This document shows, in pieces, positions 1 to 64,000 of a stretch of 64,000 nucleotides of DNA. Positions within the stretch are counted from its first letter, which is position 1. Each line of letters begins with the position of its first letter. The position numbers and the translations under genes were made by a program. The DNA lies in NCBI GenBank assembly GCA_030824115.1, contig JAVBYI010000024.1, positions 62,001 to 126,000 of the forward strand, in the 5' to 3' direction. Source of the stretch: Rhodocyclaceae bacterium. Lineage in GTDB: Bacteria; Pseudomonadota; Gammaproteobacteria; Burkholderiales; Rhodocyclaceae. The notes under the pieces are model-generated. The model had not been told where the DNA came from. It made no database searches and was given only the letters and a program-made list of their open reading frames with translations.

Positions 1-849
1 GAACTGGATGTGGCGGCAACTGTCAAGGAATCCTTGACAGTTCAAACCGAGGGCCCGCGGAAAGTGCGGCGCCCCGTCTCGCTCTACAACCTGGATGCCA
101 TTCTGGCCGTGGGCTACCGGGTGCGCTCGCCGCGCGGGGTGCAGTTCCGCCGCTGGGCTTCCACGGTGCTCAAGGAGTTCCTGCTCAAGGGCTTCGCGAT
201 GGACGACGAGCGGCTGAAGAACCCGGATGGCCGCCCAGATTATTTCGACGAGATGCTGGCGCGCATCCGGGACATTCGGGCCTCGGAGAAACGCTTCTAC
301 CAAAAAGTTCGCGACCTGTTTGCCTTGAGTATTGACTACGACAAAACCGACAAGGCCACCCAGACATTTTTTGCTACGGTGCAAAACCTGCTGCTCTACG
401 CCGTGACGCAAAAAACAGCGGCGGAACTCATCATCGCCCGAGCCAACCGCGACGATGCGAACTTTGGCCTTCTGCATTGGCAGGGTGCCAAGGTGCGCAA
501 GCAGGACATTCTGATCGCCAAGAACTACCTGAGCGAAGACGAGATCGACACCCTGAACCGTCTGGTGGTCATCTTTCTGGAAACGGCGGAACTGCGTACC
601 AAGAGCCGCCAGGAACTCCGCATGAGCTTCTGGCGCGAGAACGCGGAGCAGATCGTCGGCAGCAACGGCTTCCCCGTGCTTACGCACGCGGGTTCGGTCA
701 GCCACGAGCATATGGAATACACCACGAATGCCCTTTACCTGGACTACGACCAACGCCGCAAGCAGCGGGAAGCTCTGCAAGCCGACGCGCAAGACGAAGC
801 CGAACTGAGGACACTGGAAAACACCCTCAAGCACCGCCACAAACCATGA
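1..849 (+). CDS. RhuM family protein, 5' end outside the window
   Basis: C-terminal part of a RhuM-family (Virulence_RhuM) protein. The family is common in pathogenicity and restriction islands, and its biochemical activity is not established. The frame is open to base 1 (residues ELD), so the real start and perhaps 50-60 residues lie upstream; the GTG at 10 is only the first in-frame start codon inside the window. Family signatures seen are YNLDAILAVGYRVRSPRG, DDERLKNPDGRPDYFDE, RDIRASEKRFYQKVRDLF and VRKQDILIAKNYLSEDE. Its stop overlaps the ATG of an hsdM remnant (ATGA), which is the usual RhuM setting inside type I restriction loci. Family identity is clear; function is unknown. Confidence 0.85.
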   Translation, partial: ELDVAATVKESLTVQTEGPRKVRRPVSLYNLDAILAVGYRVRSPRGVQFRRWASTVLKEFLLKGFAMDDERLKNPDGRPDYFDEMLARIRDIRASEKRFYQKVRDLFALSIDYDKTDKATQTFFATVQNLLLYAVTQKTAAELIIARANRDDANFGLLHWQGAKVRKQDILIAKNYLSEDEIDTLNRLVVIFLETAELRTKSRQELRMSFWRENAEQIVGSNGFPVLTHAGSVSHEHMEYTTNALYLDYDQRRKQREALQADAQDEAELRTLENTLKHRHKP

Positions 850-1043
850 CCGAACAAGACCAGAAACAACTGGGCAAGACCCTCTGGAACATCGCCGACC
901 AACTGCGTGGGGCGATGAACGCGGACGACTTCCGCGATTACATGCTGTCCTTCCTGTTCCTGACCGCCCAGACCGATCTGGAGTCGGCAAAGCCGCTCAT
1001 CCAGATGGCTTATCAAGGACGAAGTGCGATGGGGCAGGGCTGA
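846..1043 (+). pseudogene. hsdM remnant (N-terminus of type I restriction methylase)
   Basis: An ATG overlapping the RhuM stop opens a 65-residue frame beginning MTEQDQKQLGKTLWNIADQL and continuing to DDFRDYMLSFLFL. That is the N-terminal helical start of type I restriction-modification HsdM subunits, normally about 500 residues. After FLFL the sequence no longer resembles HsdM (it reads TAQTDLESAKPLIQMAYQGR) and stops at 1043. The SAM-binding and NPPF catalytic regions are missing. I read this as the scar of a deletion that fused the hsdM start to an unrelated 3' end. It cannot be an active methylase, and no hsdS or hsdR is visible. Confidence 0.7.
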
Positions 1044-1048
1044 CAGGT

Positions 1049-1936
1049 ATGCTCGGAGAAATTCTGGCGACCCTAAATATTGGGGAGAAAGTCTGGAAGT
1101 TCATAGGGGCCATTCGCAAGACGAAGCCCACTCAGAGTGAAACTATGAGCAGCCGATTTATTCGGTTGTTCGAGTGTCACGGCGTTCACCGCAATCAGAT
1201 TCCGCGCTTTTTCGGTCACGGACTAACGGTGAAGGATGTTCAGGACGATCAGTCTCTTTTAGGCAAGCTGGACGAGCCGTTACTGGAAGCAGCTTGTGTG
1301 CGGTTTGGGGTACGCAGGGAATGGCTGGATGGCGCAGAGCCTCATGTCTTTACATGCCACGACTTCTATAAGGACCCCGGCGGAGTGTTACCGTTCTTGA
1401 ACAGGCTTCGAGAGGCGAATCCGGAGGCGAAGGTGGACGGTATTCTGATTGCACCTGAGGGTGAAGAGGGCGAGGCTCTTGTGCTGTTGAGCGAGTTCAT
1501 CGGTTGGATTGGCGATAAGGCAATATACCGCTACCACCTTTGCAACAACTGGCTATTTGATTACTGGAAGTCGAGAGCCTACTTGACGGCCTTTGTGGCC
1601 ATCTGCTGGAAGAATGGCGTACATATCCGAGGGACGTATCTGCCGGAAAAAGAAATCGAGCGGGTCGCTTGCGGAGATGCTCTTATCTGCACGGAAGATG
1701 GCGATCCGGGAATTCGTGGTACCAGACTCTGGTATCCAGAGGATATGGCCCTGAGGCCCGATGTTTTCCTGTCAGGTGTCGATCCAGAGCAGGATCAGTT
1801 TGGGATTAAATCCGCCTTAATGCTATGGCTCGACCTTGAGCAACAGGGCTACATGGATGCCGGTCTGGCAATGTACTCGAAAGAGCCGATTCGAAGCTTG
1901 TTTGAGACAAAGCTTGCCGAATACTCGCCAGAGTAA
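1049..1936 (+). CDS. unrecognised protein with XRE-like N-terminal segment, island-associated
   Basis: I do not recognise this 295-residue protein. Residues about 33-95 look like a helix-turn-helix/XRE-type module (GVHRNQIPRFFG, then LLEAACVRFGVRREWLDG, the spacing and wording of an XRE C-terminal helix). The remaining 200 residues are mixed alpha/beta with no catalytic motif I can name; KVDGILIAPEGEEGEALVLL resembles a buried strand region. No signal peptide or membrane segment is visible. It starts 5 bases after the hsdM remnant. An alternative ATG at 1145 begins at MSSRF. Its base composition looks more AT-rich than its right-hand neighbours, consistent with an acquired island gene. A defence or regulatory role is possible but unproven. 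Confidence 0.55.
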   Translation: MLGEILATLNIGEKVWKFIGAIRKTKPTQSETMSSRFIRLFECHGVHRNQIPRFFGHGLTVKDVQDDQSLLGKLDEPLLEAACVRFGVRREWLDGAEPHVFTCHDFYKDPGGVLPFLNRLREANPEAKVDGILIAPEGEEGEALVLLSEFIGWIGDKAIYRYHLCNNWLFDYWKSRAYLTAFVAICWKNGVHIRGTYLPEKEIERVACGDALICTEDGDPGIRGTRLWYPEDMALRPDVFLSGVDPEQDQFGIKSALMLWLDLEQQGYMDAGLAMYSKEPIRSLFETKLAEYSPE

Positions 1937-1979
1937 AGGTACGTGTCGCTAATCATGTGCTTTTGTATCATGTGTCCAT

Positions 1980-1999
1980 GCCGTCCCGCCAGCGCCGAC
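1980..1999 (-). repeat. dispersed GTCGGCGCTGGC-nnn-ACGGC repeat, copy 1
   Basis: Core reads GTCGGCGCTGGCGGGACGGC on the minus strand, preceded by AAAT. Intergenic, between the island gene ending at 1936 and the sigma-54 promoter at 2081. Confidence 0.9.
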
Positions 2000-2080
2000 A
2001 TTTGCATCCCGGCGGCAATAATTACCGCTGCCACGTGGCAGCCTCGTCAGGTTTCCCTTCAAACCCTGATTAGCCGGGGT

Positions 2081-2097
2081 TTGGCAAGCTAATTGCA
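2081..2097 (+). promoter_or_regulatory. sigma-54 (RpoN) -24/-12 promoter
   Basis: TTGGCAAGCTAATTGCA matches the sigma-54 consensus, with the invariant GG (2083-2084) and GC (2095-2096) separated by exactly 10 bases. The expected start of transcription is near 2108, about 25 bases before the ATG at 2133. It would place the HD-GYP-like gene under an RpoN-dependent enhancer-binding protein. I could not identify an enhancer site upstream. Confidence 0.65.
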
Positions 2098-2132
2098 GGT
2101 ATTGCTGGCCAAGCATAATCAGGAGTGACGCC

Positions 2133-3245
2133 ATGCAAACCCAACTTGCCCTGCAGCCTTGCCGGCTGTCCCCGGAGGTGATGAATTCACCTTTGCCCTT
2201 TGATCTGTTCAATAGCAAGGGGATGCTGCTCGTCAAACAGGGCACCCAGTTGCATGGGGATGCGGAAACCCTGCTGGATCAACCCTTGTACCGCTCGCGT
2301 GCCGATACGGAAGGCGATGACCGGCACAGCATCCAGCGTCTTGAAACGCTGTATCGCGCTTATGTCGATTTGATGGATGGCTGGCGTAGCCGCCCGGAGG
2401 ATGTGTTGCAGTTAAAGCGGCAGGCCGGCGATCTGGTGCATTTGTGCGGCAGCCATTCCGATTTGTGTGTCGCCACAGCGTCGCATCTGCCCGGCAAGCG
2501 CCATGCAACCAAGCATGCCTTTGCGACGGCGGTGGTGGCCGTATTGCTGGGCGATGCGCTGGGCTGGAATCTGTGGCGCCAGCACACCCTGGCTCGGGCT
2601 GCGTTGACTATGAACCTGTCCTTGCTGTCGCTGCATGATGACTGGGCCAAAAAGCATAGCCCCTTGAGTGCGGTGGAGAAGGGCAATGTGCAGCGCCATC
2701 CCGGCCTGGCGGCTGAACTGTTGCTGCACTCGCCCGGCGTCGATGTGGCCTGGATCACGACGGTCGATCAGCATCACGAAAATCTGGATGGCAGCGGTTA
2801 TCCGGTGGGGCTGGCCGGACAGGAGATTTCGCAGGAGGCGCGCATTCTGCGCGTTGCCGATGCCTGGTGTGCGCTGATCCTGCTGCGTTCCGGCCGGGCC
2901 CGCAAGACGCCGCGCGATGCCATGCTGGAACTGGGCAGGTTCGTCGGCACGCATTTCGATCCGCTGGTTTTCCAGGCCCTGAAGAAGCTGATGGGCGCCT
3001 ATCCGCCCGGCACGTTTGTGCGTCTGGCCAATCGCGAGACGGCCATTGTCACCAGTTGGGACAAGCAGGGTTCGCTGCCGCGCTACGCCACCAGCGTCCT
3101 GTTACCCACGGGCGTGATGCCGCACGACTTCAAGGTGCGTTCATTGACCGAATACGGCTACGGCATCCGCGACTACACCCATCTCGACATGGCCCAGATG
3201 GCGCGCTTTTCGGTCGCGCGCGTCTGGGCCTCTGCTACCCACTGA
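2133..3245 (+). CDS. degenerate HD-GYP domain protein
   Basis: A 370-residue cytoplasmic protein with an HD-GYP fold, the family of c-di-GMP phosphodiesterases. The C-terminal signatures are present: QRHP (187-190), DQHHENLDGSGYP (212-224) and RVADAW (240-245). The HD metal-binding dyad that should precede them is not: at the aligned place the sequence reads AALTMNLSLLSLHDD, so Met160-Asn161 stand where HD is expected. Catalysis is therefore doubtful, and the protein may bind c-di-GMP or a partner instead. Residues 1-90 are not recognised. AGGAG precedes the ATG. It sits alone behind a sigma-54 promoter, convergent with the next gene. Family call is firm; inactivity is inferred. Confidence 0.8.
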   Translation: MQTQLALQPCRLSPEVMNSPLPFDLFNSKGMLLVKQGTQLHGDAETLLDQPLYRSRADTEGDDRHSIQRLETLYRAYVDLMDGWRSRPEDVLQLKRQAGDLVHLCGSHSDLCVATASHLPGKRHATKHAFATAVVAVLLGDALGWNLWRQHTLARAALTMNLSLLSLHDDWAKKHSPLSAVEKGNVQRHPGLAAELLLHSPGVDVAWITTVDQHHENLDGSGYPVGLAGQEISQEARILRVADAWCALILLRSGRARKTPRDAMLELGRFVGTHFDPLVFQALKKLMGAYPPGTFVRLANRETAIVTSWDKQGSLPRYATSVLLPTGVMPHDFKVRSLTEYGYGIRDYTHLDMAQMARFSVARVWASATH

Positions 3246-3248
3246 GGC

Positions 3249-3998
3249 TTAGAGCTGGAGTTTTCCGGCCGGGCAGCGATTGGCTTGTTCAAGCCGGCTG
3301 ATGGTGGGCTGCAGATTCAGGTCGGTGGCCGCCTTGAGCTGCTTGGCCAGGGTTTTCAGCTCGGCTAGCGAGTGGGTAATGGAGTTGCCGGTGGCGGCAA
3401 AGGCGACAACATTGCCGCTGTCGCAGGAGGGAAAGGCGATGGCACGTCCCTCGAAAGCCTCTTCCAGCCGTTCCATGGATTTCTTCACGCCCTTGCGTTT
3501 CGACAGCAGGTTGGTGACCAGCAGCCCGCTGCTGGAGAGCCGCGCCTTGCAGTTCAGGTAGAAGGGCAGGGTATCGAGCATGCCGGTACGCGCGTTCTCG
3601 TCGAAACCATCGACGAGGATGAGATCGAAGCGCTGCTGCGTGGTGGCAATAAAGCTCGCACCATCGTCGATATGCAGGCGCAGGCGTTCGTTTTCCTCGG
3701 GCAGCTTGAAGTATTGCCGGGCGACATGCACGACATCGGCGTCGATCTCGACCACGGTGAGTTTGGTTTCGGGCCGGTGGCGATGCAGAAACTTGGTGAG
3801 CGAGGCGGCGCCGAGGCCGATCAGGAGGGCGGATTTCGGCCACTCGGTATCGGGACGCAGCAGCAGTGCCGCCATCATCTCGCGGGTGTAGTCCAGTTCC
3901 AGCGCCCAGGGGCGCGCCAGGCGCATGGCGCCCTGAATCCAGTGTGAGCCGAAGTGCAGATAGCGCACGCCAGAAGATTCGCTGATTTCGATAGCCAA
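3249..3998 (-). CDS. spermidine-synthase-like (SpeE-fold) methyltransferase-type protein
   Basis: This 249-residue protein has the Rossmann-like fold of the spermidine synthase superfamily. ALLIGLGAASLTKFL (about 57-71) is the nucleotide-binding loop, KLTVVEIDADVVHVAR (78-93) carries the acidic residue that holds the ribose, and FDLILVDGFD (124-133) is the catalytic-region strand. The usual N-terminal beta domain and the complete polyamine-site signature of true SpeE are not evident, so the substrate is unknown. It starts at TTG 3998 with AAAGG about 11 bases upstream; no better ATG exists. It faces away from the PhnD-like gene across a short AT-rich region with an Fnr-type site. True spermidine synthase activity is unlikely but not excluded. 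Confidence 0.7.
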   Translation of the reverse strand: MAIEISESSGVRYLHFGSHWIQGAMRLARPWALELDYTREMMAALLLRPDTEWPKSALLIGLGAASLTKFLHRHRPETKLTVVEIDADVVHVARQYFKLPEENERLRLHIDDGASFIATTQQRFDLILVDGFDENARTGMLDTLPFYLNCKARLSSSGLLVTNLLSKRKGVKKSMERLEEAFEGRAIAFPSCDSGNVVAFAATGNSITHSLAELKTLAKQLKAATDLNLQPTISRLEQANRCPAGKLQL

Positions 3999-4056
3999 TT
4001 AAAAGTATGCCTTTCGTTAAACAGACAAGTGGAAATTTTCAATCATTATGGTTTAA

Positions 4057-4070
4057 TTGATCAAAATCAA
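4057..4070. promoter_or_regulatory. Fnr/Anr/Crp-family site (TTGAT-N4-ATCAA)
   Basis: TTGATCAAAATCAA is a perfect match to the Fnr consensus TTGATNNNNATCAA. It lies between the divergent genes starting at 3998 (minus) and 4090 (plus). Centred at 4063.5, it is only 26 bases before the plus-strand ATG, too close for class II activation of that gene. It could repress that gene or activate the minus-strand gene. Confidence 0.55.
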
Positions 4071-4089
4071 TTCTTATAGAGGAGAAGGA

Positions 4090-4935
4090 ATGCCAAGGCG
4101 CCTGTTTTTGCGCGCTTCGCTGTGTGCCGGGCTGGCCGCCGTTTGTCCGTTCGTCCGCGCCCAGAATGCGCCTTTGCGCATGGCTGTTCATCCCTATAGC
4201 AGTACCTTGACCTTGGTGGGGGTTCATCGTCCACTGGTTCAGTTCCTTGAAAAAGCCCTTGGGCGTCCTGTCGAGTTTTATACCGCCGCGAGTTTTGATG
4301 CCTATGTTGCCGCGCTAACGGCGGGAGAATACGACATCGCGATCAGTCCGCCGCACTTCGGCGTGATGGCCATCGAAAGCAAAAATTACGTGCCGCTTGC
4401 GCATTACAGTTCCTGGCTTGAACCCTTCCTGGTCGTGCGCCGGGATGGCGCGCTGCACCAGGCGGCGGATCTGGCCGGCAAGCGTATTGCCATGGCCGAC
4501 AAGACGGCCTTCATCCGTCTCGCCATCATCAAGCTGCTGGCCGATCGCGGGCTGGTGGCCGACAAGGACTACGAGATTGTCGAGATGCCTACCCATGGCG
4601 CTTCGATCATGGCCGCCGTGCAGGGCGCTGCGGATGCTGGTTTGGCGATGGGTACCATCCTCCGGCTGCAACCCGCCGATGTGCAACAGCGCGTGCGTCC
4701 GATTCTGGCCGGGCTCAAGTTTCCCAACCTGTTCACCCTGGCGCACCGACGCATGGGGGATGCCCTGGTTACACAGTTGAAGCGCGCCCTTCATGATTTT
4801 CCGCAGACCCCCGAGGGCAAAGCGTTTTTCGACAAGACCGGTTATGGTGGCTACGAGAATATCACTCCCGACGAGCTGGCCGTGCTGGCCCCGTATGCCA
4901 ACATGGTTCGTCCCGGCAGCGGGATGAAACCCTGA
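4090..4935 (+). CDS. PhnD-like periplasmic phosphate/phosphonate-type binding protein
   Basis: A 281-residue solute-binding protein of the PhnD/phosphonate ABC receptor family. The ATG at 4090 is chosen for the GGAGAAGGA directly upstream; a TTG at 4057 would sit on the Fnr site. The N-terminus MPRRLFLRASL followed by a hydrophobic run to VRAQ is a likely Tat signal (RRLFL). Mature-protein landmarks are AVHPYSSTLT, EFYTAASFDAYVAAL, YDIAISPPHFG and LAGKRIAMADKTAFI. No permease or ATPase is nearby. The stop overlaps the start of a GGDEF-EAL protein (TGATG), so it probably acts as that protein's ligand sensor, like NspS with MbaA in Vibrio, rather than in transport. The ligand is unknown. Confidence 0.85.
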   Translation: MPRRLFLRASLCAGLAAVCPFVRAQNAPLRMAVHPYSSTLTLVGVHRPLVQFLEKALGRPVEFYTAASFDAYVAALTAGEYDIAISPPHFGVMAIESKNYVPLAHYSSWLEPFLVVRRDGALHQAADLAGKRIAMADKTAFIRLAIIKLLADRGLVADKDYEIVEMPTHGASIMAAVQGAADAGLAMGTILRLQPADVQQRVRPILAGLKFPNLFTLAHRRMGDALVTQLKRALHDFPQTPEGKAFFDKTGYGGYENITPDELAVLAPYANMVRPGSGMKP

Positions 4936-7286
4936 TGCTGGGCCAGCAATTTTCCCGCTCCCTGCGTACCCGCCTGCTACTGGTTAGCCTGCTGATTGAG
5001 GGCGTCATGCTCGCCATTCTGGTCGGCAACAGCATGCGCCTGATTCAGGATCACATGATGCGACAGGCGGAAGTGCGTATCCAGGCGATGGAACTTGCCT
5101 ACAAGACTGCTGTTGCCGGCCCCATGGCGGCACGCGATTATGCGACCCTGCGCGATATCCTTGAAGGCTGGAAAAGCGCGGATGACGTGTCCTATCTGGC
5201 CGCGACAGACCAGCGCGGGAAGCTCCTGGTCACCGTCGGCTGGCCGCAGCAAAAGCCGCTGCCCGAGCCGACCGGCTTGAGTGGCGGCGGAGACACGATC
5301 CATGTCGCCCTCGATGTTGATTTTCAGGGCATGCATTATGGTCGCGTGCATTACGGCCTGTCCGCCGCCTTTCTCAAGCAGGCGCGCTCGATGCTTCTCC
5401 AGCAAAGCATGTTGATCGCACTGCTTGAAATGAGCCTGACTTTCCTGTTGCTGCTCGCCACGGGCTACTGGCTGACACGCGATTTCGTCGCCCTTGCCAA
5501 TGCCAGCCAGCGCATGGCGGAAGGCGACTTCGACGTGCGCCTCGAATTGCATGGCGACGACGAGGTGACAGCGGTTAGCCGTGGTTTCAACACCATGGCC
5601 GCCAACATGCAGTCGCGTATCGCCGAACTCAAGGAAAGCGAGCGCAACTCGCGCGCCATTGCCGATTACACCTATGCCTGGGAAAACTGGTTCGGGCCGG
5701 ACGGCAAGCTGCGCTGGATCAATCCGGCAGTCGAGCGGATGACCGGCTACAGCGTGCGCGACTGCATGCACATGATCAACTTTCCCCAGCCGCTGGTGCA
5801 TGCGCCCGACCGTCATCTGGTGGCGCATCAGCATCAGATGGCACTGGCCGGCGAAACCGGGCAGGATCTGGAGTTCCGCATCGAGACACGCGATGGACGT
5901 GTCGTCTGGATGGCCCTGTCGTGGCAACCGATCTTTGCCGAGGATGGCGAAAGCCTGGGCTACCGCTCTAGCGTGCGCGACATTACCGTGCAGCACTTTG
6001 CCCATGAGGAACTGGCCTATGCCGCCTCGCACGATACGCTGACCGGCCTCTACAACCGCCGCGCCTTCGAGATGGAACTGACGCGCGAACTGGACACCCG
6101 GCTGCCGGGCAAGGTGATCGTTTTCTACATCGATCTAGACCAGTTCAAGCTGGTGAACGACACCAGCGGCCATACGGCCGGCGACTCCCTGCTGCAACAT
6201 CTGGCGCGCGTCATGCAGGCACGCTTCTCGTTCGGTTTCCTGGCCCGCCTGGGCGGCGACGAGTTCGGCATGGTGCTGTGCGACATGACGATCGAGGAAG
6301 CCGAGCGGCGCGCCCAACATGTCATCGACGATATCCGCAGCCTGCCCTTTGTTTGGGAAGGACGTACCTTCCGCATCGGCGCCTCGATCGGCATCGCGCA
6401 ATCCTCGATGGAACTGCGCACCATCACCGATCTGTTGATGGCCGCCGATACCGCCTGCTATGCCGCCAAGGAACGCGGCCGTAATCGCGCCCAGGTCTAT
6501 CTGCCGACTGATCAGTATTTTCAGCAGCGCCAGCTCGATTTCCTGTCGTTGTCGCAAATCTCCGATGCGCTCGGTGCTGGCCGGATGGAGCTGCATGCCC
6601 AGCGCATTGTGTCGCTGAAGCCGGATTTGCCGGACTATGCCGAAGTGCTGGTGCGGATGAAAAGCGAGGATGGCAGCCTGATCCAGCCGGGGCGCTTCAT
6701 CCCTGCCGCCGAACGCTATGGCCTGATTCCGCTGATTGACCGCTGGGTAATCAAGCACAGCCTGATGCAGTTGCGTGATTGGCAACAGGCGGACAAACCG
6801 CTCTTCAAACTGAATGTCAATCTTTCCGGCCTGACGCTGGCCGATCCCGGCCTGGCCGAATATATCGAGCACATGGCCGAACGGTATGGCATCAACCCGG
6901 CCACGCTCGGCTTCGAAATCACCGAAAGCTGCGCGATTGCCCAATTGGATCAAGCACTGGGTTTTTTCGACTTCTGCCAGAAAAAGGGCTTCAGCCTGGC
7001 GCTGGACGATTTCGGCAGTGGCCTGTCTTCCTTCGGCTACCTGAAACGCTTCAAGGTGCAGACCCTGAAAATCGACGGCATGTTTGTGCGCAACGTCGAT
7101 TACGACCTCGACGACCGTGCCGTGGTCGATTCAATGGTGCGCCTGGCGCAGTTGCGCAAGCTGACTACCGTGGCCGAGTTCGTTACCAGTGAGGACGTGC
7201 TGGCGGTGGTGAAAGCGCTGGATGTCGATTATGCGCAGGGCTACGCGCTGCATATTCCCGAACCGCTCGCGAATTTGATGCCCTGA
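4935..7286 (+). CDS. membrane GGDEF-EAL protein with HAMP and PAS
   Basis: A 783-residue bifunctional-type c-di-GMP enzyme. Order: membrane segment (about 13-35), periplasmic sensor region, second membrane segment (about 160-180), HAMP (180-235), PAS (245-355), GGDEF (365-520) and EAL (535-780). The cyclase motif is intact (GGDEF at 440-444). In the phosphodiesterase domain the signature reads EVL (E570) instead of EAL, but NLSG, FEITES, LDDFGSG, KIDGMF and the late E of VAEF are retained, so hydrolysis is plausible. It is translationally coupled to the PhnD-like protein, which probably docks on its periplasmic part. Which activity dominates cannot be told from sequence. Confidence 0.9.
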   Translation: MLGQQFSRSLRTRLLLVSLLIEGVMLAILVGNSMRLIQDHMMRQAEVRIQAMELAYKTAVAGPMAARDYATLRDILEGWKSADDVSYLAATDQRGKLLVTVGWPQQKPLPEPTGLSGGGDTIHVALDVDFQGMHYGRVHYGLSAAFLKQARSMLLQQSMLIALLEMSLTFLLLLATGYWLTRDFVALANASQRMAEGDFDVRLELHGDDEVTAVSRGFNTMAANMQSRIAELKESERNSRAIADYTYAWENWFGPDGKLRWINPAVERMTGYSVRDCMHMINFPQPLVHAPDRHLVAHQHQMALAGETGQDLEFRIETRDGRVVWMALSWQPIFAEDGESLGYRSSVRDITVQHFAHEELAYAASHDTLTGLYNRRAFEMELTRELDTRLPGKVIVFYIDLDQFKLVNDTSGHTAGDSLLQHLARVMQARFSFGFLARLGGDEFGMVLCDMTIEEAERRAQHVIDDIRSLPFVWEGRTFRIGASIGIAQSSMELRTITDLLMAADTACYAAKERGRNRAQVYLPTDQYFQQRQLDFLSLSQISDALGAGRMELHAQRIVSLKPDLPDYAEVLVRMKSEDGSLIQPGRFIPAAERYGLIPLIDRWVIKHSLMQLRDWQQADKPLFKLNVNLSGLTLADPGLAEYIEHMAERYGINPATLGFEITESCAIAQLDQALGFFDFCQKKGFSLALDDFGSGLSSFGYLKRFKVQTLKIDGMFVRNVDYDLDDRAVVDSMVRLAQLRKLTTVAEFVTSEDVLAVVKALDVDYAQGYALHIPEPLANLMP

Positions 7287-7302
7287 GCTGATGCCCTGAA
7301 AT

Positions 7303-7322
7303 GTCGGCGGTGGCAGGACGGC
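7303..7322 (+). repeat. dispersed repeat, copy 2 (divergent)
   Basis: Reads GTCGGCGGTGGCAGGACGGC after AAAT. Intergenic between two convergent genes. Here it contributes to a hairpin (GCGGTG 7307-7312 with CACCGC 7322-7327), but no T-run follows on either strand. Confidence 0.8.
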
Positions 7323-7326
7323 ACCG

Positions 7327-8190
7327 CTAGTTGAGCGTCCGCGCCAGCGCGATGCGGAATTCACGCACCAGATCGTCGTATTGCGGTTGTGCAGCCAGCA
7401 GGGTGAAGAGATTCAGCATGGCTTTGCGGGCCGCCTCGTCGTTCCACTTGCGATCACGGCGGACGATCTCGATGAGTTGCTCCAGCGCACCGCGATAATT
7501 CTGCCGCACCGCCAGTGCATTGGCGAGTTGCAGGCGGGCTTCATGCTGTTCAGCATCCGCCGCCAGTTGGGCGCACAGCGCCTCAACATCGACGCTGCTG
7601 CCGGCCATCGTCAGTTGCATACGCGCCTGCAGGGATTCGACGCGGCTGCGGTCGCGTGCCCGGTCGGCGATGACGTCGAGCAGTTCCTTTGCTTCATCCA
7701 GTACGTTGGCGTCAATGCTCAGTTCGACAAAATCGAGATAGGCGACATCGTTTTTCGGATCAAGGTTGATGGCCTCGGCCAGCAGTTTTCGGGCGGCGGG
7801 AAGATCACCCGCCGCCGCCAGGGCCAGCGCTTCCCGGCGCAGCGGTTCAGCCGGGGAGGGGATCAGCCGTTCGAGGAATTCGCGAATCTGCGGCTCGGGC
7901 AGGGCACCGGTGAATTCATCGGCCAGTTGCCCGCCGACAAACGCCTTGACGGCCGGAATACCGCGCACGCCATAACGCTGTGCCAGTTCCTGATTTTCGT
8001 CGGAATTGATCTTGGCGAGGATGAACTTGCCGCCATATTCGGTGGCCAGTTTTTCGAGCAATGGTTTGAGGATGCCGCAGGGCTGGCACCAGGGCGCCCA
8101 GAAATCAACGAGGACCGGCACCTGCTGCGAGGCAGCCAGCACTTTTTCATCGAAATCGGCGACGCAAACGTCGTAGGCATGCGCGCTCAT
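7327..8190 (-). CDS. cnoX: thioredoxin-TPR co-chaperone of the CnoX/YbbN type
   Basis: This 287-residue protein joins a thioredoxin domain (1-110) to a TPR-like C-terminal half (about 115-285), the CnoX/YbbN layout. Family members protect aggregation-prone proteins under oxidative stress and hand clients to GroEL/DnaK. The active site is WCQPC (C35, C38), so both redox cysteines are present, unlike E. coli CnoX, whose first position is changed. GIPAVKAF is the cis-proline loop. Its start overlaps the stop of the diguanylate cyclase by four bases, so the two are co-transcribed. A general thioredoxin reductase substrate role is also possible. Confidence 0.85.
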   Translation of the reverse strand: MSAHAYDVCVADFDEKVLAASQQVPVLVDFWAPWCQPCGILKPLLEKLATEYGGKFILAKINSDENQELAQRYGVRGIPAVKAFVGGQLADEFTGALPEPQIREFLERLIPSPAEPLRREALALAAAGDLPAARKLLAEAINLDPKNDVAYLDFVELSIDANVLDEAKELLDVIADRARDRSRVESLQARMQLTMAGSSVDVEALCAQLAADAEQHEARLQLANALAVRQNYRGALEQLIEIVRRDRKWNDEAARKAMLNLFTLLAAQPQYDDLVREFRIALARTLN

Positions 8191-9170
8191 GCGTCGTCCT
8201 CGAACAGCGTGACATCGTCGCTGTGTTTGTGTGCGTGCAGTTTCTTGTCGGCCAGCAGTTTTTCATAGAAGCAGACCTGATTGCGGCCGTGCTGCTTGGC
8301 AAAATACAGGGCCTGGTCGGCATGACCGAGCAGCTCGATCGGCATCGAGGAATTGCAGATGCGCGTGACGCCAATGCTGACGGTGACTTTGCCGACTTGC
8401 GGAAAAGCATGATTTTCAACGGTGCGACGCAGACGCTCAAAGGTCATGTCGGCCTCGGTGTCGTTGTCGACATAGACGATCACGACGAACTCCTCGCCGC
8501 CGAAACGGTAGATCAGGTCGGATTTGCGGAAGGTGCTTTGCAGGATGCGGGCAATGATCAGCAGCACTTCGTCGCCATACAGGTGGCCGAAAGAATCGTT
8601 GATGCGCTTGAAATAGTCGATATCGATCTCGCCGAGGAAGAACGAGCCGGCATCCTTGAGGCGGCGGTGATGCGTGGTTTTTTCATCCTTGTAGGCATCG
8701 CGGATGAGATTGAGCGCCTTGTCGAGTTGGAAGTCGAAGGTGTGGCGATTGAGCAGGCCGGTCAGTCGGTCGATCTGCGAATCCTTGAGCACCGAGAGGT
8801 AGTTGTCGTAGATGCGGAACAAGGCACTCATCATCTGGTGTTCAGCGGGGTTCAGCGCGTTTTCGCGTGACATCAGCAGGTAGGCGATGACCTCGCGGTT
8901 ACGGCTGACAATGGAAAAAGCCGTGATGCCCGGGCTGCTTGCCAGTGCCGAAAAGGTTTCCGCCGGTATTTCGTGCGACAGTTCCTCGCCACAGATGCGC
9001 ACCGAAAATTGCGGGGGATCGTTCTCGGAAACATGAAAAATCGCCGCCCACGCAGGGGTGAGCATCTCATTCACCGTCTTCAACAGACTGACTTCGAGCA
9101 TGTCGACGTCACGATGATCGGTCAGCGCCGCAATCTTGCCGACCACTTCCTGCAGGGGGATGGTAACCAT
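8187..9170 (-). CDS. diguanylate cyclase with N-terminal GAF-like region
   Basis: A 327-residue soluble protein. Residues 1-150 are GAF-like, with no catalytic motif. The C-terminal GGDEF domain (about 155-315) carries the RLTGLLNRHTF start, the metal-binding DIDYFKRINDSFGH and an intact GGEEF active site. It should make c-di-GMP from two GTP. The tail is rich in His, Asp and Lys (KKLHAHKHSDD). It is the first gene of a two-gene unit with the CnoX-like protein and is divergent from purL. The signal sensed by the N-terminal region is unknown. Confidence 0.88.
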   Translation of the reverse strand: MVTIPLQEVVGKIAALTDHRDVDMLEVSLLKTVNEMLTPAWAAIFHVSENDPPQFSVRICGEELSHEIPAETFSALASSPGITAFSIVSRNREVIAYLLMSRENALNPAEHQMMSALFRIYDNYLSVLKDSQIDRLTGLLNRHTFDFQLDKALNLIRDAYKDEKTTHHRRLKDAGSFFLGEIDIDYFKRINDSFGHLYGDEVLLIIARILQSTFRKSDLIYRFGGEEFVVIVYVDNDTEADMTFERLRRTVENHAFPQVGKVTVSIGVTRICNSSMPIELLGHADQALYFAKQHGRNQVCFYEKLLADKKLHAHKHSDDVTLFEDDA

Positions 9171-9217
9171 TGGATTTAATGCCCAGAAAGTCGAACTTTT
9201 CGATTATCGCATCAGGA

Positions 9218-9244
9218 TTGGCAACTGGGGTAGGCGGCTATAAT
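9218..9244 (+). promoter_or_regulatory. sigma-70-type promoter of purL
   Basis: TTGGCA at 9218-9223 and a perfect TATAAT at 9239-9244, with a 15-base spacer. This puts the start near 9251, about 28 bases ahead of the purL ATG. The spacer is shorter than the optimum. No purine riboswitch was seen. Confidence 0.55.
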
Positions 9245-9278
9245 TTGCGACTGTCCTGCATCTGCCCGGATTCCCGTC

Positions 9279-12200
9279 ATGACCCAGATTCTCAAGCTGC
9301 GCGGCACAGCCGCCTTTTCCGCTTCCCGTCTTGCGCGCCTGCAGGAACAGGTAGGGCAAGCCCTGACCGCCGAGCACTGGTATTTCATCGAAACCGACGG
9401 CAGCCTGGGCGCAGACGAACAGCGCCGTCTCAAGGATTTGCTGGGCATCCCGGCGACACTGCCAGCCGAATCCGCCGGAACGCTGATTCTCGTCACCCCG
9501 CGTCTCGGCACCATCTCGCCGTGGGCCTCGAAAGCCACCGACATTGCCCACAACTGCGGTTTTGCCGCCATCAAGCGCATCGAGCGCGGGATTGCCTACC
9601 ATTTCAAGAATGGCGAAACGTCGGCGCTGGCGGGACGGCTTCATGACCGCATGACCGAGTCGGTGATGGACAGCATCGAGGCTGCCGAGCAGCTTTTCCA
9701 CCATGTTGCCCCGCAGCCGTTGACGACGGTCGATGTCATGGCCGGTGGCCGGGCAGCCTTGGTCAAGGCCAACGGCGAACTTGGTCTTGCGCTGTCCGAA
9801 GATGAAATCGACTACCTCGTCGAGAATTTCACCAAGGTAGGACGCAACCCGACCGACGTCGAGCTGATGATGTTCGCGCAGGCCAATTCCGAACACTGCC
9901 GTCACAAGATTTTCAATGCGTCATGGACGGTAGATGGACAAGAGCAGCCGCTGTCGCTGTTCGGCATGATCCGCGAATCGCACAAGGCGCATCCCGAAGG
10001 CACGGTGGTGGCCTATTCCGACAATGCTGCGGTGATCGAGGGGGCGCAGATCAAGCGCTTCTACCCGCAAGCAGACGGTGGCTATGCCTATGTCGAGGAT
10101 ATGACCCACATCCTCGCCAAGGTCGAGACGCACAATCATCCGACCGCCATTTCGCCTTTCCCCGGTGCGGCCACCGGCTCCGGCGGCGAGATTCGCGACG
10201 AGGGCGCGACCGGGCGCGGCTCCAAGCCCAAGGCCGGTCTCTCCGGCTTCTCGGTATCCGACCTGAAAATTCCCGGCTATGCGCAGCCGTGGGAATCGAA
10301 CTACGGTAAGCCCGACCGCATTGCTTCGGCGCTCGACATCATGATCGAAGGCCCGATCGGTGCGGCGGCCTTCAACAATGAATTCGGCCGTCCCAACCTG
10401 ACCGGTTATTTCCGCACCTTCGAGCAGCCATTCAACGGCGAAATGCGCGGCTATCACAAGCCGATCATGATCGCCGGCGGTGTCGGCAACATTTCCGACC
10501 GCCACTCCTTCAAAGAGTTGTTCCCGGCGGGCACGAAGCTGATCCAGCTCGGTGGCCCCGGCATGCTGATCGGCCTCGGCGGCGGGGCGGCTTCGTCGAT
10601 GACCACCGGCACGAATACGGCGGACCTTGACTTTGCCTCCGTGCAGCGCGGCAACCCCGAGATGCAGCGCCGCGCGCAGGAAGTGATTGATCGTTGCTGG
10701 CAGATGGGAGAGAACAACCCGATCCTCGCCATCCACGACGTCGGTGCCGGCGGTATTTCCAATGCCATGCCGGAACTGGCCAACGATGCCGGACGCGGCG
10801 CGCTCTTTGATCTGCGTGCTGTGCCGAATGAAGAGCCGGGCATGGCCCCGCGCGAAATCTGGAGCAACGAGGCGCAGGAGCGTTATGTGCTGGCCATTGG
10901 CCCGGCGCGCTTGGCCGAGTTCGTGGCAATGTGCGAGCGCGAGCGCTGCCCCTTCGCCGTGATCGGCGAAGCCACCGAGGAGCGTCAACTGGTCGTCAAG
11001 GACGATCACTTCGGCAACAAGCCGGTCGATATGCCGATGGACGTGTTGCTCGGCAAGCCGCCACGCATGCACCGCACGGCTGAGCGCAAGCAGGTAAACA
11101 TGCCGGCGCTCGACTTTGGCCAGATCGACCTGAAAGAGGCGGCCTTCCGCGTTTTGCGGCTGCCAACCGTGGCCTCGAAGAACTTCCTGATCACCATCGG
11201 CGACCGCACTGTGGGCGGCATGACGGCGCGCGACCAGTTCGTCGGCCCGTGGCAGACACCGGTGGCCGATGTCGCCGTGACGGCGATGGGTTACGACACG
11301 AATCTCGGTGAGTGTTTTGCGATGGGCGAACGCACGCCGGTGGCGCTACTGAATGCACCGGCTTCCGGTCGCATGGCGGTGGGCGAAGCAATCACCAATC
11401 TGGCCGCAGCAGATATTGGTGATATCAAGAAGATCAAGCTCTCCGCCAACTGGATGGCCGCCGCCGGCCACGGTAACGAGGATGCCGCGCTGTTCGATAC
11501 CGTGCGGACTGTTGGCCTCGACTTCTGCCCGGCACTGGGCGTGTCGATTCCGGTCGGCAAGGATTCGCTGTCGATGCGTACCAAGTGGAATGAGGGTGGG
11601 CAGGAAAAGACGGTGGCCGCGCCGCTGTCGCTGATTGTTACCGCCTTCGCCCCCTGTGCCGACATCCGCAAGACGCTCACGCCACAACTGCAGCGCGATA
11701 AGGGTGCTGGTGAAGCGGGCGAGACTGAACTGATTCTGATTGATCTGGGTGCCGGCCAGAATCGCCTCGGCGGCTCGGCGCTGGCGCAGGTTTATGGCGT
11801 GTCCGGCGATGTGCCGCCGGATGCGGATGCTGACAAGCTCAAGGCCTTCTTCGCGCTGATCCAGCACCTCAACCGCGCCAAGATGATTCTCGCCTATCAC
11901 GACCGTGCCGATGGCGGCCTGTTCGCCACGGTCTGCGAAATGGCCTTCGCCGGCCACACGGGCGTTTCGCTCAATCTCGATACGCTGTGCTACGACGACC
12001 TGATGAATGACGTCGATGGCATGGAGCGGCGCCCTGAAATGGTCGATGGCCGCATGAGGGATCGCGTGCTTGCTGCCTTGTTCAACGAGGAACTCGGCGC
12101 CGTAATTCAGGTGCTGCGCGACGACCGCCCGACAGTGATGCAGGCGCTGCGCGACGCTGGTCTCGGCGCTTGCGCCCACATGATTGGCACGCTCAATGGC

Positions 12201-13178
12201 AAGGACGAGATTCGTATCTGGCGCAACTCGAAGCTGGTGTTCGGCGCCAACCGTATCGAGCTACAGCGCGCCTGGAGTGAGGTCAGCTATCAGGTGGCCC
12301 GTCTGCGCGACGATCCGGTCTGTGCGCAGGAAGAGTTCGATGTCGTGCTGGATGGCGCCAACCCCGGCTTGTCGGCCAGTTTGACTTTCGACCCGGCCGC
12401 ACCGTTTGTCATCACAGGCACGAAGCCGAAAATGGCGATCCTGCGCGAGCAGGGCGTCAATGGCGAGGTCGAGATGGCCGCCGCCTTTGACCGTGCCGGC
12501 TTCACCGCCGTCGATGTGCATATGTCCGACCTGATCAGCGGCCGTGTGCATCTGGCCGACTTCAAGGGCCTCGCCGCCTGCGGCGGTTTTTCCTATGGCG
12601 ATGTGCTGGGCGCCGGCCAAGGGTGGGCGAAGTCGATTCTTTTTAACGCACGCCTAAAGGACGAGTTCATCGCTTTCTTCAACCGTGCCGATACGTTTGC
12701 ATTGGGCGTCTGCAACGGTTGCCAGATGATGAGCAACCTCGCCAGCATTATTCCCGGCGCACAGAACTGGCCGACTTTCCACCGTAACCGCAGTGAGCAG
12801 TTCGAGGCGCGTTTTGCAATGGTCGAGATCGTCGACTCGCCCTCGATCTTCTTCACCGGCATGGCGGGTTCCAGGCTACCGGTGGTGGTGTCGCACGGCG
12901 AGGGCAGGGCAGTTTTCGCAGGCGATCCCCAAAAGTCGGCGCTGGCAGTACGGCATGTGGACAACCGTGGCGCCCCGGCGACCACCTATCCCTTCAACCC
13001 GAACGGTTCGCCCGACGGCATTACCGGCGTGACCACGCCGGACGGTCGCTTCACCATCATGATGCCGCATCCCGAACGCGTCTTCCGCACCGTGCAGATG
13101 TCCTGGCATCCGGCCGAATGGGGTGAAGATTCCCCGTGGATGACCATGTTCCGCAATGCCCGCCGCTGGGTGGGCTGA
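9279..13178 (+). CDS. purL: phosphoribosylformylglycinamidine synthase
   Basis: Large single-chain PurL (1299 residues, like the E. coli enzyme) that converts FGAR, glutamine and ATP to FGAM in purine synthesis. Order: PurS-like N-terminal domain, linker, the duplicated AIR-synthase-like FGAM domains with [14 protein letters not shown] and [20 protein letters not shown], and a C-terminal class I glutaminase. The glutaminase nucleophile is Cys1145 in [10 protein letters not shown], and MPHPERVF (H1264, E1266) completes the triad. Two copies of the dispersed repeat lie in the gene, giving ETSALAGR before HDRMTE and [11 protein letters not shown] in the glutaminase. It stands alone behind its own promoter. 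Confidence 0.97.
9620..9639 (+). repeat. dispersed repeat, copy 3
   Basis: GTCGGCGCTGGCGGGACGGC after AAAC, inside purL in the sense direction. It encodes TSALAGR, just before the conserved HDRMTE. Confidence 0.9.
12935..12954 (+). repeat. dispersed repeat, copy 4
   Basis: GTCGGCGCTGGCAGTACGGC after AAAA, inside the glutaminase part of purL in the sense direction. It encodes KSALAVR. Confidence 0.88.
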
Positions 13179-13226
13179 TCGGGGTACTATTCAACTTTCG
13201 TGATAGTGGCTACCTGAGGGGGTGAC

Positions 13227-14231
13227 ATGAAAACCGTAATCGCGTGCCTGTTCCTGTTGTTGACGAGCCTGGTACAGGCCGCCGATCTGCAACGCATTGT
13301 GGTCAGCGCGCCGGGGCCGCGCAATATCTCCTACCTGCCGGTCGACCTGATTCCGGCGATCGGCGCCGACAAGGAGGAGGGCGTCGATCTCAGCATCCTG
13401 AATACCGGTGGCGGTGGCGTCGCCCTCAACAACATGGTGACGAAGAACGCCGATTTTGCTGTGGCTGGCGTCCCGGCAGCCATGTCACTCAAGAGCAATG
13501 GCGGCGAAGTGGTGGTGATTGCCTCGGTCAATGATGCGCCGCTGTTTGTTCTGATGGTGCGTGCCGATCTCAAGGACAAGGTCAAGCGGATTGCCGACCT
13601 CAGGGGCAAGGTGATCGGTGTTAACACCGGCACCAAGACTTCCAAGACGACGTCGCAGCAACTTGGCGAACTGCTGCTGAAATCGGCCGGTGTGCCTAGC
13701 GATGCCGTGCGCATCGTGCCCGCCGGGCAAAGCTGGGTGGAGCAGTCCTCGCTGATGATCACCGGCGCCGCCGATGCCGTGGTGGGCGACGAACCTTTCG
13801 CCTCGCGCCTGCTGGAGGATGGCAAAGTGTTTTTCCTCGCCCACCTGGCGCAACCGGCAACGGTCAAGGGCATCAAGGGCGTGAATTTCCTCCATGCGGC
13901 GCTGGAAACGCGTCCCGACGTGATTGCCAACGAGCCGGCCAAGGTCGAAAAGATGGTGCGCATGATGAAGAAGAGTCTGGCCTGGATCGCCAGCCATACG
14001 CCCGAGCAGGTGGTGGATGCGCTGGGGGTCAAGGACGGTGAAGAGCGTGATTCGCTGATCCGTGCCCTCAAGGCGTATCCCAAGGCATTCAGCCGCGATG
14101 GCAAGTTTTCCACCGCACAGATCAAGGAAACCGACATCTTTTTCCAGAGCAGTCTGGAAAAGGGCGCACCGGGACATGGTCTGAGTCTCAACTCCCTGTT
14201 GAACGACCGCTGGGCCGGTCGTCGCAACTAA
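13227..14231 (+). CDS. NMT1/THI5-like periplasmic binding protein
   Basis: A 334-residue solute-binding protein of the NMT1/SsuA-like family, with a clear Sec signal peptide (MKTVIACLFLLLTSLVQAA). GAGGGGGTGAC precedes the ATG. Mature landmarks are GVDLSILNTGGGGVALNNM, ADFAVAGVPAAM, DLRGKVIGVNTGTKTS and GAADAVVGDEPFA. No ABC permease or ATPase adjoins it. Fifteen bases downstream starts a hybrid histidine kinase, so it probably presents a ligand to that kinase. The ligand cannot be read from sequence; members bind sulfonates, pyrimidine precursors, nitrate or other small compounds. Confidence 0.85.
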   Translation: MKTVIACLFLLLTSLVQAADLQRIVVSAPGPRNISYLPVDLIPAIGADKEEGVDLSILNTGGGGVALNNMVTKNADFAVAGVPAAMSLKSNGGEVVVIASVNDAPLFVLMVRADLKDKVKRIADLRGKVIGVNTGTKTSKTTSQQLGELLLKSAGVPSDAVRIVPAGQSWVEQSSLMITGAADAVVGDEPFASRLLEDGKVFFLAHLAQPATVKGIKGVNFLHAALETRPDVIANEPAKVEKMVRMMKKSLAWIASHTPEQVVDALGVKDGEERDSLIRALKAYPKAFSRDGKFSTAQIKETDIFFQSSLEKGAPGHGLSLNSLLNDRWAGRRN

Positions 14232-14246
14232 ACAAGTCACCAAGGC

Positions 14247-17200
14247 ATGCAGCGGCTCAACTCGATTACACGACAGGCAACCCTGCGGCTGCTGGTTAGC
14301 CTTGGCTTGCTGGTTGGGCTGATTGCCGTCAGCTCGCTCGGTATCTACCGTGCGGCGCTCAACAAGGCGGCTACCGAGCGCAGCGAAAATCTCGCCACTT
14401 TCTACACGAACCGCATCGAGCAGATCGACCGCGACTGGGAAATTCAAAGCCGCGACTTCAAGGTGCGCATCGAATACACACGGGCGTTGGAAGACATGCA
14501 GACGGCTGTCGCCAAGCTGCAGGCCTTCATGACCATCCAGGGAACGGATCGGCGCTTCCAGTACCTGCTGATTCAGACCAAGGATGGCCAAAAGCTATTC
14601 GATTTCGGCAAGGATATCAGCCTCCCGGCCATTCCGAATTCACCCGATACGGCCTATGGCCACTACGAAGATACGGCATCGCATGCTCTGTATCGGGTCT
14701 TCGAGCATCCGATCTGGCTGGGCGAGAAGCTCGGGACCGGGCGCTTCGCCATGTTCTTCCGCATCGACAACGGACTGTTACAGCAGATCGGTGCGCCCGG
14801 CCTCACCCTCAGCGTGCTGCATGGCGGTGTACCGATTGCCAGTTCCGGTGGCGCACAGGTGCTGGAACGCATGCGCAGCAATAGCGCCGCCGAACAGATG
14901 GGCCGTGAGGTGTGCGACCTGATCTGGCAGGATGACCAGCTGACGCCGATGGTGTTGCGTGTCGAATCCCCCGTCGTTCCCCTGTTCTCGACCGCCGAGC
15001 TGACCATCGGCATGAGTGTCATTCCGATCCTTGACGGGCTGGTGCTGTGGCTGACGCTGGGCGTCTGGCTGCGCCGCCAGACACGGCGTGTGGCCGAGCT
15101 GGGCTCAGCGGTCCGCGAATACGATCGTGAGCGACGCGAAACGCCTGAACTCGGGCGCGCGTTGACGCTGGCGAAACAGGGGCCGGCCGACGAAATTGCC
15201 GATGTGGCCGATGCCTTGCGCGTATTGATCAAGGATATTGCGCAGGAAGCGCAGGAGCGCGAGATTGCTTTGCTGAAGGTGAAGGTCTCCGAGGCTGAGT
15301 ACCGCAGCATTCTGGTCACCACGGCCGACGGATTCTGGATGGTTTCCGGCGATGAGGGGCACTTCCTCGATGTCAATCCGGCCTACTGCGCCATGAGTGG
15401 TTATACGCGTGACGAGCTTCTGGGCATGTCCATCGCGGATGTAGAAGCCATGGAGAACCGGGAAGAGACTCAGCAGCATATTGCGGAAGTGGTGGCAGGA
15501 AAACGTCAGCGCTTTGAGTCACGACACCGACGCAAGGATGGCAGCCTGTTTGATGTCGAGATCAGCACGCAGTTCCTCGATGCGCGTGGTGGGGTACTGA
15601 TCGTGTTTATCCGCGACATCACCCAGCGCAAGCAGACTGAGCAGGCGCTGCTTGAAGCGAAAGGCGTTGCCGAGCATGCCAACTCGGCCAAGAGCGAGTT
15701 TCTCGCCAATATGAGTCACGAGATTCGCACGCCAATGAATGCCATCATTGGCCTTTCCGATCTCTCTTTGGGTTTGTCCGGCGTCAGTCCCAAGCTGCGC
15801 GATTACCTGACCAAGATTCACACCTCATCCAAGGCGCTGCTGGCCATCATCAACGACATCCTCGACTATTCGAAGGTCGAAGCGGGCCGGCTGGAGCTGG
15901 AGACCGCCGAATTTCGCATCGAGGAACTGCTGCAGAACGTCGCCGATCTGTTCAGTCTGCGGGCCGATCAGAAAGGGCTGGAGCTGTTGATGGACATGTC
16001 GCCCGGCGTGCCGCCGGTGCTGATCGGCGATGCGCTGCGGCTCGGTCAGGTGATGAACAATCTGGTCGGTAATGCGGTGAAATTCACCGAAAGCGGGGAA
16101 GTCCACGCCAAAGTGGCGCTACTGGATCAGCAAGGCAGCTTGGTCACACTGCAGTTTTCCGTGCGCGACACCGGCATTGGCATGGCGCCGGAACAACTCG
16201 ATCACCTATTCCAGCCATTCACTCAGGCGGATGGTTCGATCACGCGCCGCTATGGCGGTACCGGCCTCGGGCTGGTCATCAGCAAACGGCTGGTGGAACG
16301 CATGGGCGGCGATCTGGTGGTGGACAGCGTGCCCGGCAAGGGCAGTTGTTTCGGCTTCACCTTGACCCTGCCGATGGCGCACAGTGCGCACATCGAACGT
16401 TCTCCTGCTGACTTGCGTGGCATGCGCGTGCTGGTGGTTGACGATGTCGATACCTCACGCATGGTGCTCTGCGAAATGCTGCATTCCTGGGGCTTCGATG
16501 TCACCGAGGCCACCGACGGCCACCATGCCATCGAACTGCTCAATCAGGCGGCCGTCCGACCGGAACGTGCCTTCGAGATGATCCTGACGGATTGGAAGAT
16601 GCCGGAAATGGATGGCATCACCCTGGCCCGCAAGATCGGCGACGAAGTGGCCAATCAAGTGCTGCCGAAGATGCCGGTGATCATCATGGTGACGGCGTTC
16701 GGCAAGGACCAGTTGCTGGCCGCCGCCCGAGGCGTAGAACTGGATGGCGTGCTGACCAAGCCGGTCACCTCATCCGGCCTGTTCGACGCGATCATGCAGA
16801 TCCAGGGCGGGCAGCAGTACCAGGACGCGCCGCAGAAGAGCCGCGACCTGTTCGAACAGGCGGCGCCGATCCGTGGTGCCAGCGTGCTGCTGGTCGAGGA
16901 TAACGACATCAACCAGACCGTGGCGCAGGACCTGCTCGAACGCATGGGCCTGCAGGTCATCGTCGCCGGAGATGGCGAGCAGGCGCTGGCACGGCTCGAA
17001 CAGGAGGTCTTCGATGCCGTGCTGATGGACCTGCAGATGCCGGTGATGGATGGCTTCGAGGCCACCCGCCTGATTCGTGCACAGACGCGTTTCACCAAGC
17101 TACCGGTGATCGCCATGACGGCCGCAGCACTGGTCCGTGATCGTGAAGCCTGCCTGGCGGTCGGGATGAATGACCATGTGGCCAAACCCATCGTGCCGCA

Positions 17201-17966
17201 GGATCTGCTGAGTGCACTGCTGAAATGGGTCAAGGTCGATCAGCCCCAGCAAGCCCGCAAAACCACCTTGGCAACGCATTGCACACGCAGCTTCAGCAGC
17301 GCCGACGAAGGCAGCATGCCGTTGACTTTGCCGGGTTTCGATCTGGACAATGCCATGACCCTGATGGGGGGTGACCACGCCCTGTTCAAGCGCGTCGCTT
17401 TGCGTTTTGTCGAACAATTCGAGGGCGCAGCGGGGCGGCTGGCACAACAGATTGAAGCAGGCCAACTGGTCGAGGCGCGGGCAGCGACGCACCAGATCAA
17501 AGGGGCCGCCGGCAACCTGGGGGCAAAGACGCTTTACCGGGCGGCGGATGTTCTTGAAGCAGCACTGGACGAGGCTGTCGCTGGAAAAATCGGCGCTGGC
17601 GAGACGGCAATGGATGCGCTGACGAGCTTCTGTCAGGCGCTCACCGAAGTGGTGGATTCGGTGGCCAGTCTGGCGACCGCCCATTCGGCGAGTGCCGAGG
17701 CTGCCGAATTCGAGTGCGATCAATGTAACTGGCGGCGTGCCAGCGAACTGTTCGCCCAGGTACGCGGTCTGGTGGATCACTATGACTTCGTACCGCACGA
17801 ACTGCTGGTCGATTTGCGCGATTGCCTGCGCTGCCGGCCATTGCGCACGCAAGTCGACATCCTCATGCGCCATGTCGAGCGCACCGAATACGACAAGGCC
17901 AAGCACTTGCTTGATACCCTTTCCTGCCGCGAGGGGCATGATCTCGGGACGAAAGCAAAAACATGA
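14247..17966 (+). CDS. hybrid sensor histidine kinase with two REC and one HPt domain
   Basis: 1239 residues. Order: membrane segment (about 12-35), periplasmic sensor region, second membrane segment (about 250-272), PAS (350-465), HisKA with His491 in [12 protein letters not shown], HATPase (VGNAVKFT, DTGIGM, GGTGLGL), REC1 (Asp782 in TDWKMPEMDG), REC2 (Asp928 in MDLQMPVMDG) and HPt (His1082 in ATHQIKGAAGNLG). This is a BarA/TorS-like phosphorelay in one chain. Upstream is a binding protein and the stop overlaps a REC-GGDEF gene, so the relay probably drives c-di-GMP synthesis. A copy of the dispersed repeat falls in the HPt domain (KIGAGETA). Confidence 0.93.
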   Translation: MQRLNSITRQATLRLLVSLGLLVGLIAVSSLGIYRAALNKAATERSENLATFYTNRIEQIDRDWEIQSRDFKVRIEYTRALEDMQTAVAKLQAFMTIQGTDRRFQYLLIQTKDGQKLFDFGKDISLPAIPNSPDTAYGHYEDTASHALYRVFEHPIWLGEKLGTGRFAMFFRIDNGLLQQIGAPGLTLSVLHGGVPIASSGGAQVLERMRSNSAAEQMGREVCDLIWQDDQLTPMVLRVESPVVPLFSTAELTIGMSVIPILDGLVLWLTLGVWLRRQTRRVAELGSAVREYDRERRETPELGRALTLAKQGPADEIADVADALRVLIKDIAQEAQEREIALLKVKVSEAEYRSILVTTADGFWMVSGDEGHFLDVNPAYCAMSGYTRDELLGMSIADVEAMENREETQQHIAEVVAGKRQRFESRHRRKDGSLFDVEISTQFLDARGGVLIVFIRDITQRKQTEQALLEAKGVAEHANSAKSEFLANMSHEIRTPMNAIIGLSDLSLGLSGVSPKLRDYLTKIHTSSKALLAIINDILDYSKVEAGRLELETAEFRIEELLQNVADLFSLRADQKGLELLMDMSPGVPPVLIGDALRLGQVMNNLVGNAVKFTESGEVHAKVALLDQQGSLVTLQFSVRDTGIGMAPEQLDHLFQPFTQADGSITRRYGGTGLGLVISKRLVERMGGDLVVDSVPGKGSCFGFTLTLPMAHSAHIERSPADLRGMRVLVVDDVDTSRMVLCEMLHSWGFDVTEATDGHHAIELLNQAAVRPERAFEMILTDWKMPEMDGITLARKIGDEVANQVLPKMPVIIMVTAFGKDQLLAAARGVELDGVLTKPVTSSGLFDAIMQIQGGQQYQDAPQKSRDLFEQAAPIRGASVLLVEDNDINQTVAQDLLERMGLQVIVAGDGEQALARLEQEVFDAVLMDLQMPVMDGFEATRLIRAQTRFTKLPVIAMTAAALVRDREACLAVGMNDHVAKPIVPQDLLSALLKWVKVDQPQQARKTTLATHCTRSFSSADEGSMPLTLPGFDLDNAMTLMGGDHALFKRVALRFVEQFEGAAGRLAQQIEAGQLVEARAATHQIKGAAGNLGAKTLYRAADVLEAALDEAVAGKIGAGETAMDALTSFCQALTEVVDSVASLATAHSASAEAAEFECDQCNWRRASELFAQVRGLVDHYDFVPHELLVDLRDCLRCRPLRTQVDILMRHVERTEYDKAKHLLDTLSCREGHDLGTKAKT
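17589..17608 (+). repeat. dispersed repeat, copy 5
   Basis: ATCGGCGCTGGCGAGACGGC after an A-run; one change from the core (first base A). Sense direction in the kinase HPt region, encoding KIGAGETA. Confidence 0.88.
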
Positions 17967-18877
17967 ATCCCCCGCGCAAACCGGTCGTCCTGATCGTTGA
18001 TGACACCCCCACCAATATCCAGGTGCTGGCCGAAGCCTTGCGTGCCGACTATCGGGTCAAGGTAGCCGGCAGCGGCAAGATGGCGCTCGACATCGTCCAG
18101 CAAGGGCAGCCCGACCTGATCCTGCTCGATGTGATGATGCCGGACATGGACGGCTATGAAGTGTGCCGCACCCTCAAGAACAATCCGCAGACCCAGAATA
18201 TCCCGGTGATTTTCGTGACCGCCCGGACCGATACGGTGGATGAGACTTTCGGCTTGCAACTGGGCGCGGTGGATTACATTGCCAAGCCCTTTCGTCTGCC
18301 GATTGTCCTGGCGCGCGTGCGCAACCACATCGCCCTCAAGCTGAAAAGTGACTTGCTCGAATCGCATGCGTTGCTCGACGGGCTGACCAGCATTCCGAAC
18401 CGCCGCCGCTTCGACCAGTCGCTGGAAACCGAGTGGAAGCGTGCCCAGCGTTCGGGGCTGCCGCTGTCCGTGCTGATGTTCGATATCGATCACTTCAAGG
18501 CTTACAACGACTCGCTCGGCCATCGTGCCGGTGATGACTGTCTGACCCGCGTGGCCATGCTGCTGTGCGAATCGCTGGAACGGCCGGGCGACCTGTTGGC
18601 CCGTTATGGCGGCGAGGAGTTTGTTGCGCTACTGCCGGAAACCGATGCGGAAGGGGCTGCCCGCATTGCTGAACGCTGCCGTGTTCAGATCGAGGCAGCG
18701 CGGATTCCGCATCCCGAGTCCGGCACGGCCGGGTGGGTAACGGTCAGTATCGGGGTGGGAACGCTGCTGCCGGATGGCGCTGCGAATTCCGGCACCCTGA
18801 TTGAACAGGCGGATGCGCGCCTGTATTGTGCCAAGTCCGCCGGGCGCAATCGGGTTTGTAGCACCTCAAAGGAATAG
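17963..18877 (+). CDS. PleD-like response regulator diguanylate cyclase
   Basis: 304 residues: a REC domain (about 8-125, with the phospho-acceptor in LILLDVMMPDMDG and the conserved Lys in AKPF) joined to GGDEF (about 135-300, active site GGEEF). Phosphorylation should promote dimerisation and c-di-GMP formation. The start overlaps the stop of the three-step hybrid kinase (ATGA), so the kinase HPt is the likely phosphodonor. The gene ends five bases before relA, raising the possibility that c-di-GMP and (p)ppGpp genes share a transcript. Confidence 0.92.
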   Translation: MNPPRKPVVLIVDDTPTNIQVLAEALRADYRVKVAGSGKMALDIVQQGQPDLILLDVMMPDMDGYEVCRTLKNNPQTQNIPVIFVTARTDTVDETFGLQLGAVDYIAKPFRLPIVLARVRNHIALKLKSDLLESHALLDGLTSIPNRRRFDQSLETEWKRAQRSGLPLSVLMFDIDHFKAYNDSLGHRAGDDCLTRVAMLLCESLERPGDLLARYGGEEFVALLPETDAEGAARIAERCRVQIEAARIPHPESGTAGWVTVSIGVGTLLPDGAANSGTLIEQADARLYCAKSAGRNRVCSTSKE

Positions 18878-18882
18878 CCGGT

Positions 18883-21063
18883 ATGGTTTCCGTCGTTCAT
18901 GCGCTGCCGGATAGCGGCATTGATGATGCCACCCTGACGCGTCTGGTCGAGGGCCTGACAGAGGAGGGTGCCGAGCGCCTGATGCAGGCCGTCGGCTTTG
19001 CCCGCCAGTTGTATGGCGATGGAAAAGTCGGCACTGGCGAGACGGCCTTCGAGCACGGCATTGGCGCCGCCCTGGTGCTGTCCTCACTGAACCTCGATCT
19101 CGACAGCCGGCTGGCGGCACTCCTGTTTGCTGCGCCGGACTTTCTCGAACATGCCCGCGAAAAAATGAGCGCGCAGTGGGGCGAGGCCGTTGCAGCACTG
19201 GTCGACGGGCTGTATCGCCTGAAAAACCTGCGGCCGCTGACCAGTTCGGCACAGGCCAATGCGGGTGGGCAGGCTGAAATCCTGCGCAAGATGTTGTTGG
19301 CGCTGGCGGCAGATATCCGCGTTGTCCTGATCCGTCTCGCCTCGCGCACCCAGACGCTGCGCTGGCACACCGATCATGACACGCCGGAACGCCTCGATAT
19401 TGCGCGCGAAAGCCAGCAGATCTATGCCCCGCTGGCCAACCGGCTGGGGGTCTGGCAGATCAAGTGGGAAATTGAGGATCTGTCCTTCCGCTTCACCGAG
19501 CCGGCGACCTACAAGCGCATCGCCAAGATGCTCGATGAAAAGCGCCTCGAACGCGAAGCCTTCATCACCGCTGCCGTGGCGCGCCTGAAAGAAGAACTGG
19601 CGAAGTCCGGCATTCCCGACGCCGAGGTATATGGCCGACCCAAGCACATCTACAGCATCTGGAACAAGATGCGCAAGAAGGACTGCACGTTCGAGGAGGT
19701 CTACGACGTCCGCGCTTTGCGTGTGGTTGTCGATGAGGTGAAGGACTGCTACACGGCACTGGGCCTCGTGCATGCCCTGTGGGTGCCGATCCATGGCGAA
19801 TTCGACGATTACATCTCGCACCCCAAGGGTAACAACTACCGTTCGCTGCATACCGCCGTCCAATCCGAGGACGGCCGCGCCTTCGAGGTGCAGATTCGCA
19901 CCCACGAGATGCACCAGCATTCCGAAATGGGTGTCGCGGCCCACTGGCGCTACAAGGAAAGCGGCACCTCCGGCCGTGCCGACTCGGCCTACGACGACAA
20001 GATCGCATGGCTGCGCCAACTGCTCTCGTGGCGCGACGAAATCACCGATTCGGCCGTCTGGGTCGAACAGTTCAAGCGCGCCGCGCTGGACGACACCATT
20101 TATGCGATGACACCGCAGGGCCGCGTGCTCGACCTGCCCAAAGGGGCAACCCCCATCGACTTTGCCTACCGCCTGCATACCGATATCGGCCACCGCTGCC
20201 GTGGCGCCAAGATCGACGGCCAGTTGGTGCCGCTCAACACGCCGCTGAAAAACGGCCAGCAGGTCGAGATCACCGCAGCCAAGACCGGCGGACCCTCGCG
20301 TGACTGGCTCTCGCCCGGTTATCTGGTGTCCAGCCGTGCCCGCCAGAAGGTCAAAGCATGGTTTGCCGCCCTGCAGGAAGAAGAGATGCTGGCCAACGGC
20401 CGCGCCTGGATCATCAGGGAATTACAACGCGACGGTGCTGCCCAGTCGAATCATGAGGAGCTGGCGCACAAGTTGGGCTTCAAAAATACGGAAGCCATGT
20501 TCCTTGCAGCGGCACGCAACGAAATCGGCCAGCGGGCGGTTCAGGCCGCCGTGCAGGTCGAACCGTTGGTGCCCGTTGAAGAACCCGGCATCCTCACGCA
20601 CCGCGCCAAGGCGGAGGCGGGTTCCGGCCAGATTCTCGTCGTCGGCATGGATAAGCTGATGACGCAGCTCGGCACTTGCTGTAAACCCGTACCGCCGGAT
20701 GCCATCGCCGGCTTTGTCACGCGCGGGCGCGGCGTGTCGGTGCATCGGGTCGAGTGCGCCAACTTCCGCAACATGGTGGCACGCAACCCCGAACGTGTGA
20801 TTGAAGCCACCTGGGGCGGGCAGCAGCAAAGCATCTACGCCTGCGACATCCATGTAGAAGCGACGGACCGACAAGGCCTGTTGCGCGATATTTCCGATGT
20901 GCTGTCGAAGGAAAAGGTCAATGTCACCGCCGTCAAAACCCAGTCCAAGGCGGGGGTGGCGCGCATGGCGTTTACCGTCGAACTGGGCAGTGCCGCGCAG
21001 TTGCAGCGCATTCTCGCCATCCTCGCCGAGGTCTCGGGCGTCTTTAATGTCGGTCGTGGCTAA
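18883..21063 (+). CDS. relA: RelA-type (p)ppGpp synthetase
   Basis: 726-residue long RSH protein. The N-terminal hydrolase domain has lost its catalytic HD motif (LAALLFAAPDFLEHA stands there). The synthetase domain is intact, with YGRPKHIYSIWNKM, DVRALRV and the EFDDY motif (E306-Y310) typical of monofunctional RelA rather than the RxKD of bifunctional SpoT. TGS, zinc-finger-like and ACT domains follow (GKGATPIDFAYRLHTDIGHRC is written here as KGATPIDFAYRLHT; LGTCCKPVPPDAIAG; RDISDVLSKEKVNV). It should sense uncharged tRNA on ribosomes and make (p)ppGpp. AAAGGA lies about 10 bases before the ATG. A dispersed repeat near codon 50 encodes KVGTGETA. Confidence 0.93.
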   Translation: MVSVVHALPDSGIDDATLTRLVEGLTEEGAERLMQAVGFARQLYGDGKVGTGETAFEHGIGAALVLSSLNLDLDSRLAALLFAAPDFLEHAREKMSAQWGEAVAALVDGLYRLKNLRPLTSSAQANAGGQAEILRKMLLALAADIRVVLIRLASRTQTLRWHTDHDTPERLDIARESQQIYAPLANRLGVWQIKWEIEDLSFRFTEPATYKRIAKMLDEKRLEREAFITAAVARLKEELAKSGIPDAEVYGRPKHIYSIWNKMRKKDCTFEEVYDVRALRVVVDEVKDCYTALGLVHALWVPIHGEFDDYISHPKGNNYRSLHTAVQSEDGRAFEVQIRTHEMHQHSEMGVAAHWRYKESGTSGRADSAYDDKIAWLRQLLSWRDEITDSAVWVEQFKRAALDDTIYAMTPQGRVLDLPKGATPIDFAYRLHTDIGHRCRGAKIDGQLVPLNTPLKNGQQVEITAAKTGGPSRDWLSPGYLVSSRARQKVKAWFAALQEEEMLANGRAWIIRELQRDGAAQSNHEELAHKLGFKNTEAMFLAAARNEIGQRAVQAAVQVEPLVPVEEPGILTHRAKAEAGSGQILVVGMDKLMTQLGTCCKPVPPDAIAGFVTRGRGVSVHRVECANFRNMVARNPERVIEATWGGQQQSIYACDIHVEATDRQGLLRDISDVLSKEKVNVTAVKTQSKAGVARMAFTVELGSAAQLQRILAILAEVSGVFNVGRG
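19027..19046 (+). repeat. dispersed repeat, copy 6
   Basis: GTCGGCACTGGCGAGACGGC after AAAA; one change in the core. Sense direction near the start of relA, encoding KVGTGETA. Confidence 0.88.
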
Positions 21064-21084
21064 GGCCTGAACTGAGGTCTGAGT

Positions 21085-22176
21085 TTGCCCCACACCCAAC
21101 CGTCGCTGCGTTCGCGCGTCCTGTTCATTGATTTGCTGAAGGCCGTGTCGGCGCAGTTGATCGTCCTGCACCACCTCGCCTGGTACGGGCCTTTCGGCGA
21201 TCATCCCTTTGGCCCAGTTTTCGATGGCGTGCTCGACTGGCTGTCCGAATACGGGCGCTATGCCGTGGCCGTCTTCATCACCACCAGCGGTTTTCTCAGC
21301 GCCCAGTTGCTGTCGTATCGCGGCTTGTCGCCCGGGCATACGCCCCTGTGCCTGATCCGCCAGCGCTACTTCCGTCTGGTGCTGCCGTTTGCCGTGGCGC
21401 TGTGTTTTGCCGTGGCGGCCGATCTGCTCTTGCGCCAGTGGTCGCCCGGCGATGACGTGCTCGGCGCCCGCCCGCAGTGGTTACAGTTTGTCGCCCACCT
21501 GTTCCTGCTGCACGGCCTGCTGGGCTTCGAATCCCTGTCGGCCGGCGTTTGGTATGTGGCGATTGAATTCCAGTTGTATGCGCTGTTTGTCCTTTTACTA
21601 TGGTTGGGACGCCGTCTGTCCACCGCCGACATTTGGCCTGCGGTGTTGATTCTTGCGATGGCGTTTGCCTCGCTGCTTCTTTTCAACCGGGATGCCAGTT
21701 GGGACAACACGGCTTTTTACTTCTTCGGCGCCTACGCGCTCGGTATTGCCAGTGGTTGGGCCATCCGTTCGAAACGGCGCGGGCAAATTCTCTGGCTGAT
21801 CGGCCTCGCCGGTGTGCTGGCCTTGTGGGTCGACTTTCGTCCGCGCATCGTGGTAGCGATACTGACGGCCCTCGCGCTGGGCTGCAGCCGTTTGTATATG
21901 GCGCGGCAGGAAAGTCACGTGATTCACTATCTGGGCGGCACGTCCTATGCGCTGTTCCTGATCCACTACCCGGTCTATCTGACGGTCGGCGCTGTTTTCC
22001 AGCGCATCGCCCCCGAGACGACGCTGCATGCGGCCTGGGGACTGGGGTTTGCCTGGCTGCTTAGCATGGCCTGTGCAGACATGTTTCATCGCTGGGTGGA
22101 ATTGCCACTGGAACGCTTGCGCAAACGACGGCTGGCCTGCCTGAAGCCGTCTGTTCAACAAACTGCCTCGCTATAA
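21085..22176 (+). CDS. acyltransferase 3 family membrane protein
   Basis: 363 residues with about ten hydrophobic segments and the acyltransferase-3 (OafA/YrhL) start: RVLFIDLLKAVSAQLIVLHH, the last part matching the conserved R-x10-H region. Such proteins move acyl groups, often acetyl, from the cytoplasm onto sugars of exported glycans, peptidoglycan or lipids. The start is a TTG at 21085 with GAGG a few bases upstream; no ATG fits. It follows relA by 21 bases and may share its transcript. The substrate is unknown. A divergent repeat copy encodes RLSTADIW. Confidence 0.85.
   Translation: MPHTQPSLRSRVLFIDLLKAVSAQLIVLHHLAWYGPFGDHPFGPVFDGVLDWLSEYGRYAVAVFITTSGFLSAQLLSYRGLSPGHTPLCLIRQRYFRLVLPFAVALCFAVAADLLLRQWSPGDDVLGARPQWLQFVAHLFLLHGLLGFESLSAGVWYVAIEFQLYALFVLLLWLGRRLSTADIWPAVLILAMAFASLLLFNRDASWDNTAFYFFGAYALGIASGWAIRSKRRGQILWLIGLAGVLALWVDFRPRIVVAILTALALGCSRLYMARQESHVIHYLGGTSYALFLIHYPVYLTVGAVFQRIAPETTLHAAWGLGFAWLLSMACADMFHRWVELPLERLRKRRLACLKPSVQQTASL
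21611..21630 (-). repeat. dispersed repeat, copy 7 (divergent)
   Basis: Minus-strand core GTCGGCGGTGGACAGACGGC after AAAT; three differences from the consensus, including one in the left block. Antisense in the acyltransferase gene, giving LSTAD. Confidence 0.65.
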
Positions 22177-22177
22177 T
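22172..22177 (+). promoter_or_regulatory. -10 element ahead of binding protein/kinase pair
   Basis: A perfect TATAAT overlaps the acyltransferase stop codon, 26 bases before the GTG start at 22204. No convincing -35 at 16-18 bases; a weak TTCAAC lies closer. A separate promoter for the downstream sensor pair is plausible. Confidence 0.4.
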
Positions 22178-22203
22178 TCCCGCACTAACTTTAGGAGTAT
22201 GCC

Positions 22204-23001
22204 GTGATCAGCCTCTGGATGCGCATTGCCACGATGCTCTGCCTCGTTTTCCCAGTGACCCTCACGCTTGCTGCCGGACCGGACAGACTGGGGCGCATTG
22301 ATGCCACGAAGCAGTTGCGGGTGTGCATCTGGCCGGATTACTACGGGATATCCTTCCGCAACCCCAAGACCCAGCAACTGGCCGGCATCGATATTGACAA
22401 TGCGCAGGAGGTGGCCAAGGAGCTTGGCGTCGCGCTGCAGTTCGTCGATAGCTCCTTCGCGAAACTGATCGAGGATGTCACGGCCGACCGCTGCGACCTC
22501 GCCATGTTCGCCATCGGCATTACCCCGCAGCGCCAGGAAAAGCTGCGTTTCACCCTGCCACACTTAGTCAGCGATATCTATGCGATCACCACCAAGTCGA
22601 ACCGGCGTATTCAGAACTGGGCCGATATCGACCAGGCGGGCGCTGTCGTCGTTGTGGCCAAAGGCACCCTTCACGAACCGGTGATGAAGGCCAAGCTCAA
22701 GGCCGCCGAATTGCGCGTGGTCGATACGCCGGCGGCCCGCGAACAGGAAGTCCAGTCGGGGCGTGCCGATGTGTTCATGACCGACTATCCGTTCAGCCGA
22801 CGCATGCTCGATAACAGCGACTGGGCCAGACTGGTATCGCCGCCGGAGACCTATCACCTGACGCCCTATGCCTGGGCGATGCAGCCCGGCGATGATCGTT
22901 TCCATGCCCGGATCGAAAAGATTCTGGCCGAGATGAAACGCGATGGGCGACTCCTGGCCAACGCAAAAAAGAACGGGCTTGAACTGATCGTTGCCAAGTA
23001 A
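22204..23001 (+). CDS. SBP_bac_3-type periplasmic amino-acid-like binding protein
   Basis: 265 residues, family 3 solute-binding protein, with a hydrophobic N-terminal signal ending near LAAG. Landmarks are KQLRVCIWPDYYGISFRNP, QLAGIDIDNAQEVAKELGV, LAMFAIGITPQRQEKLRFT and GRADVFMTDYPFSRRML. The start is a GTG with AGGAG seven bases upstream (the nearby ATG runs into TGA after two codons). There are no transport partners; a hybrid kinase follows within 20 bases. It is probably the extracellular input of that kinase, possibly for an amino acid or a related compound. Confidence 0.87.
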   Translation: MISLWMRIATMLCLVFPVTLTLAAGPDRLGRIDATKQLRVCIWPDYYGISFRNPKTQQLAGIDIDNAQEVAKELGVALQFVDSSFAKLIEDVTADRCDLAMFAIGITPQRQEKLRFTLPHLVSDIYAITTKSNRRIQNWADIDQAGAVVVVAKGTLHEPVMKAKLKAAELRVVDTPAAREQEVQSGRADVFMTDYPFSRRMLDNSDWARLVSPPETYHLTPYAWAMQPGDDRFHARIEKILAEMKRDGRLLANAKKNGLELIVAK

Positions 23002-23017
23002 TCAACCGCTCGCGCGC

Positions 23018-25576
<2,559 letters not shown>

Positions 25577-25627
25577 GCCTGTTTATTGCTCTATTCCTGA
25601 AACCCCGAACTCAAAGGAGGCAGGAAA

Positions 25628-26485
25628 ATGAACATTACCAGTGAAAACATCCAGTTACAGATTGCCAACGTGCGCGGTGACATTCTCTCGACGCTGATTG
25701 GTGCGGTGAGCGGCGAAAATGGCGAAGAGGCGGCAAGTTTTGCCGATATTCTCGGTGACAAAAGCTCGGCGCTTTCTGCCGATGGTCGCAACATGAGTCT
25801 GTTCGACCCGGAGTCCGGGTACAAGATGATGTCGAAGATCAACCAGTACGAGGTTGATTTCAAGGCGCAATTTGCCGAACTTGACGCCATGGGCGATGCC
25901 ATCGAGCACATGGAAGCGGTCGCTGCGCATCTCGCGGATGCCGTCGATACAAGCACCACGAACACCGACATTGCCGCCCAGTTGCAGTCCTTCATTGATC
26001 AGTACAACGCCTGGGAAGACCGTTTCGACGATACCGTGGCGCAGGGCGGCTTGCTTGACAACGTTCAGGCCGCCGAAATCTCGCTGTATGAACTGGAGCA
26101 GAGTGTCAGCAGTCTTTTCCATGGTGCCACCGGCCCAAATGGCGGCGTGAGCGGCCTGAAAGATATTGGCATTACCATCGATCCGGTGACCAAACAGGCC
26201 ACGCTCGATGTCACCCAGCTTAATAACGCACTGGCCTCCAACAAGGCAGGGGTGGTGAGTGCCATTGACGAGTTCGGTGCCCACTTTGCCAAGTCCGCCG
26301 ACATGCTGAATTCGGAAGGCAATTTCATCCAGAACGCGCTCGATAACCGTAGCCGGGCTATCGACTACATTGCCGACAACAAGACCAGTCTGCAGAGTGA
26401 ATTTGGTACGGGTGATGCTGCGCAATCGACCCCGGTTATTGCCAAGGCCCTGTCGGCTTATCAAACCATGTTCGGACTGGGTTAA
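25628..26485 (+). CDS. orphan protein resembling the C-terminal part of flagellar cap FliD
   Basis: A 285-residue protein with a strong AAAGGAGG start signal and no signal peptide. Residues about 175-285 resemble the FliD C-terminal domain: GLKDIGITIDPVTKQATLD, QLNNALASNKAGVV, then a long helix AIDYIADNKTSLQ. The N-terminal half is mostly helical and rich in Asp and Ala (NQYEVDFKAQFAELDAMGD). Real FliD is about 450-500 residues with an N-terminal coiled coil. No other flagellar gene is in the window. It could be a secreted filament-cap-like protein or a domesticated piece. The family link is moderate. Confidence 0.55.
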   Translation: MNITSENIQLQIANVRGDILSTLIGAVSGENGEEAASFADILGDKSSALSADGRNMSLFDPESGYKMMSKINQYEVDFKAQFAELDAMGDAIEHMEAVAAHLADAVDTSTTNTDIAAQLQSFIDQYNAWEDRFDDTVAQGGLLDNVQAAEISLYELEQSVSSLFHGATGPNGGVSGLKDIGITIDPVTKQATLDVTQLNNALASNKAGVVSAIDEFGAHFAKSADMLNSEGNFIQNALDNRSRAIDYIADNKTSLQSEFGTGDAAQSTPVIAKALSAYQTMFGLG

Positions 26486-26495
26486 AAACCTGAAA

Positions 26496-26517
26496 GCCCC
26501 CGCCGCATGGTGGGGGC
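26496..26517 (-). terminator. hairpin terminator, probably bidirectional
   Basis: Stem GCCCCCGCC / GGTGGGGGC with loop GCAT. On the minus strand it is followed by TTTCAGGTTTTT, giving a Rho-independent terminator for the small gene at 26525-26770; it also lies 10 bases after the plus-strand gene ending at 26485. Confidence 0.7.
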
Positions 26518-26524
26518 AAGGTCC

Positions 26525-26770
26525 TCAGTGCAGGACCAGCTTGAACCCTGCTGGCGCGCGCAGGGTTTCTTCCGTTTCGACGATAAACAGGCCTTTGATG
26601 ACAGCCTGAATCTTGGGCACCAGCAGGCGGGAAAGCATGTGGCTGTCTTCCAGCACCAGTTCCTCGCCGTTGCGCAGGGCGTGGCTCAGCGGGCCATACT
26701 CGAAGCCATCACAACCATCCTTGCCGATCAGTTCATGCAGGTCGGTATCGGGAGTGCAGTGATATTTCAT
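26525..26770 (-). CDS. 81-residue protein resembling the Walker B part of MoxR/NorQ AAA+ ATPases
   Basis: A short but well-supported gene: AGGAGGTGTGTC precedes the ATG and a terminator follows the stop. The protein contains FEYGPLSHALRNGEELVLED and, later, FIVETEETLRAPAGFKLVL. These line up with the MoxR/NorQ/CbbQ pattern GPL..AMR.G..LLIDE....L and I.....E.I.AHP.F.L.A, that is, the segment from before Walker B to sensor 1. There is no Walker A loop, so it cannot be an ATPase by itself. It is transcribed alone, next to molybdenum cofactor genes on the same strand. Function is unknown; a partner-binding decoy or subunit fragment is conceivable. Confidence 0.6.
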   Translation of the reverse strand: MKYHCTPDTDLHELIGKDGCDGFEYGPLSHALRNGEELVLEDSHMLSRLLVPKIQAVIKGLFIVETEETLRAPAGFKLVLH

Positions 26771-26843
26771 GACACACCTCCTGTTCCATTTGAAGTCTTT
26801 AACGACTTGCTGGTAAGCAGGTTGAGTGCCAATACGTGATTAT

Positions 26844-27413
26844 TTACTGCGGTGCAGCAAGCTCGTCTGGACTATTGAGATTGCGGAAGGCGACCGTGTC
26901 GGCAAAATCGACCTCAACAGCCGCTTGTGTGCGACACCAGCCACCGACCTTGCGTTCGCCGCTGGCCAGATAGGCAAGCAGCGCCAGCAGCAGGCTGCGC
27001 CGGCACAACTGGAAGGTAGGCTGCATGCGGCCACCCGTTGCGGCAACCGCAATGGGGGCAGGCTGTTCCTGCGCTGCAGTCCATAGTCGGCCGACCAGAT
27101 CCAGCGGCAGGGCAGGGCAATCGCAGGGCACACAGACCAGCCACTCGGTCGGGCAGACGGCAAGACCTGCCGCCAGACCGGCCAGCGGACCGGGGTAGTC
27201 AGGTTGATCGTCGCTAACCAGCGGATAGCCAAAATCTGCATAAACATCCAGATTGCGGTTGGCACTGATCAGCAGGCTGTCGACCTGCGGGGCCAGCCGC
27301 TCGATGACATGCGCCACCAGCGGGCGGCCCTGAAAATCAATCAGCCCCTTGTCGGCCCCGCCCATGCGTCGTCCGGCGCCGCCGGCGAGGATCAAGCCAG
27401 TGACCTTATCCAC
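26844..27413 (-). CDS. mobA: molybdenum cofactor guanylyltransferase
   Basis: 189 residues. MobA transfers GMP from GTP to molybdopterin, giving the guanine dinucleotide cofactor used by DMSO-reductase-family enzymes. The nucleotide loop is [18 protein letters not shown] at the N-terminus; [19 protein letters not shown] and [12 protein letters not shown] are further signatures (metal-binding Asp in PCDCP). It overlaps the end of moaA by eight bases, forming an exchanger-moaA-mobA transcription unit. Length is normal for the family. Confidence 0.93.
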
Positions 27414-28428
27414 CGATGTAGGACATCTCGATTTTTTTTAGGGCCTCATTTAGCCCAGAGGTGGCCGCCATGCGGATCTGCGAGTAGCGATCCGTGCGCG
27501 CCTGCCACCAGTTGGCGATGGCGGCATCGAGGTCGGCATCGTCGGCGCCGGAACGCAACAGGCTGCGCAGGTCATGCCCTTCGCTGGCAAACAGGCAGGT
27601 GTAAAGCTTGCCTTCGGTTGACAGGCGAATCCGTGTGCAACTGTCACAAAATGCTTGCGTCACCGACGAAATCACGCCGATTTCGCCCGCCCCGTCGCAG
27701 TAGCGCCAGCGCTCGGCAACTTCGCCCGGATAGTTCGGATCAATCGGTTCAAGCGGAAATGCCTCGCCAATACGCCGCAATACCTCGGCCGAGGGCACGA
27801 CTTCATCGAGCTTCCAGTCGTTACTGCTGCCGACGTCCATGTATTCGATGAAGCGCAGGATGTGACCCGTGCCACGAAAATGCCGGGCCAGCGGCACAAT
27901 CTGGTCGTCGTTGCTGCCGCGCTTGACGACGCAATTCACTTTTACCGGCCGCATCCCGGCCGTTGCGGCGGCTTCGATGCCTTCGAGCACCTTGGCGACC
28001 GGATAGTCGGCATCGTTCATGCGCTTGAAGGTTGCGTCATCCAGCGCGTCGAGGCTCACCGTCACGCGTTGCAGGCCAGCGGCGGCCAACACGGCGGCTT
28101 TCTGGGCCAGCAGGGAGCCATTGGTCGTCAGGGTGATTTCAAGATCGGGAATCGCGGCCAGTTGTTCGATCAGTTTCTCGACGCCATGGCGCAGCAGCGG
28201 CTCGCCACCGGTCAGCCGTAACTTCTTCACGCCGCGCGCGGCGAAGAGCCGGGCAATGCGCGTAATCTCTTCGAAGGACAACAACTCGGCACGCGGCATG
28301 AAGGGATAGTCGCGGCCAAACACCGTCTTCGGCATGCAATAGACGCAGCGGAAATTGCAGCGGTCGGTGATCGAGATGCGCAGATCGCGCACAGGGCGGC
28401 CGAAGGCGTCGAGGAGGGGATTACCCAA
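27406..28428 (-). CDS. moaA: GTP 3',8-cyclase (molybdopterin synthesis)
   Basis: Radical SAM enzyme that rearranges GTP in the first step of molybdopterin synthesis. The SAM cluster is C24-x3-C28-x2-C31 ([10 protein letters not shown]). [11 protein letters not shown] and the C-terminal [10 protein letters not shown]...C second-cluster cysteines are present, and the essential C-terminal Gly-Gly closes the protein (MSYIGG). I place the start at TTG 28428 because AGGAGG lies six bases upstream and the protein then begins like its homologues ([19 protein letters not shown], 340 residues). The upstream ATG at 28455 is inside the exchanger gene and lacks this signal. Confidence 0.93.
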
Positions 28429-29512
28429 GTTTCGCCTCCTGCTTGAGGTTGCCATGCACGAGACTGATGACCAGACCGATCACGGTCAGCGGCAGGACAT
28501 AGCTGAGCATGATGGCGGAATAGGCGGCGAGATACTCGTGCTGTTGCGCCGTCATCACCAGAAACGCTGTATAGGCAAGGTAGTAAACGGCAAACAAGGC
28601 ACCCTCCCAGCGGGCGATTAGACGGCCATTGATGGCAATTGGCAGGCAGGCGAGGGCAACCGCCAGCATCACCCAGAGATCGAAATTGCGGGCCGCCTCG
28701 GAGACGACAATCCCACCACCGGAGACAATGCCGGCCACGCCCATGCAGGCGAAGATATTGAAGACGTTGCTGCCGACGACATTGCCCACGGCGATATCAC
28801 GCTCGCCACGGAAGGCGGCCACCAGTGAGGTGGCAATTTCCGGCATCGAGGTACCGACGGCCACTACAGTCAGGCCAATGACCAGATCGCTGACGCCAAA
28901 GGCACGGGCGAACTCGACAGCGGCGCCGACCAGCCAGTCAGCGCCGATGACCAGCAGCCCCAGGCCGATCACCACCAGCGTCACCTGCACGGCCCAGTGC
29001 GCATCCCAGCAACTGCCGGCGGTGGGCATTTCGTCCGCAAACTCATCCTGCACGAACTGGCTCGCCCGGCGCGACTGGACGACCAGGAACACGGTATAGA
29101 CCACCACCAGAACGAACAGTACCCAAGCTTCGCCCGGACTAAGCATGCCGTCCATAGCCATCACCACCAGCAACAGGCTGGCGCCGATCATGATCGGGAT
29201 CTCCTGACGGATGATCTGTTCATGGACGGCCAGTGGCACGATCAGGGCTGACAGGCCGAGGATCAGCAGGATGTTGGCAATATTGCTGCCCACCACGTTG
29301 CCGACGGCGATGTCGCCCGAGCCATTGAGCGCCGCGCCGGCCGAAACGGCCATTTCCGGGGCGCTGGTCCCAAAGGCGACGATGGTCAGTCCTACCACCA
29401 GCGGCGAAATACCGAAGGTCAGCGCCAGGCGCGAGGCACCGCGTACCATCAACTCGGCCCCTGCCGTCAGGGCGACGAGCCCAAGGATAAACATGAGAAT
29501 CTGAAATTGCAT
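28421..29512 (-). CDS. Ca2+/Na+ antiporter of the CaCA family (YrbG type)
   Basis: 363 residues, about ten membrane segments in two inverted halves. Each half carries the alpha-repeat that forms the ion site: [10 protein letters not shown] with [13 protein letters not shown], and [10 protein letters not shown] with [11 protein letters not shown]. It should exchange calcium for sodium or protons across the inner membrane. The ATG at 29512 ([11 protein letters not shown]) is preferred to the TTG at 29527. Its last codons contain the ribosome-binding site of moaA, so the two are translationally linked. The link to molybdopterin synthesis is probably positional. Confidence 0.9.
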
Positions 29513-29659
29513 GGAAAGACAGTGCAAGCCGTCGAATTACGATAGTGGCTGAGATTATCGCGAATCTTGGGGCGGAAACGAGCAGCAAGAATATTTTGCA
29601 GTAAGCTCAGGGTTCGTGGCCGGTTTGTCAGGCTGCATCGAATGTTTAGGAGGGATACC

Positions 29660-30493
29660 ATGAAAAAGACCGCACTTATCCTAGGTTCGCTACTTTGCCT
29701 TCCGGGCATCAGCCAAGCGGCCGATCCTATCTGGCTCGTCGAGTTCAAAAAGGCCGACCTGAACGACAGCGGCGGTTTGTCATCGGTGGAACTCGGCAAG
29801 ACCAGATCGTCAAGGTTGCAGCCGATCAAGAGCAATTTTTCGGTGGTCGATGCCGATGCGGATGGTCATGTCACCCGCAACGAGTTCGAAAACTATCTCG
29901 CGACGCAGCAGGTCAAGATGCCCGCCCGGCAGTTCAGCCGTGCAGACCTTAACGACAGCGGTGGGCTTTCGCGCGTCGAGCTCGACAAGACCACCGATAA
30001 GGCATTTGACACGGTAAGGCAGAACTTCGACAGCATCGACACGAACAAGGACGGCCAAGCCAGCTATACCGAATATGAGGCCTTCGTCGGTGTCAGTAGC
30101 AAAGCGGCAGCCATCAGCAGCAAGCTCACCCCACCAAAAGACCAGTGTCAGCCCAACTGCGGCGTGGTGCTGGCGGTCGACCGCTACAAGATCAAGGGTG
30201 ATGGTTCAGCACTCGGGGCGATTGCTGGCGGCGTGGCGGGTGGGCTGCTCGGCAACCAGGTCGGCGGTGGTACGGGCAAGACGATTGCCACAGTAGGTGG
30301 GGCGGCCGGTGGTGCTTATGTCGGCCACCAACTCGAACAGCGCTACAAGACGAAGAAGATGGTCAAGGTCACCGTTAAATTCGACAATGGCGAACAGAAA
30401 GAGTTCGATTTCGAGGCGGACAAGAGCCCGGTAGCCAAGGGCGCGCGCGTGCTGATCGAAGACGGCAAACCGGTCAAATACACAGGTCAGTGA
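29660..30493 (+). CDS. EF-hand protein fused to a glycine-zipper 2TM domain
   Basis: 277 residues with a Sec signal peptide (MKKTALILGSLLCLPGISQA) and AGGAGGGATACC before the ATG. Four EF-hand-like loops follow: KADLNDSGGLSSVE, DADADGHVTRNE, RADLNDSGGLSRVE and DTNKDGQASYTE. The C-terminal half holds a glycine-zipper (GAIAGGVAGGLLGNQVGGGT and ATVGGAAGGAYVGHQLEQ) followed by a basic and acidic beta tail (VKVTVKFDNGEQKEF), as in SlyB/17-kDa antigen proteins. No lipobox cysteine, so it is not a lipoprotein. It may be a calcium-sensing outer-membrane or periplasmic protein. The stop overlaps the GTG of the ATP-grasp gene. Confidence 0.8.
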   Translation: MKKTALILGSLLCLPGISQAADPIWLVEFKKADLNDSGGLSSVELGKTRSSRLQPIKSNFSVVDADADGHVTRNEFENYLATQQVKMPARQFSRADLNDSGGLSRVELDKTTDKAFDTVRQNFDSIDTNKDGQASYTEYEAFVGVSSKAAAISSKLTPPKDQCQPNCGVVLAVDRYKIKGDGSALGAIAGGVAGGLLGNQVGGGTGKTIATVGGAAGGAYVGHQLEQRYKTKKMVKVTVKFDNGEQKEFDFEADKSPVAKGARVLIEDGKPVKYTGQ

Positions 30494-31836
30494 GTCGTTC
30501 TGCTTCACCAGGAGCACCACGCACGCTGGTGCTCTTCAATTACGACTGGGATCGGGTCGGCTTTGCGCGCTGGTCGCATGAATTCCCGCACGATTCGGCC
30601 GGCTTCGACCTGTTCAGCTTTCCCAGTAATGCGCGGCTGGCCGGTTTCGATCTGGAACGCTTTGTTGCGCGTCTTGCCAAACAGGCCGGCAAGCACGGCT
30701 GGCAGGCCGTCACCTCGAACCACGAGCAGTTCGGTGCGCTGGGGGCCGCTTTGCTGGCCGAGCGCATGGGCTGGCCGGGCACGCCGGTGAATGCCGTCCT
30801 CGCCTGCCAGCACAAGCTGTACGCCCGCCAGATGCTGGAAGAAGTCTGCCCGGCATCGAATACCGGGTTTGCGCCGCTGCCGGCACGTTATGGCGATCCG
30901 GCGCCCGAGGGATTAACGTACCCGCTCTTCATCAAGCCGGTCAAGGCAGCGTTTTCCGTGTTGGCGCGCGTCGTCCATGACCGTGACGAACTGCATGAGA
31001 TGACGCGCTTCGGCGCCTTTGAGCTGTGGGTGATCCGCCATCTGGTCGAGCCTTTCGAGCGTGTCGTGAAGAAGCGTCTGCCGCTGGCCGGCACGGCCCA
31101 TCGCCTGCTGATCGAACAACCGGTGCAGGCCGCGCAGTACAACCTCGACGGCTATGTCTTCAATGGTGCGCTGCGTCCCCTGGGTGTTGTCGCCTCGATC
31201 ATGTATCCCGGCACGCAGGCGTTCATGCGCTTCGACTATCCGTCGTCGATCCCCGCAGCGGGGCAGGCCAGGGCCATCGACACGGCGCGGCGCTTTCTGC
31301 AGGCGGTGGGTTTCACCCATGGCCTGTTCAACATGGAGTTCTTTTACGACGAAGCCACGGACAAGCTCACCGTCATCGAGTTCAACCCGCGCATGGCGTC
31401 GCAGTTTTCCGACCTGTATTTGCGCGTCGATGGCATCGACCTGCATCGCGTCGCCATTGAACTGGCCTTCGGGCGTGATCCGGCCTTGCTACCCAAGGTG
31501 CAGCCCAGCGCCGGCATGGCGGCCAGTCTCGTCTATCGCGCATTCTCGCCTGATGCAGTGCCAGCCATGCCGAGCCGCGCGCGCCAGGCGGCGTTCCATG
31601 CGGCCTTTCCCGATGCGCTGCTGTTCCGTTTTCCCAAACCGCGCGGCTCGATGACGCGCGATTTCAAATGGCTGGGGAGTTATCGATACGGCATCGTCCA
31701 TCTCGGCGGACGCGACATGGCCGACCTGCGCGAACGCTGCCGCGACGCGAGCGATCTGTTAGGCTGGCCGGCACCGTGCCAACACGGTCAGCCCGATGTC
31801 CATGACCTCGCCACCCTGATTTCGGAAACCGCATGA
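30490..31836 (+). CDS. ATP-grasp ligase-like protein coupled to egtD
   Basis: 448 residues. The central fold is ATP-grasp: YPLFIKPVKAAFSVLARVV is the lysine-bearing ATP strand, HRLLIEQPVQAAQYNLDGYV the second lobe, and NMEFFYDEATDKLTVIEFNP with RMASQFSDLY the Mg-binding and catalytic loop (E and N of IEFNPR). Such enzymes join a carboxylate to an amine or thiol. It overlaps the upstream stop (GTGA) and its own stop overlaps egtD (ATGA), so it is co-translated with the hercynine-forming enzyme. It does not resemble the EgtA/GshA glutamate-cysteine ligase family. Substrate unknown; a role in hercynine or ergothioneine/selenoneine metabolism is an inference from position. Confidence 0.75.
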   Translation: MSRSASPGAPRTLVLFNYDWDRVGFARWSHEFPHDSAGFDLFSFPSNARLAGFDLERFVARLAKQAGKHGWQAVTSNHEQFGALGAALLAERMGWPGTPVNAVLACQHKLYARQMLEEVCPASNTGFAPLPARYGDPAPEGLTYPLFIKPVKAAFSVLARVVHDRDELHEMTRFGAFELWVIRHLVEPFERVVKKRLPLAGTAHRLLIEQPVQAAQYNLDGYVFNGALRPLGVVASIMYPGTQAFMRFDYPSSIPAAGQARAIDTARRFLQAVGFTHGLFNMEFFYDEATDKLTVIEFNPRMASQFSDLYLRVDGIDLHRVAIELAFGRDPALLPKVQPSAGMAASLVYRAFSPDAVPAMPSRARQAAFHAAFPDALLFRFPKPRGSMTRDFKWLGSYRYGIVHLGGRDMADLRERCRDASDLLGWPAPCQHGQPDVHDLATLISETA

Positions 31837-32780
31837 CGCCGCAACTGATCCAGATCCACCACGCCGATCCGGCGGCCATCCGTGCCGAACTGATTGCCGG
31901 CCTGAGCGCGCCCGTCGCGACGATTTCGCCAAAATATCTCTACGATGCGCTCGGCGCCCGTCTGTTCGCCGCCATCACCGAATTGCCCGAGTACTACCCG
32001 ACGCGCACCGAGGCCGCCATCTTCGCGGCCCATGCGGAGGAGATGGCGCGTCGGCTGCCAGCCTTCGATACCTTCGTCGATCTTGGCGCAGGCAACTGCG
32101 AGAAAGCCGCGCGGCTGTTCGCACCATTCCAAGTCAAGCGCTATGTCGCCGTCGATATCTCGGTCGATTACCTGCGTGATTCGCTCGACATCCTGCGCCG
32201 CCAGCATCCGCATCTGGCCCTGATGGGCATCGGCCTCGATTTCTCGGCCGCGCTGCAACTGCCCGCAGAAGTCGGATCGGGGCCGCGACTGATGTTCTAT
32301 CCCGGTTCCAGCATCGGCAACTTCACGCCGGACGAGGCATTGGCTTTCCTGCGTCAGGTGCATGCGGCGGCACAGGGCGGGGGCTTGCTGATCGGCGTCG
32401 ATCTGGTCAAACCGGTTGCGGTACTGGAAGCCGCCTACGACGATCCGCTGCAGGTCACCGCTGCCTTCAACCGCAACATGTTGCGCCATGTATGCCGTCT
32501 CGCCAGCGCCGACTTTTCACTGGCCGACTGGCGGCACGTGGCTTTCTTCAATAGCGTGGCATCCCGGATTGAAATGCACCTCGAAGCCGTGCGCGATGTC
32601 ACCGTGCGCTGGCCGGAAGGGGAACGGCACTTTGCTGCTGGTGCGCGTATTCACACCGAGAATTCATACAAATGGCGCATTGAGGATTTTGCCGCACTGC
32701 TCGAGACGGCCGGATTCCGCGCCATCCGCCATTGGGCCGATGCACAGGACTGGTTTGCGGTGTTCTCTGCCCAATCTTGA
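31833..32780 (+). CDS. egtD: L-histidine N-alpha-methyltransferase
   Basis: 315 residues, normal length. EgtD trimethylates histidine with SAM to give hercynine, the precursor of ergothioneine and selenoneine. Signatures: SPKYLYDALGARLFAAIT, LPEYYPTRTEAAI, FVDLGAGNCEKAARLF (SAM loop), RYVAVDISVDYL, FYPGSSIGNFTP, GVDLVKP and IHTENSYKW (substrate pocket). It is coupled to the ATP-grasp gene. The partner EgtB-like enzyme is 7 kb away on the other strand with a selenosugar synthase. A perfect copy of the dispersed repeat encodes RLASADF, where relatives have a similar small-residue stretch. Confidence 0.93.
   Translation: MTPQLIQIHHADPAAIRAELIAGLSAPVATISPKYLYDALGARLFAAITELPEYYPTRTEAAIFAAHAEEMARRLPAFDTFVDLGAGNCEKAARLFAPFQVKRYVAVDISVDYLRDSLDILRRQHPHLALMGIGLDFSAALQLPAEVGSGPRLMFYPGSSIGNFTPDEALAFLRQVHAAAQGGGLLIGVDLVKPVAVLEAAYDDPLQVTAAFNRNMLRHVCRLASADFSLADWRHVAFFNSVASRIEMHLEAVRDVTVRWPEGERHFAAGARIHTENSYKWRIEDFAALLETAGFRAIRHWADAQDWFAVFSAQS
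32494..32513 (-). repeat. dispersed repeat, copy 8 (perfect)
   Basis: Perfect core GTCGGCGCTGGCGAGACGGC on the minus strand, after AAAA. Antisense in egtD, encoding RLASADF. Confidence 0.93.
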
Positions 32781-32825
32781 TGCGTTCGCTTGTCGAAAGC
32801 CAAACGACAAGCTAGTATTAGCCGC

Positions 32826-33179
32826 ATGAGTCGCCTGCGCACCTTCCTGTTGATTGTTCTGGCACTGCTGCTACCCCTGCAGACCGCCAGTTCATGGGCC
32901 ATGCCCATGTGCAGCCATGCAGCGTCTGCACAGGCAGTGGTGCAGGCCGACATGCCCTGCCATGAGCATGCGGAAGTGGTTACCGCCGCTCCCTCACAAG
33001 CGGATCACGAATGCGATAACTGCGGCATCTGTCACCTCGCCAGCAGCGGTTTCCTGCTGGCGATGGACAGTACCGACCTGCAATTGCCCGCCCTGAATGT
33101 CCTGGTGCCGGTGCAGCATCCAGCTACGCCGAGCTATATCGGTGAACCACCGCAACAACCGCCCAGACGCACGAACTGA
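32826..33179 (+). CDS. small exported Cys/His-rich protein (DUF2946-like)
   Basis: 117 residues from the ATG at 32826 (a TTG at 32790 is less likely). The N-terminus is a signal or anchor (FLLIVLALLLPLQTASSWA). The mature part contains MCSH, MPCHEH and HECDNCGICHLASSG, metal-ligand-like pairs, and ends with a Pro-rich tail. Similar small DUF2946-type proteins commonly accompany copper or other heavy-metal efflux genes, as here ahead of cusF. I take it as a periplasmic metal-handling accessory; the function is inferred from context. Confidence 0.65.
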   Translation: MSRLRTFLLIVLALLLPLQTASSWAMPMCSHAASAQAVVQADMPCHEHAEVVTAAPSQADHECDNCGICHLASSGFLLAMDSTDLQLPALNVLVPVQHPATPSYIGEPPQQPPRRTN

Positions 33180-33201
33180 AAACCCGGCAGGATGGTGATT
33201 T

Positions 33202-33221
33202 GCCGTCCCGCCAGCGCCGAC
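33202..33221 (-). repeat. dispersed repeat, copy 9
   Basis: Minus-strand core GTCGGCGCTGGCGGGACGGC. Intergenic, between the small Cys/His-rich gene and the cusF-like gene; an unusual T-rich stretch follows it on the plus strand. Confidence 0.9.
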
Positions 33222-33266
33222 TATTGTTTTTTTGTTTTCGGTTTTTCGTTTTCAGGAGGTTTCCCC

Positions 33267-33557
33267 ATGAAATTCGTATTGCGTGCACTTGCCATCGCAA
33301 GTCTGGTTCTGCCCTTTTCCCTGTTCGCTGCCGATGAGCTGTCCGAAGGCTCGGTCAAGAAGATCGATGCACCGAATCAGCGCGTCATGCTGGCTCACGG
33401 CCCGATTGCCAATATTGGCATGATGCCGATGACCATGATGTTCAAGGTCAAGGACCCGGCCATGCTCAAACCACTCAAGGATGGCCAGAAGGTGCGCTTC
33501 CGCGTCGAGGACGTGGGCGGCGAGTACACCATCGTCCGCATCGAAGCGGCGAAATAG
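33267..33557 (+). CDS. CusF-like periplasmic copper/silver chaperone
   Basis: 96 residues with a signal peptide (LRALAIASLVLPFSLFAA) and CAGGAGG before the ATG. It has the small beta-barrel CusF fold: GSVKKIDAPNQRVMLAHGPI then GMMPMTMMFKVKDPAML. His and the two Met of the Cu(I)/Ag(I) site align, but the Trp that caps the metal in E. coli CusF (NWPEMTM) is replaced, the segment reading GMMPMTM. It stands first in the efflux operon and should deliver metal to the CusCBA complex. The site change may alter affinity. Confidence 0.85.
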   Translation: MKFVLRALAIASLVLPFSLFAADELSEGSVKKIDAPNQRVMLAHGPIANIGMMPMTMMFKVKDPAMLKPLKDGQKVRFRVEDVGGEYTIVRIEAAK

Positions 33558-33559
33558 CC

Positions 33560-34840
33560 ATGTCTCCCTTGCCCTTGCTGCTGGCGACGGCCTTGACCGT
33601 CGCCAGCGGGCTGTCGTCCGTGGCCAGCGCTGCCGAAGAAACGCTGATCGGCGGCAATGTCGATAGTCTGCTCGAGTTCGCGCGCAGCCACCACCCGGAG
33701 TTTGCCGCCCTGCGCCTTGAAGCCGAGGCCGCGGCCGAGCGCGTGGCGCCGGCCGGCGCCTTGCCCGACCCGATGTTCCGCACGGAATTGCGTGACGTGA
33801 CCAATGAAGCCAGTGGCGGCAGTGCCAATCTGCTGCCAGCCCGGATCGGCAGCACCAAATACACGCTGACGCAAACCCTGCCGTGGTTTGGCAAGCGCGA
33901 CCTGCGCCGTGACGTCGCCGCCGCCGGTGCCGACGAGGCAAGCGGCCGCACGCGTGAGGGCTGGCTGGAACTGGCCACGCGTATCAAGCAAACGTATGCA
34001 CAACATCATGTGCATTTGCATACGTTGCGGCTGATGGGTGAGAACCTCGACTTGCTGCAGCGGCTGGGCGAGATTGCCCGTACCCGCTACGCGAACGGAC
34101 TGGCGCCGCAGCAGGACGCCATCCGCGCCCAAGGGGAATACACCATGTTGCAAAGCGATCTGGCGATGTTCGAAGGCGAGAGCGCCCAGGCCAGTGCGCG
34201 CATGCGCAGCCTGCTGGGCCGTCCGCCGGCCCACATCAAGCTGCGGCCGCCCGACATCCTGCGGCCGTTACCGCCGGCAGCAACGCTTGATTTCGTCGCG
34301 CTGGAAGCGCGCTTGCGGGCAAACAACCCGCAACTGGCGCAGGATGCGGCGCGGATTGCGGCGGCCGACAAGGGCCGCGAGCTGACTTACCGCAACCGTT
34401 ATCCCGATGTCACGCTCGGCGTTTCGCCGATCCAGACGCGCTCACGCGTCAGCGAATGGGAACTGATGGTCGAGGTCAACATTCCCTTGCAGCAGGGGAG
34501 TCGCCGTGCCCAGGAACGTGAGTCCGAGCGCCTGTTCGAAGCGGCGGCGCGGCGTCATGAGTCGACGCTCAATCAGGCCTTGGCAGATCTGGGTGAAGCC
34601 CTGGCCGGGCTGGAAGCCTCCCGCCGCGTTGAATCCCTGATTGCCACCAGCCTGTTGCCGCAGGCCGAGTTGACCCTGCAATCCGCACTGGCCGGCTATG
34701 AAACCGGCAAGGTGGATTTCGCAGCGGTGCTCGATGCGCAGCGGCAGATCCGTCGCGCCCAGCAGGATCTCGTCAAGGCCCGTGGCGACCAACGCCTGCG
34801 TCTGGCAGAGATCGAACGCCTGATCGGAGAAGAACTATGA
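33560..34840 (+). CDS. cusC: TolC-family outer-membrane channel of the Cus system
   Basis: 426 residues: an outer-membrane efflux protein with signal peptide ending near VASA and two long coiled-coil repeats, each starting with an F/L-rich turn (SLLEFARSHHPEFAALR; VALEARLRANNPQL). It forms the exit duct for the RND pump encoded downstream. It is shorter than TolC and lacks a lipobox cysteine. Two bases separate it from cusF, and its stop overlaps the adaptor gene (ATGA). The conserved YETGKVDFAAVLDAQR near the C-terminus is typical of heavy-metal members. Confidence 0.88.
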   Translation: MSPLPLLLATALTVASGLSSVASAAEETLIGGNVDSLLEFARSHHPEFAALRLEAEAAAERVAPAGALPDPMFRTELRDVTNEASGGSANLLPARIGSTKYTLTQTLPWFGKRDLRRDVAAAGADEASGRTREGWLELATRIKQTYAQHHVHLHTLRLMGENLDLLQRLGEIARTRYANGLAPQQDAIRAQGEYTMLQSDLAMFEGESAQASARMRSLLGRPPAHIKLRPPDILRPLPPAATLDFVALEARLRANNPQLAQDAARIAAADKGRELTYRNRYPDVTLGVSPIQTRSRVSEWELMVEVNIPLQQGSRRAQERESERLFEAAARRHESTLNQALADLGEALAGLEASRRVESLIATSLLPQAELTLQSALAGYETGKVDFAAVLDAQRQIRRAQQDLVKARGDQRLRLAEIERLIGEEL

Positions 34841-36312
34841 AAAACCTGACCATCATCGTCCTGCTGGCACTGGCTGGCCTGCTGGGCTACTGGTTCGGCG
34901 GGCAGCATGAAAATGTCGGCGCTGGCGAGACGGCGTCCGTAGCCGCGCCAGCTGGAAAAAAGCTCCTCTACTACCGCAACCCGATGGGCCTGCCCGACAC
35001 CTCGCCGGTGCCGAAGAAGGATTCGATGGGCATGGACTACCTCCCCGTTTATGAAGGCGAGGATGAAGGGGATGACAGCAGTGTCAAGATCAGTACGGCC
35101 AAGGTGCAGAAGCTCGGTGTGCGCACCGAGACGGTGAGCCGGCGCGATCTGTCGCGTCCGATTCGTGCGGTCGGCCGTGTCGAGGTCGACGAGCGGCGCA
35201 TCTTCACCGTGGCGCCCAAGTTCGAGGGCTGGATCGAGCGCCTGCATGTCAATACCACCGGCCAGCCGGTTGGCAAGGGGCAGCCCCTGTTCGAGGTCTA
35301 CAGCCCGGAACTGGTCTCCGCCCAGCGTGAATATCAGGTGGCCGCACGCGGCGTCGCGGCACTGTCCAATGCCGGGCCGGAAGCGCAGGCGAGCATCCGT
35401 CAGGTGGCCGAGGCCAGTCTGGCACGATTGGCCAACTGGGATATTTCGACCGAGCAGATTGCCGCGCTCAAGGCCGGCAATGAACCGCGCCGCAACCTCT
35501 CCTTCCGCTCACCGGTCGGCGGCGTGGTGCTCGATAAGAAAGCGGTGCAAGGCATGCGTTTCATGCCGGGCGAGGCGTTGTTCCAGATTGCCGACCTTGC
35601 GTCGGTCTGGGTGCTGGCCGAGGTGTTCGAGCGTGATCTGGCTGCCGTCAAGTTGGGACAAGCGGTCGAGGTGAGCCTCGATGCCTATCCGGGCAAGACC
35701 TTCATCGGCAAGGTGAGTTATCTCTATCCGACGCTGAATGCGCAGACGCGCACGGTGCCGGTGCGCATCGAACTACCCAATCCAGAAGGACTGTTGCGGC
35801 CAGCAATGTATGCGAACGCCGAAATAAAAGTCGGCGCTGGCGGGACGGCATTAGTTGTGCCCATCTCGGCGGTCATCGACAGCGGCACGTCCCAGCGCAT
35901 CATCGTGCAAAAGGACGAAGGGCGCTTTGAGCCGCGCGAAGTAAAACTCGGCCTGCGCAGCGACGATTACGTCGAAGTGAAGGAGGGCGTTGCCGAGGGA
36001 GAGCAGGTGGTCGTATCGGCCAACTTCCTGATCGACTCGGAGAGCAATCTCAAAGCCGCTTTGGGTGGCATGAAAGAGAAGCCATCGGTCAGCCATCATG
36101 CGATGGGAACCCTGGACAGCATCGAAAGCGACGGCTCGGTGATGATTACGCATGAACCGGTCGCCAGCCTCAACTGGCCCAAGATGACCATGGCCTTTGT
36201 GCCGGCCAATGCCGCGCTGGTCGCCGGTCTCAAGCCGGGCACGGCCATGCACTTCGAGTTCGTCGAGCGCAAGCCGGGCGAATGGGTCATCACCAAGATC
36301 GAGAAACACTGA
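34837..36312 (+). CDS. cusB: CusB-type adaptor with C-terminal CusF domain
   Basis: 491 residues. Order: N-terminal membrane anchor (about 4-20), heavy-metal-binding motif LYYRNPMGLPDTSPVPKKDS with MGMDYLPVY, barrel-sandwich and hairpin regions (APKFEGWIERLHV, FRSPVGGVVLDKKAVQGM), beta-barrel, and a fused CusF-like domain at about 415-491 with HEPVASLNWPKMTMAF, including the His, Trp and Met ligands. It links pump and channel and hands over Cu(I)/Ag(I). Two dispersed repeats fall in it: NVGAGETA right after the anchor and KVGAGGTA before the last barrel strand. The stop is one base before cusA. Confidence 0.92.
   Translation: MKNLTIIVLLALAGLLGYWFGGQHENVGAGETASVAAPAGKKLLYYRNPMGLPDTSPVPKKDSMGMDYLPVYEGEDEGDDSSVKISTAKVQKLGVRTETVSRRDLSRPIRAVGRVEVDERRIFTVAPKFEGWIERLHVNTTGQPVGKGQPLFEVYSPELVSAQREYQVAARGVAALSNAGPEAQASIRQVAEASLARLANWDISTEQIAALKAGNEPRRNLSFRSPVGGVVLDKKAVQGMRFMPGEALFQIADLASVWVLAEVFERDLAAVKLGQAVEVSLDAYPGKTFIGKVSYLYPTLNAQTRTVPVRIELPNPEGLLRPAMYANAEIKVGAGGTALVVPISAVIDSGTSQRIIVQKDEGRFEPREVKLGLRSDDYVEVKEGVAEGEQVVVSANFLIDSESNLKAALGGMKEKPSVSHHAMGTLDSIESDGSVMITHEPVASLNWPKMTMAFVPANAALVAGLKPGTAMHFEFVERKPGEWVITKIEKH
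34915..34934 (+). repeat. dispersed repeat, copy 10 (perfect)
   Basis: Perfect core after AAAT, sense direction near the start of cusB, encoding NVGAGETA in the linker after the membrane anchor. Confidence 0.93.
35830..35849 (+). repeat. dispersed repeat, copy 11
   Basis: GTCGGCGCTGGCGGGACGGC after AAAA, sense direction in cusB, encoding KVGAGGTA. Confidence 0.93.
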
Positions 36313-36313
36313 C

Positions 36314-39300
36314 ATGCTGGCTAAACTCATCGACTGGTCGGCGCGCAACAAGTTTCTCGTCCTGCTCGCTACGCTTTTCGTCGTCATGGCGGGCATTGTC
36401 GCGGTGCTCAAAACCCCGCTCGACGCCCTGCCGGATCTTTCCGACGTGCAGGTGATCGTCTACACGGAGTTTTCGGGCCAGGCACCACAGGTAGTCGAAG
36501 ATCAGGTGACCTATCCGCTGACCACATCGCTGCTGGCAGTGCCAAAATCAAAGGTGGTGCGCGGGTTTTCCTTCTTCGGCGCCTCCTTCGTTTATGTGAT
36601 TTTCGAGGACGGCACCGACATCTACTGGGCACGGTCGCGCGTGCTGGAATATCTCAACACGGTGGCCGGCCGTCTGCCGCAAGGCGTGGCGCCGAGCCTC
36701 GGGCCGGACGCCAGCGGGGTTGGCTGGGTTTATCAGTATGCCGTGCTGGGGGCGAATCGCACGCTGGCCGAACTGCGAACCTTGCAGGACTGGTATCTGC
36801 GCTACCAGATCACCAAGGCACAGGGCGTGGCCGAAGTCGCCAGCATCGGCGGCTTTGTGCAGCAGTATCAGGTGGTGGTCGATCCGGCCAAGCTGCGCGG
36901 TTACGGCATTCCGCTGATGACGGTGGCCAATGCGATCCGCAACTCGAATCGCGATGTCGGCGGCCGCGTCGTCGAGATGGCCGAGACCGAGTACATGGTG
37001 CGCGGCAAGGGCTATCTGCGCGGCAAGGCCGATCTTGAGCAACTCGTCGTCAAGGCCGACAAGGGCACGCCGGTGCTGCTGCGCGACATTGCCCGCGTCG
37101 AACTCGGCCCGGATGAACGTCGTGGCATCGCGGAACTGAACGGCGAGGGCGAGGTCGTGTCGGGCATCGCCGTGGCACGTCATGGCCAGAATGCGCTGGA
37201 GGTGATCGGCAACATCAAGGCGAAGATCGCCGACGTCACCGCCGGCCTGCCGGAAGGCGTAAGCATCGAGACGGTCTATGACCGCTCCGAACTGATCGAG
37301 CGCGCGATTGCCACCTTGAAAACCACGCTGGCCGAGGAGGCGCTGATTGTCGCGCTGGTCTGCATCGTTTTCCTGCTGCATGTGAGGAGTTCGCTGGTGG
37401 CGATCCTGATGCTGCCGGTTGGCGTGCTGATCGCCTTCATCGCCATGCGCCTCTTGGGCATGAACTCCAACATCATGAGCCTCGGCGGCATTGCCATCGC
37501 GATTGGCGCGATGGTCGATGCGGCGATTGTCATGATCGAGAACGCCCACAAGCATCTGGAACGCCTTAAGGACGGAGAGTCGCGCGTCGAAGCCATTATC
37601 GCCGCCTGCAAGGAGGTGGGGCCGGCGCTGTTCTTCTCGCTGCTGATCATCACCGTTTCCTTCCTGCCGGTGTTCACGCTCGAAGCGCAGGAGGGCCGGT
37701 TGTTCGCGCCGCTGGCCTGGACGAAAACCTTTGCCATGGCCGGTGCGGCGCTGCTGTCGGTGACCTTGGTGCCCGTCCTCATGCTGTTGTTCGTCCGTGG
37801 CCGCATCCTGCCTGAGGCTCAAAATCCAGTTAATCGTTTCCTGATTGCGATCTACCGTCCGATCATCCTGGCGGTGATGAAGTGGAAAGCGGCGACGATT
37901 GCCCTCGCGCTGGCGGCCATGGTGGTTTCGATCTGGCCGGCCATGAAGCTCGGCAGCGAGTTCATGCCGACGCTCAACGAAGGCACGCTGTTCTACATGC
38001 CGACGGGGCTGCCGGCGATGTCGGTGACCAAAGCGGCGGAGCTGCTGCAGACGCAGAACAAGATCATCAAGAGCTTCCCCGAAGTGGCCTCGGTGATCGG
38101 CAAGGCGGGCAGGGCGCAAACGGCCACCGACCCGGCGCCGATCGAGATGTTCGAGACGGTGATCAACCTGAAGCCTGAGAAGGACTGGCGCCCCGGCCTG
38201 ACCATTGACAGCCTGACCGCCGAGATGGACAAGGCCTTGCAGTTTCCGGGTATCGCCAACTCGTGGACGATGCCGATCAAGGCGCGCATCGACATGCTCT
38301 CCACCGGTATTCGCACGCCGGTTGGCATCAAGGTCTTCGGCAAGGATCTCGATGAAATGGAGAAACTGGCGCGCGAAATCGAGGCGGTGGTGAAGCAGGT
38401 ACCCGGCACCAGTTCGGCCTACGCCGAGCGCATCACCGGTGGCTGGTATCTCGATATCGAGCCGGATCGCGCGCAACTGGCGCGCTACGGCATCCTCATC
38501 AACGACCTGCAAGAGGTGGTGGCGACGGCGCTCGGCGGCGAAATGTTGACGACGGCGGTCGAAGGCCGCGAGCGCTTTGGCGTCACACTGCGCTATCCGA
38601 GGGAACTGCGCGACGATCCCCAGAAAATTGCCGCCAACGTGCTGGTGCCCGCCATGTCAGAGATGGGCGGGCCGGCGATCATGGTGCCGCTCGGTCAGGT
38701 GGCGCAGGTGAAGATCGCCAAGGGCGCGCCGGCCATCCGCACCGAGAATGCGTTGCTCTCCGCCTACATCTATGTCGACATTCGGGATAGAGACATTGGC
38801 TCGTATGTGGCCGAAGCCAAGCGTGCGGTGGCGGCGCAGGTGACGTTCCCGCAAGGCAGCTACGTGACCTGGAGCGGCCAATTCGAGTACATGGAACGCG
38901 CCATCGAGCGGCTCAAGATCGTCGTGCCGTTCACGCTGCTGATCATCTTCCTGCTGCTCTATCTCAACTTCCGCGCGCTGACACAGACACTGATTGTGAT
39001 GCTCTCGGTGCCCTTCGCGCTGGTCGGCGGCATCTGGCTGATGTGGCTGCTGAATTACAACCTGAGTGTTGCGGTGGCCGTGGGTTTCATCGCGCTGGCC
39101 GGCGTCGCCGCCGAAACCGGCGTGGTGATGCTGATCTATCTCGATCATGCCTGGGCCGCAGTCAGGCAAAAGTCGGCGCTGGCAGGACGGCCTCCGACGG
39201 CCACCGATCTCTACGCGGCGGTGATGGAAGGCGCGGTGGAACGGGTGCGGCCGAAGATGATGACAGTGGTGGCGATCATGGCCGGCCTGCTACCGATCAT

Positions 39301-39445
39301 GTGGAGCACGGGAGCCGGTTCGGAGGTGATGCGCCGCATTGCCGCACCGATGGTAGGCGGGATGATTTCATCGACAATCCTGACGCTGTTGGTCATCCCG
39401 GCGATCTATGCGCTGATCGAGGAACGCCGTCTCGCCCGTACTTAA
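36314..39445 (+). CDS. cusA: CusA-type heavy-metal RND efflux pump
   Basis: 1043 residues, close to E. coli CusA. The N-terminus LIDWSARNKFLVLLATLFVV is the first of about 12 membrane segments. ALPDLSDVQVIVYTEF, GRAQTATDPAPIEMFET and RIDMLSTGI are heavy-metal RND signatures; Met612 and Met661 correspond to methionines of the copper site. It uses the proton gradient to push Cu(I)/Ag(I) out through CusBC. The start is the ATG at 36314; a longer frame into cusB has no start signal. A repeat copy near residue 955 encodes KSALAGRP in a cytoplasmic loop. Its stop overlaps that of senA on the opposite strand by four bases. Confidence 0.95.
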   Translation: MLAKLIDWSARNKFLVLLATLFVVMAGIVAVLKTPLDALPDLSDVQVIVYTEFSGQAPQVVEDQVTYPLTTSLLAVPKSKVVRGFSFFGASFVYVIFEDGTDIYWARSRVLEYLNTVAGRLPQGVAPSLGPDASGVGWVYQYAVLGANRTLAELRTLQDWYLRYQITKAQGVAEVASIGGFVQQYQVVVDPAKLRGYGIPLMTVANAIRNSNRDVGGRVVEMAETEYMVRGKGYLRGKADLEQLVVKADKGTPVLLRDIARVELGPDERRGIAELNGEGEVVSGIAVARHGQNALEVIGNIKAKIADVTAGLPEGVSIETVYDRSELIERAIATLKTTLAEEALIVALVCIVFLLHVRSSLVAILMLPVGVLIAFIAMRLLGMNSNIMSLGGIAIAIGAMVDAAIVMIENAHKHLERLKDGESRVEAIIAACKEVGPALFFSLLIITVSFLPVFTLEAQEGRLFAPLAWTKTFAMAGAALLSVTLVPVLMLLFVRGRILPEAQNPVNRFLIAIYRPIILAVMKWKAATIALALAAMVVSIWPAMKLGSEFMPTLNEGTLFYMPTGLPAMSVTKAAELLQTQNKIIKSFPEVASVIGKAGRAQTATDPAPIEMFETVINLKPEKDWRPGLTIDSLTAEMDKALQFPGIANSWTMPIKARIDMLSTGIRTPVGIKVFGKDLDEMEKLAREIEAVVKQVPGTSSAYAERITGGWYLDIEPDRAQLARYGILINDLQEVVATALGGEMLTTAVEGRERFGVTLRYPRELRDDPQKIAANVLVPAMSEMGGPAIMVPLGQVAQVKIAKGAPAIRTENALLSAYIYVDIRDRDIGSYVAEAKRAVAAQVTFPQGSYVTWSGQFEYMERAIERLKIVVPFTLLIIFLLLYLNFRALTQTLIVMLSVPFALVGGIWLMWLLNYNLSVAVAVGFIALAGVAAETGVVMLIYLDHAWAAVRQKSALAGRPPTATDLYAAVMEGAVERVRPKMMTVVAIMAGLLPIMWSTGAGSEVMRRIAAPMVGGMISSTILTLLVIPAIYALIEERRLART
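39172..39191 (+). repeat. dispersed repeat, copy 12
   Basis: GTCGGCGCTGGCAGGACGGC after AAAA, sense direction in cusA, encoding KSALAGR. Confidence 0.92.
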
Positions 39446-40599
39446 AGCGCGCAACTCCTGAACCCGCTGTGGATGTCGTTGCGTTCGACAGTGAAGTAGT
39501 TGCGGTATTTCGGGTGCGCCATGCGCGGGTCGGTGGCGCGGCTGGCGCCTTTGAGCACGTAGCGGTGTTCCTCGAAACCGAAGCGTGAGTAGTCGCGGTA
39601 GGGGTGGGCGACAAAGCCGGCGAAGGGCGCAAAGCGGCTGCTGGTCCATTCCCATACATCGCCCCATTGGAAAGTCGGCGCTGACAGTGCTGCATATTCC
39701 CATTCCGCCTCGATTGGCAGGCGGCGTCCGGCCCAGGCGCACCAGGCCTGCGCTTCGTCCCAGGTGAGATGGACGGCGGCGGCGGCGAGATTGAGCGGCT
39801 CCCAGGTGCCGAAGCGCAGCGCCTGCCATGCCCCATTCTCCTTGCGCAGATAGCGCGGCATGCCTACGGCGCCAGCCTCGATGGCGGGCACGAAGCTGCC
39901 CCAACTGACGGGTACGCTGTCGATGTGGAAATTGTCCAGTTTCACCTCATGGGCTACGAGTTCATTGTCGAAGGCGAAGTCGCGGCCCTCGTGGCCCAAG
40001 CGCCATGTCGTGGCCGGCAGAGCGAGATCGACGGAGGCGGGCAGAGGGCGTTCCCACGGCCGCAGGTGAGCGGGCAGGGGGATGTCGAGCGCCTGCGCCA
40101 TGTAGGTGGCGGCCTCGGCGTGCATATCTTCGTGGAACAGGGCGAGCCGGTAGAAATAGAGATGGTCAAAATCCTCCGGTTCGCTGGCGAGCAGGGCCAG
40201 CGTTTCGGCCAGACTTTCAGCGAGGTAAGCGCGTGTGCCGGCCAGATCGGGCAGCGGCAAATTCCAGCGCGTGGTGTGCTTGACGAGACTGGAGTTGTAC
40301 CAACTGTCGGCGCTGGCGAGACGGCCTGCCGGGCGTTCGCAAGCCGGATCGGCCGCCAGTCCGAGATGGCGCTGCGGGTTGCGCGCGATCCACACATCGT
40401 AGAACCAGGCGACATGGCCCACTTCCCACAGCGTCGGGTTGAACTGGGGCGAGTAGGGCAGGCGCAAGGCTGGGCCGAGTTGGGCTACATAGGCATCGAG
40501 CAGATCGAGCGTGCGGCGGCGGGCATCCTGCAAGGCCGTGGCGAGGAAACCGGCATTGCCCCCACGGGCGAGACGGGCGGTGGAATAATCAGTAACCAT
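39442..40599 (-). CDS. senA: EgtB/SenA family C-Se or C-S bond-forming enzyme
   Basis: 385 residues from the ATG at 40599. An N-terminal DinB-like helical domain carries the iron ligands (His62 in GHVAWF; His156 and His160 in FHEDMHAE), and a C-terminal FGE-sulfatase-like domain (VPVSWGSF, GRRLPIEAEWEYAA, GDVWEWTSS, SRATDPRM) completes the fold. EgtB joins hercynine to a thiol; SenA joins it to a selenosugar, making selenoneine. The choice of SenA rests on the adjacent senB-family gene and not on active-site residues I can discriminate. Its start codon overlaps that of senB head to head. Two dispersed repeats lie in it (LASADSWYNSS and LSAPTFQWG). Confidence 0.75.
   Translation of the reverse strand: MVTDYSTARLARGGNAGFLATALQDARRRTLDLLDAYVAQLGPALRLPYSPQFNPTLWEVGHVAWFYDVWIARNPQRHLGLAADPACERPAGRLASADSWYNSSLVKHTTRWNLPLPDLAGTRAYLAESLAETLALLASEPEDFDHLYFYRLALFHEDMHAEAATYMAQALDIPLPAHLRPWERPLPASVDLALPATTWRLGHEGRDFAFDNELVAHEVKLDNFHIDSVPVSWGSFVPAIEAGAVGMPRYLRKENGAWQALRFGTWEPLNLAAAAVHLTWDEAQAWCAWAGRRLPIEAEWEYAALSAPTFQWGDVWEWTSSRFAPFAGFVAHPYRDYSRFGFEEHRYVLKGASRATDPRMAHPKYRNYFTVERNDIHSGFRSCAL
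39674..39693 (+). repeat. dispersed repeat, copy 13 (right half decayed)
   Basis: GTCGGCGCTGACAGTGCTGC after GAAA. The left block has one change; the right block is degenerate. Antisense in senA, encoding SAPTF. Confidence 0.7.
40306..40325 (+). repeat. dispersed repeat, copy 14 (perfect)
   Basis: Perfect core; the A-run is reduced to AACT. Antisense in senA, encoding RLASADS. Confidence 0.93.
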
Positions 40600-41605
40600 G
40601 AGAAAGCTCTCGGAAAAGATCGTTATCGTCACGCCGGCGCTCGCCGATGCCAATAATGGCAACTGGCAGACCGCCTGGCGCTGGCAGCGTTTTCTGGCGC
40701 CACTTTACCCGACGCGGCTGGTCAAGACCTGGCCGGATGCCGAGGCTGACAGCGATACGCTGATGATCGCCCTGCATGCCCGTCGCTCGGCCGAATCGAT
40801 TGCGGCCTGGCATGCGCGCCACGGTAGTGAACGACTGGCACTGGTGTTGACCGGCACCGACCTGTATCGCGATATCCAAACGGATGCGGCCGCGCAGCGT
40901 TCGCTGGCACTGGCCGGCCAGTTGGTGGTCCTTCAGGGGCTGGGCGCGCGCATGCTGCCGGCCGCATACCACGCCAAAACCCGAACGATTTACCAGTCCG
41001 CCACGGCAAGAAAGGCACTGACCAAGTCGCCGCAACGCCTGCGCGCCCTGATGGTCGGCCATCTGCGCGAGGAAAAGTCGCCCGAAACGCTGTTTGCGGC
41101 GGCCCGTCTATTGGCCGGGCGCAAGGACATTTTCATTGACCATATCGGTGCGCCCCTCGACCCGGCATTGGCGCAGGCAGCGCAGGCGACGATGGCCGCC
41201 TGCCCCAACTACCGCTGGCTCGGCGGCCGGCCGCATGAGGAGACACGCCGCCGCATTCAGCGCGCGCATCTGCTAATCCACCCCAGTCGCATGGAGGGGG
41301 GCGCCCATGTGATTATTGAAGCGGCGCTTAGTGGTACACCGGTACTGGCCTCGCGCATTGACGGCAATGTCGGCATGCTCGGAGACGATTACGCTGGCTA
41401 TTTCGACTGGAACGATGCGACGGGGCTGGCGGCCTTGCTGGGCCAGTGTCGCGACCCGCAAAGTGGCTTGCTTACTCGACTTGCCCGCCAGACGGCCGCA
41501 CGTGCGACGCTGTTTGCCCCGGCTACCGAGTCTGCCGCAGTTCGTCAGTTGGCTTTATCACTTTCTGCTAGTATGGTTTTACGTCCATACCGGCCGGAAC
41601 GCTGA
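40598..41605 (+). CDS. senB: SenB-family selenosugar synthase (glycosyltransferase fold)
   Basis: 335 residues, GT-B glycosyltransferase-like, of the family described as TIGR04348 and later as SenB. Signatures: IVIVTPALADANNGNWQTA at the N-terminus, IALHARRSAESIAAW, LALVLTGTDLYRDI, ALMVGHLREEKSPETLF and IHPSRMEGGAHVIIEAALSG (nucleotide-sugar site with the final Glu). SenB makes a selenosugar from selenophosphate and a UDP-sugar, used by SenA. No selD/senC lies in the window; selenophosphate would have to come from elsewhere. The ATG shares bases with the oppositely oriented senA ATG (CATG). Confidence 0.8.
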   Translation: MRKLSEKIVIVTPALADANNGNWQTAWRWQRFLAPLYPTRLVKTWPDAEADSDTLMIALHARRSAESIAAWHARHGSERLALVLTGTDLYRDIQTDAAAQRSLALAGQLVVLQGLGARMLPAAYHAKTRTIYQSATARKALTKSPQRLRALMVGHLREEKSPETLFAAARLLAGRKDIFIDHIGAPLDPALAQAAQATMAACPNYRWLGGRPHEETRRRIQRAHLLIHPSRMEGGAHVIIEAALSGTPVLASRIDGNVGMLGDDYAGYFDWNDATGLAALLGQCRDPQSGLLTRLARQTAARATLFAPATESAAVRQLALSLSASMVLRPYRPER

Positions 41606-41612
41606 AAACGTG

Positions 41613-42854
41613 ATGATTCGTCTGATATCGCTCTTGCTGTTATTGCTGCTGGGTTCAGCGGCAGTGCAGGCACGCGATGTGCGTGTCGGTATCTATGCCA
41701 ATGCGCCCAAGATTTTCCTTGATGCTGACGGCAAACCTGCCGGTATCCTGGTTGAACTGCTCGGCCGCATTGCGGCCCAGGAAGGCTGGCAGCTCACCTA
41801 TCTGCCGTGCCAATGGAAGGACTGCCTGAGTAATTTGAAAACTGGCGTGATCGACCTGATGCCTGACGTGGCGTATTCGGCATCACGCGAAAAGCTGGTG
41901 GACTTTCACCGCACGCCAGCGCTTTACAGTTGGTCCCAGTTGTTCAGTCGCCAAGGCGAAGTGATCATTTCGCCCTTGCAAATGGACGGCAAGCGCGTCG
42001 CCTTGCTGACACAAAGCGTTCAGGCAGAGGAATTTGTACGCTGGGCGACCAGTTATGGTGTGAAAGTGACCATCGTTCCCGCCGATAGTTTCGAGCACGC
42101 CTTTCAGTTAGTGGCCAAGGGGCAGGCCGATCTGGCGGCGACCAACAACCGTTATGGCGAATTTCACGCGGCAGCCCATCAACTGGTAGGCACGTCGGTG
42201 ATTTTTCAGCCAGCGCAATTGTTCTACGTCACCGCCAAGGGCCGTAATGGCGAACTGCTGACAGCCATTGAGAACCATCTGACAAACTGGCTGAAGGACC
42301 CTGATTCTGCGTATTACGAGGTTCTCAAGAACTGGCGTGCTGCCAGCCCGGAAGCCATCATCCCGACCCGTTTCTGGCAGGGTGTCTGGTTGTTGTCAGG
42401 GCTGCTGGTGCTGGTCGCACTACTGGCGTATGGGCTGCGCGGCCAAGTCAGGAAAAAGGGCATCGAACTGCAGTCAAGCGAGCAGATGTTGCGTACGATT
42501 CTGGATAGTCTCGATGCCTGTATCTACCTTAAAGACACCCAAGGCCGCTACCTGTTTGCCAATCAGGCCGTGCTCGACCTGTGGCAGACCAGGCTGGAGG
42601 ACGTGATCGGTAGCACCGACGAAAAGTTTTTCGATGCGGCCACCGCGACGAATATTCGCCAGAATGACCTGAAAGCTATGTCTGAGGGCCACAAGGTGTC
42701 GCTCGACGAAGCCAACAAGGTTTCGGCCACTGGAAAAGTCGTTGTCTATCAAAGCACCAAGCTGCCGCTGTATAACGTGGATGGCAGCCTGTATGGTCTC
42801 TGTGGCATTTCGGTGGAAAAGCCAGCCGTCGATAAAAGCCATCATGCGGTCTGA
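41613..42854 (+). CDS. binding-protein/PAS membrane sensor without output domain
   Basis: 413 residues. Signal peptide (LISLLLLLLLGSAAVQA), a family 3 solute-binding domain (about 20-245: VRVGIYANAPKIFLDADGKP, LKTGVIDLMPDVAYSASREKL), one membrane segment (about 255-275), then a PAS domain (about 285-400: ILDSLDACIYLKDTQGRYLF, ending in LCGISVE) and a stop. Proteins built this way normally continue into a histidine kinase or GGDEF domain, which is absent; no kinase-like frame follows before the next gene on the opposite strand. It begins eight bases after senB. It may signal by protein contact or be a truncated receptor. Confidence 0.8.
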   Translation: MIRLISLLLLLLLGSAAVQARDVRVGIYANAPKIFLDADGKPAGILVELLGRIAAQEGWQLTYLPCQWKDCLSNLKTGVIDLMPDVAYSASREKLVDFHRTPALYSWSQLFSRQGEVIISPLQMDGKRVALLTQSVQAEEFVRWATSYGVKVTIVPADSFEHAFQLVAKGQADLAATNNRYGEFHAAAHQLVGTSVIFQPAQLFYVTAKGRNGELLTAIENHLTNWLKDPDSAYYEVLKNWRAASPEAIIPTRFWQGVWLLSGLLVLVALLAYGLRGQVRKKGIELQSSEQMLRTILDSLDACIYLKDTQGRYLFANQAVLDLWQTRLEDVIGSTDEKFFDAATATNIRQNDLKAMSEGHKVSLDEANKVSATGKVVVYQSTKLPLYNVDGSLYGLCGISVEKPAVDKSHHAV

Positions 42855-42927
42855 TCATTGCCTCAATGCCAGTTCCTGATCTGCATCTTGCACTTCCGAT
42901 AATCCGTATTATGTAAAATATAATAAG

Positions 42928-42947
42928 CGAGGTTCAAGAAAACCTCG
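42928..42947 (-). terminator. terminator of the ankyrin gene
   Basis: Inverted repeat CGAGGTT / AACCTCG with a six-base loop. Read on the minus strand it is followed by CTTATTATATTTTA, right after the ankyrin stop codon. The T-run is imperfect. The rest of 42855-42953 holds nothing else recognisable. Confidence 0.55.
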
Positions 42948-42953
42948 ATGGTG

Positions 42954-43586
42954 TTATCGGCCAGCTGTTGCCTTGTTCAGGAATGCAGCCACGTCGGTGT
43001 GGTTCGCTCTCAATGCCATATCGTGTGCCGTGCCTTCATCGCTATCGGTAACACTCAAATCCGCATTGGCACCAACAAGAACGCGCACGGCTTCGAGATG
43101 TCCGCGTTTGGCAGCGAGCATCAGCGCGGTGTGGCCATTGGGCGCCTTGAGGTTGATGTCGGCCCCGCCGGCCAGCAACAGGGAAATGATCTCAGCGCGC
43201 CCTTCGAAGGCGGCATAGTGCAAGGGATTCCAGCCACTGTGGTTAGGATCGATCTTGCGTTCGACCATCAGGCGCACGAGTTCCGTGTGTCCCTGCAGCG
43301 CAGCGATCATCAACGCCGTGTCGCCGTAACGGTTTTTCCGCTGGGGATTGGCGCGATTGTCGAGCAGAAAACGCACGAGTTCGAGGTTATTACCCCGTGC
43401 CGCAATCATCAGCAGGCTGCTGCCCTGAGGATCGGTGGTATTGACGTCCATGCCCCGGCGCAGGAGATCGACGACCTTGTCGGTTTCGTTCTGGTTGGCA
43501 AAGAACAGGATATCGTCGTAAACACCAGCGGTTGCTGCTTGCGAAAGCGTCAATCCGGCAAGAAAAAGGAGTGAATAGCGGTTCAT
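42954..43586 (-). CDS. exported ankyrin-repeat protein
   Basis: 210 residues with a signal peptide (LLFLAGLTLSQAATA) followed by five or so ankyrin repeats covering almost the whole mature chain, e.g. GSSLLMIAARGNNLELVRFL, GDTALMIAALQGHTELVRLM, WNPLHYAAFEGRAEIISLLL and GHTALMLAAKRGHLEAVRVL. Periplasmic ankyrin proteins serve as binding scaffolds, some in peroxide defence. The start overlaps the stop of the TatD-family gene by four bases, making it the last gene of the mltG-tmk-holB-ycfH operon. The partner is unknown. Confidence 0.88.
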   Translation of the reverse strand: MNRYSLLFLAGLTLSQAATAGVYDDILFFANQNETDKVVDLLRRGMDVNTTDPQGSSLLMIAARGNNLELVRFLLDNRANPQRKNRYGDTALMIAALQGHTELVRLMVERKIDPNHSGWNPLHYAAFEGRAEIISLLLAGGADINLKAPNGHTALMLAAKRGHLEAVRVLVGANADLSVTDSDEGTAHDMALRANHTDVAAFLNKATAGR

Positions 43587-44374
43587 CGGGGTGCGTCCTT
43601 GAAAAGACGGAAAAAGTTGTCGGTGGTGGTCTGGGCAATCGTCTCAAGCGAAAGACTGCGCAGGGTGGCAATCTCCTCAGCCACATGGCGCACATAGGCC
43701 GGCTGATTGGTTTTGCCACGATAGGGAACCGGCGCTAGATAGGGGGAATCGGTTTCGACCAGCATGCGATTCAGCGGCACCAGTTGGGCGACCTCCTTCA
43801 GTTCAACCGCTTTTTTGAAGGTGACAATGCCGGAAAAGGAAATGTGGAAGCCCAGATCGAGCGCTTGGCGGGCCACTTCGGGCGTTTCGGTGAAGCAATG
43901 GAATACACCACCCACATCCCCTGCGCCCTCCTCCTTCAGGATGCGTATGGTGTCTGCCGCCGCTGCGCGGGTATGGATGATGAGCGGCTTGCCGCAGGTT
44001 TTGGCCGCACGAATATGGGTGCGAAAACGTTCGCGCTGCCATTCGAGATCGCCGGTCAGACGGTAATAATCGAGGCCGGTTTCGCCAATAGCGACCACTT
44101 TAGGGTCTTTGGCGAGTTCCAGCAGGGTGTCCAAGTCGGCCTCGGCAGCCGCCTCTTCACCATCAGACTCGGTATCGGGATGCACACCGACCGCAGCAAA
44201 CAGATTGGGTTGTGCCTTCACCAGTGCGAGCATGGCCGGAAAGCGCTCCAGCGTGACACCGGCACAAAGCGCCCAGCCCACCTGGTTTTGTGCCATGTTT
44301 TCCAGCAAGATAGGCATATTGGCCGCCAGTTCCGGAAAATCGAGATGGCAGTGGGAATCGACAAGCGGGGTCAT
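43583..44374 (-). CDS. ycfH: TatD-family metal-dependent DNase/hydrolase (YcfH type)
   Basis: 263 residues from the ATG at 44374, which overlaps the holB stop (ATGA). TIM-barrel metallohydrolase with VDSHCHLDFPEL (first metal histidines), AVGVHPDT, AIGETGLDYY, PLIIHTRAAAADT, VFHCFTETPE and LVETDSPYLAP. Members show 3'-5' exonuclease or other phosphodiesterase activity on DNA. The order mltG-tmk-holB-ycfH is the same as in E. coli, which supports the assignment to YcfH rather than TatD itself. Confidence 0.9.
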   Translation of the reverse strand: MTPLVDSHCHLDFPELAANMPILLENMAQNQVGWALCAGVTLERFPAMLALVKAQPNLFAAVGVHPDTESDGEEAAAEADLDTLLELAKDPKVVAIGETGLDYYRLTGDLEWQRERFRTHIRAAKTCGKPLIIHTRAAAADTIRILKEEGAGDVGGVFHCFTETPEVARQALDLGFHISFSGIVTFKKAVELKEVAQLVPLNRMLVETDSPYLAPVPYRGKTNQPAYVRHVAEEIATLRSLSLETIAQTTTDNFFRLFKDAPR

Positions 44375-45405
44375 GAGTTTTTCAGCGGTCTGAATGCGCG
44401 TACGCACAGGTCTTCAAGGAACAGGCGGGCATTCAGCGGATGGCTCGCCAGCCGACGAATTTGCGCCACCTGCTTTTGCGCCTCCATCAACAGCAGGATT
44501 GACAGCTTGCGTGCCAGCGCATCCAGTGCATTGTTTTTATGTGGGAAGTATCTTGGCGCCGCACCTTGCGCGACCAGTCCGAGATCTAGCAACCACTTTT
44601 GCACGGTGGTGACCAGCACCTCCATGCTCATGGCGCCATCGGTTTTTACATGGGCTTCCCATTTGGCGGCCTGAGCCAAGGGATCTTGCGGCGCCAGCAG
44701 ATCGGCCAGCAAGGACTCCAGCGCTTTGAGTTGTCCGCGCTGGTGCGCCTGGGCGAGTGCCAGGGGCGCATGACCATAAAACGGCAGCCAGGATTTGGCC
44801 GAACCGAGTTTGTTTTGCTCCAGCCAGGCATTGGCATCAGCGTCACTCGGTGGCGAAAACATCACCTGACGCGAGCGGCTGATGAGGGTCGGCAGCAAGC
44901 CATGCCACCGATGAGAAATCATTATGAAATAGAAAGATGCAGTTGGTTCTTCAAGTATCTTGAGAAGAGAATTCGCCGTCACGGCATTCATGCTTTCGGC
45001 CGGATCGATCAGGCAAACGCGTGCACCACCGCGATGACTGCCAATGTAGAAGAACGCTTCGATCTCGCGAATCTGCTGGATGCGAATCTGCTTGCTGGCC
45101 TTCTTTTTTTCGCCGGGCGTTGCCTCGCCCTCCCCCTCGTCGCTTTCGCTCTCGGCTTCGGGTTGCACCAGTCGATAGTCCGGGTGTGTTCCCGCTGCCC
45201 ACATCTGGCAGGATGCACAGGCGCCACAAGCGGGGGCATGCGGCGCGGGTTTGCTCTCGCACAGCAGGCGCGCGGCCAGCACTTCGGCCAGTTCCCGCTT
45301 GCCGACGCCCTCTTTGCCGACGAACAGCATGGCGTGCGGCAACTGGGCGTCATCGCCGGTCAACCCGCGCCATACATCTTTTTGTAAATTAATATATTCA
45401 GACAC
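44371..45405 (-). CDS. holB: DNA polymerase III delta-prime subunit
   Basis: 344 residues from the GTG at 45405, which overlaps the tmk stop by eight bases. Delta-prime is the fixed subunit of the clamp loader. The degenerate P-loop [17 protein letters not shown], the zinc-binding cysteines (CESK...CGACASC) and [20 protein letters not shown] with the arginine-bearing SRSR support this. The insertion between the cysteines and the Walker B region contains an unusually acidic then basic run ([12 protein letters not shown] then EKKKASK). Operon neighbours match the E. coli order. Confidence 0.92.
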
Positions 45406-46006
45406 TTGAAATGATTGCTTCAAGTTGATTCTTGATTTGTTCGATACTCTGCCGGCCATCCAGCACACGGAAGCGGGCAGGATTTTCGGTCGCCCGGGCC
45501 AGATAGGCGGCGCGGACGCGCTCGTGGAAGTCGGCCTTTTCCTGCTCGAAACGATCCAGCGTTCTGGCTGCGCCGGCCATGCGCTGGGCGGCAATGTCGA
45601 CCGGCAGATCGAACAACAAGGTCAGGTCGGGTTGCACGTCGCCTTGCACCCAACACTCAAGCTGGGCCAGCTTGTCGGTGGAGAGCCCGCGTCCGCCACC
45701 CTGATAGGCAAAGCTGGCATCGGTAAAACGGTCGCAGACCACCCAGTCGCTGCGTCGTACCGCTGGCAGGATCACCTGTTCAAGGTGCTCGCGGCGGGCG
45801 GCGAACATCAGCAAAGCTTCAGTTTCGAGGTGCATCGGCTCGTGCAGCAGTAACTCACGCAGCTTTTCGCCCAAGGGCGTACCGCCCGGTTCGCGAGTCT
45901 GAACCACTGTCTTACCCAGGCTGCGCAGGGTGTCGACCAGCCAGTTCAGATGCGTGCTTTTGCCTGCCCCATCCACGCCTTCAAGCGTGATGAACTTACC
46001 TTTCAT
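45398..46006 (-). CDS. tmk: thymidylate kinase
   Basis: 202 residues. Phosphorylates dTMP to dTDP. P-loop GVDGAGKST near the N-terminus, [17 protein letters not shown], the dTMP-binding [17 protein letters not shown] and a lid containing [18 protein letters not shown]. Length and motifs are typical. Its start overlaps the mltG stop by four bases and its stop overlaps holB. Confidence 0.95.
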
Positions 46007-47025
46007 CCCCTGCCCCGCTGGTATTGATTGACGGCGCGATTATGCTCCTCCAGGGTTTTCGAGAACACGCTGGTGCCGTCGCCTTTGCCGGTGGCGACGA
46101 AATAGAGGTAGTCGGTAGCCGGCGGATTGAGCGCCGCCTGGATCGAGGCCATGCCCGGCAGCGAAATCGGCGTAGGCGGCAGACCGGCCCGTGTATAGGT
46201 GTTGTAGGGCGTATCGGTGAGCAGATCGACCTTGCGCAGGTTGCCATCGAAACGCTCGCCTAGCCCGTAGATCACCGTCGGATCGGTCTGCAGCAGCATG
46301 CCGCGCTTGAGCCGATTGACGAATACCGAGGCGACCTTGCCGCGATCGGCCTCGGCACCGGTCTCCTTCTCGACGATCGAGGCCATGATCAGCGCTTCCT
46401 CGATGTTCCTGTAGGGTACGCCGGGATCGCGTTTTTCCCAGGCTGAGGCCAAACGCTTGTGCATGGCCTGATAGGCGCGGCGATAGATCGCCAGATCGCT
46501 CGACTGTTTGGCAAACAGGTAGGTATCGGGGAAGAAACGGCCCTCGGCGTGTGTTTCGGCGGCGCCAATCCGTTGCAACAGCTCGGCATCGCTCATCCCG
46601 GCGCTTTCGTGGCTCACATCAGGATGGGCGGCCAGTTTGGCGCGCAACTCCCGGAAGGTCTTGCCTTCGACAATCACCACTTCGGTCTGGGTAACATCGC
46701 CGGCGGTGAGCTTTTCCAGCAGTTGCCATGCCGTAATGCCAGCGCCGACTTCGTAGGCGCCTGCCTTGATGTTGCGGTCGCGGCCGGTAATGCGTCCGAT
46801 CAGGGCAAATTGCCACGGGGTGACGCCGACGCCGGCCTCCGCCATCGCCTGTGCCGCCCCTTTGAGGCCCAGACCCGGGCGAATGTCGAAGTCGATGACA
46901 TCGCTGCCATTGAGTTTGAGTGGAACGGCCGCAGATGCAATCCAGAACAGCCAGCCGGCAGCGACTAGGGCGGTCAGCAGGCAAAAGCCGGCCAATAAAA
47001 GGAGGGTTTTGAGTGTGCGTTTCAT
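46003..47025 (-). CDS. mltG: endolytic murein transglycosylase
   Basis: 340 residues from the ATG at 47025; longer frames upstream run into ygfZ. A single N-terminal membrane anchor (about 6-30), a LysM-like region and the YceG catalytic domain: FFPDTYLF, then [11 protein letters not shown] with the catalytic Glu219, RVNRL-like [20 protein letters not shown] and [14 protein letters not shown]. It cuts nascent glycan strands to end their growth. The repeat copy encodes EVGAGITA at the place where relatives read KAGxY followed by a similar-length stretch, so no insertion is implied. Confidence 0.93.
46730..46749 (-). repeat. dispersed repeat, copy 15
   Basis: Minus-strand core GTCGGCGCTGGCATTACGGC after GAA. 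Sense direction in mltG, encoding VGAGITA. Confidence 0.85.
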
Positions 47026-47077
47026 GGAAGGCAGATATGATATCCGCTCTTGTTGAACCCCGATCCTGCAGACACTA

Positions 47078-48001
47078 ATGAACCCGACCAATCTTTTCGT
47101 ACCGCTCACCGACCAAAGCCTGATCCGCGCCAGTGGCGAGGAAGCCGCCCAGTTCCTGCACAACCTGCTGACCAACGACATCAATCACGTAACCCCGGAG
47201 GGCGCGCGCCATGCCGCGCTGTGCACTGCCAAGGGCCGCATGATTGCCAGCTTCCTGATCTGGCGCGAGGGTGCGGACTACATCCTGCAACTCTCGGCCG
47301 ACATCCTGCCGGGCATTATCAAGAAACTCTCGATGTACATCCTGCGCAGCAAGGTCAAGCTCACCGACCTGTCTGCCGAGCGCACCCTGATTGGCGTCAC
47401 CACCAGCGACGGCCCCCAGGCTGAAGCACTCTTTGGCAAGCTGGCGCCGATGATCACAGCGCCTTTTGAAGGCGGCACCGTCATTCGTCTCGATGCCTGG
47501 CGTTTTGTCGTTGCCGTTCCCAATGCCGCCGTCACCGCCGTGCAGGCCAAACTCACCTCGCTGGGGCGCCGGGCCGATCTGGCGGCTTGGCATCTGGCCG
47601 AAATTGCAGCCGGCATTCCGCGCATCGTTGCCGCCACGCAGGAAGCTTTTACGCCGCAAATGGTCAATTACGAACATGCGGCCGTAGGTGGCGTCAGCTT
47701 CCAGAAGGGCTGTTATCCCGGCCAGGAAGTCGTCGCCCGCACCCATTACCTTGGCAAGGTCAAGCGGCGCATGTACCGCGTCAAGCTCGATCAGGAATTC
47801 GCGCCGGGCACGGACGTTTTCACCCCAGAAGCCGGCGACCAGCATTGCGGCGCCGTGGTACTGACCGCACCCTCCCCCAACAGCGGTTTCGAGTCCCTGC
47901 TGGTAGTGCAATCGTCAGGCGCCGAGTCGAACGACATCCATGTCGGCAAGCCGGATGGTCCCAAGGCGCTGCTGTTGCCGATGCCTTACGCGGTCGAGTA
48001 A
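47078..48001 (+). CDS. ygfZ: folate-binding protein YgfZ
   Basis: 307 residues, related to the glycine-cleavage T protein. YgfZ binds tetrahydrofolate and helps assemble or repair certain iron-sulfur enzymes such as MiaB. The hallmark KGCYPGQEVVARTHYLGKVK is present, with the functional Cys212. Further matches are AQFLHNLLTNDI and CTAKGRMIASFLIW. It is divergent from mltG across 52 bases and convergent with the RodZ-like gene. No unusual features. Confidence 0.93.
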   Translation: MNPTNLFVPLTDQSLIRASGEEAAQFLHNLLTNDINHVTPEGARHAALCTAKGRMIASFLIWREGADYILQLSADILPGIIKKLSMYILRSKVKLTDLSAERTLIGVTTSDGPQAEALFGKLAPMITAPFEGGTVIRLDAWRFVVAVPNAAVTAVQAKLTSLGRRADLAAWHLAEIAAGIPRIVAATQEAFTPQMVNYEHAAVGGVSFQKGCYPGQEVVARTHYLGKVKRRMYRVKLDQEFAPGTDVFTPEAGDQHCGAVVLTAPSPNSGFESLLVVQSSGAESNDIHVGKPDGPKALLLPMPYAVE

Positions 48002-48004
48002 AGC

Positions 48005-48853
48005 CTAGCGGGAGGCGGTCTCCCGTAGCGGCACGAAACGCACCCAGTCACCTGCTTCAATGGTGTTCGCGGACACCTTGCGGCCCTGGAAGAAAATGCC
48101 GAGGTTTTTCCCTTCCGCCACGCGCAGCCGCTCGTCGGCTGCCAGCGGAATGCGCTGTGAGGCGCCCTTCGTCAGACTAAGCGTTTCGGCTTCCTGCCCT
48201 TCGCGCTGCTTGATCAGCACCGCCGCTTCGTTGGCCATCACATAGATCGAGCGGGCGGGCTTATGCGCTTCAATCCCCTGAATCTCGACCACCTTGCGGA
48301 CGGGTTCCGGATTGGGTTCTTCAATCGGTGCTACGGAGATAGTGACCGGTGCTGGCGCCGCTACGGGCGCTACTGACGGTGGCGCCTCGGGAGTAGCCGC
48401 CGGCTTTGGCTGAATCGGTACAGGTGAAGACGGAGCGTAAAACTGGATCGCCAGAACGACGGCCAGCGCAAGAAACAGTAGCACGACAGCCCAGTGCCCC
48501 CAGCCCATTGTCGACGACGGCGTACGGGCCAGACTTTCGCTGTCGCTCAAGGAGTGATCGAGGACGGCTGGTGCGTTGGGCACAACAACCGCAGGGGAGT
48601 CGCTGACCGTAGCCGGCGGTGCAATTGCATCCAGATCAATCCCCAGCAGCGTCGCGTAACGTCGGGCACACCATAACCGTGCGGGCATGCCCGGAAAGTT
48701 TGCCGACAAGCCCTCCTCCAGCGCCAGAATCTGGCTTTTTGCCAAGCAGAGCTGCCGCGCCACCTCTTCGGCAGGGGTACCCGCCGCTTCGCGTTGCTGG
48801 CGAAACTGTTGTCCAAGCATCTGCCAGTCGATATTTACGTCGTCGCGACTCAT
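48005..48853 (-). CDS. RodZ-like membrane protein with cytoplasmic HTH
   Basis: 282 residues. The N-terminal XRE-type helix-turn-helix (LGQQFRQQREAAGTPAEEVA with CLAKSQILALEEG) is followed by a linker, one membrane segment (about 116-137, WAVVLLFLALAVVLAIQFY), a Pro/Ala-rich periplasmic stretch and a C-terminal beta domain of the RodZ DUF4115 type (SIYVMANEAAVLIKQREGQE, IPLAADERLRVAEGKNLGIFF). RodZ ties MreB to the membrane in rod-shape control. There is no ispG neighbour as in many species, so a divergent paralogue is possible. Confidence 0.75.
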   Translation of the reverse strand: MSRDDVNIDWQMLGQQFRQQREAAGTPAEEVARQLCLAKSQILALEEGLSANFPGMPARLWCARRYATLLGIDLDAIAPPATVSDSPAVVVPNAPAVLDHSLSDSESLARTPSSTMGWGHWAVVLLFLALAVVLAIQFYAPSSPVPIQPKPAATPEAPPSVAPVAAPAPVTISVAPIEEPNPEPVRKVVEIQGIEAHKPARSIYVMANEAAVLIKQREGQEAETLSLTKGASQRIPLAADERLRVAEGKNLGIFFQGRKVSANTIEAGDWVRFVPLRETASR

Positions 48854-48930
48854 GGTTCCTCAAGAAATCAAGCAATTATGTTTTTTCTTCTATATTGCCT
48901 GAATTGGCAATAATTGGGAACCTCATCGTC

Positions 48931-49698
48931 ATGTGCCTGATCCTGCTGGCTTGGCAAACCCATCCGAATTTCCCCTTGATCGTTGCCGCCAATCGTGACG
49001 AGTTTTACCAGCGCCGTACTGCCAGCGCCGACTTTTGGGGCGCACATCCGCAGGTGCTGGCCGGCCGTGATCTGGAAGCGGGTGGCACCTGGCTGGGGTT
49101 GACCCGGCAAGGTCGGTTTGCCGCGCTGACCAACTACCGCGACCCGGCCTGCCATAAACCGGATGCGCCCTCACGCGGTCGGCTGGTGGCAGACTTTCTC
49201 TGCGGCCATGAGCCTGTCGATGCCTACCTGGACAGGCTGCAGCCGGCGGCCTACAACGGCTTCAACCTGCTGCTCGGGGATGCCAGGGACAATGGGCGAC
49301 TGGTGGCCTTCAGCAACATCACACGGCAACGGCACGCACTCGCGCCCGGCATCCATGGTCTATCGAATGCCACACTGGATACGCCCTGGCCAAAAGTCGG
49401 CGCTGGCAAGACGGCATTGGCCCATGCGCTGGCTACCCTGCCAGACGAAACGGCCCTGCAGCATCTGCTGCGTGACGAGCGGATACATCCCGACACGGCC
49501 CTGCCCGCCACCGGCGTCTCCCTAGAATGGGAACGCTTGCTCTCGGCGGCCTTCATTCGCAGCCCGGACTACGGGACGCGTTGCTCGACGCTGATAAAAG
49601 TCGGCGCTGACGGGACGGCCAGCTTTGACGAACAAACGTGGCTGCCCGGCGGGCTAGCCGGCGAGCGTTACCGGTATCGTTTCAAGCGCCTTTCTTAA
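48931..49698 (+). CDS. TANGO2/NRDE family protein
   Basis: 255 residues starting MCLILLAWQTHP, with the NRDE signature (VAANRDEFYQRR), LAGRDLEAGGTWLGLTRQGR and FAALTNYRDP. The Cys after Met1 and the fold suggest an N-terminal-nucleophile-like protein; eukaryotic TANGO2 affects heme or lipid handling, while the bacterial role is unsettled. The gene carries three copies of the dispersed repeat, the highest density in the window: [21 protein letters not shown] and IKVGADGTASF. The first replaces a stretch that in relatives already reads much the same. Its end overlaps the small minus-strand gene by 17 bases. Confidence 0.88.
   Translation: MCLILLAWQTHPNFPLIVAANRDEFYQRRTASADFWGAHPQVLAGRDLEAGGTWLGLTRQGRFAALTNYRDPACHKPDAPSRGRLVADFLCGHEPVDAYLDRLQPAAYNGFNLLLGDARDNGRLVAFSNITRQRHALAPGIHGLSNATLDTPWPKVGAGKTALAHALATLPDETALQHLLRDERIHPDTALPATGVSLEWERLLSAAFIRSPDYGTRCSTLIKVGADGTASFDEQTWLPGGLAGERYRYRFKRLS
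49013..49032 (-). repeat. dispersed repeat, copy 16
   Basis: Minus-strand core GTCGGCGCTGGCAGTACGGC after AAAA. Antisense in the TANGO2-family gene, encoding RTASADF. Confidence 0.9.
49396..49415 (+). repeat. dispersed repeat, copy 17
   Basis: GTCGGCGCTGGCAAGACGGC after AAAA. Sense direction in the TANGO2-family gene, encoding KVGAGKTA. Confidence 0.92.
49600..49619 (+). repeat. dispersed repeat, copy 18
   Basis: GTCGGCGCTGACGGGACGGC after AAAA. Sense direction in the TANGO2-family gene, encoding KVGADGTA. Confidence 0.9.
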
Positions 49699-49909
49699 TC
49701 GACAAAAAGCTCCAGTCATCCAGACTGGCTTCTTTCGAGCCTTCGTCAAAGTCCTTCAGACTGTGCGCAAAGCGCGAGATGAAGCCACTACAAAAATTGG
49801 CGACCATATCGCCACTGTCCTTGTTCGGGGTAAAACCCTTGAGCAGTTCGGGCTGGTTGCGGATAACGGCAGCGAGAAACTCGCAGGCGGCAAGGTGGTG
49901 GATGTCCAT
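49682..49909 (-). CDS. small conserved-looking protein of unknown function
   Basis: 75 residues, preceded by a strong AGGAGG (AGGAGGAACTCACC then ATG), which argues it is real. Sequence begins MDIHHLAACEFLAAVIRNQP and is helical with a mixed-charge tail (KDFDEGSKEASLDDW) and a GFIS motif region. No signal peptide, membrane segment or metal motif. It is transcribed alone, opposite to siaB, and its 3' end overlaps the TANGO2-family gene. I do not recognise the family. Confidence 0.6.
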   Translation of the reverse strand: MDIHHLAACEFLAAVIRNQPELLKGFTPNKDSGDMVANFCSGFISRFAHSLKDFDEGSKEASLDDWSFLSIKKGA

Positions 49910-49959
49910 GGTGAGTTCCTCCTGAGTGATTGAGCCATGCTACGCGCTATACAGCCGAT

Positions 49960-49986
49960 CTGTCATACTCGTGACGACTATATAAT
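49960..49986 (+). promoter_or_regulatory. promoter of the sia operon
   Basis: TATAAT at 49981-49986 with a weak CTGTCA at 49960-49965 (15-base spacing), 28 bases before the siaB ATG. The -10 is perfect and the -35 poor, which would fit activation by another factor. Confidence 0.45.
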
Positions 49987-50013
49987 GCAACGCAACAATC
50001 GGATGCAGCCGCC

Positions 50014-50565
50014 ATGACCATGCCCAATCAAGACACCCCGATCGATCTGCTGGCAATTCGGGAAATCTTCAATCGCCAGAACATCATGTTGTGCTTCAAC
50101 GGTCCGGTTACTGCTCCGCTGATTGAGGAAATCGGCACCGCTTTACGCAAGCACATGGAGGGTCTGGAGGAGTCGCCCTCAGCCGTATCCGACGTGTTTT
50201 CCGTCTATATCGAGATGGCCCAGAATATTCGTCGCTATGCGCAGGCGCAGGCGTTCGAGAATGAAGCCTCCACCATCCTCATTTCCCGTGATGCCGCCGG
50301 CCACTACGTCATCTCGGCCAGCAATGTCGTCCGGCATGAGGATGGAAACACGTTGGTCGAACGCATCCAGCAATTGCTCCATCTCGACAAGGAAGCCTTG
50401 AAAGCCGCTTTCAAGACACAGTTGCGCCAGCCGCGCAGCAGCTTGTCCGGAAGTGCCGGTCTGGGCCTGATCGACATGGCGCGCAAGGCAACCGCCCCTT
50501 TGCAGCACTCATTGCAGACACTTGATAACGGACGCGCGCTGTTCAGCCTGCGCGTCATTCTCTAG
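50014..50565 (+). CDS. siaB: SiaB-type protein kinase
   Basis: 183 residues, of the SiaB family (DUF6272). In Pseudomonas aeruginosa SiaB phosphorylates SiaC and so blocks its activation of the cyclase SiaD. The protein has a GHKL-like layout: EMAQNIRRYAQ (N-box-like, with the Asn), then HYVISASNVVR and a C-terminal SSLSGSAGLGLIDMARK (glycine-rich loop). Eight bases separate it from siaC. All four sia genes follow in tandem, which makes the assignment firm. Confidence 0.88.
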   Translation: MTMPNQDTPIDLLAIREIFNRQNIMLCFNGPVTAPLIEEIGTALRKHMEGLEESPSAVSDVFSVYIEMAQNIRRYAQAQAFENEASTILISRDAAGHYVISASNVVRHEDGNTLVERIQQLLHLDKEALKAAFKTQLRQPRSSLSGSAGLGLIDMARKATAPLQHSLQTLDNGRALFSLRVIL

Positions 50566-50573
50566 GAACAACC

Positions 50574-50951
50574 ATGGACAATCTGATCATCGCTCAATCT
50601 CCGTCCTCGCCTGCCATCGCCGCTGACTGGCATGCAGGCGTGATCAGCATGAGGGGGGATTCCTATCCGGAAAACTCCTTTGAACTGTTTCAGCCCCTGA
50701 TCGACTGGGTAGAGGCTTATCTGGCCAAAGCAGGTCGTCCGCTGCATCTTGAACTGGAACTGGTCTACCTCAACACCAGCAGCATTCGCTCGATGATGGA
50801 CATCTTCGACCAGATGGAAGTTGCCCACAAAAAGGGCCAAACGGTTAGCGCACGCTGGACATACGAGGCAGCCAATGAGCGGGTCGGCCAGCTGGCTGAA
50901 GAGTTTTGCGAAGACTGTACCTTTCCGTTCAGCATTGACGTCAAGTCCTGA
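50574..50951 (+). CDS. siaC: SiaC partner-switch protein
   Basis: 125 residues, DUF1987. SiaC binds and activates the diguanylate cyclase SiaD when unphosphorylated. The conserved phospho-site region is LELVYLNTSSIRSMMDIF, with Thr68 at the same number as the reported site in P. aeruginosa SiaC. GVISMRGDSYPENSFELFQP is the second family hallmark. Its stop overlaps the siaD start (TGATG). Confidence 0.92.
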   Translation: MDNLIIAQSPSSPAIAADWHAGVISMRGDSYPENSFELFQPLIDWVEAYLAKAGRPLHLELELVYLNTSSIRSMMDIFDQMEVAHKKGQTVSARWTYEAANERVGQLAEEFCEDCTFPFSIDVKS

Positions 50952-51733
50952 TGGATCTGGAACTTGCCTCCCGCATTGAAGGCCTGCTGAGCGACCCGGC
51001 AGCGGCCTGTGCCGACATGCGGTCTGCCCTGGCAGACCTGTATGAGTGCTGCCGTACCCAGCAGCAGATGCTGGATCGTCTGACGCAGATTTCCGACAAG
51101 TATCAGCTGGCCGAGCGGGAACGCGGCCTGTCCTACGCCGAGCAACTGCAGCGCAAGGTGCGTCAGGTCGAAAAGATCGTTCGCATCAGCGATGGCTATC
51201 AGTCCATGCTGCAGGATCTCAATGCGCGGCTCACCGCCATTTCGACGCATGATGAGCTGACCGGACTGCCAAACCGCCGCTACATGCAGGAGCGGCTGAC
51301 ACAGGCCATTGCCCAATCGGCACGTACCGACGAGGCTTTTTCCATCGCGCTGGTGGATATCGATTTTTTCAAGCGCATCAACGACAGCGCCGGCCACGCA
51401 ATCGGCGATGTGGTGCTGAAACGCGTCGCGGCTTGCATGCGTGACAGCATGCGCGACTATGACCTCTGCGCACGCTGGGGCGGCGAGGAATTCCTGATCC
51501 TGTTTGCATGCTGCGACAAGCAGAACGCTGCCCAGCTTGCCGAACGTGTACGGCTGGGCGTGGCCGCCATCGCGACCGCTGACCTGCACCCCGGCCTGCA
51601 ACTCACCGCCAGTATCGGCTTCACCGAATTTCTTCCGGGTGAGAAAACCATCGATGCCGCGCTGAAGCGTGCCGATGATGCGCTCTATCAGGCCAAGGAT
51701 GCCGGACGCAATTGCGTTGTCGGCAGCCCTTAA
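50951..51733 (+). CDS. siaD: SiaD diguanylate cyclase
   Basis: 260 residues: an N-terminal helical stalk (about 1-95, coiled-coil-like, ending KIVRISDGYQSMLQDLN) and a GGDEF domain with LTGLPNRRYM, DIDFFKRINDSAGH and an intact GGEEF. The stalk is the part that SiaC clamps in P. aeruginosa. It lacks its own sensory domain, so activity is set by SiaC phosphorylation. Stop to siaA start is 21 bases. Confidence 0.92.
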   Translation: MDLELASRIEGLLSDPAAACADMRSALADLYECCRTQQQMLDRLTQISDKYQLAERERGLSYAEQLQRKVRQVEKIVRISDGYQSMLQDLNARLTAISTHDELTGLPNRRYMQERLTQAIAQSARTDEAFSIALVDIDFFKRINDSAGHAIGDVVLKRVAACMRDSMRDYDLCARWGGEEFLILFACCDKQNAAQLAERVRLGVAAIATADLHPGLQLTASIGFTEFLPGEKTIDAALKRADDALYQAKDAGRNCVVGSP

Positions 51734-51754
51734 CGAATCGCCCGGCGCAGCGGC

Positions 51755-53836
51755 ATGGCCGACAAATCCACTGCGGATGAGATGAAGCAGCACGGCAAGG
51801 TCAGTCTCCGCCTGTTCCTGATGGGCGCGCTGATGCTGGTGTTCCTGCCGATCGTTGCCATCACCGGTTGGGTCTCGTATCGCAATGCGGCACAGGCCAC
51901 CGAGCAGTTCACCTACGCCATGGCCAACGGCGTGGGGGAACGTATTCAGGAGCGTGTACTGGCGTTTTTCGAGATTCCTCGCCGGGTGCTCGCCTACAAC
52001 CAGGATCTTGCCGATAACGGTTTGCTCGGCGAGGACAAGCGCGACGAAATGGTGCAGAAGTTTTTGCTGCAACTGCGCCAGCAGCCCTTGCTAACCTTCG
52101 TCTCGATTGGCATGGCCGATGGTGAATACTATGGCGGTAACCGTCCACCACGAGGCAATGACCGGGGCTTGCGCATCCTTCATGCGCGCATCGCCGACGA
52201 ACGCACACTGCATGTCTATCGGGTGGGTGAAACCGGTCAGGCCGCAGAACTTCTGTCCAAGGGTGACCAGCCCTTTGATGCGCGCCAGCTACCATGGTAT
52301 GCGGCCACCACGGGGCGACATGGAATTGCTTGGTACCCGGCCTATCGCTATCTGATCAACGACGGCACCGATGCTTACGAGGCCATGGGGATAGGCGTCT
52401 CCGCCCCGCTGTTCAACCCGCTGGGCAACTTCATCGGCGTCATTACGGCCGATGTCGCGCTTTCCCACCTCAGCGAGTACCTTAGCGAACTGACCGCGAA
52501 AACTGGCGGCATTGCCTTTATCGCTGAAAGCGGTGGCGAACTGCTGGCCACATCGACGACGGAACCGATCTATCGCGTGGTAAACGAGGAGGTCATCCGC
52601 CTCAAACTGTCTGCCAGCGAAAACCCCCTGCTGCGTATGGCCGGTGATCGTCTTAAGACTGACAATCAGCCCGATGGCAGCACATTCGCCGACATTGACG
52701 GCGCGCGTCATCTGTTCAAATGGCAGAGCCATCAACTGCCCGAAGGACCGCGTCTGACCGTCGGGGTCTTGCTGCCCCAGGCCCCCTACGCCGCCGTCGC
52801 CAGCGACATGCTACGTAATATCATCTACCTTGCGCTGGCGGTAGCCTTGTTCAGCATCATCATCGGCTTGTTTGCCTCGGACTGGATTGCGCGACCGCTA
52901 CGGACACTGAGCCAGTCCTCCGTTAGCCTGGCCGCCGGCAACTGGCCGGCCACGGCACCTGCCCTCAGCCCGATCCGGGAAGTCGCTACCCTGTTTGCAT
53001 CGATGGAAGACATGGCGCAGCGCGTCAAGGCCCATTCCGAAAACCTCGAACGGCTGGTGGCAGAACGTACCCGGGAACTCGAGGAAGCGCACCTCAGCCT
53101 GACCGACAGCATTGACTATGCGCGCCTGATCCAGAATGCCATTCTGCCGGACCGCCAACTGGCCGAGGAAATGGCTGAACGGCACTTCGTCCTATGGCTG
53201 CCACGCGACGTGGTTGGCGGCGATTTCTACTTCTATCAGGGTAATGCTCACGACAAGTTGTTCGGCGTGATCGACTGTGCCGGCCACGGAGTGCCAGGCG
53301 CCTGCATGACCATGGCTGCCCATGCCGCTATTGAAGTGGCTACTCAAGCGGTGGACTGGAACGACCCGGCCAGCCTTTTGCTGAAAACCGATGCGGTAGT
53401 GCGCAACATGCTGCCACTGGATAGACGGATCGTTGCCAGCATCGATGCTGCGTTCTGTCATTATGATGCAGAGTCCGGCACCCTCACCTTTGCTGGCGCG
53501 CATCAGTCACTGTTCTGGACGGATGGTGTGGTCTGCGAGGAAATCAGCGGCGGGCGGCGCAGTCTCAATGACCGCAAACGCGGCACTTATGCGAATGTGA
53601 CGCGCTCCGTTGCGCCGACGCACACCTATTATCTGGTCAGCGACGGCCTGCTCGACCAGGCCGGCGGGGACAATGGACACAGTTTTGGCATTCAGCGCTA
53701 TCGTGACTGGATTCTGAAACATGCTCATCTGCCGCTGGCTGAACAGCACAAGCGCCTGATTGAAACCATCGATGGCTATCGCGGCGCCTATCCTCAGCGT
53801 GACGACATAACGGTGCTTGCTTTCCGGCTGCCATAG
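51755..53836 (+). CDS. siaA: SiaA-type membrane PP2C phosphatase
   Basis: 693 residues: membrane segment (about 22-45), a large Cache-type periplasmic domain, second membrane segment (about 353-375), HAMP (376-430), a short coiled coil and a SpoIIE/PP2C phosphatase domain (about 460-690) with DVVGGDFYFYQ, IDCAGHGVPGACMTM and LVSDGLLDQAGGDNG carrying the metal-binding aspartates. It should dephosphorylate SiaC in response to an extracellular signal, switching on SiaD. Here it is last in the operon rather than first as in P. aeruginosa. Confidence 0.92.
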   Translation: MADKSTADEMKQHGKVSLRLFLMGALMLVFLPIVAITGWVSYRNAAQATEQFTYAMANGVGERIQERVLAFFEIPRRVLAYNQDLADNGLLGEDKRDEMVQKFLLQLRQQPLLTFVSIGMADGEYYGGNRPPRGNDRGLRILHARIADERTLHVYRVGETGQAAELLSKGDQPFDARQLPWYAATTGRHGIAWYPAYRYLINDGTDAYEAMGIGVSAPLFNPLGNFIGVITADVALSHLSEYLSELTAKTGGIAFIAESGGELLATSTTEPIYRVVNEEVIRLKLSASENPLLRMAGDRLKTDNQPDGSTFADIDGARHLFKWQSHQLPEGPRLTVGVLLPQAPYAAVASDMLRNIIYLALAVALFSIIIGLFASDWIARPLRTLSQSSVSLAAGNWPATAPALSPIREVATLFASMEDMAQRVKAHSENLERLVAERTRELEEAHLSLTDSIDYARLIQNAILPDRQLAEEMAERHFVLWLPRDVVGGDFYFYQGNAHDKLFGVIDCAGHGVPGACMTMAAHAAIEVATQAVDWNDPASLLLKTDAVVRNMLPLDRRIVASIDAAFCHYDAESGTLTFAGAHQSLFWTDGVVCEEISGGRRSLNDRKRGTYANVTRSVAPTHTYYLVSDGLLDQAGGDNGHSFGIQRYRDWILKHAHLPLAEQHKRLIETIDGYRGAYPQRDDITVLAFRLP

Positions 53837-53845
53837 CAGAAAAAT

Positions 53846-54324
53846 TCAGGCGACGATATCGACCGGCGTATAAACCGGCACCCGATCGAACAACTCGATG
53901 ATGTCGCTGTTGCGCATGCGCACGCAGCCGATCGATCCCGGCTGTCCCATCGGCACCGTATCCGGGCTGCCGTGGATGTAGATGTAGCGGCGCATCGTAT
54001 CGACGCAGCCAAGCCGGTTGATCCCCGGCTCGCAGCCCGACAGCCACAAAATACGCGTCAGAATCCAGTCGCGGCCCGGATTGGCGGCGGCCAGTTCCGG
54101 CGTCCAGATCTCGCCGGTTGGCCGACGCCGCACAAATACCGTATTCGCCGTCTCGCCAGCGCCGACTTTTGCGCGGATGAGGTGGCGACCACGCGGCGTG
54201 CAGTTGCTACCGTTCTGCTCTCCTGCCCCCTTGGCAGCCGTTGAAATCACATATTGTTTAAGCAGCGTGCCGTCCTCATCAAAGAGTTCGAGCGTCTGGT
54301 CGGGGATGCGGATAGTGATGTGCA

Positions 54325-54325
<1 letters not shown>
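53846..54325 (-). CDS. L,D-transpeptidase (YkuD) domain protein without signal peptide
   Basis: 159 residues. The YkuD active site is complete: YIHGSPDTVPMG (His118) and GSIGCVRMRNSD (Cys134). TPRGRHLIRAK and FVRRRPTGEIW are family wording. Such enzymes crosslink peptidoglycan or attach proteins to it in the periplasm, yet the chain begins directly with the domain (MHITIRIPDQTLELF) and has no signal. The start overlaps the tadA stop (TGATG), and longer upstream frames are inside tadA. Either export is unusual or the protein acts in the cytoplasm. A perfect repeat copy encodes KVGAGETA, where relatives carry a similar KIGAG stretch. Confidence 0.85.
54147..54166 (-). repeat. dispersed repeat, copy 19 (perfect)
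   Basis: Perfect minus-strand core after AAAA. Sense direction in the L,D-transpeptidase gene, encoding KVGAGETA. Confidence 0.93.
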
Positions 54326-55424
<1,099 letters not shown>

Positions 55425-55475
55425 GGGGGAGAGTCTTTGAGAGGCTGATTGGCTATTGTCGCATTCCCTGCAAAT

Positions 55476-55495
55476 GTCGGCGCTGGCCGGACGGC
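55476..55495 (+). repeat. dispersed repeat, copy 20
   Basis: GTCGGCGCTGGCCGGACGGC after AAAT. Intergenic, between the divergent DsbA-like and hybrid kinase genes. Confidence 0.9.
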
Positions 55496-55580
55496 CATCC
55501 TGCAATAATGCCGCTTTGCAGCCGTATTCGGAAGTAATATCGCGAGTAAAGCGAAAGCACGCCAACCAGGGAGCCATAAC

Positions 55581-58500
55581 GTGCACATGGGATTACGGGG
55601 AAAAGCACTGACCTACATGATGGTCGGTGGCCTGCTGATTGGTGGGCTGACCTTGGCGGTAGTCAGCCGCATTCAAGACCGGAGCAAAAGCGAATTGACC
55701 CGCCAGGCGGCCGAACGCTACGTCCTGTTGCACAAGGAACGTACGCTCGGCGCTATCCAGGGCGACTTGGCACTGGCTAACAAAATGGCCGACTCCGAGG
55801 CACTGCGTACCTGGGTACTCAATCCCAAAAATGCTGCAATTACCCCGGCGGCGATGCGCGAACTGGCGAGTTTCCTGTCCATGTACTCACGCAAGCTCGC
55901 CTTTCTGTCCTCGGCGGCCGAGATGAGCTTTTATTACGTTGATGCCAAGGCCATGGCCGCCATCAACAAGGCACCGCTCAAGATTACCGAGACCCTCTCG
56001 AAAGACGATCCGGACGATTCCTGGTTTTTCAGTACGCTGGCGCAACCGGATGCCTATGTCTTCAATGTCGACTACAACGACACCCTGAAGATGATGGGCC
56101 TCTGGATCAACGTGGTGATGAAGGATGCAGGCAAGCCGATTGGCGTGGTGGGTACCGGCATCGACATCACCCAGTTCATTGCGGATTTCGTCAAGGCACA
56201 GGATGCCGGTGTGACCGCCATGTTCGTCACCGACGACGGCGTCATTCAGGGACATACCGATGCCACGCTGATTGCACTCAATGCCGTCGCCAAGGATGGC
56301 ATCAAGAAGGAATCCATCCTATGGAACCATCTCAGTCAGGAGGAAGAGAAAACCCGGCTGCGTGAGGCCATGGCCAGCGTCAAATCAGGCAACAAGTCCA
56401 GCGCCGTACTGACACTCGATCTGGATGGCCGAAAACAGGTCGTCGCGTTGTCCTACATCGCCCCGCTCAAGTGGTACAACCTGGCCGCCTTCGATGACTC
56501 CGCCACGGTGGGTAGCGGACAAACGCTGCCGATCATGCTGCTGTTCCTCGGTGCCATCCTGGCTGGCGGAACGCTGATTCTGGTCGGTGGCAACCGTCTG
56601 ATCATCCTGCCGATGAAGCGTATCGCCGAAGCGACGCAACAGGTTGCGGATGGCGACTACAGCGTGCGGCTGACAGAAGACCGGCAAGACGAAATCGGCG
56701 AACTATCGACGGCGTTCAACCGCATGGCGGAAACTCTCGTCGACTCGGAGCGCCAGATCAAGTCGAACATCTCGGTCATCTCCACCGAATTACAGCGGGC
56801 CGAAAGTTTCGAGGCGCTGGCGCGAACGCTCTTCACGCACATTGCGCCCCTGATCGCGCTGGGCCAGGGTAGCTACTACCGATTGACCGAAGGAAACAGG
56901 CCGACCCTGCAACTGTGCGGAGGCTTTGCCCCGATCGGTGAGCAGGTGCTCGAACGGGAAATTGCGCCAGGCAGCGGGCTGCTGGGCCAGTGCGTGCTGG
57001 ATCAACGGCTGATGATCATCGACAACCCGCCGCCGGATTACCTGAAAGCCGGCTCCGCGCTCATGACGGCCTCCCCGGCTGCCATCGTGCTGGTGCCGAT
57101 CAAGAGCACCAGCAGTTTGCTCGGTGTGCTCGAACTGGCAACGCTCAAGCCTTTTGATGACATTGGCCGGGCACTGATCGACCGTTTGCTCCCCGTTCTG
57201 GCGATGTGCATGGAAATCATCGCCCGTACCGAACGCACCCAGCGTCTGCTGGAAGCCACCAAAGAGCAGGCCGAAGCGCTGGAGACCCAGCAGGCCCTGA
57301 TTAGCGAAAACGAGGCACGCCTCAAGCAGATTCTTGAGGACAGCCCGGCCGCCGTCACCATGGTGTCAGCCGAGGGCGAACAGGTTTTCGCCAACCGACG
57401 TTTGGCCGACATGCTCGGCGTGCCGCTTGACCAGATCAAGTCGCGGCGCAGCACCCAGTTCTGGGCTGATCCGCACGATCGCACTCACTTCATGCAGAAG
57501 ATGATGACCGATCATCGCGTCGACGACTACGAAGCCAAATTCCGGCGCGATGATGGCAAGGAAATCTGGGTACTGCTCAACACCCGCTGGGTCGAACAGG
57601 GTAACCAGCGTCTGCTGCTGAGCTGGATGTACGAAATTACCGAGCGCAAGCAGGCCGAAGATGCCATGCGCCAGGCCCAGCAACTGGCTGAGGACGCCGC
57701 CAAGACCAAGAGCGACTTCCTGGCCAACATGAGTCACGAGATCCGCACGCCGATGAACGCCATCATCGGCATGGCGCATCTGGCCCTTAAAACCGACATG
57801 ACGCCGCGCCAGCGCGACTACGTCAAGAAGATCCAGAACAGCGGCCAGCACCTGCTGGGCATCATCAACGACATCCTCGACTTCTCGAAGATCGAGGCCG
57901 GCAAGTTGAACGTCGAGCATACGGATTTCGAACTCGACAAGCTGCTCGACAACGTCGCCAATCTGGTCAGCGAGAAAACCTCGGCCAAGGGGCTGGAACT
58001 GGTGTTCGATATTGCACCTGACGTGCCACGCCACCTGATTGGTGACAGTTTGCGCATGGGCCAGGTGCTGATCAACTACGCCAACAACGCGGTCAAGTTC
58101 ACCGAACAGGGCGAAATCGACATCATCATCAATGTGCAGGATCGGATCGACAACGACGTGGTGCTCTGGTGCGGCGTCCGCGACACCGGTATCGGTCTCA
58201 CCGAAGAACAGATGGGAAGACTATTCCAGAGCTTCCAGCAGGCCGACACCTCAACCACGCGCAAATACGGTGGCACCGGCCTCGGCCTGTCAATCTCCAA
58301 GAAACTCGCCGAATTGATGGGTGGCGCAGTGGGCGTCACCAGCGAACATGGTCATGGCAGTACCTTCTGGTTTACCGCCCGACTCGGCATTGGCACCCAG
58401 AAACAGCGCGATCTGGTGCCCGACCCCGACCTGCGCGGGCGCCATGTGCTGGTCGTGGATGACAACGAAAGTGCCCGCACCGTCCTGACCGATTTGCTGA

Positions 58501-59576
58501 CCACCATGAGCTTCAAAGCTGAAGATGTCGGCGCTGGCAAGACGGCGATTGAGCTGGTGAAAGCCAGAGCCGGCACGCCCGAAGCCTTCGAAATTGTCTT
58601 CCTCGACTGGCAGATGCCCATCATGGACGGCATCGAAACCGCCGGCAAGATTCAGGCACTGGGGCTCGACAAGTCGCCGCATTTGGTCATGGTCACCGCC
58701 TATGGCCGCGAGGAAGTGCTCAAACAGGCTCACGAAGCCGGCATCGAGGACGTGCTCATCAAGCCGGTGAATGCATCGCTGTTGTTCGATACAGCGATGC
58801 GCGTGCTGGGCGCCGAGGTAGCCGACCGGCGCAGCGCGGGCGATGCCCCTTCCCTGCTGCTGGAAGACATGGCCATGCTGAAGGGCGCACGCATCCTGCT
58901 CGTCGAGGACAACGACCTCAATCAGGAGGTCGCCAGCGAGATCCTGACGGACGCCGGATTTGTCGTCGAGGTCGCCGACAACGGCCAGATCGCGGTCGAC
59001 ATGGTGGGCAAGTCGGCCTACGACATCGTGTTGATGGACATGCAGATGCCGGTGATGGATGGTGTCACCGCCACTATCGAGATTCGCAAGAATCCAGCGT
59101 TCGAAGCATTACCCATCGTCGCCATGACGGCCAACGCCATGCAGCAGGACAAGGACAAGTGCCTGGCCGCCGGCATGGTCGACTTCATTACCAAACCGAT
59201 CCAGCCAGACGAACTGTGGGCCACGCTGGGACGCTGGATCAAGCCGAAACATGCACCCGTCAAAGCGGATGCCGTCTCACCAGCGCCGACTTTTGTCGGC
59301 AAGACCAAGATCGCCGCCAAGTCTGCCTCCAACGCCGCCACGACCGAAGTCGATCCCGCCAAACTCAAGGAAGTCTGCACACGCCTCGCCACCCTGCTGG
59401 CTGACGATGATTCCGAGGCCGGCGATGTCCTGGACGACAACGCCGACCTGCTGAACTCGGCCTTCCCGCAAGACTACCGGGCCATCGATACCGCCATCAA
59501 GGGCTTTGACTTCGAGGCAGCCCTGCAAAAACTGCAAGCGGCGATGCAAACCGCCGGTGTGGAGGTCGCCCCATGA
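55581..59576 (+). CDS. large hybrid sensor histidine kinase with Cache, HAMP, GAF, PAS and two REC domains
   Basis: 1331 residues from GTG 55581 (AGGGAG seven bases upstream; an ATG lies two codons on). Order: membrane segment (about 10-28), Cache domain, second membrane segment (about 315-335), HAMP (336-390), GAF (410-560), PAS (575-690), HisKA (His719, [12 protein letters not shown]), HATPase ([23 protein letters not shown]), REC1 (Asp1009, [10 protein letters not shown]), REC2 (Asp1153, [10 protein letters not shown]) and a helical tail. Two repeats lie in it, DVGAGKTA in REC1 and SPAPTFVG in the linker after REC2. The stop overlaps the next sensor gene. Confidence 0.93.
58527..58546 (+). 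repeat. dispersed repeat, copy 21
   Basis: GTCGGCGCTGGCAAGACGGC after AGAT. Sense direction in REC1 of the kinase, encoding DVGAGKTA. Confidence 0.9.
59271..59290 (-). repeat. dispersed repeat, copy 22
   Basis: Minus-strand core GTCGGCGCTGGTGAGACGGC after AAAA. Antisense in the linker after REC2, encoding SPAPTF. Confidence 0.88.
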
Positions 59577-62383
59577 ATTTCATCGCGAAATTTATCGTCG
59601 AGCGCAGCAAGCTGGCCTGGCTGCTGGTCGTGCTGACCGCACTTCTGTTGGGATTGGGCGCCAGCCTGCAACTGCGCGACATGCGCGAATCAGAGCGCCT
59701 GGATCACCTGCAAACCGAAACCGAACGGCGCGCCATCGAGATCATGTCGCAAACGCTCAATGGCAACCTGATGGGCGCGGTGGCCGTACTTGGCCTGATC
59801 GACGCTGATATCAAACTCGAAGCGCTGGGCAAACTTCCCCCCAACAACCCGAAGGTGCTGCCCACGCTGGAAAGCATTGCCCGCTCCTACGATGCCGACG
59901 GCGTGTTCATCGTCGCCCGGAATGGCGCGGTGGCTTCATCTTGGGATAACAGCGGTAAACCCTCGACCGGGGTGAAGGTTAAATTCCGCCCCTATTACCA
60001 GATGGCCATGCAGGGCATGGATAACGTCTATGCCGCCGTCAGCATCGCCCGGGGAGATCGTTCGCTTTATTTTGCCGCCCCCGTTTTCAACGAGAGCACC
60101 AACGGCACCGAGGCGATTGGTGCCGTCGTCGCCCGCACCGGGCTGCTCAAGGTCGATAACCTGCTACGCGACAAGGCCGATATCGCCCTGTTGCTCTCCC
60201 CGCAGGGTGTGGTGTTTGCCAGCAACCGTCCGGAGTGGATTGGCCACTTGGCAGGGGCTACCTCCCCGGAGCGCCTACGCGCCATTCGTGAACTCAAGCA
60301 GTTCGGCAAGATGTTTGACAGCAAGGAACCTGCACTTCTGCCTGTCACGATCGATACCGGGCTGACGCGCTTCGAAGACAAGCGTTTTGCCGTCGCCAGC
60401 GCTGAGGTGCGGTGGAACGACCCCTTCGGCGAATGGAAGCTGGTGATGATGGAAGACCTCGGCCGCACCATCCCCCTCGCCGAGCGTCTCTGGATTGGGG
60501 CTGCGATCATTCTGGCGACACTCCTGATCGGCATCCTGATCCTGAAAACCCTGCAGAGCAATTACCGGCAAGCGCTTGCCAGCCAGCAGCTCGAAATCTA
60601 TGCCAAAGCGCAGGAAATCAGCGCGGCGCGCAAGGAACGGCTGGCGGCCGCCACCGTGCGCATGCAGCAGACAAAAGGGCTGGCTGAACTGGCCAATGTT
60701 TTTCTCGATGAGGCTCACGATATGCTGGGCGCCTTGCAAGGCGTCGTCTATGTCACCGATGAACAAGGCAAGCACCTGCAACTGGCCGGTAGCTATGCCT
60801 GCGCCGACAGTCCAATGGAAATCATTGCCGTCGGCGAAGGTCTGCTGGGGCAATGCGCCGTTGAGCGCCAGGCGCAGGTCATCACCGTCGATGCCGGTCA
60901 TTTTGTGATGGTGCGCTCCGGTCTGGGGGAAACCACGCCAGCGGCCGTCCTGCTTAGCCCGATTTTGCTCAATGAAAACCTGTTGGGCGTCATCGAAATC
61001 GCCCTCCTGCGCCACCCGGATGCCGCCGCACAAGCGCAGTGGCAGGAACTGGTCGACTTGCTGGCCATGAACATCGAAATCGTCAGCCATAGCACCTACA
61101 CGGAAGCCATGCTCTCCGCCACACTCGCTGCGGAGCAATCGGGAGTTGAGCAACTGGCCTTCCAGCAGGCGCTGGTCGATACCATTCCCTATCCGGTGTT
61201 CTACAAGGATGCCGATACGCGCTTCCTCGGTTTCAACCGGGCCTACGAAGAAACCTTCGCCGTCAAACGGGAAGACCTGATCGGCAGGCGTGTCATCGAC
61301 CTTGACTATCTGGCGGAGGCCGACCGTATGGCCTACCAGGCCGAGGACGAGGCCGTTATTGCCAGTGGCGACCACATCCAGCGTGAAGTGCAGTTGCCCT
61401 TTGCCGACGGCAAGTCGCATGATGCCCTCTACTACGTTTCCGGCTTCCGGCGCCCGGACGGCACCCCTGGCGGACTGGTGGGCACCTTCATCGACATCAG
61501 TGCTCTCAAGAATGCCGAGCGCAAGATGGACCACATGGCCGATGTTGAGCGCTTCAACCGACTGGCCCAGGGCCGCGAACAGCGCGTGCTGGAACTCAAG
61601 CGGGAAATCAATGCGCTGGCTGAGGCAGCCGGCAAACCGGCTCCTTACAACACCTCGCTGATCGAAACCATCGAGGATCACGAGTTCACGCTCCACCCCG
61701 ATTACCGAATCGACTTGACCGACAGTGGCAAACCGCTACGGCTTGAAGATCTGGTTGATCTGGAGGAACTGCAAAAGCTGTTTGCCGCCTTTTGCGAATC
61801 CGTCGGCATTGCAGCGGCAATCATCGATCTCGATGCCAAAGTGCTTGCCTCATCACGCTGGCAACGCGCCTGCACCGACTTCCATCGCGTCAATCCCGAT
61901 TCCTGCGCGCGCTGCATCGAGAGTGATACCGAACTGTCCCTCCAGTTGCAGGAAGGACAGGATTTCACCATGTACAAGTGCAAGAACGGCATGACCGACT
62001 GCGCATCCCCCATCATTGTCGAGGGCCAGCATCTGGCCAACGTCTTTATCGGCCAGTTCCATCTCGGCCCGCCCGACATGGCATTCTTCCGCAAGCAAGC
62101 CCATCAGTTTGGCTATCCCGAAGATGACTATCTCAAGGCGGTGGCTGAGGCGCCAGTAGCCGATGAAAAACGTCTGCCCGTCATCCTCAACTTCCTGTCC
62201 GGCTTCGCGCGCATGGTCTCGACCATGTCGCTGGCGCGCCGACGTGCCGACCTGGCCCAGAAGGTTCTCGAACAACAGGCCGACATGTTGCAGCGCGAAC
62301 GCGTGGCGGCGCTGAGCTTGGCCGAAGATGCCGCACAGGCCCGCATCGCCCTGGAAACCATCGCCAAGGAGTCGCAGGCATGA
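59573..62383 (+). CDS. multi-sensor membrane protein (Cache-GAF-PAS-PocR) without output domain
   Basis: 936 residues. Order: membrane segment (about 15-33), periplasmic Cache-like sensor, second membrane segment (about 305-325), coiled coil, GAF (360-500), PAS (530-645) and a PocR domain (about 720-886) with five clustered cysteines ([21 protein letters not shown]) that could hold a metal or sense redox. It ends in a coiled coil with no kinase, GGDEF or other effector. It overlaps a hybrid kinase gene at each side by four bases, so it probably forms a complex with one or both. Confidence 0.88.
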
Positions 62384-64000
62384 AACGACTTTACGCAGCG
62401 CTGGAGCGGCGCAAGCTCATGACCAAGCTGATGCTGGTAATCGCCGGCCTGTTGCTGCTCTCGGTCGCCATCGGCGTTGACGCACTGCTAGGCCAGCGTC
62501 GCCTGAGCACCGAGCTACAGCAGATGTATGAGAAGGAACTGCTCGGGATTTCGGCCATCCAGAAAGCTCGCTACGAGTACGCGCAAATCGGCCGCATCGT
62601 CCGCCAAGTGATTCTTGCCAGCGACGCGACGGAACGCGAGCGCTCGTTGAAGCAACTCGCCGAAGTCGAAACAGCCATGAAAAAGGCCATCGAGGAGGCC
62701 CGGCAGCGCAGCTTCCGCGCGGAAGGCAGGCAGCATCTGACCAAGTTCGGGGAACACTACGCAGCCTACCGGCGCAACATCGAGCGCGCCATTGGCCTGG
62801 TCCAGAAAGGACGTATTGAGGAGGCCCGGACGTTTGTCGGCAGTATGGATTTTCAGAAGCCGGGCATTGCCACCAACGAAGCGCTCACCGAAATGGCGCG
62901 GATCAAGGAGGATGGTGCCCGGGAGGCCAACGAGCGGGCACAGCAGGCCGGTGCCGAGGAGGAACTCGCCACCCTGCTCTGGCTGCTGGGCGGCTCTGCT
63001 GTCAGCCTGTCACTCGGGGCACTGCTGGTCGTTTCAATCCGCCGTCCGCTGAACGAAGTTCGCGATGCCGTCGATCAACTGGCCAAAGGCAAGCTCGACC
63101 AGACGGTGCCCTGTCTTGACTACCCCAATGAGATCGGCGAACTGGCGCGCGATGTCGAGGTGCTGCGCAAGGAAGCGCAGCAAATGGAGGCGCAACGCTG
63201 GGTCAAGAGTCACACGGCCGATATTTCGAGCGACCTCCAGCAGGCCGCCAGCTTTACCGATATTTCCAAAGTCTTCCTGTCGCGGATTTCGCCCCTGATC
63301 AAACTGGGGCATGGCGTGTTCTATATCTACGAGGAAGATCAGAAACGCCTGCGTCTGCTGGGTGGCTATGCCTATCGTGAGCGCAAGAACCTTGACCAGT
63401 ATTTCGCCTTGGGCCAGGGGTTGGTTGGCCAGTGTGCACTGGAACGCACCCCCATCTTCATTAGCGAACCGCCCGAGGACTATGTACGCATTGGGTCCAG
63501 CCTCGGCGAAAGCGTGCCGCAGACCATCGCCGTGTTGCCGGTGCTGCGCAACGAGCGCTTACTGGCGGTATTGGAGCTCGCCACTTTCAGCAACTTTGGC
63601 GACAACGAACAAGCCCTGCTCGATGGTCTGATGCCCATCCTCGCGATGAGTCTGGAAATCCTCGAACGCAACGTCAAGACCCGACAACTGCTGGAAGAAA
63701 CGCAGCGTCAGGCCGAGAACATGGAGAAACAGGCGGCGCGCCTCGAAGAGCAGACCGTCGAGATGGAAGCCCAGCAGGTCGAAATCAAGGCCGCCGAAGA
63801 GCGTAGCCGCCTGATCCTCGGCTCGGTCAAGGATGGCATCGTCGGCCTCGACAACAACGGCGTGATGACCTTTGCCAACCCGGCGTCTTACGCCATGCTG
63901 GGCTATGCCGAAGAAGAATTCGTCGGCCAGGGGATGCATGCACTAGTCCATCACCATTATCCCGATGGTGGTGACTTCCCGCGCGAAGAATGCGCGATGT
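62380..64000 (+). CDS. multi-domain membrane sensor, 3' end outside the window
   Basis: The frame opens with an ATG overlapping the previous stop (ATGA) and runs without a stop for 540 codons to the window edge. Order: membrane segment (about 17-37), a four-helix-bundle periplasmic domain as in chemoreceptors (YEYAQIGRIVRQVILASDA), second membrane segment (about 193-213), HAMP (SIRRPLNEVRDAVDQLAKGK), GAF (about 285-425, LGGYAYRER, GLVGQCALERTPIF), coiled coil (430-480) and a PAS domain (VKDGIVGLDNNGVMTFANPA) cut by the edge. A histidine kinase with receiver domains probably follows outside. Confidence 0.85.
   Translation, partial: MKRLYAALERRKLMTKLMLVIAGLLLLSVAIGVDALLGQRRLSTELQQMYEKELLGISAIQKARYEYAQIGRIVRQVILASDATERERSLKQLAEVETAMKKAIEEARQRSFRAEGRQHLTKFGEHYAAYRRNIERAIGLVQKGRIEEARTFVGSMDFQKPGIATNEALTEMARIKEDGAREANERAQQAGAEEELATLLWLLGGSAVSLSLGALLVVSIRRPLNEVRDAVDQLAKGKLDQTVPCLDYPNEIGELARDVEVLRKEAQQMEAQRWVKSHTADISSDLQQAASFTDISKVFLSRISPLIKLGHGVFYIYEEDQKRLRLLGGYAYRERKNLDQYFALGQGLVGQCALERTPIFISEPPEDYVRIGSSLGESVPQTIAVLPVLRNERLLAVLELATFSNFGDNEQALLDGLMPILAMSLEILERNVKTRQLLEETQRQAENMEKQAARLEEQTVEMEAQQVEIKAAEERSRLILGSVKDGIVGLDNNGVMTFANPASYAMLGYAEEEFVGQGMHALVHHHYPDGGDFPREECAM

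Follow-up and report, generated by a model that had tools for sequence, protein, structure and literature searches.

The question raised by this locus is whether a group of genes lying on both sides of a copper efflux operon makes selenoneine or ergothioneine, and whether the genes beside and among them take part. The window, which is the whole 64,000-nt stretch of DNA analysed here, encodes egtD, the L-histidine N-alpha-methyltransferase gene of hercynine synthesis (31833-32780, + strand), of which a single copy was found in the genome, together with senA for selenoneine synthase, a non-haem iron enzyme (39442-40599, - strand), and senB for selenosugar synthase (40598-41605, + strand). The EgtD, EgtB/SenA-type and SenB proteins are present where the preliminary description had placed them, with matches far above chance. 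Stops are present on the + strand over 39442-40599 and senA reads on the - strand, its ATG overlapping that of senB (CATG at 40597-40600). The cus genes (33192-39445) sit between egtD and senA, and the gene positions bear out the earlier statement that egtD is parted from senA and senB by cusFCBA. The whole is very probably a split selenoneine biosynthesis locus.

The identities of EgtD, SenA, SenB and CusA were judged by the NCBIfam curated equivalog cut-offs. EgtD passed that of TIGR03438 (366.6 bits, cut-off 290.9), SenA that of NF041186 (445.6 bits, cut-off 420) and SenB that of TIGR04348 (428.2 bits, cut-off 300). The solved chains nearest to the window SenB were themselves SenB (8k5u, 8jjq and 8fbx), and alignment placed identical residues opposite N20, T23, K158 and E231 of VpSenB, which are named in PMC10891094; the EGGAHV motif given for SenB in the same source and the catalytic lysine were likewise present. 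For the window SenA, the nearest solved chains were selenoneine synthase (8ryz and 8k5i, E ~1e-103), the same search giving 1e-42 for OvsA and 5e-25 for EgtB, and the three histidines of VpSenA were kept in the alignment.

Ergothioneine would be the product if the SenA-like enzyme were an EgtB acting on cysteine or gamma-glutamylcysteine and SenB an unrelated glycosyltransferase. EgtB and SenA share sequence, and the EgtB model TIGR03440 does match the window SenA; however, the 173 bits obtained are far under the cut-off of 360, while SenA and SenB each clear their own cut-off and the SenB catalytic residues are intact. The SenA score lies just 26 bits over its cut-off, and the margin of that model is narrow because true EgtBs also reach 329-392 bits with it; the EgtB model parts SenA from EgtB better than the SenA model does. 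In a tree that left out five rows representing copies of the same genomes, the window SenA and the SenA of PDB 8ryz fell in one 34-row branch (100/92), and a 12-row branch of EgtB-like proteins stood apart, its four scanned members scoring 521-578 bits with the EgtB model. EgtBs of the same genus (G007, 578 bits; G009, 571 bits, both with the EgtB model) also lay elsewhere in the tree than the window SenA, and they come from genomes that have neither SenB nor the ATP-grasp gene discussed below. On model scores and tree, the ergothioneine reading as a whole was rejected as highly improbable, and ergothioneine synthesis by this locus is unlikely. The preliminary description had offered selenoneine or ergothioneine and had proposed an EgtB/SenA tree for the 39442-40599 protein; that protein falls on the SenA side with 8ryz, and selenoneine is the half of the proposal that stands, on the SenA cut-off, the tree and the selD gene described next.

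Selenophosphate is made by SelD or SenC, according to PMC10891094. No selD match was found within the window and no senC or selD adjoins the sen genes, and to that extent the earlier remark that selD is absent was correct. It does not hold for the genome, where the search that had been called for found selD on the same contig (G000:C2:20133-21179), which puts it ~41 kb ahead of the window and ~80 kb away from senA. The gene scored 422 bits (cut-off 125), has an in-frame UGA at the catalytic motif and adjoins mnmH; selB and tRNA-Sec are present in the genome. A search for a bSECIS in selD was negative, in that shuffled sequences fold equally well as the 61 nt starting at the TGA (z 0.46), so the case for Sec in this gene is made by the UGA at the catalytic motif together with tRNA-Sec and SelB. 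With selB, tRNA-Sec and mnmH in the genome, a single selD may supply selenium for three purposes. Judged from the sequence, a complete histidine-to-selenoneine route is encoded by EgtD, SenB, SenA and the selD on the contig, the fuller of the two possibilities in the preliminary description, which had counted two or all of the steps. Neither of the outcomes that it had named as speaking against selenoneine, a firm placement among the EgtBs or the lack of a selenophosphate source in the genome, was found, since the enzyme groups with SenA rather than EgtB and a selenophosphate source exists.

The sen cluster of Variovorax paradoxus consists of SenA-SenB-SenC (Kayrouz et al. 2022, as relayed in PMC9814287, PMC10891094, PMC10702425 and PMC10903977). 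The two systems share the SenA and SenB families, down to the catalytic residues. Unlike in Variovorax, no senC/selD is adjacent here and the Sec-type selD ~80 kb off on the contig serves; egtD and the ATP-grasp gene are on the far side of the copper operon; and the window SenA is without a 19-residue segment found in VpSenA by alignment. As a mark of ATP-grasp loci this deletion was rejected as not strict, several such loci keeping the segment. In the proposed pathway, EgtD would trimethylate histidine to give hercynine, SelD, encoded elsewhere on the contig, would make selenophosphate, and SenB would join selenium to a UDP-sugar; SenA, with iron and oxygen, would then join the selenosugar and hercynine, and the product would break down to selenoneine. 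We infer the chemistry by analogy, taking it over from the Variovorax enzymes; family membership, conserved catalytic residues, the selenophosphate source, gene linkage and co-occurrence were observed directly.

The copper efflux genes all lie on the + strand. They comprise cusF for a periplasmic Cu/Ag-binding protein (33192-33557), a cusC-type gene for an outer-membrane efflux protein (33560-34840), cusB for an adaptor (34837-36312) and cusA for a heavy-metal RND permease, the latter being an ORF at 36197-39445 in which the family match starts at ~36314. As in known CusFCBA copper/silver efflux systems, CusF, OEP, CusB and CusA family matches were obtained, CusA passing the TIGR00914 cut-off (1227 bits, cut-off 701.45); the differences are a CusF domain fused to the C terminus of CusB and the lack of cusRS among the scanned neighbouring genes. 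Between egtD and cusF, a small CzcI/CopL-like metal-associated protein with sub-cut-off matches is encoded at 32790-33179 (+ strand), where the ORF has a TTG start at 32790 and the true start is probably further in.

The preliminary description had suggested that the grouping with copper and silver export may be functional, in which case selenoneine and metal export would form one stress response, perhaps on one transcript from the ATP-grasp gene to cusA. The ATP-grasp, egtD, czcI-like and cusFCBA genes do run in the same direction with short gaps, and no terminator-like site was seen between the ATP-grasp gene and cusA on the + strand in a promoter/terminator scan of the locus that gave fewer sites than shuffles. 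In a sister species (G011), too, egtD and senA are separated by genes for a heavy-metal RND pump and CusS/CusR-like regulators, and such a pump next to sen genes in 2 of 23 SenB-bearing genomes compares with 0.29 expected (Poisson P 0.034, a post hoc value that ignores kinship). Only pumps with E <= 1e-200 were counted, in neighbourhoods judged by eye from coordinates, and some could be missed where contigs end. However, the two pump genomes are sister species of one genus whose pumps are just 30% identical, and in G011 the ORF that encodes CusS-type sensor-kinase domains does not share a strand with egtD. The two other sen genomes of the genus have a Na/Ca exchanger between egtD and senA and neither pump there, and among the best 80 of 222 ATP-grasp loci a CusA-like gene occurs in just two, G011 again and L103, which is without a SenB match. 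The grouping is not a conserved trait, and the functional reading was not upheld and is regarded as quite unlikely. The cusFCBA genes most likely entered the egtD-senA interval as an insertion specific to this lineage, and the copper link can be dropped unless expression data bring it back.

On the other side of egtD, the preliminary description had left out of the locus a gene at 30490-31836 (+ strand) for an ATP-grasp protein with an L-amino-acid-ligase-like predicted fold, which has a GTG start and a stop that overlaps the egtD start (ATGA). The protein matched PF13535 (29.6 bits, cut-off 27) and reached no curated equivalog cut-off in NCBIfam. In the predicted structure, the ATP-grasp fold covers most of the chain (3vot, Z 31.3, rmsd 3.5, 361 aligned), and the nearest relative by fold is an L-amino-acid (dipeptide) ligase; 3vot is presumably BL00235, the L-amino acid ligase of Bacillus licheniformis. 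BL00235 and BacD/YwfE (3vmm, 3wnz) are alike to the window protein in predicted fold (Z 31.3 and 27.1), whereas identity is just ~15%. The in-frame TGA in the homologs of G038 and G052 is an ordinary C-terminal stop, and the protein was rejected as a selenoprotein.

The distribution of the gene was followed in 61 genomes surveyed with no selection on neighbourhood. It was found in 12, all with SenB and EgtD, and in none of the eight genomes with EgtD but without SenB; within the EgtD-bearing genomes its co-occurrence with SenB gave a Fisher P of 0.006, kinship being ignored. All eight close copies were <=10 kb from senB, while the four distant homologs (40-41% identity) were not next to sen genes. 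The ATP-grasp gene overlaps egtD in the window genome, G011 and G004. Among the best 80 of 222 loci obtained in a wider search, 50, from many genera and in varying gene order, showed linkage of the ATP-grasp gene to egtD, senA or senB. The 80 lean towards sen loci because the alignment behind the search (A1) started from ATP-grasp genes with sen genes beside them, and five of the 80 (L069, L070, L075, L079 and L122) overlap with genomes of the 61-genome survey.

That the ATP-grasp protein belongs to the selenoneine pathway, modifying or supplying it, is thought rather probable; it would be an accessory component and is probably an ATP-dependent ligase, with selenoneine, hercynine or a precursor as a speculative substrate. 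It is not essential for selenoneine, since it is missing in 11 of the 23 SenB-bearing genomes. The same count is consistent with an ATP-grasp protein unrelated to selenoneine, with another selenium-linked or a general function and linked by descent, as is the lack of a SenB match in 8 of 37 further ATP-grasp genomes tested, seven of which have SelD. In 34 of the best 80 of 222 loci, one ORF cluster with YHS (seleno)protein-family members, three of which were identified as such, usually lies just downstream of the ATP-grasp gene; the genome of the window itself, 92% complete, yielded no gene of this family. Seven Limnobacter-like loci retain the ATP-grasp gene with EgtD, SenB and SelD and show no SenA-like gene within the stretch covered, and because of them the unrelated function was raised, and a dedicated fourth enzyme lowered, in our estimate. 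In the culturable Limnobacter litoralis (L122) and L. humi (L119), by contrast, the ATP-grasp gene occurs together with egtD, senA and senB. Against an unrelated function stand the linkage across many genera and gene orders, the overlap with egtD and the absence from EgtD genomes without SenB, and it is considered quite possible, if not probable. It is doubtful, though conceivable, that a beta-proteobacterial sen pathway has in this protein a dedicated fourth enzyme that uses ATP to couple selenoneine to an amine, e.g. an amino acid, to give a selenoneine amide or peptide; coupling would be via the carboxylate because the amine of selenoneine is trimethylated and blocked.

A literature search, made without most subscription papers, found none with both selenoneine and ATP-grasp. 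Selenoneine and ovoselenol are given as the two recently characterised bacterial selenometabolites in a 2026 review (PMC13188914). If the fourth-enzyme reading is true, a selenoneine amide or peptide would be a new selenium metabolite, and a conserved, co-occurring ligase-like enzyme next to selenoneine genes offers a testable lead to a third bacterial selenometabolite.

Family searches placed three sen-pathway genes where the preliminary description had put them, all above curated NCBIfam cut-offs: egtD (31833-32780, + strand; 366.6 bits, cut-off 290.9), senA, the EgtB/SenA-type gene (39442-40599, - strand; 445.6 bits, cut-off 420), and senB (40598-41605, + strand; 428.2 bits, cut-off 300). 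EgtD is single copy in this genome, and its separation from senA and senB by cusFCBA was borne out by matches to CusF, OEP, CusB and CusA across 33192-39445 (CusA 1227 bits, curated cut-off 701.45). The CusB adaptor (34837-36312) carries a fused C-terminal CusF domain in addition to the separate CusF gene. The divergent senA and senB genes share CATG at 40597-40600 as start codons, leaving zero intergenic room for promoters or ribosome sites; alignments indicated a similar overlap in the related genome G011, and a gap of ~16 bases in G004 and G016, the other sen-bearing genomes of the genus. After senB lies a SBP_bac_3 (solute-binding) and PAS protein lacking a kinase domain (41316-42854), and the senB neighbour in G011 is 80% identical to it. 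The window also contains three large hybrid sensor kinases and a PocR-domain protein (14247-17966, 22991-25576, 55581-62383).

The locus had been described as one for selenoneine or ergothioneine, and comparison of the SenA sequence favoured the former. The window SenA scored 173 bits with the EgtB model, below the cut-off of 360, and its closest solved structures were the selenoneine synthases 8ryz and 8k5i (351 bits), followed by OvsA (150) and EgtB (92). In a 60-row tree, the protein grouped with 8ryz inside a 34-row branch (support 100/92), away from a separate 12-row branch of EgtB-like proteins, of which the four scanned members (from G007, G009, G057 and locus L108) scored higher against the EgtB model (521-578 bits) than against the SenA one (329-392). 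The EgtB reference 4x8b fell outside the 12-row branch, in the tree half holding SenA and OvsA, a position flagged as unsure on a very long branch. A second SenA-like protein in genome G039 (L047:9491-10759), present besides its sen locus, grouped with OvsA. The three histidines of Variovorax paradoxus SenA, presumably the iron ligands by analogy with EgtB, are conserved in the window SenA. A 19-residue segment of the Variovorax enzyme is missing (46 versus 65 residues between fixed points), as it is in close relatives and also in Limnobacter, Polaromonas and G057 copies. The aligned window SenB retains equivalents of N20, T23, K158 and E231/EGGAHV, which PMC10891094 ties to catalysis and donor choice. 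Judged by sequence, the locus is probably one for selenoneine, not ergothioneine.

A functional grouping of the sen genes with copper export, raised as a possibility at the outset, was not conserved. TIGR00914 matches within 10 kb of sen genes were sought by comparing coordinates by eye in 61 genomes (the window's and 60 relatives), and such a pump was found in two of 23 SenB-bearing genomes, the window's and G011, against about 0.29 expected by chance (Poisson P 0.034, calculated post hoc and for sister genomes). The two pumps share just 30% identity. In G011, the egtD-senA interval is occupied by a heavy-metal response regulator, by a heavy-metal RND pump unlike the window's and, on the opposite strand, by an ORF with CusS-type sensor-kinase domains; in G004 and G016 the same interval holds a Na/Ca exchanger. 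Among 80 loci collected around ATP-grasp genes, a CusA-like gene was present in two, G011 again and L103, the latter from a genome that gave no SenB match. We conclude that metal genes entered the egtD-senA site in one lineage and that there is no conserved copper link. Within the window's genome, the genes across 30490-39445 run in the same direction with close spacing, so a single shared transcript is possible.

The first gene of that run encodes an ATP-grasp protein (30490-31836) directly before egtD, its stop codon overlapping the egtD start as ATGA in the window, G011 and G004 and not in G016. Its GTG start is overlapped by the stop of an ORF for an EF-hand and glycine-zipper protein (29567-30493; probable start ATG 29660), found in one of the 80 loci (L069, on a G011 contig). 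At E <= 1e-20 the ATP-grasp gene was detected in 12 of the 61 genomes, all 12 of which also carry SenB (23/61 at the same threshold, 22 over cut-off) and EgtD (29/61). It was found in none of the eight surveyed genomes with EgtD and without SenB; G007 and G009, of the window's genus, have EgtD and EgtB and neither SenB nor the ATP-grasp gene. The association gave Fisher P values, uncorrected for kinship, of 8e-7 with SenB and 0.006 among EgtD-bearing genomes. Eight of the 12 copies are close, and each of these has senB no more than 10 kb away on its contig; the distant copies (G038, G041, G052 and G057; 40-41% identity) do not adjoin sen genes. The gene is missing from 11 of the 23 SenB genomes, which counts against a strict role, and in G036, one of the 12, a broken copy (L045:11979-12686) adjoins egtD-senA-senB, apparently a loss in progress and consistent with an accessory role.

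The 80 loci were the best 80 of 222 from a search seeded with sen-linked copies and hence biased. Within this best 80 of 222, the flanking sequence (at most 10 kb in either direction) encoded EgtD, SenA or SenB in 50 loci (30/45 when uncut by contig ends), SenB in 36 and all three in 25. Of the genomes behind the other 44 loci, 37 were searched; SenB was elsewhere in 29 (28 over cut-off) and absent from eight, seven of which have SelD. Eight of the 36 loci with SenB showed no SenA-like gene in these flanks. One of these, L140, stops inside SenB; the other seven are Limnobacter-like (L102, L109, L111-L113, L115, L116) and contain ATP-grasp, egtD, senB and selD genes (e.g. L113:15528-19500), with a methyltransferase-like ORF, scanned in one, between egtD and senB. 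In L. humi (L119) both this ORF and SenA are present. If those seven genomes lack SenA altogether, the ATP-grasp protein, EgtD and SenB would serve a non-selenoneine purpose there. An ORF cluster with YHS (seleno)protein-family members (three scanned) occurred in 34 of the best 80 of 222 loci; YHS gave no match in the window's genome (92% complete). In one Limnobacter locus, scanning matched a neighbour to TIGR04553, for a putative selenate ABC transporter protein. In Limnobacter alexandrii, L113:9147-16499 is a larger selenium gene neighbourhood, a series of adjacent genes comprising an apparently DUF547-like ORF, the ATP-grasp gene, those for a YHS (seleno)protein and a putative selenate ABC transporter, and egtD.

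The best structural match of an AlphaFold2 model of the ATP-grasp protein (pLDDT 88.9, 35 sequences) was the L-amino-acid ligase 3vot (VIA Z 31.3; 361 residues aligned at rmsd 3.5). Other ATP-grasp enzymes, PurK-type ones and BacD among them, scored lower (Z 27-28). All 35 sequences share K149, E209, E283, E297 and N299, which presumably bind ATP and Mg. L-amino-acid ligases use ATP to activate a carboxylate before coupling it to an amine. Since the carboxylate is free and the amine blocked in both selenoneine and hercynine, a reasonable guess is that the ligase would form an amide at the carboxylate of one or the other. Alternatively, the enzyme may supply the pathway or have another selenium-linked function. 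In the papers searched, selenoneine and ATP-grasp were never named together; an ATP-grasp partner may be mentioned in a 2022 Nature paper outside that set.

The reported absence of selD held inside the window and not for the genome (2.999 Mb, 24 contigs), where selD was found on the same contig, C2, ahead of the window (C2:62001-126000), at 20133-21179 (L060:5133-6179; 422 bits with TIGR00476), so that a selenophosphate source is encoded. This gene has one in-frame TGA, within the catalytic motif SHGGG-U-GCKI, and is divergent to mnmH, for tRNA 2-selenouridine synthase (499.5 bits, cut-off 266). The contig also carries selB (C2:741-2621) and tRNA-Sec (about C2:604-699; ARAGORN and Rfam RF01852). 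The core of the locus belongs to the published sen pathway, differing in having no adjacent senC. With EgtD, SelD, SenB and SenA all encoded, the predicted route from histidine through hercynine to selenoneine is complete in genes, its chemistry borrowed by analogy from work on Variovorax (PMC9814287, PMC10702425 and PMC10903977). The organism probably uses selenium in proteins, in tRNA and in selenoneine.
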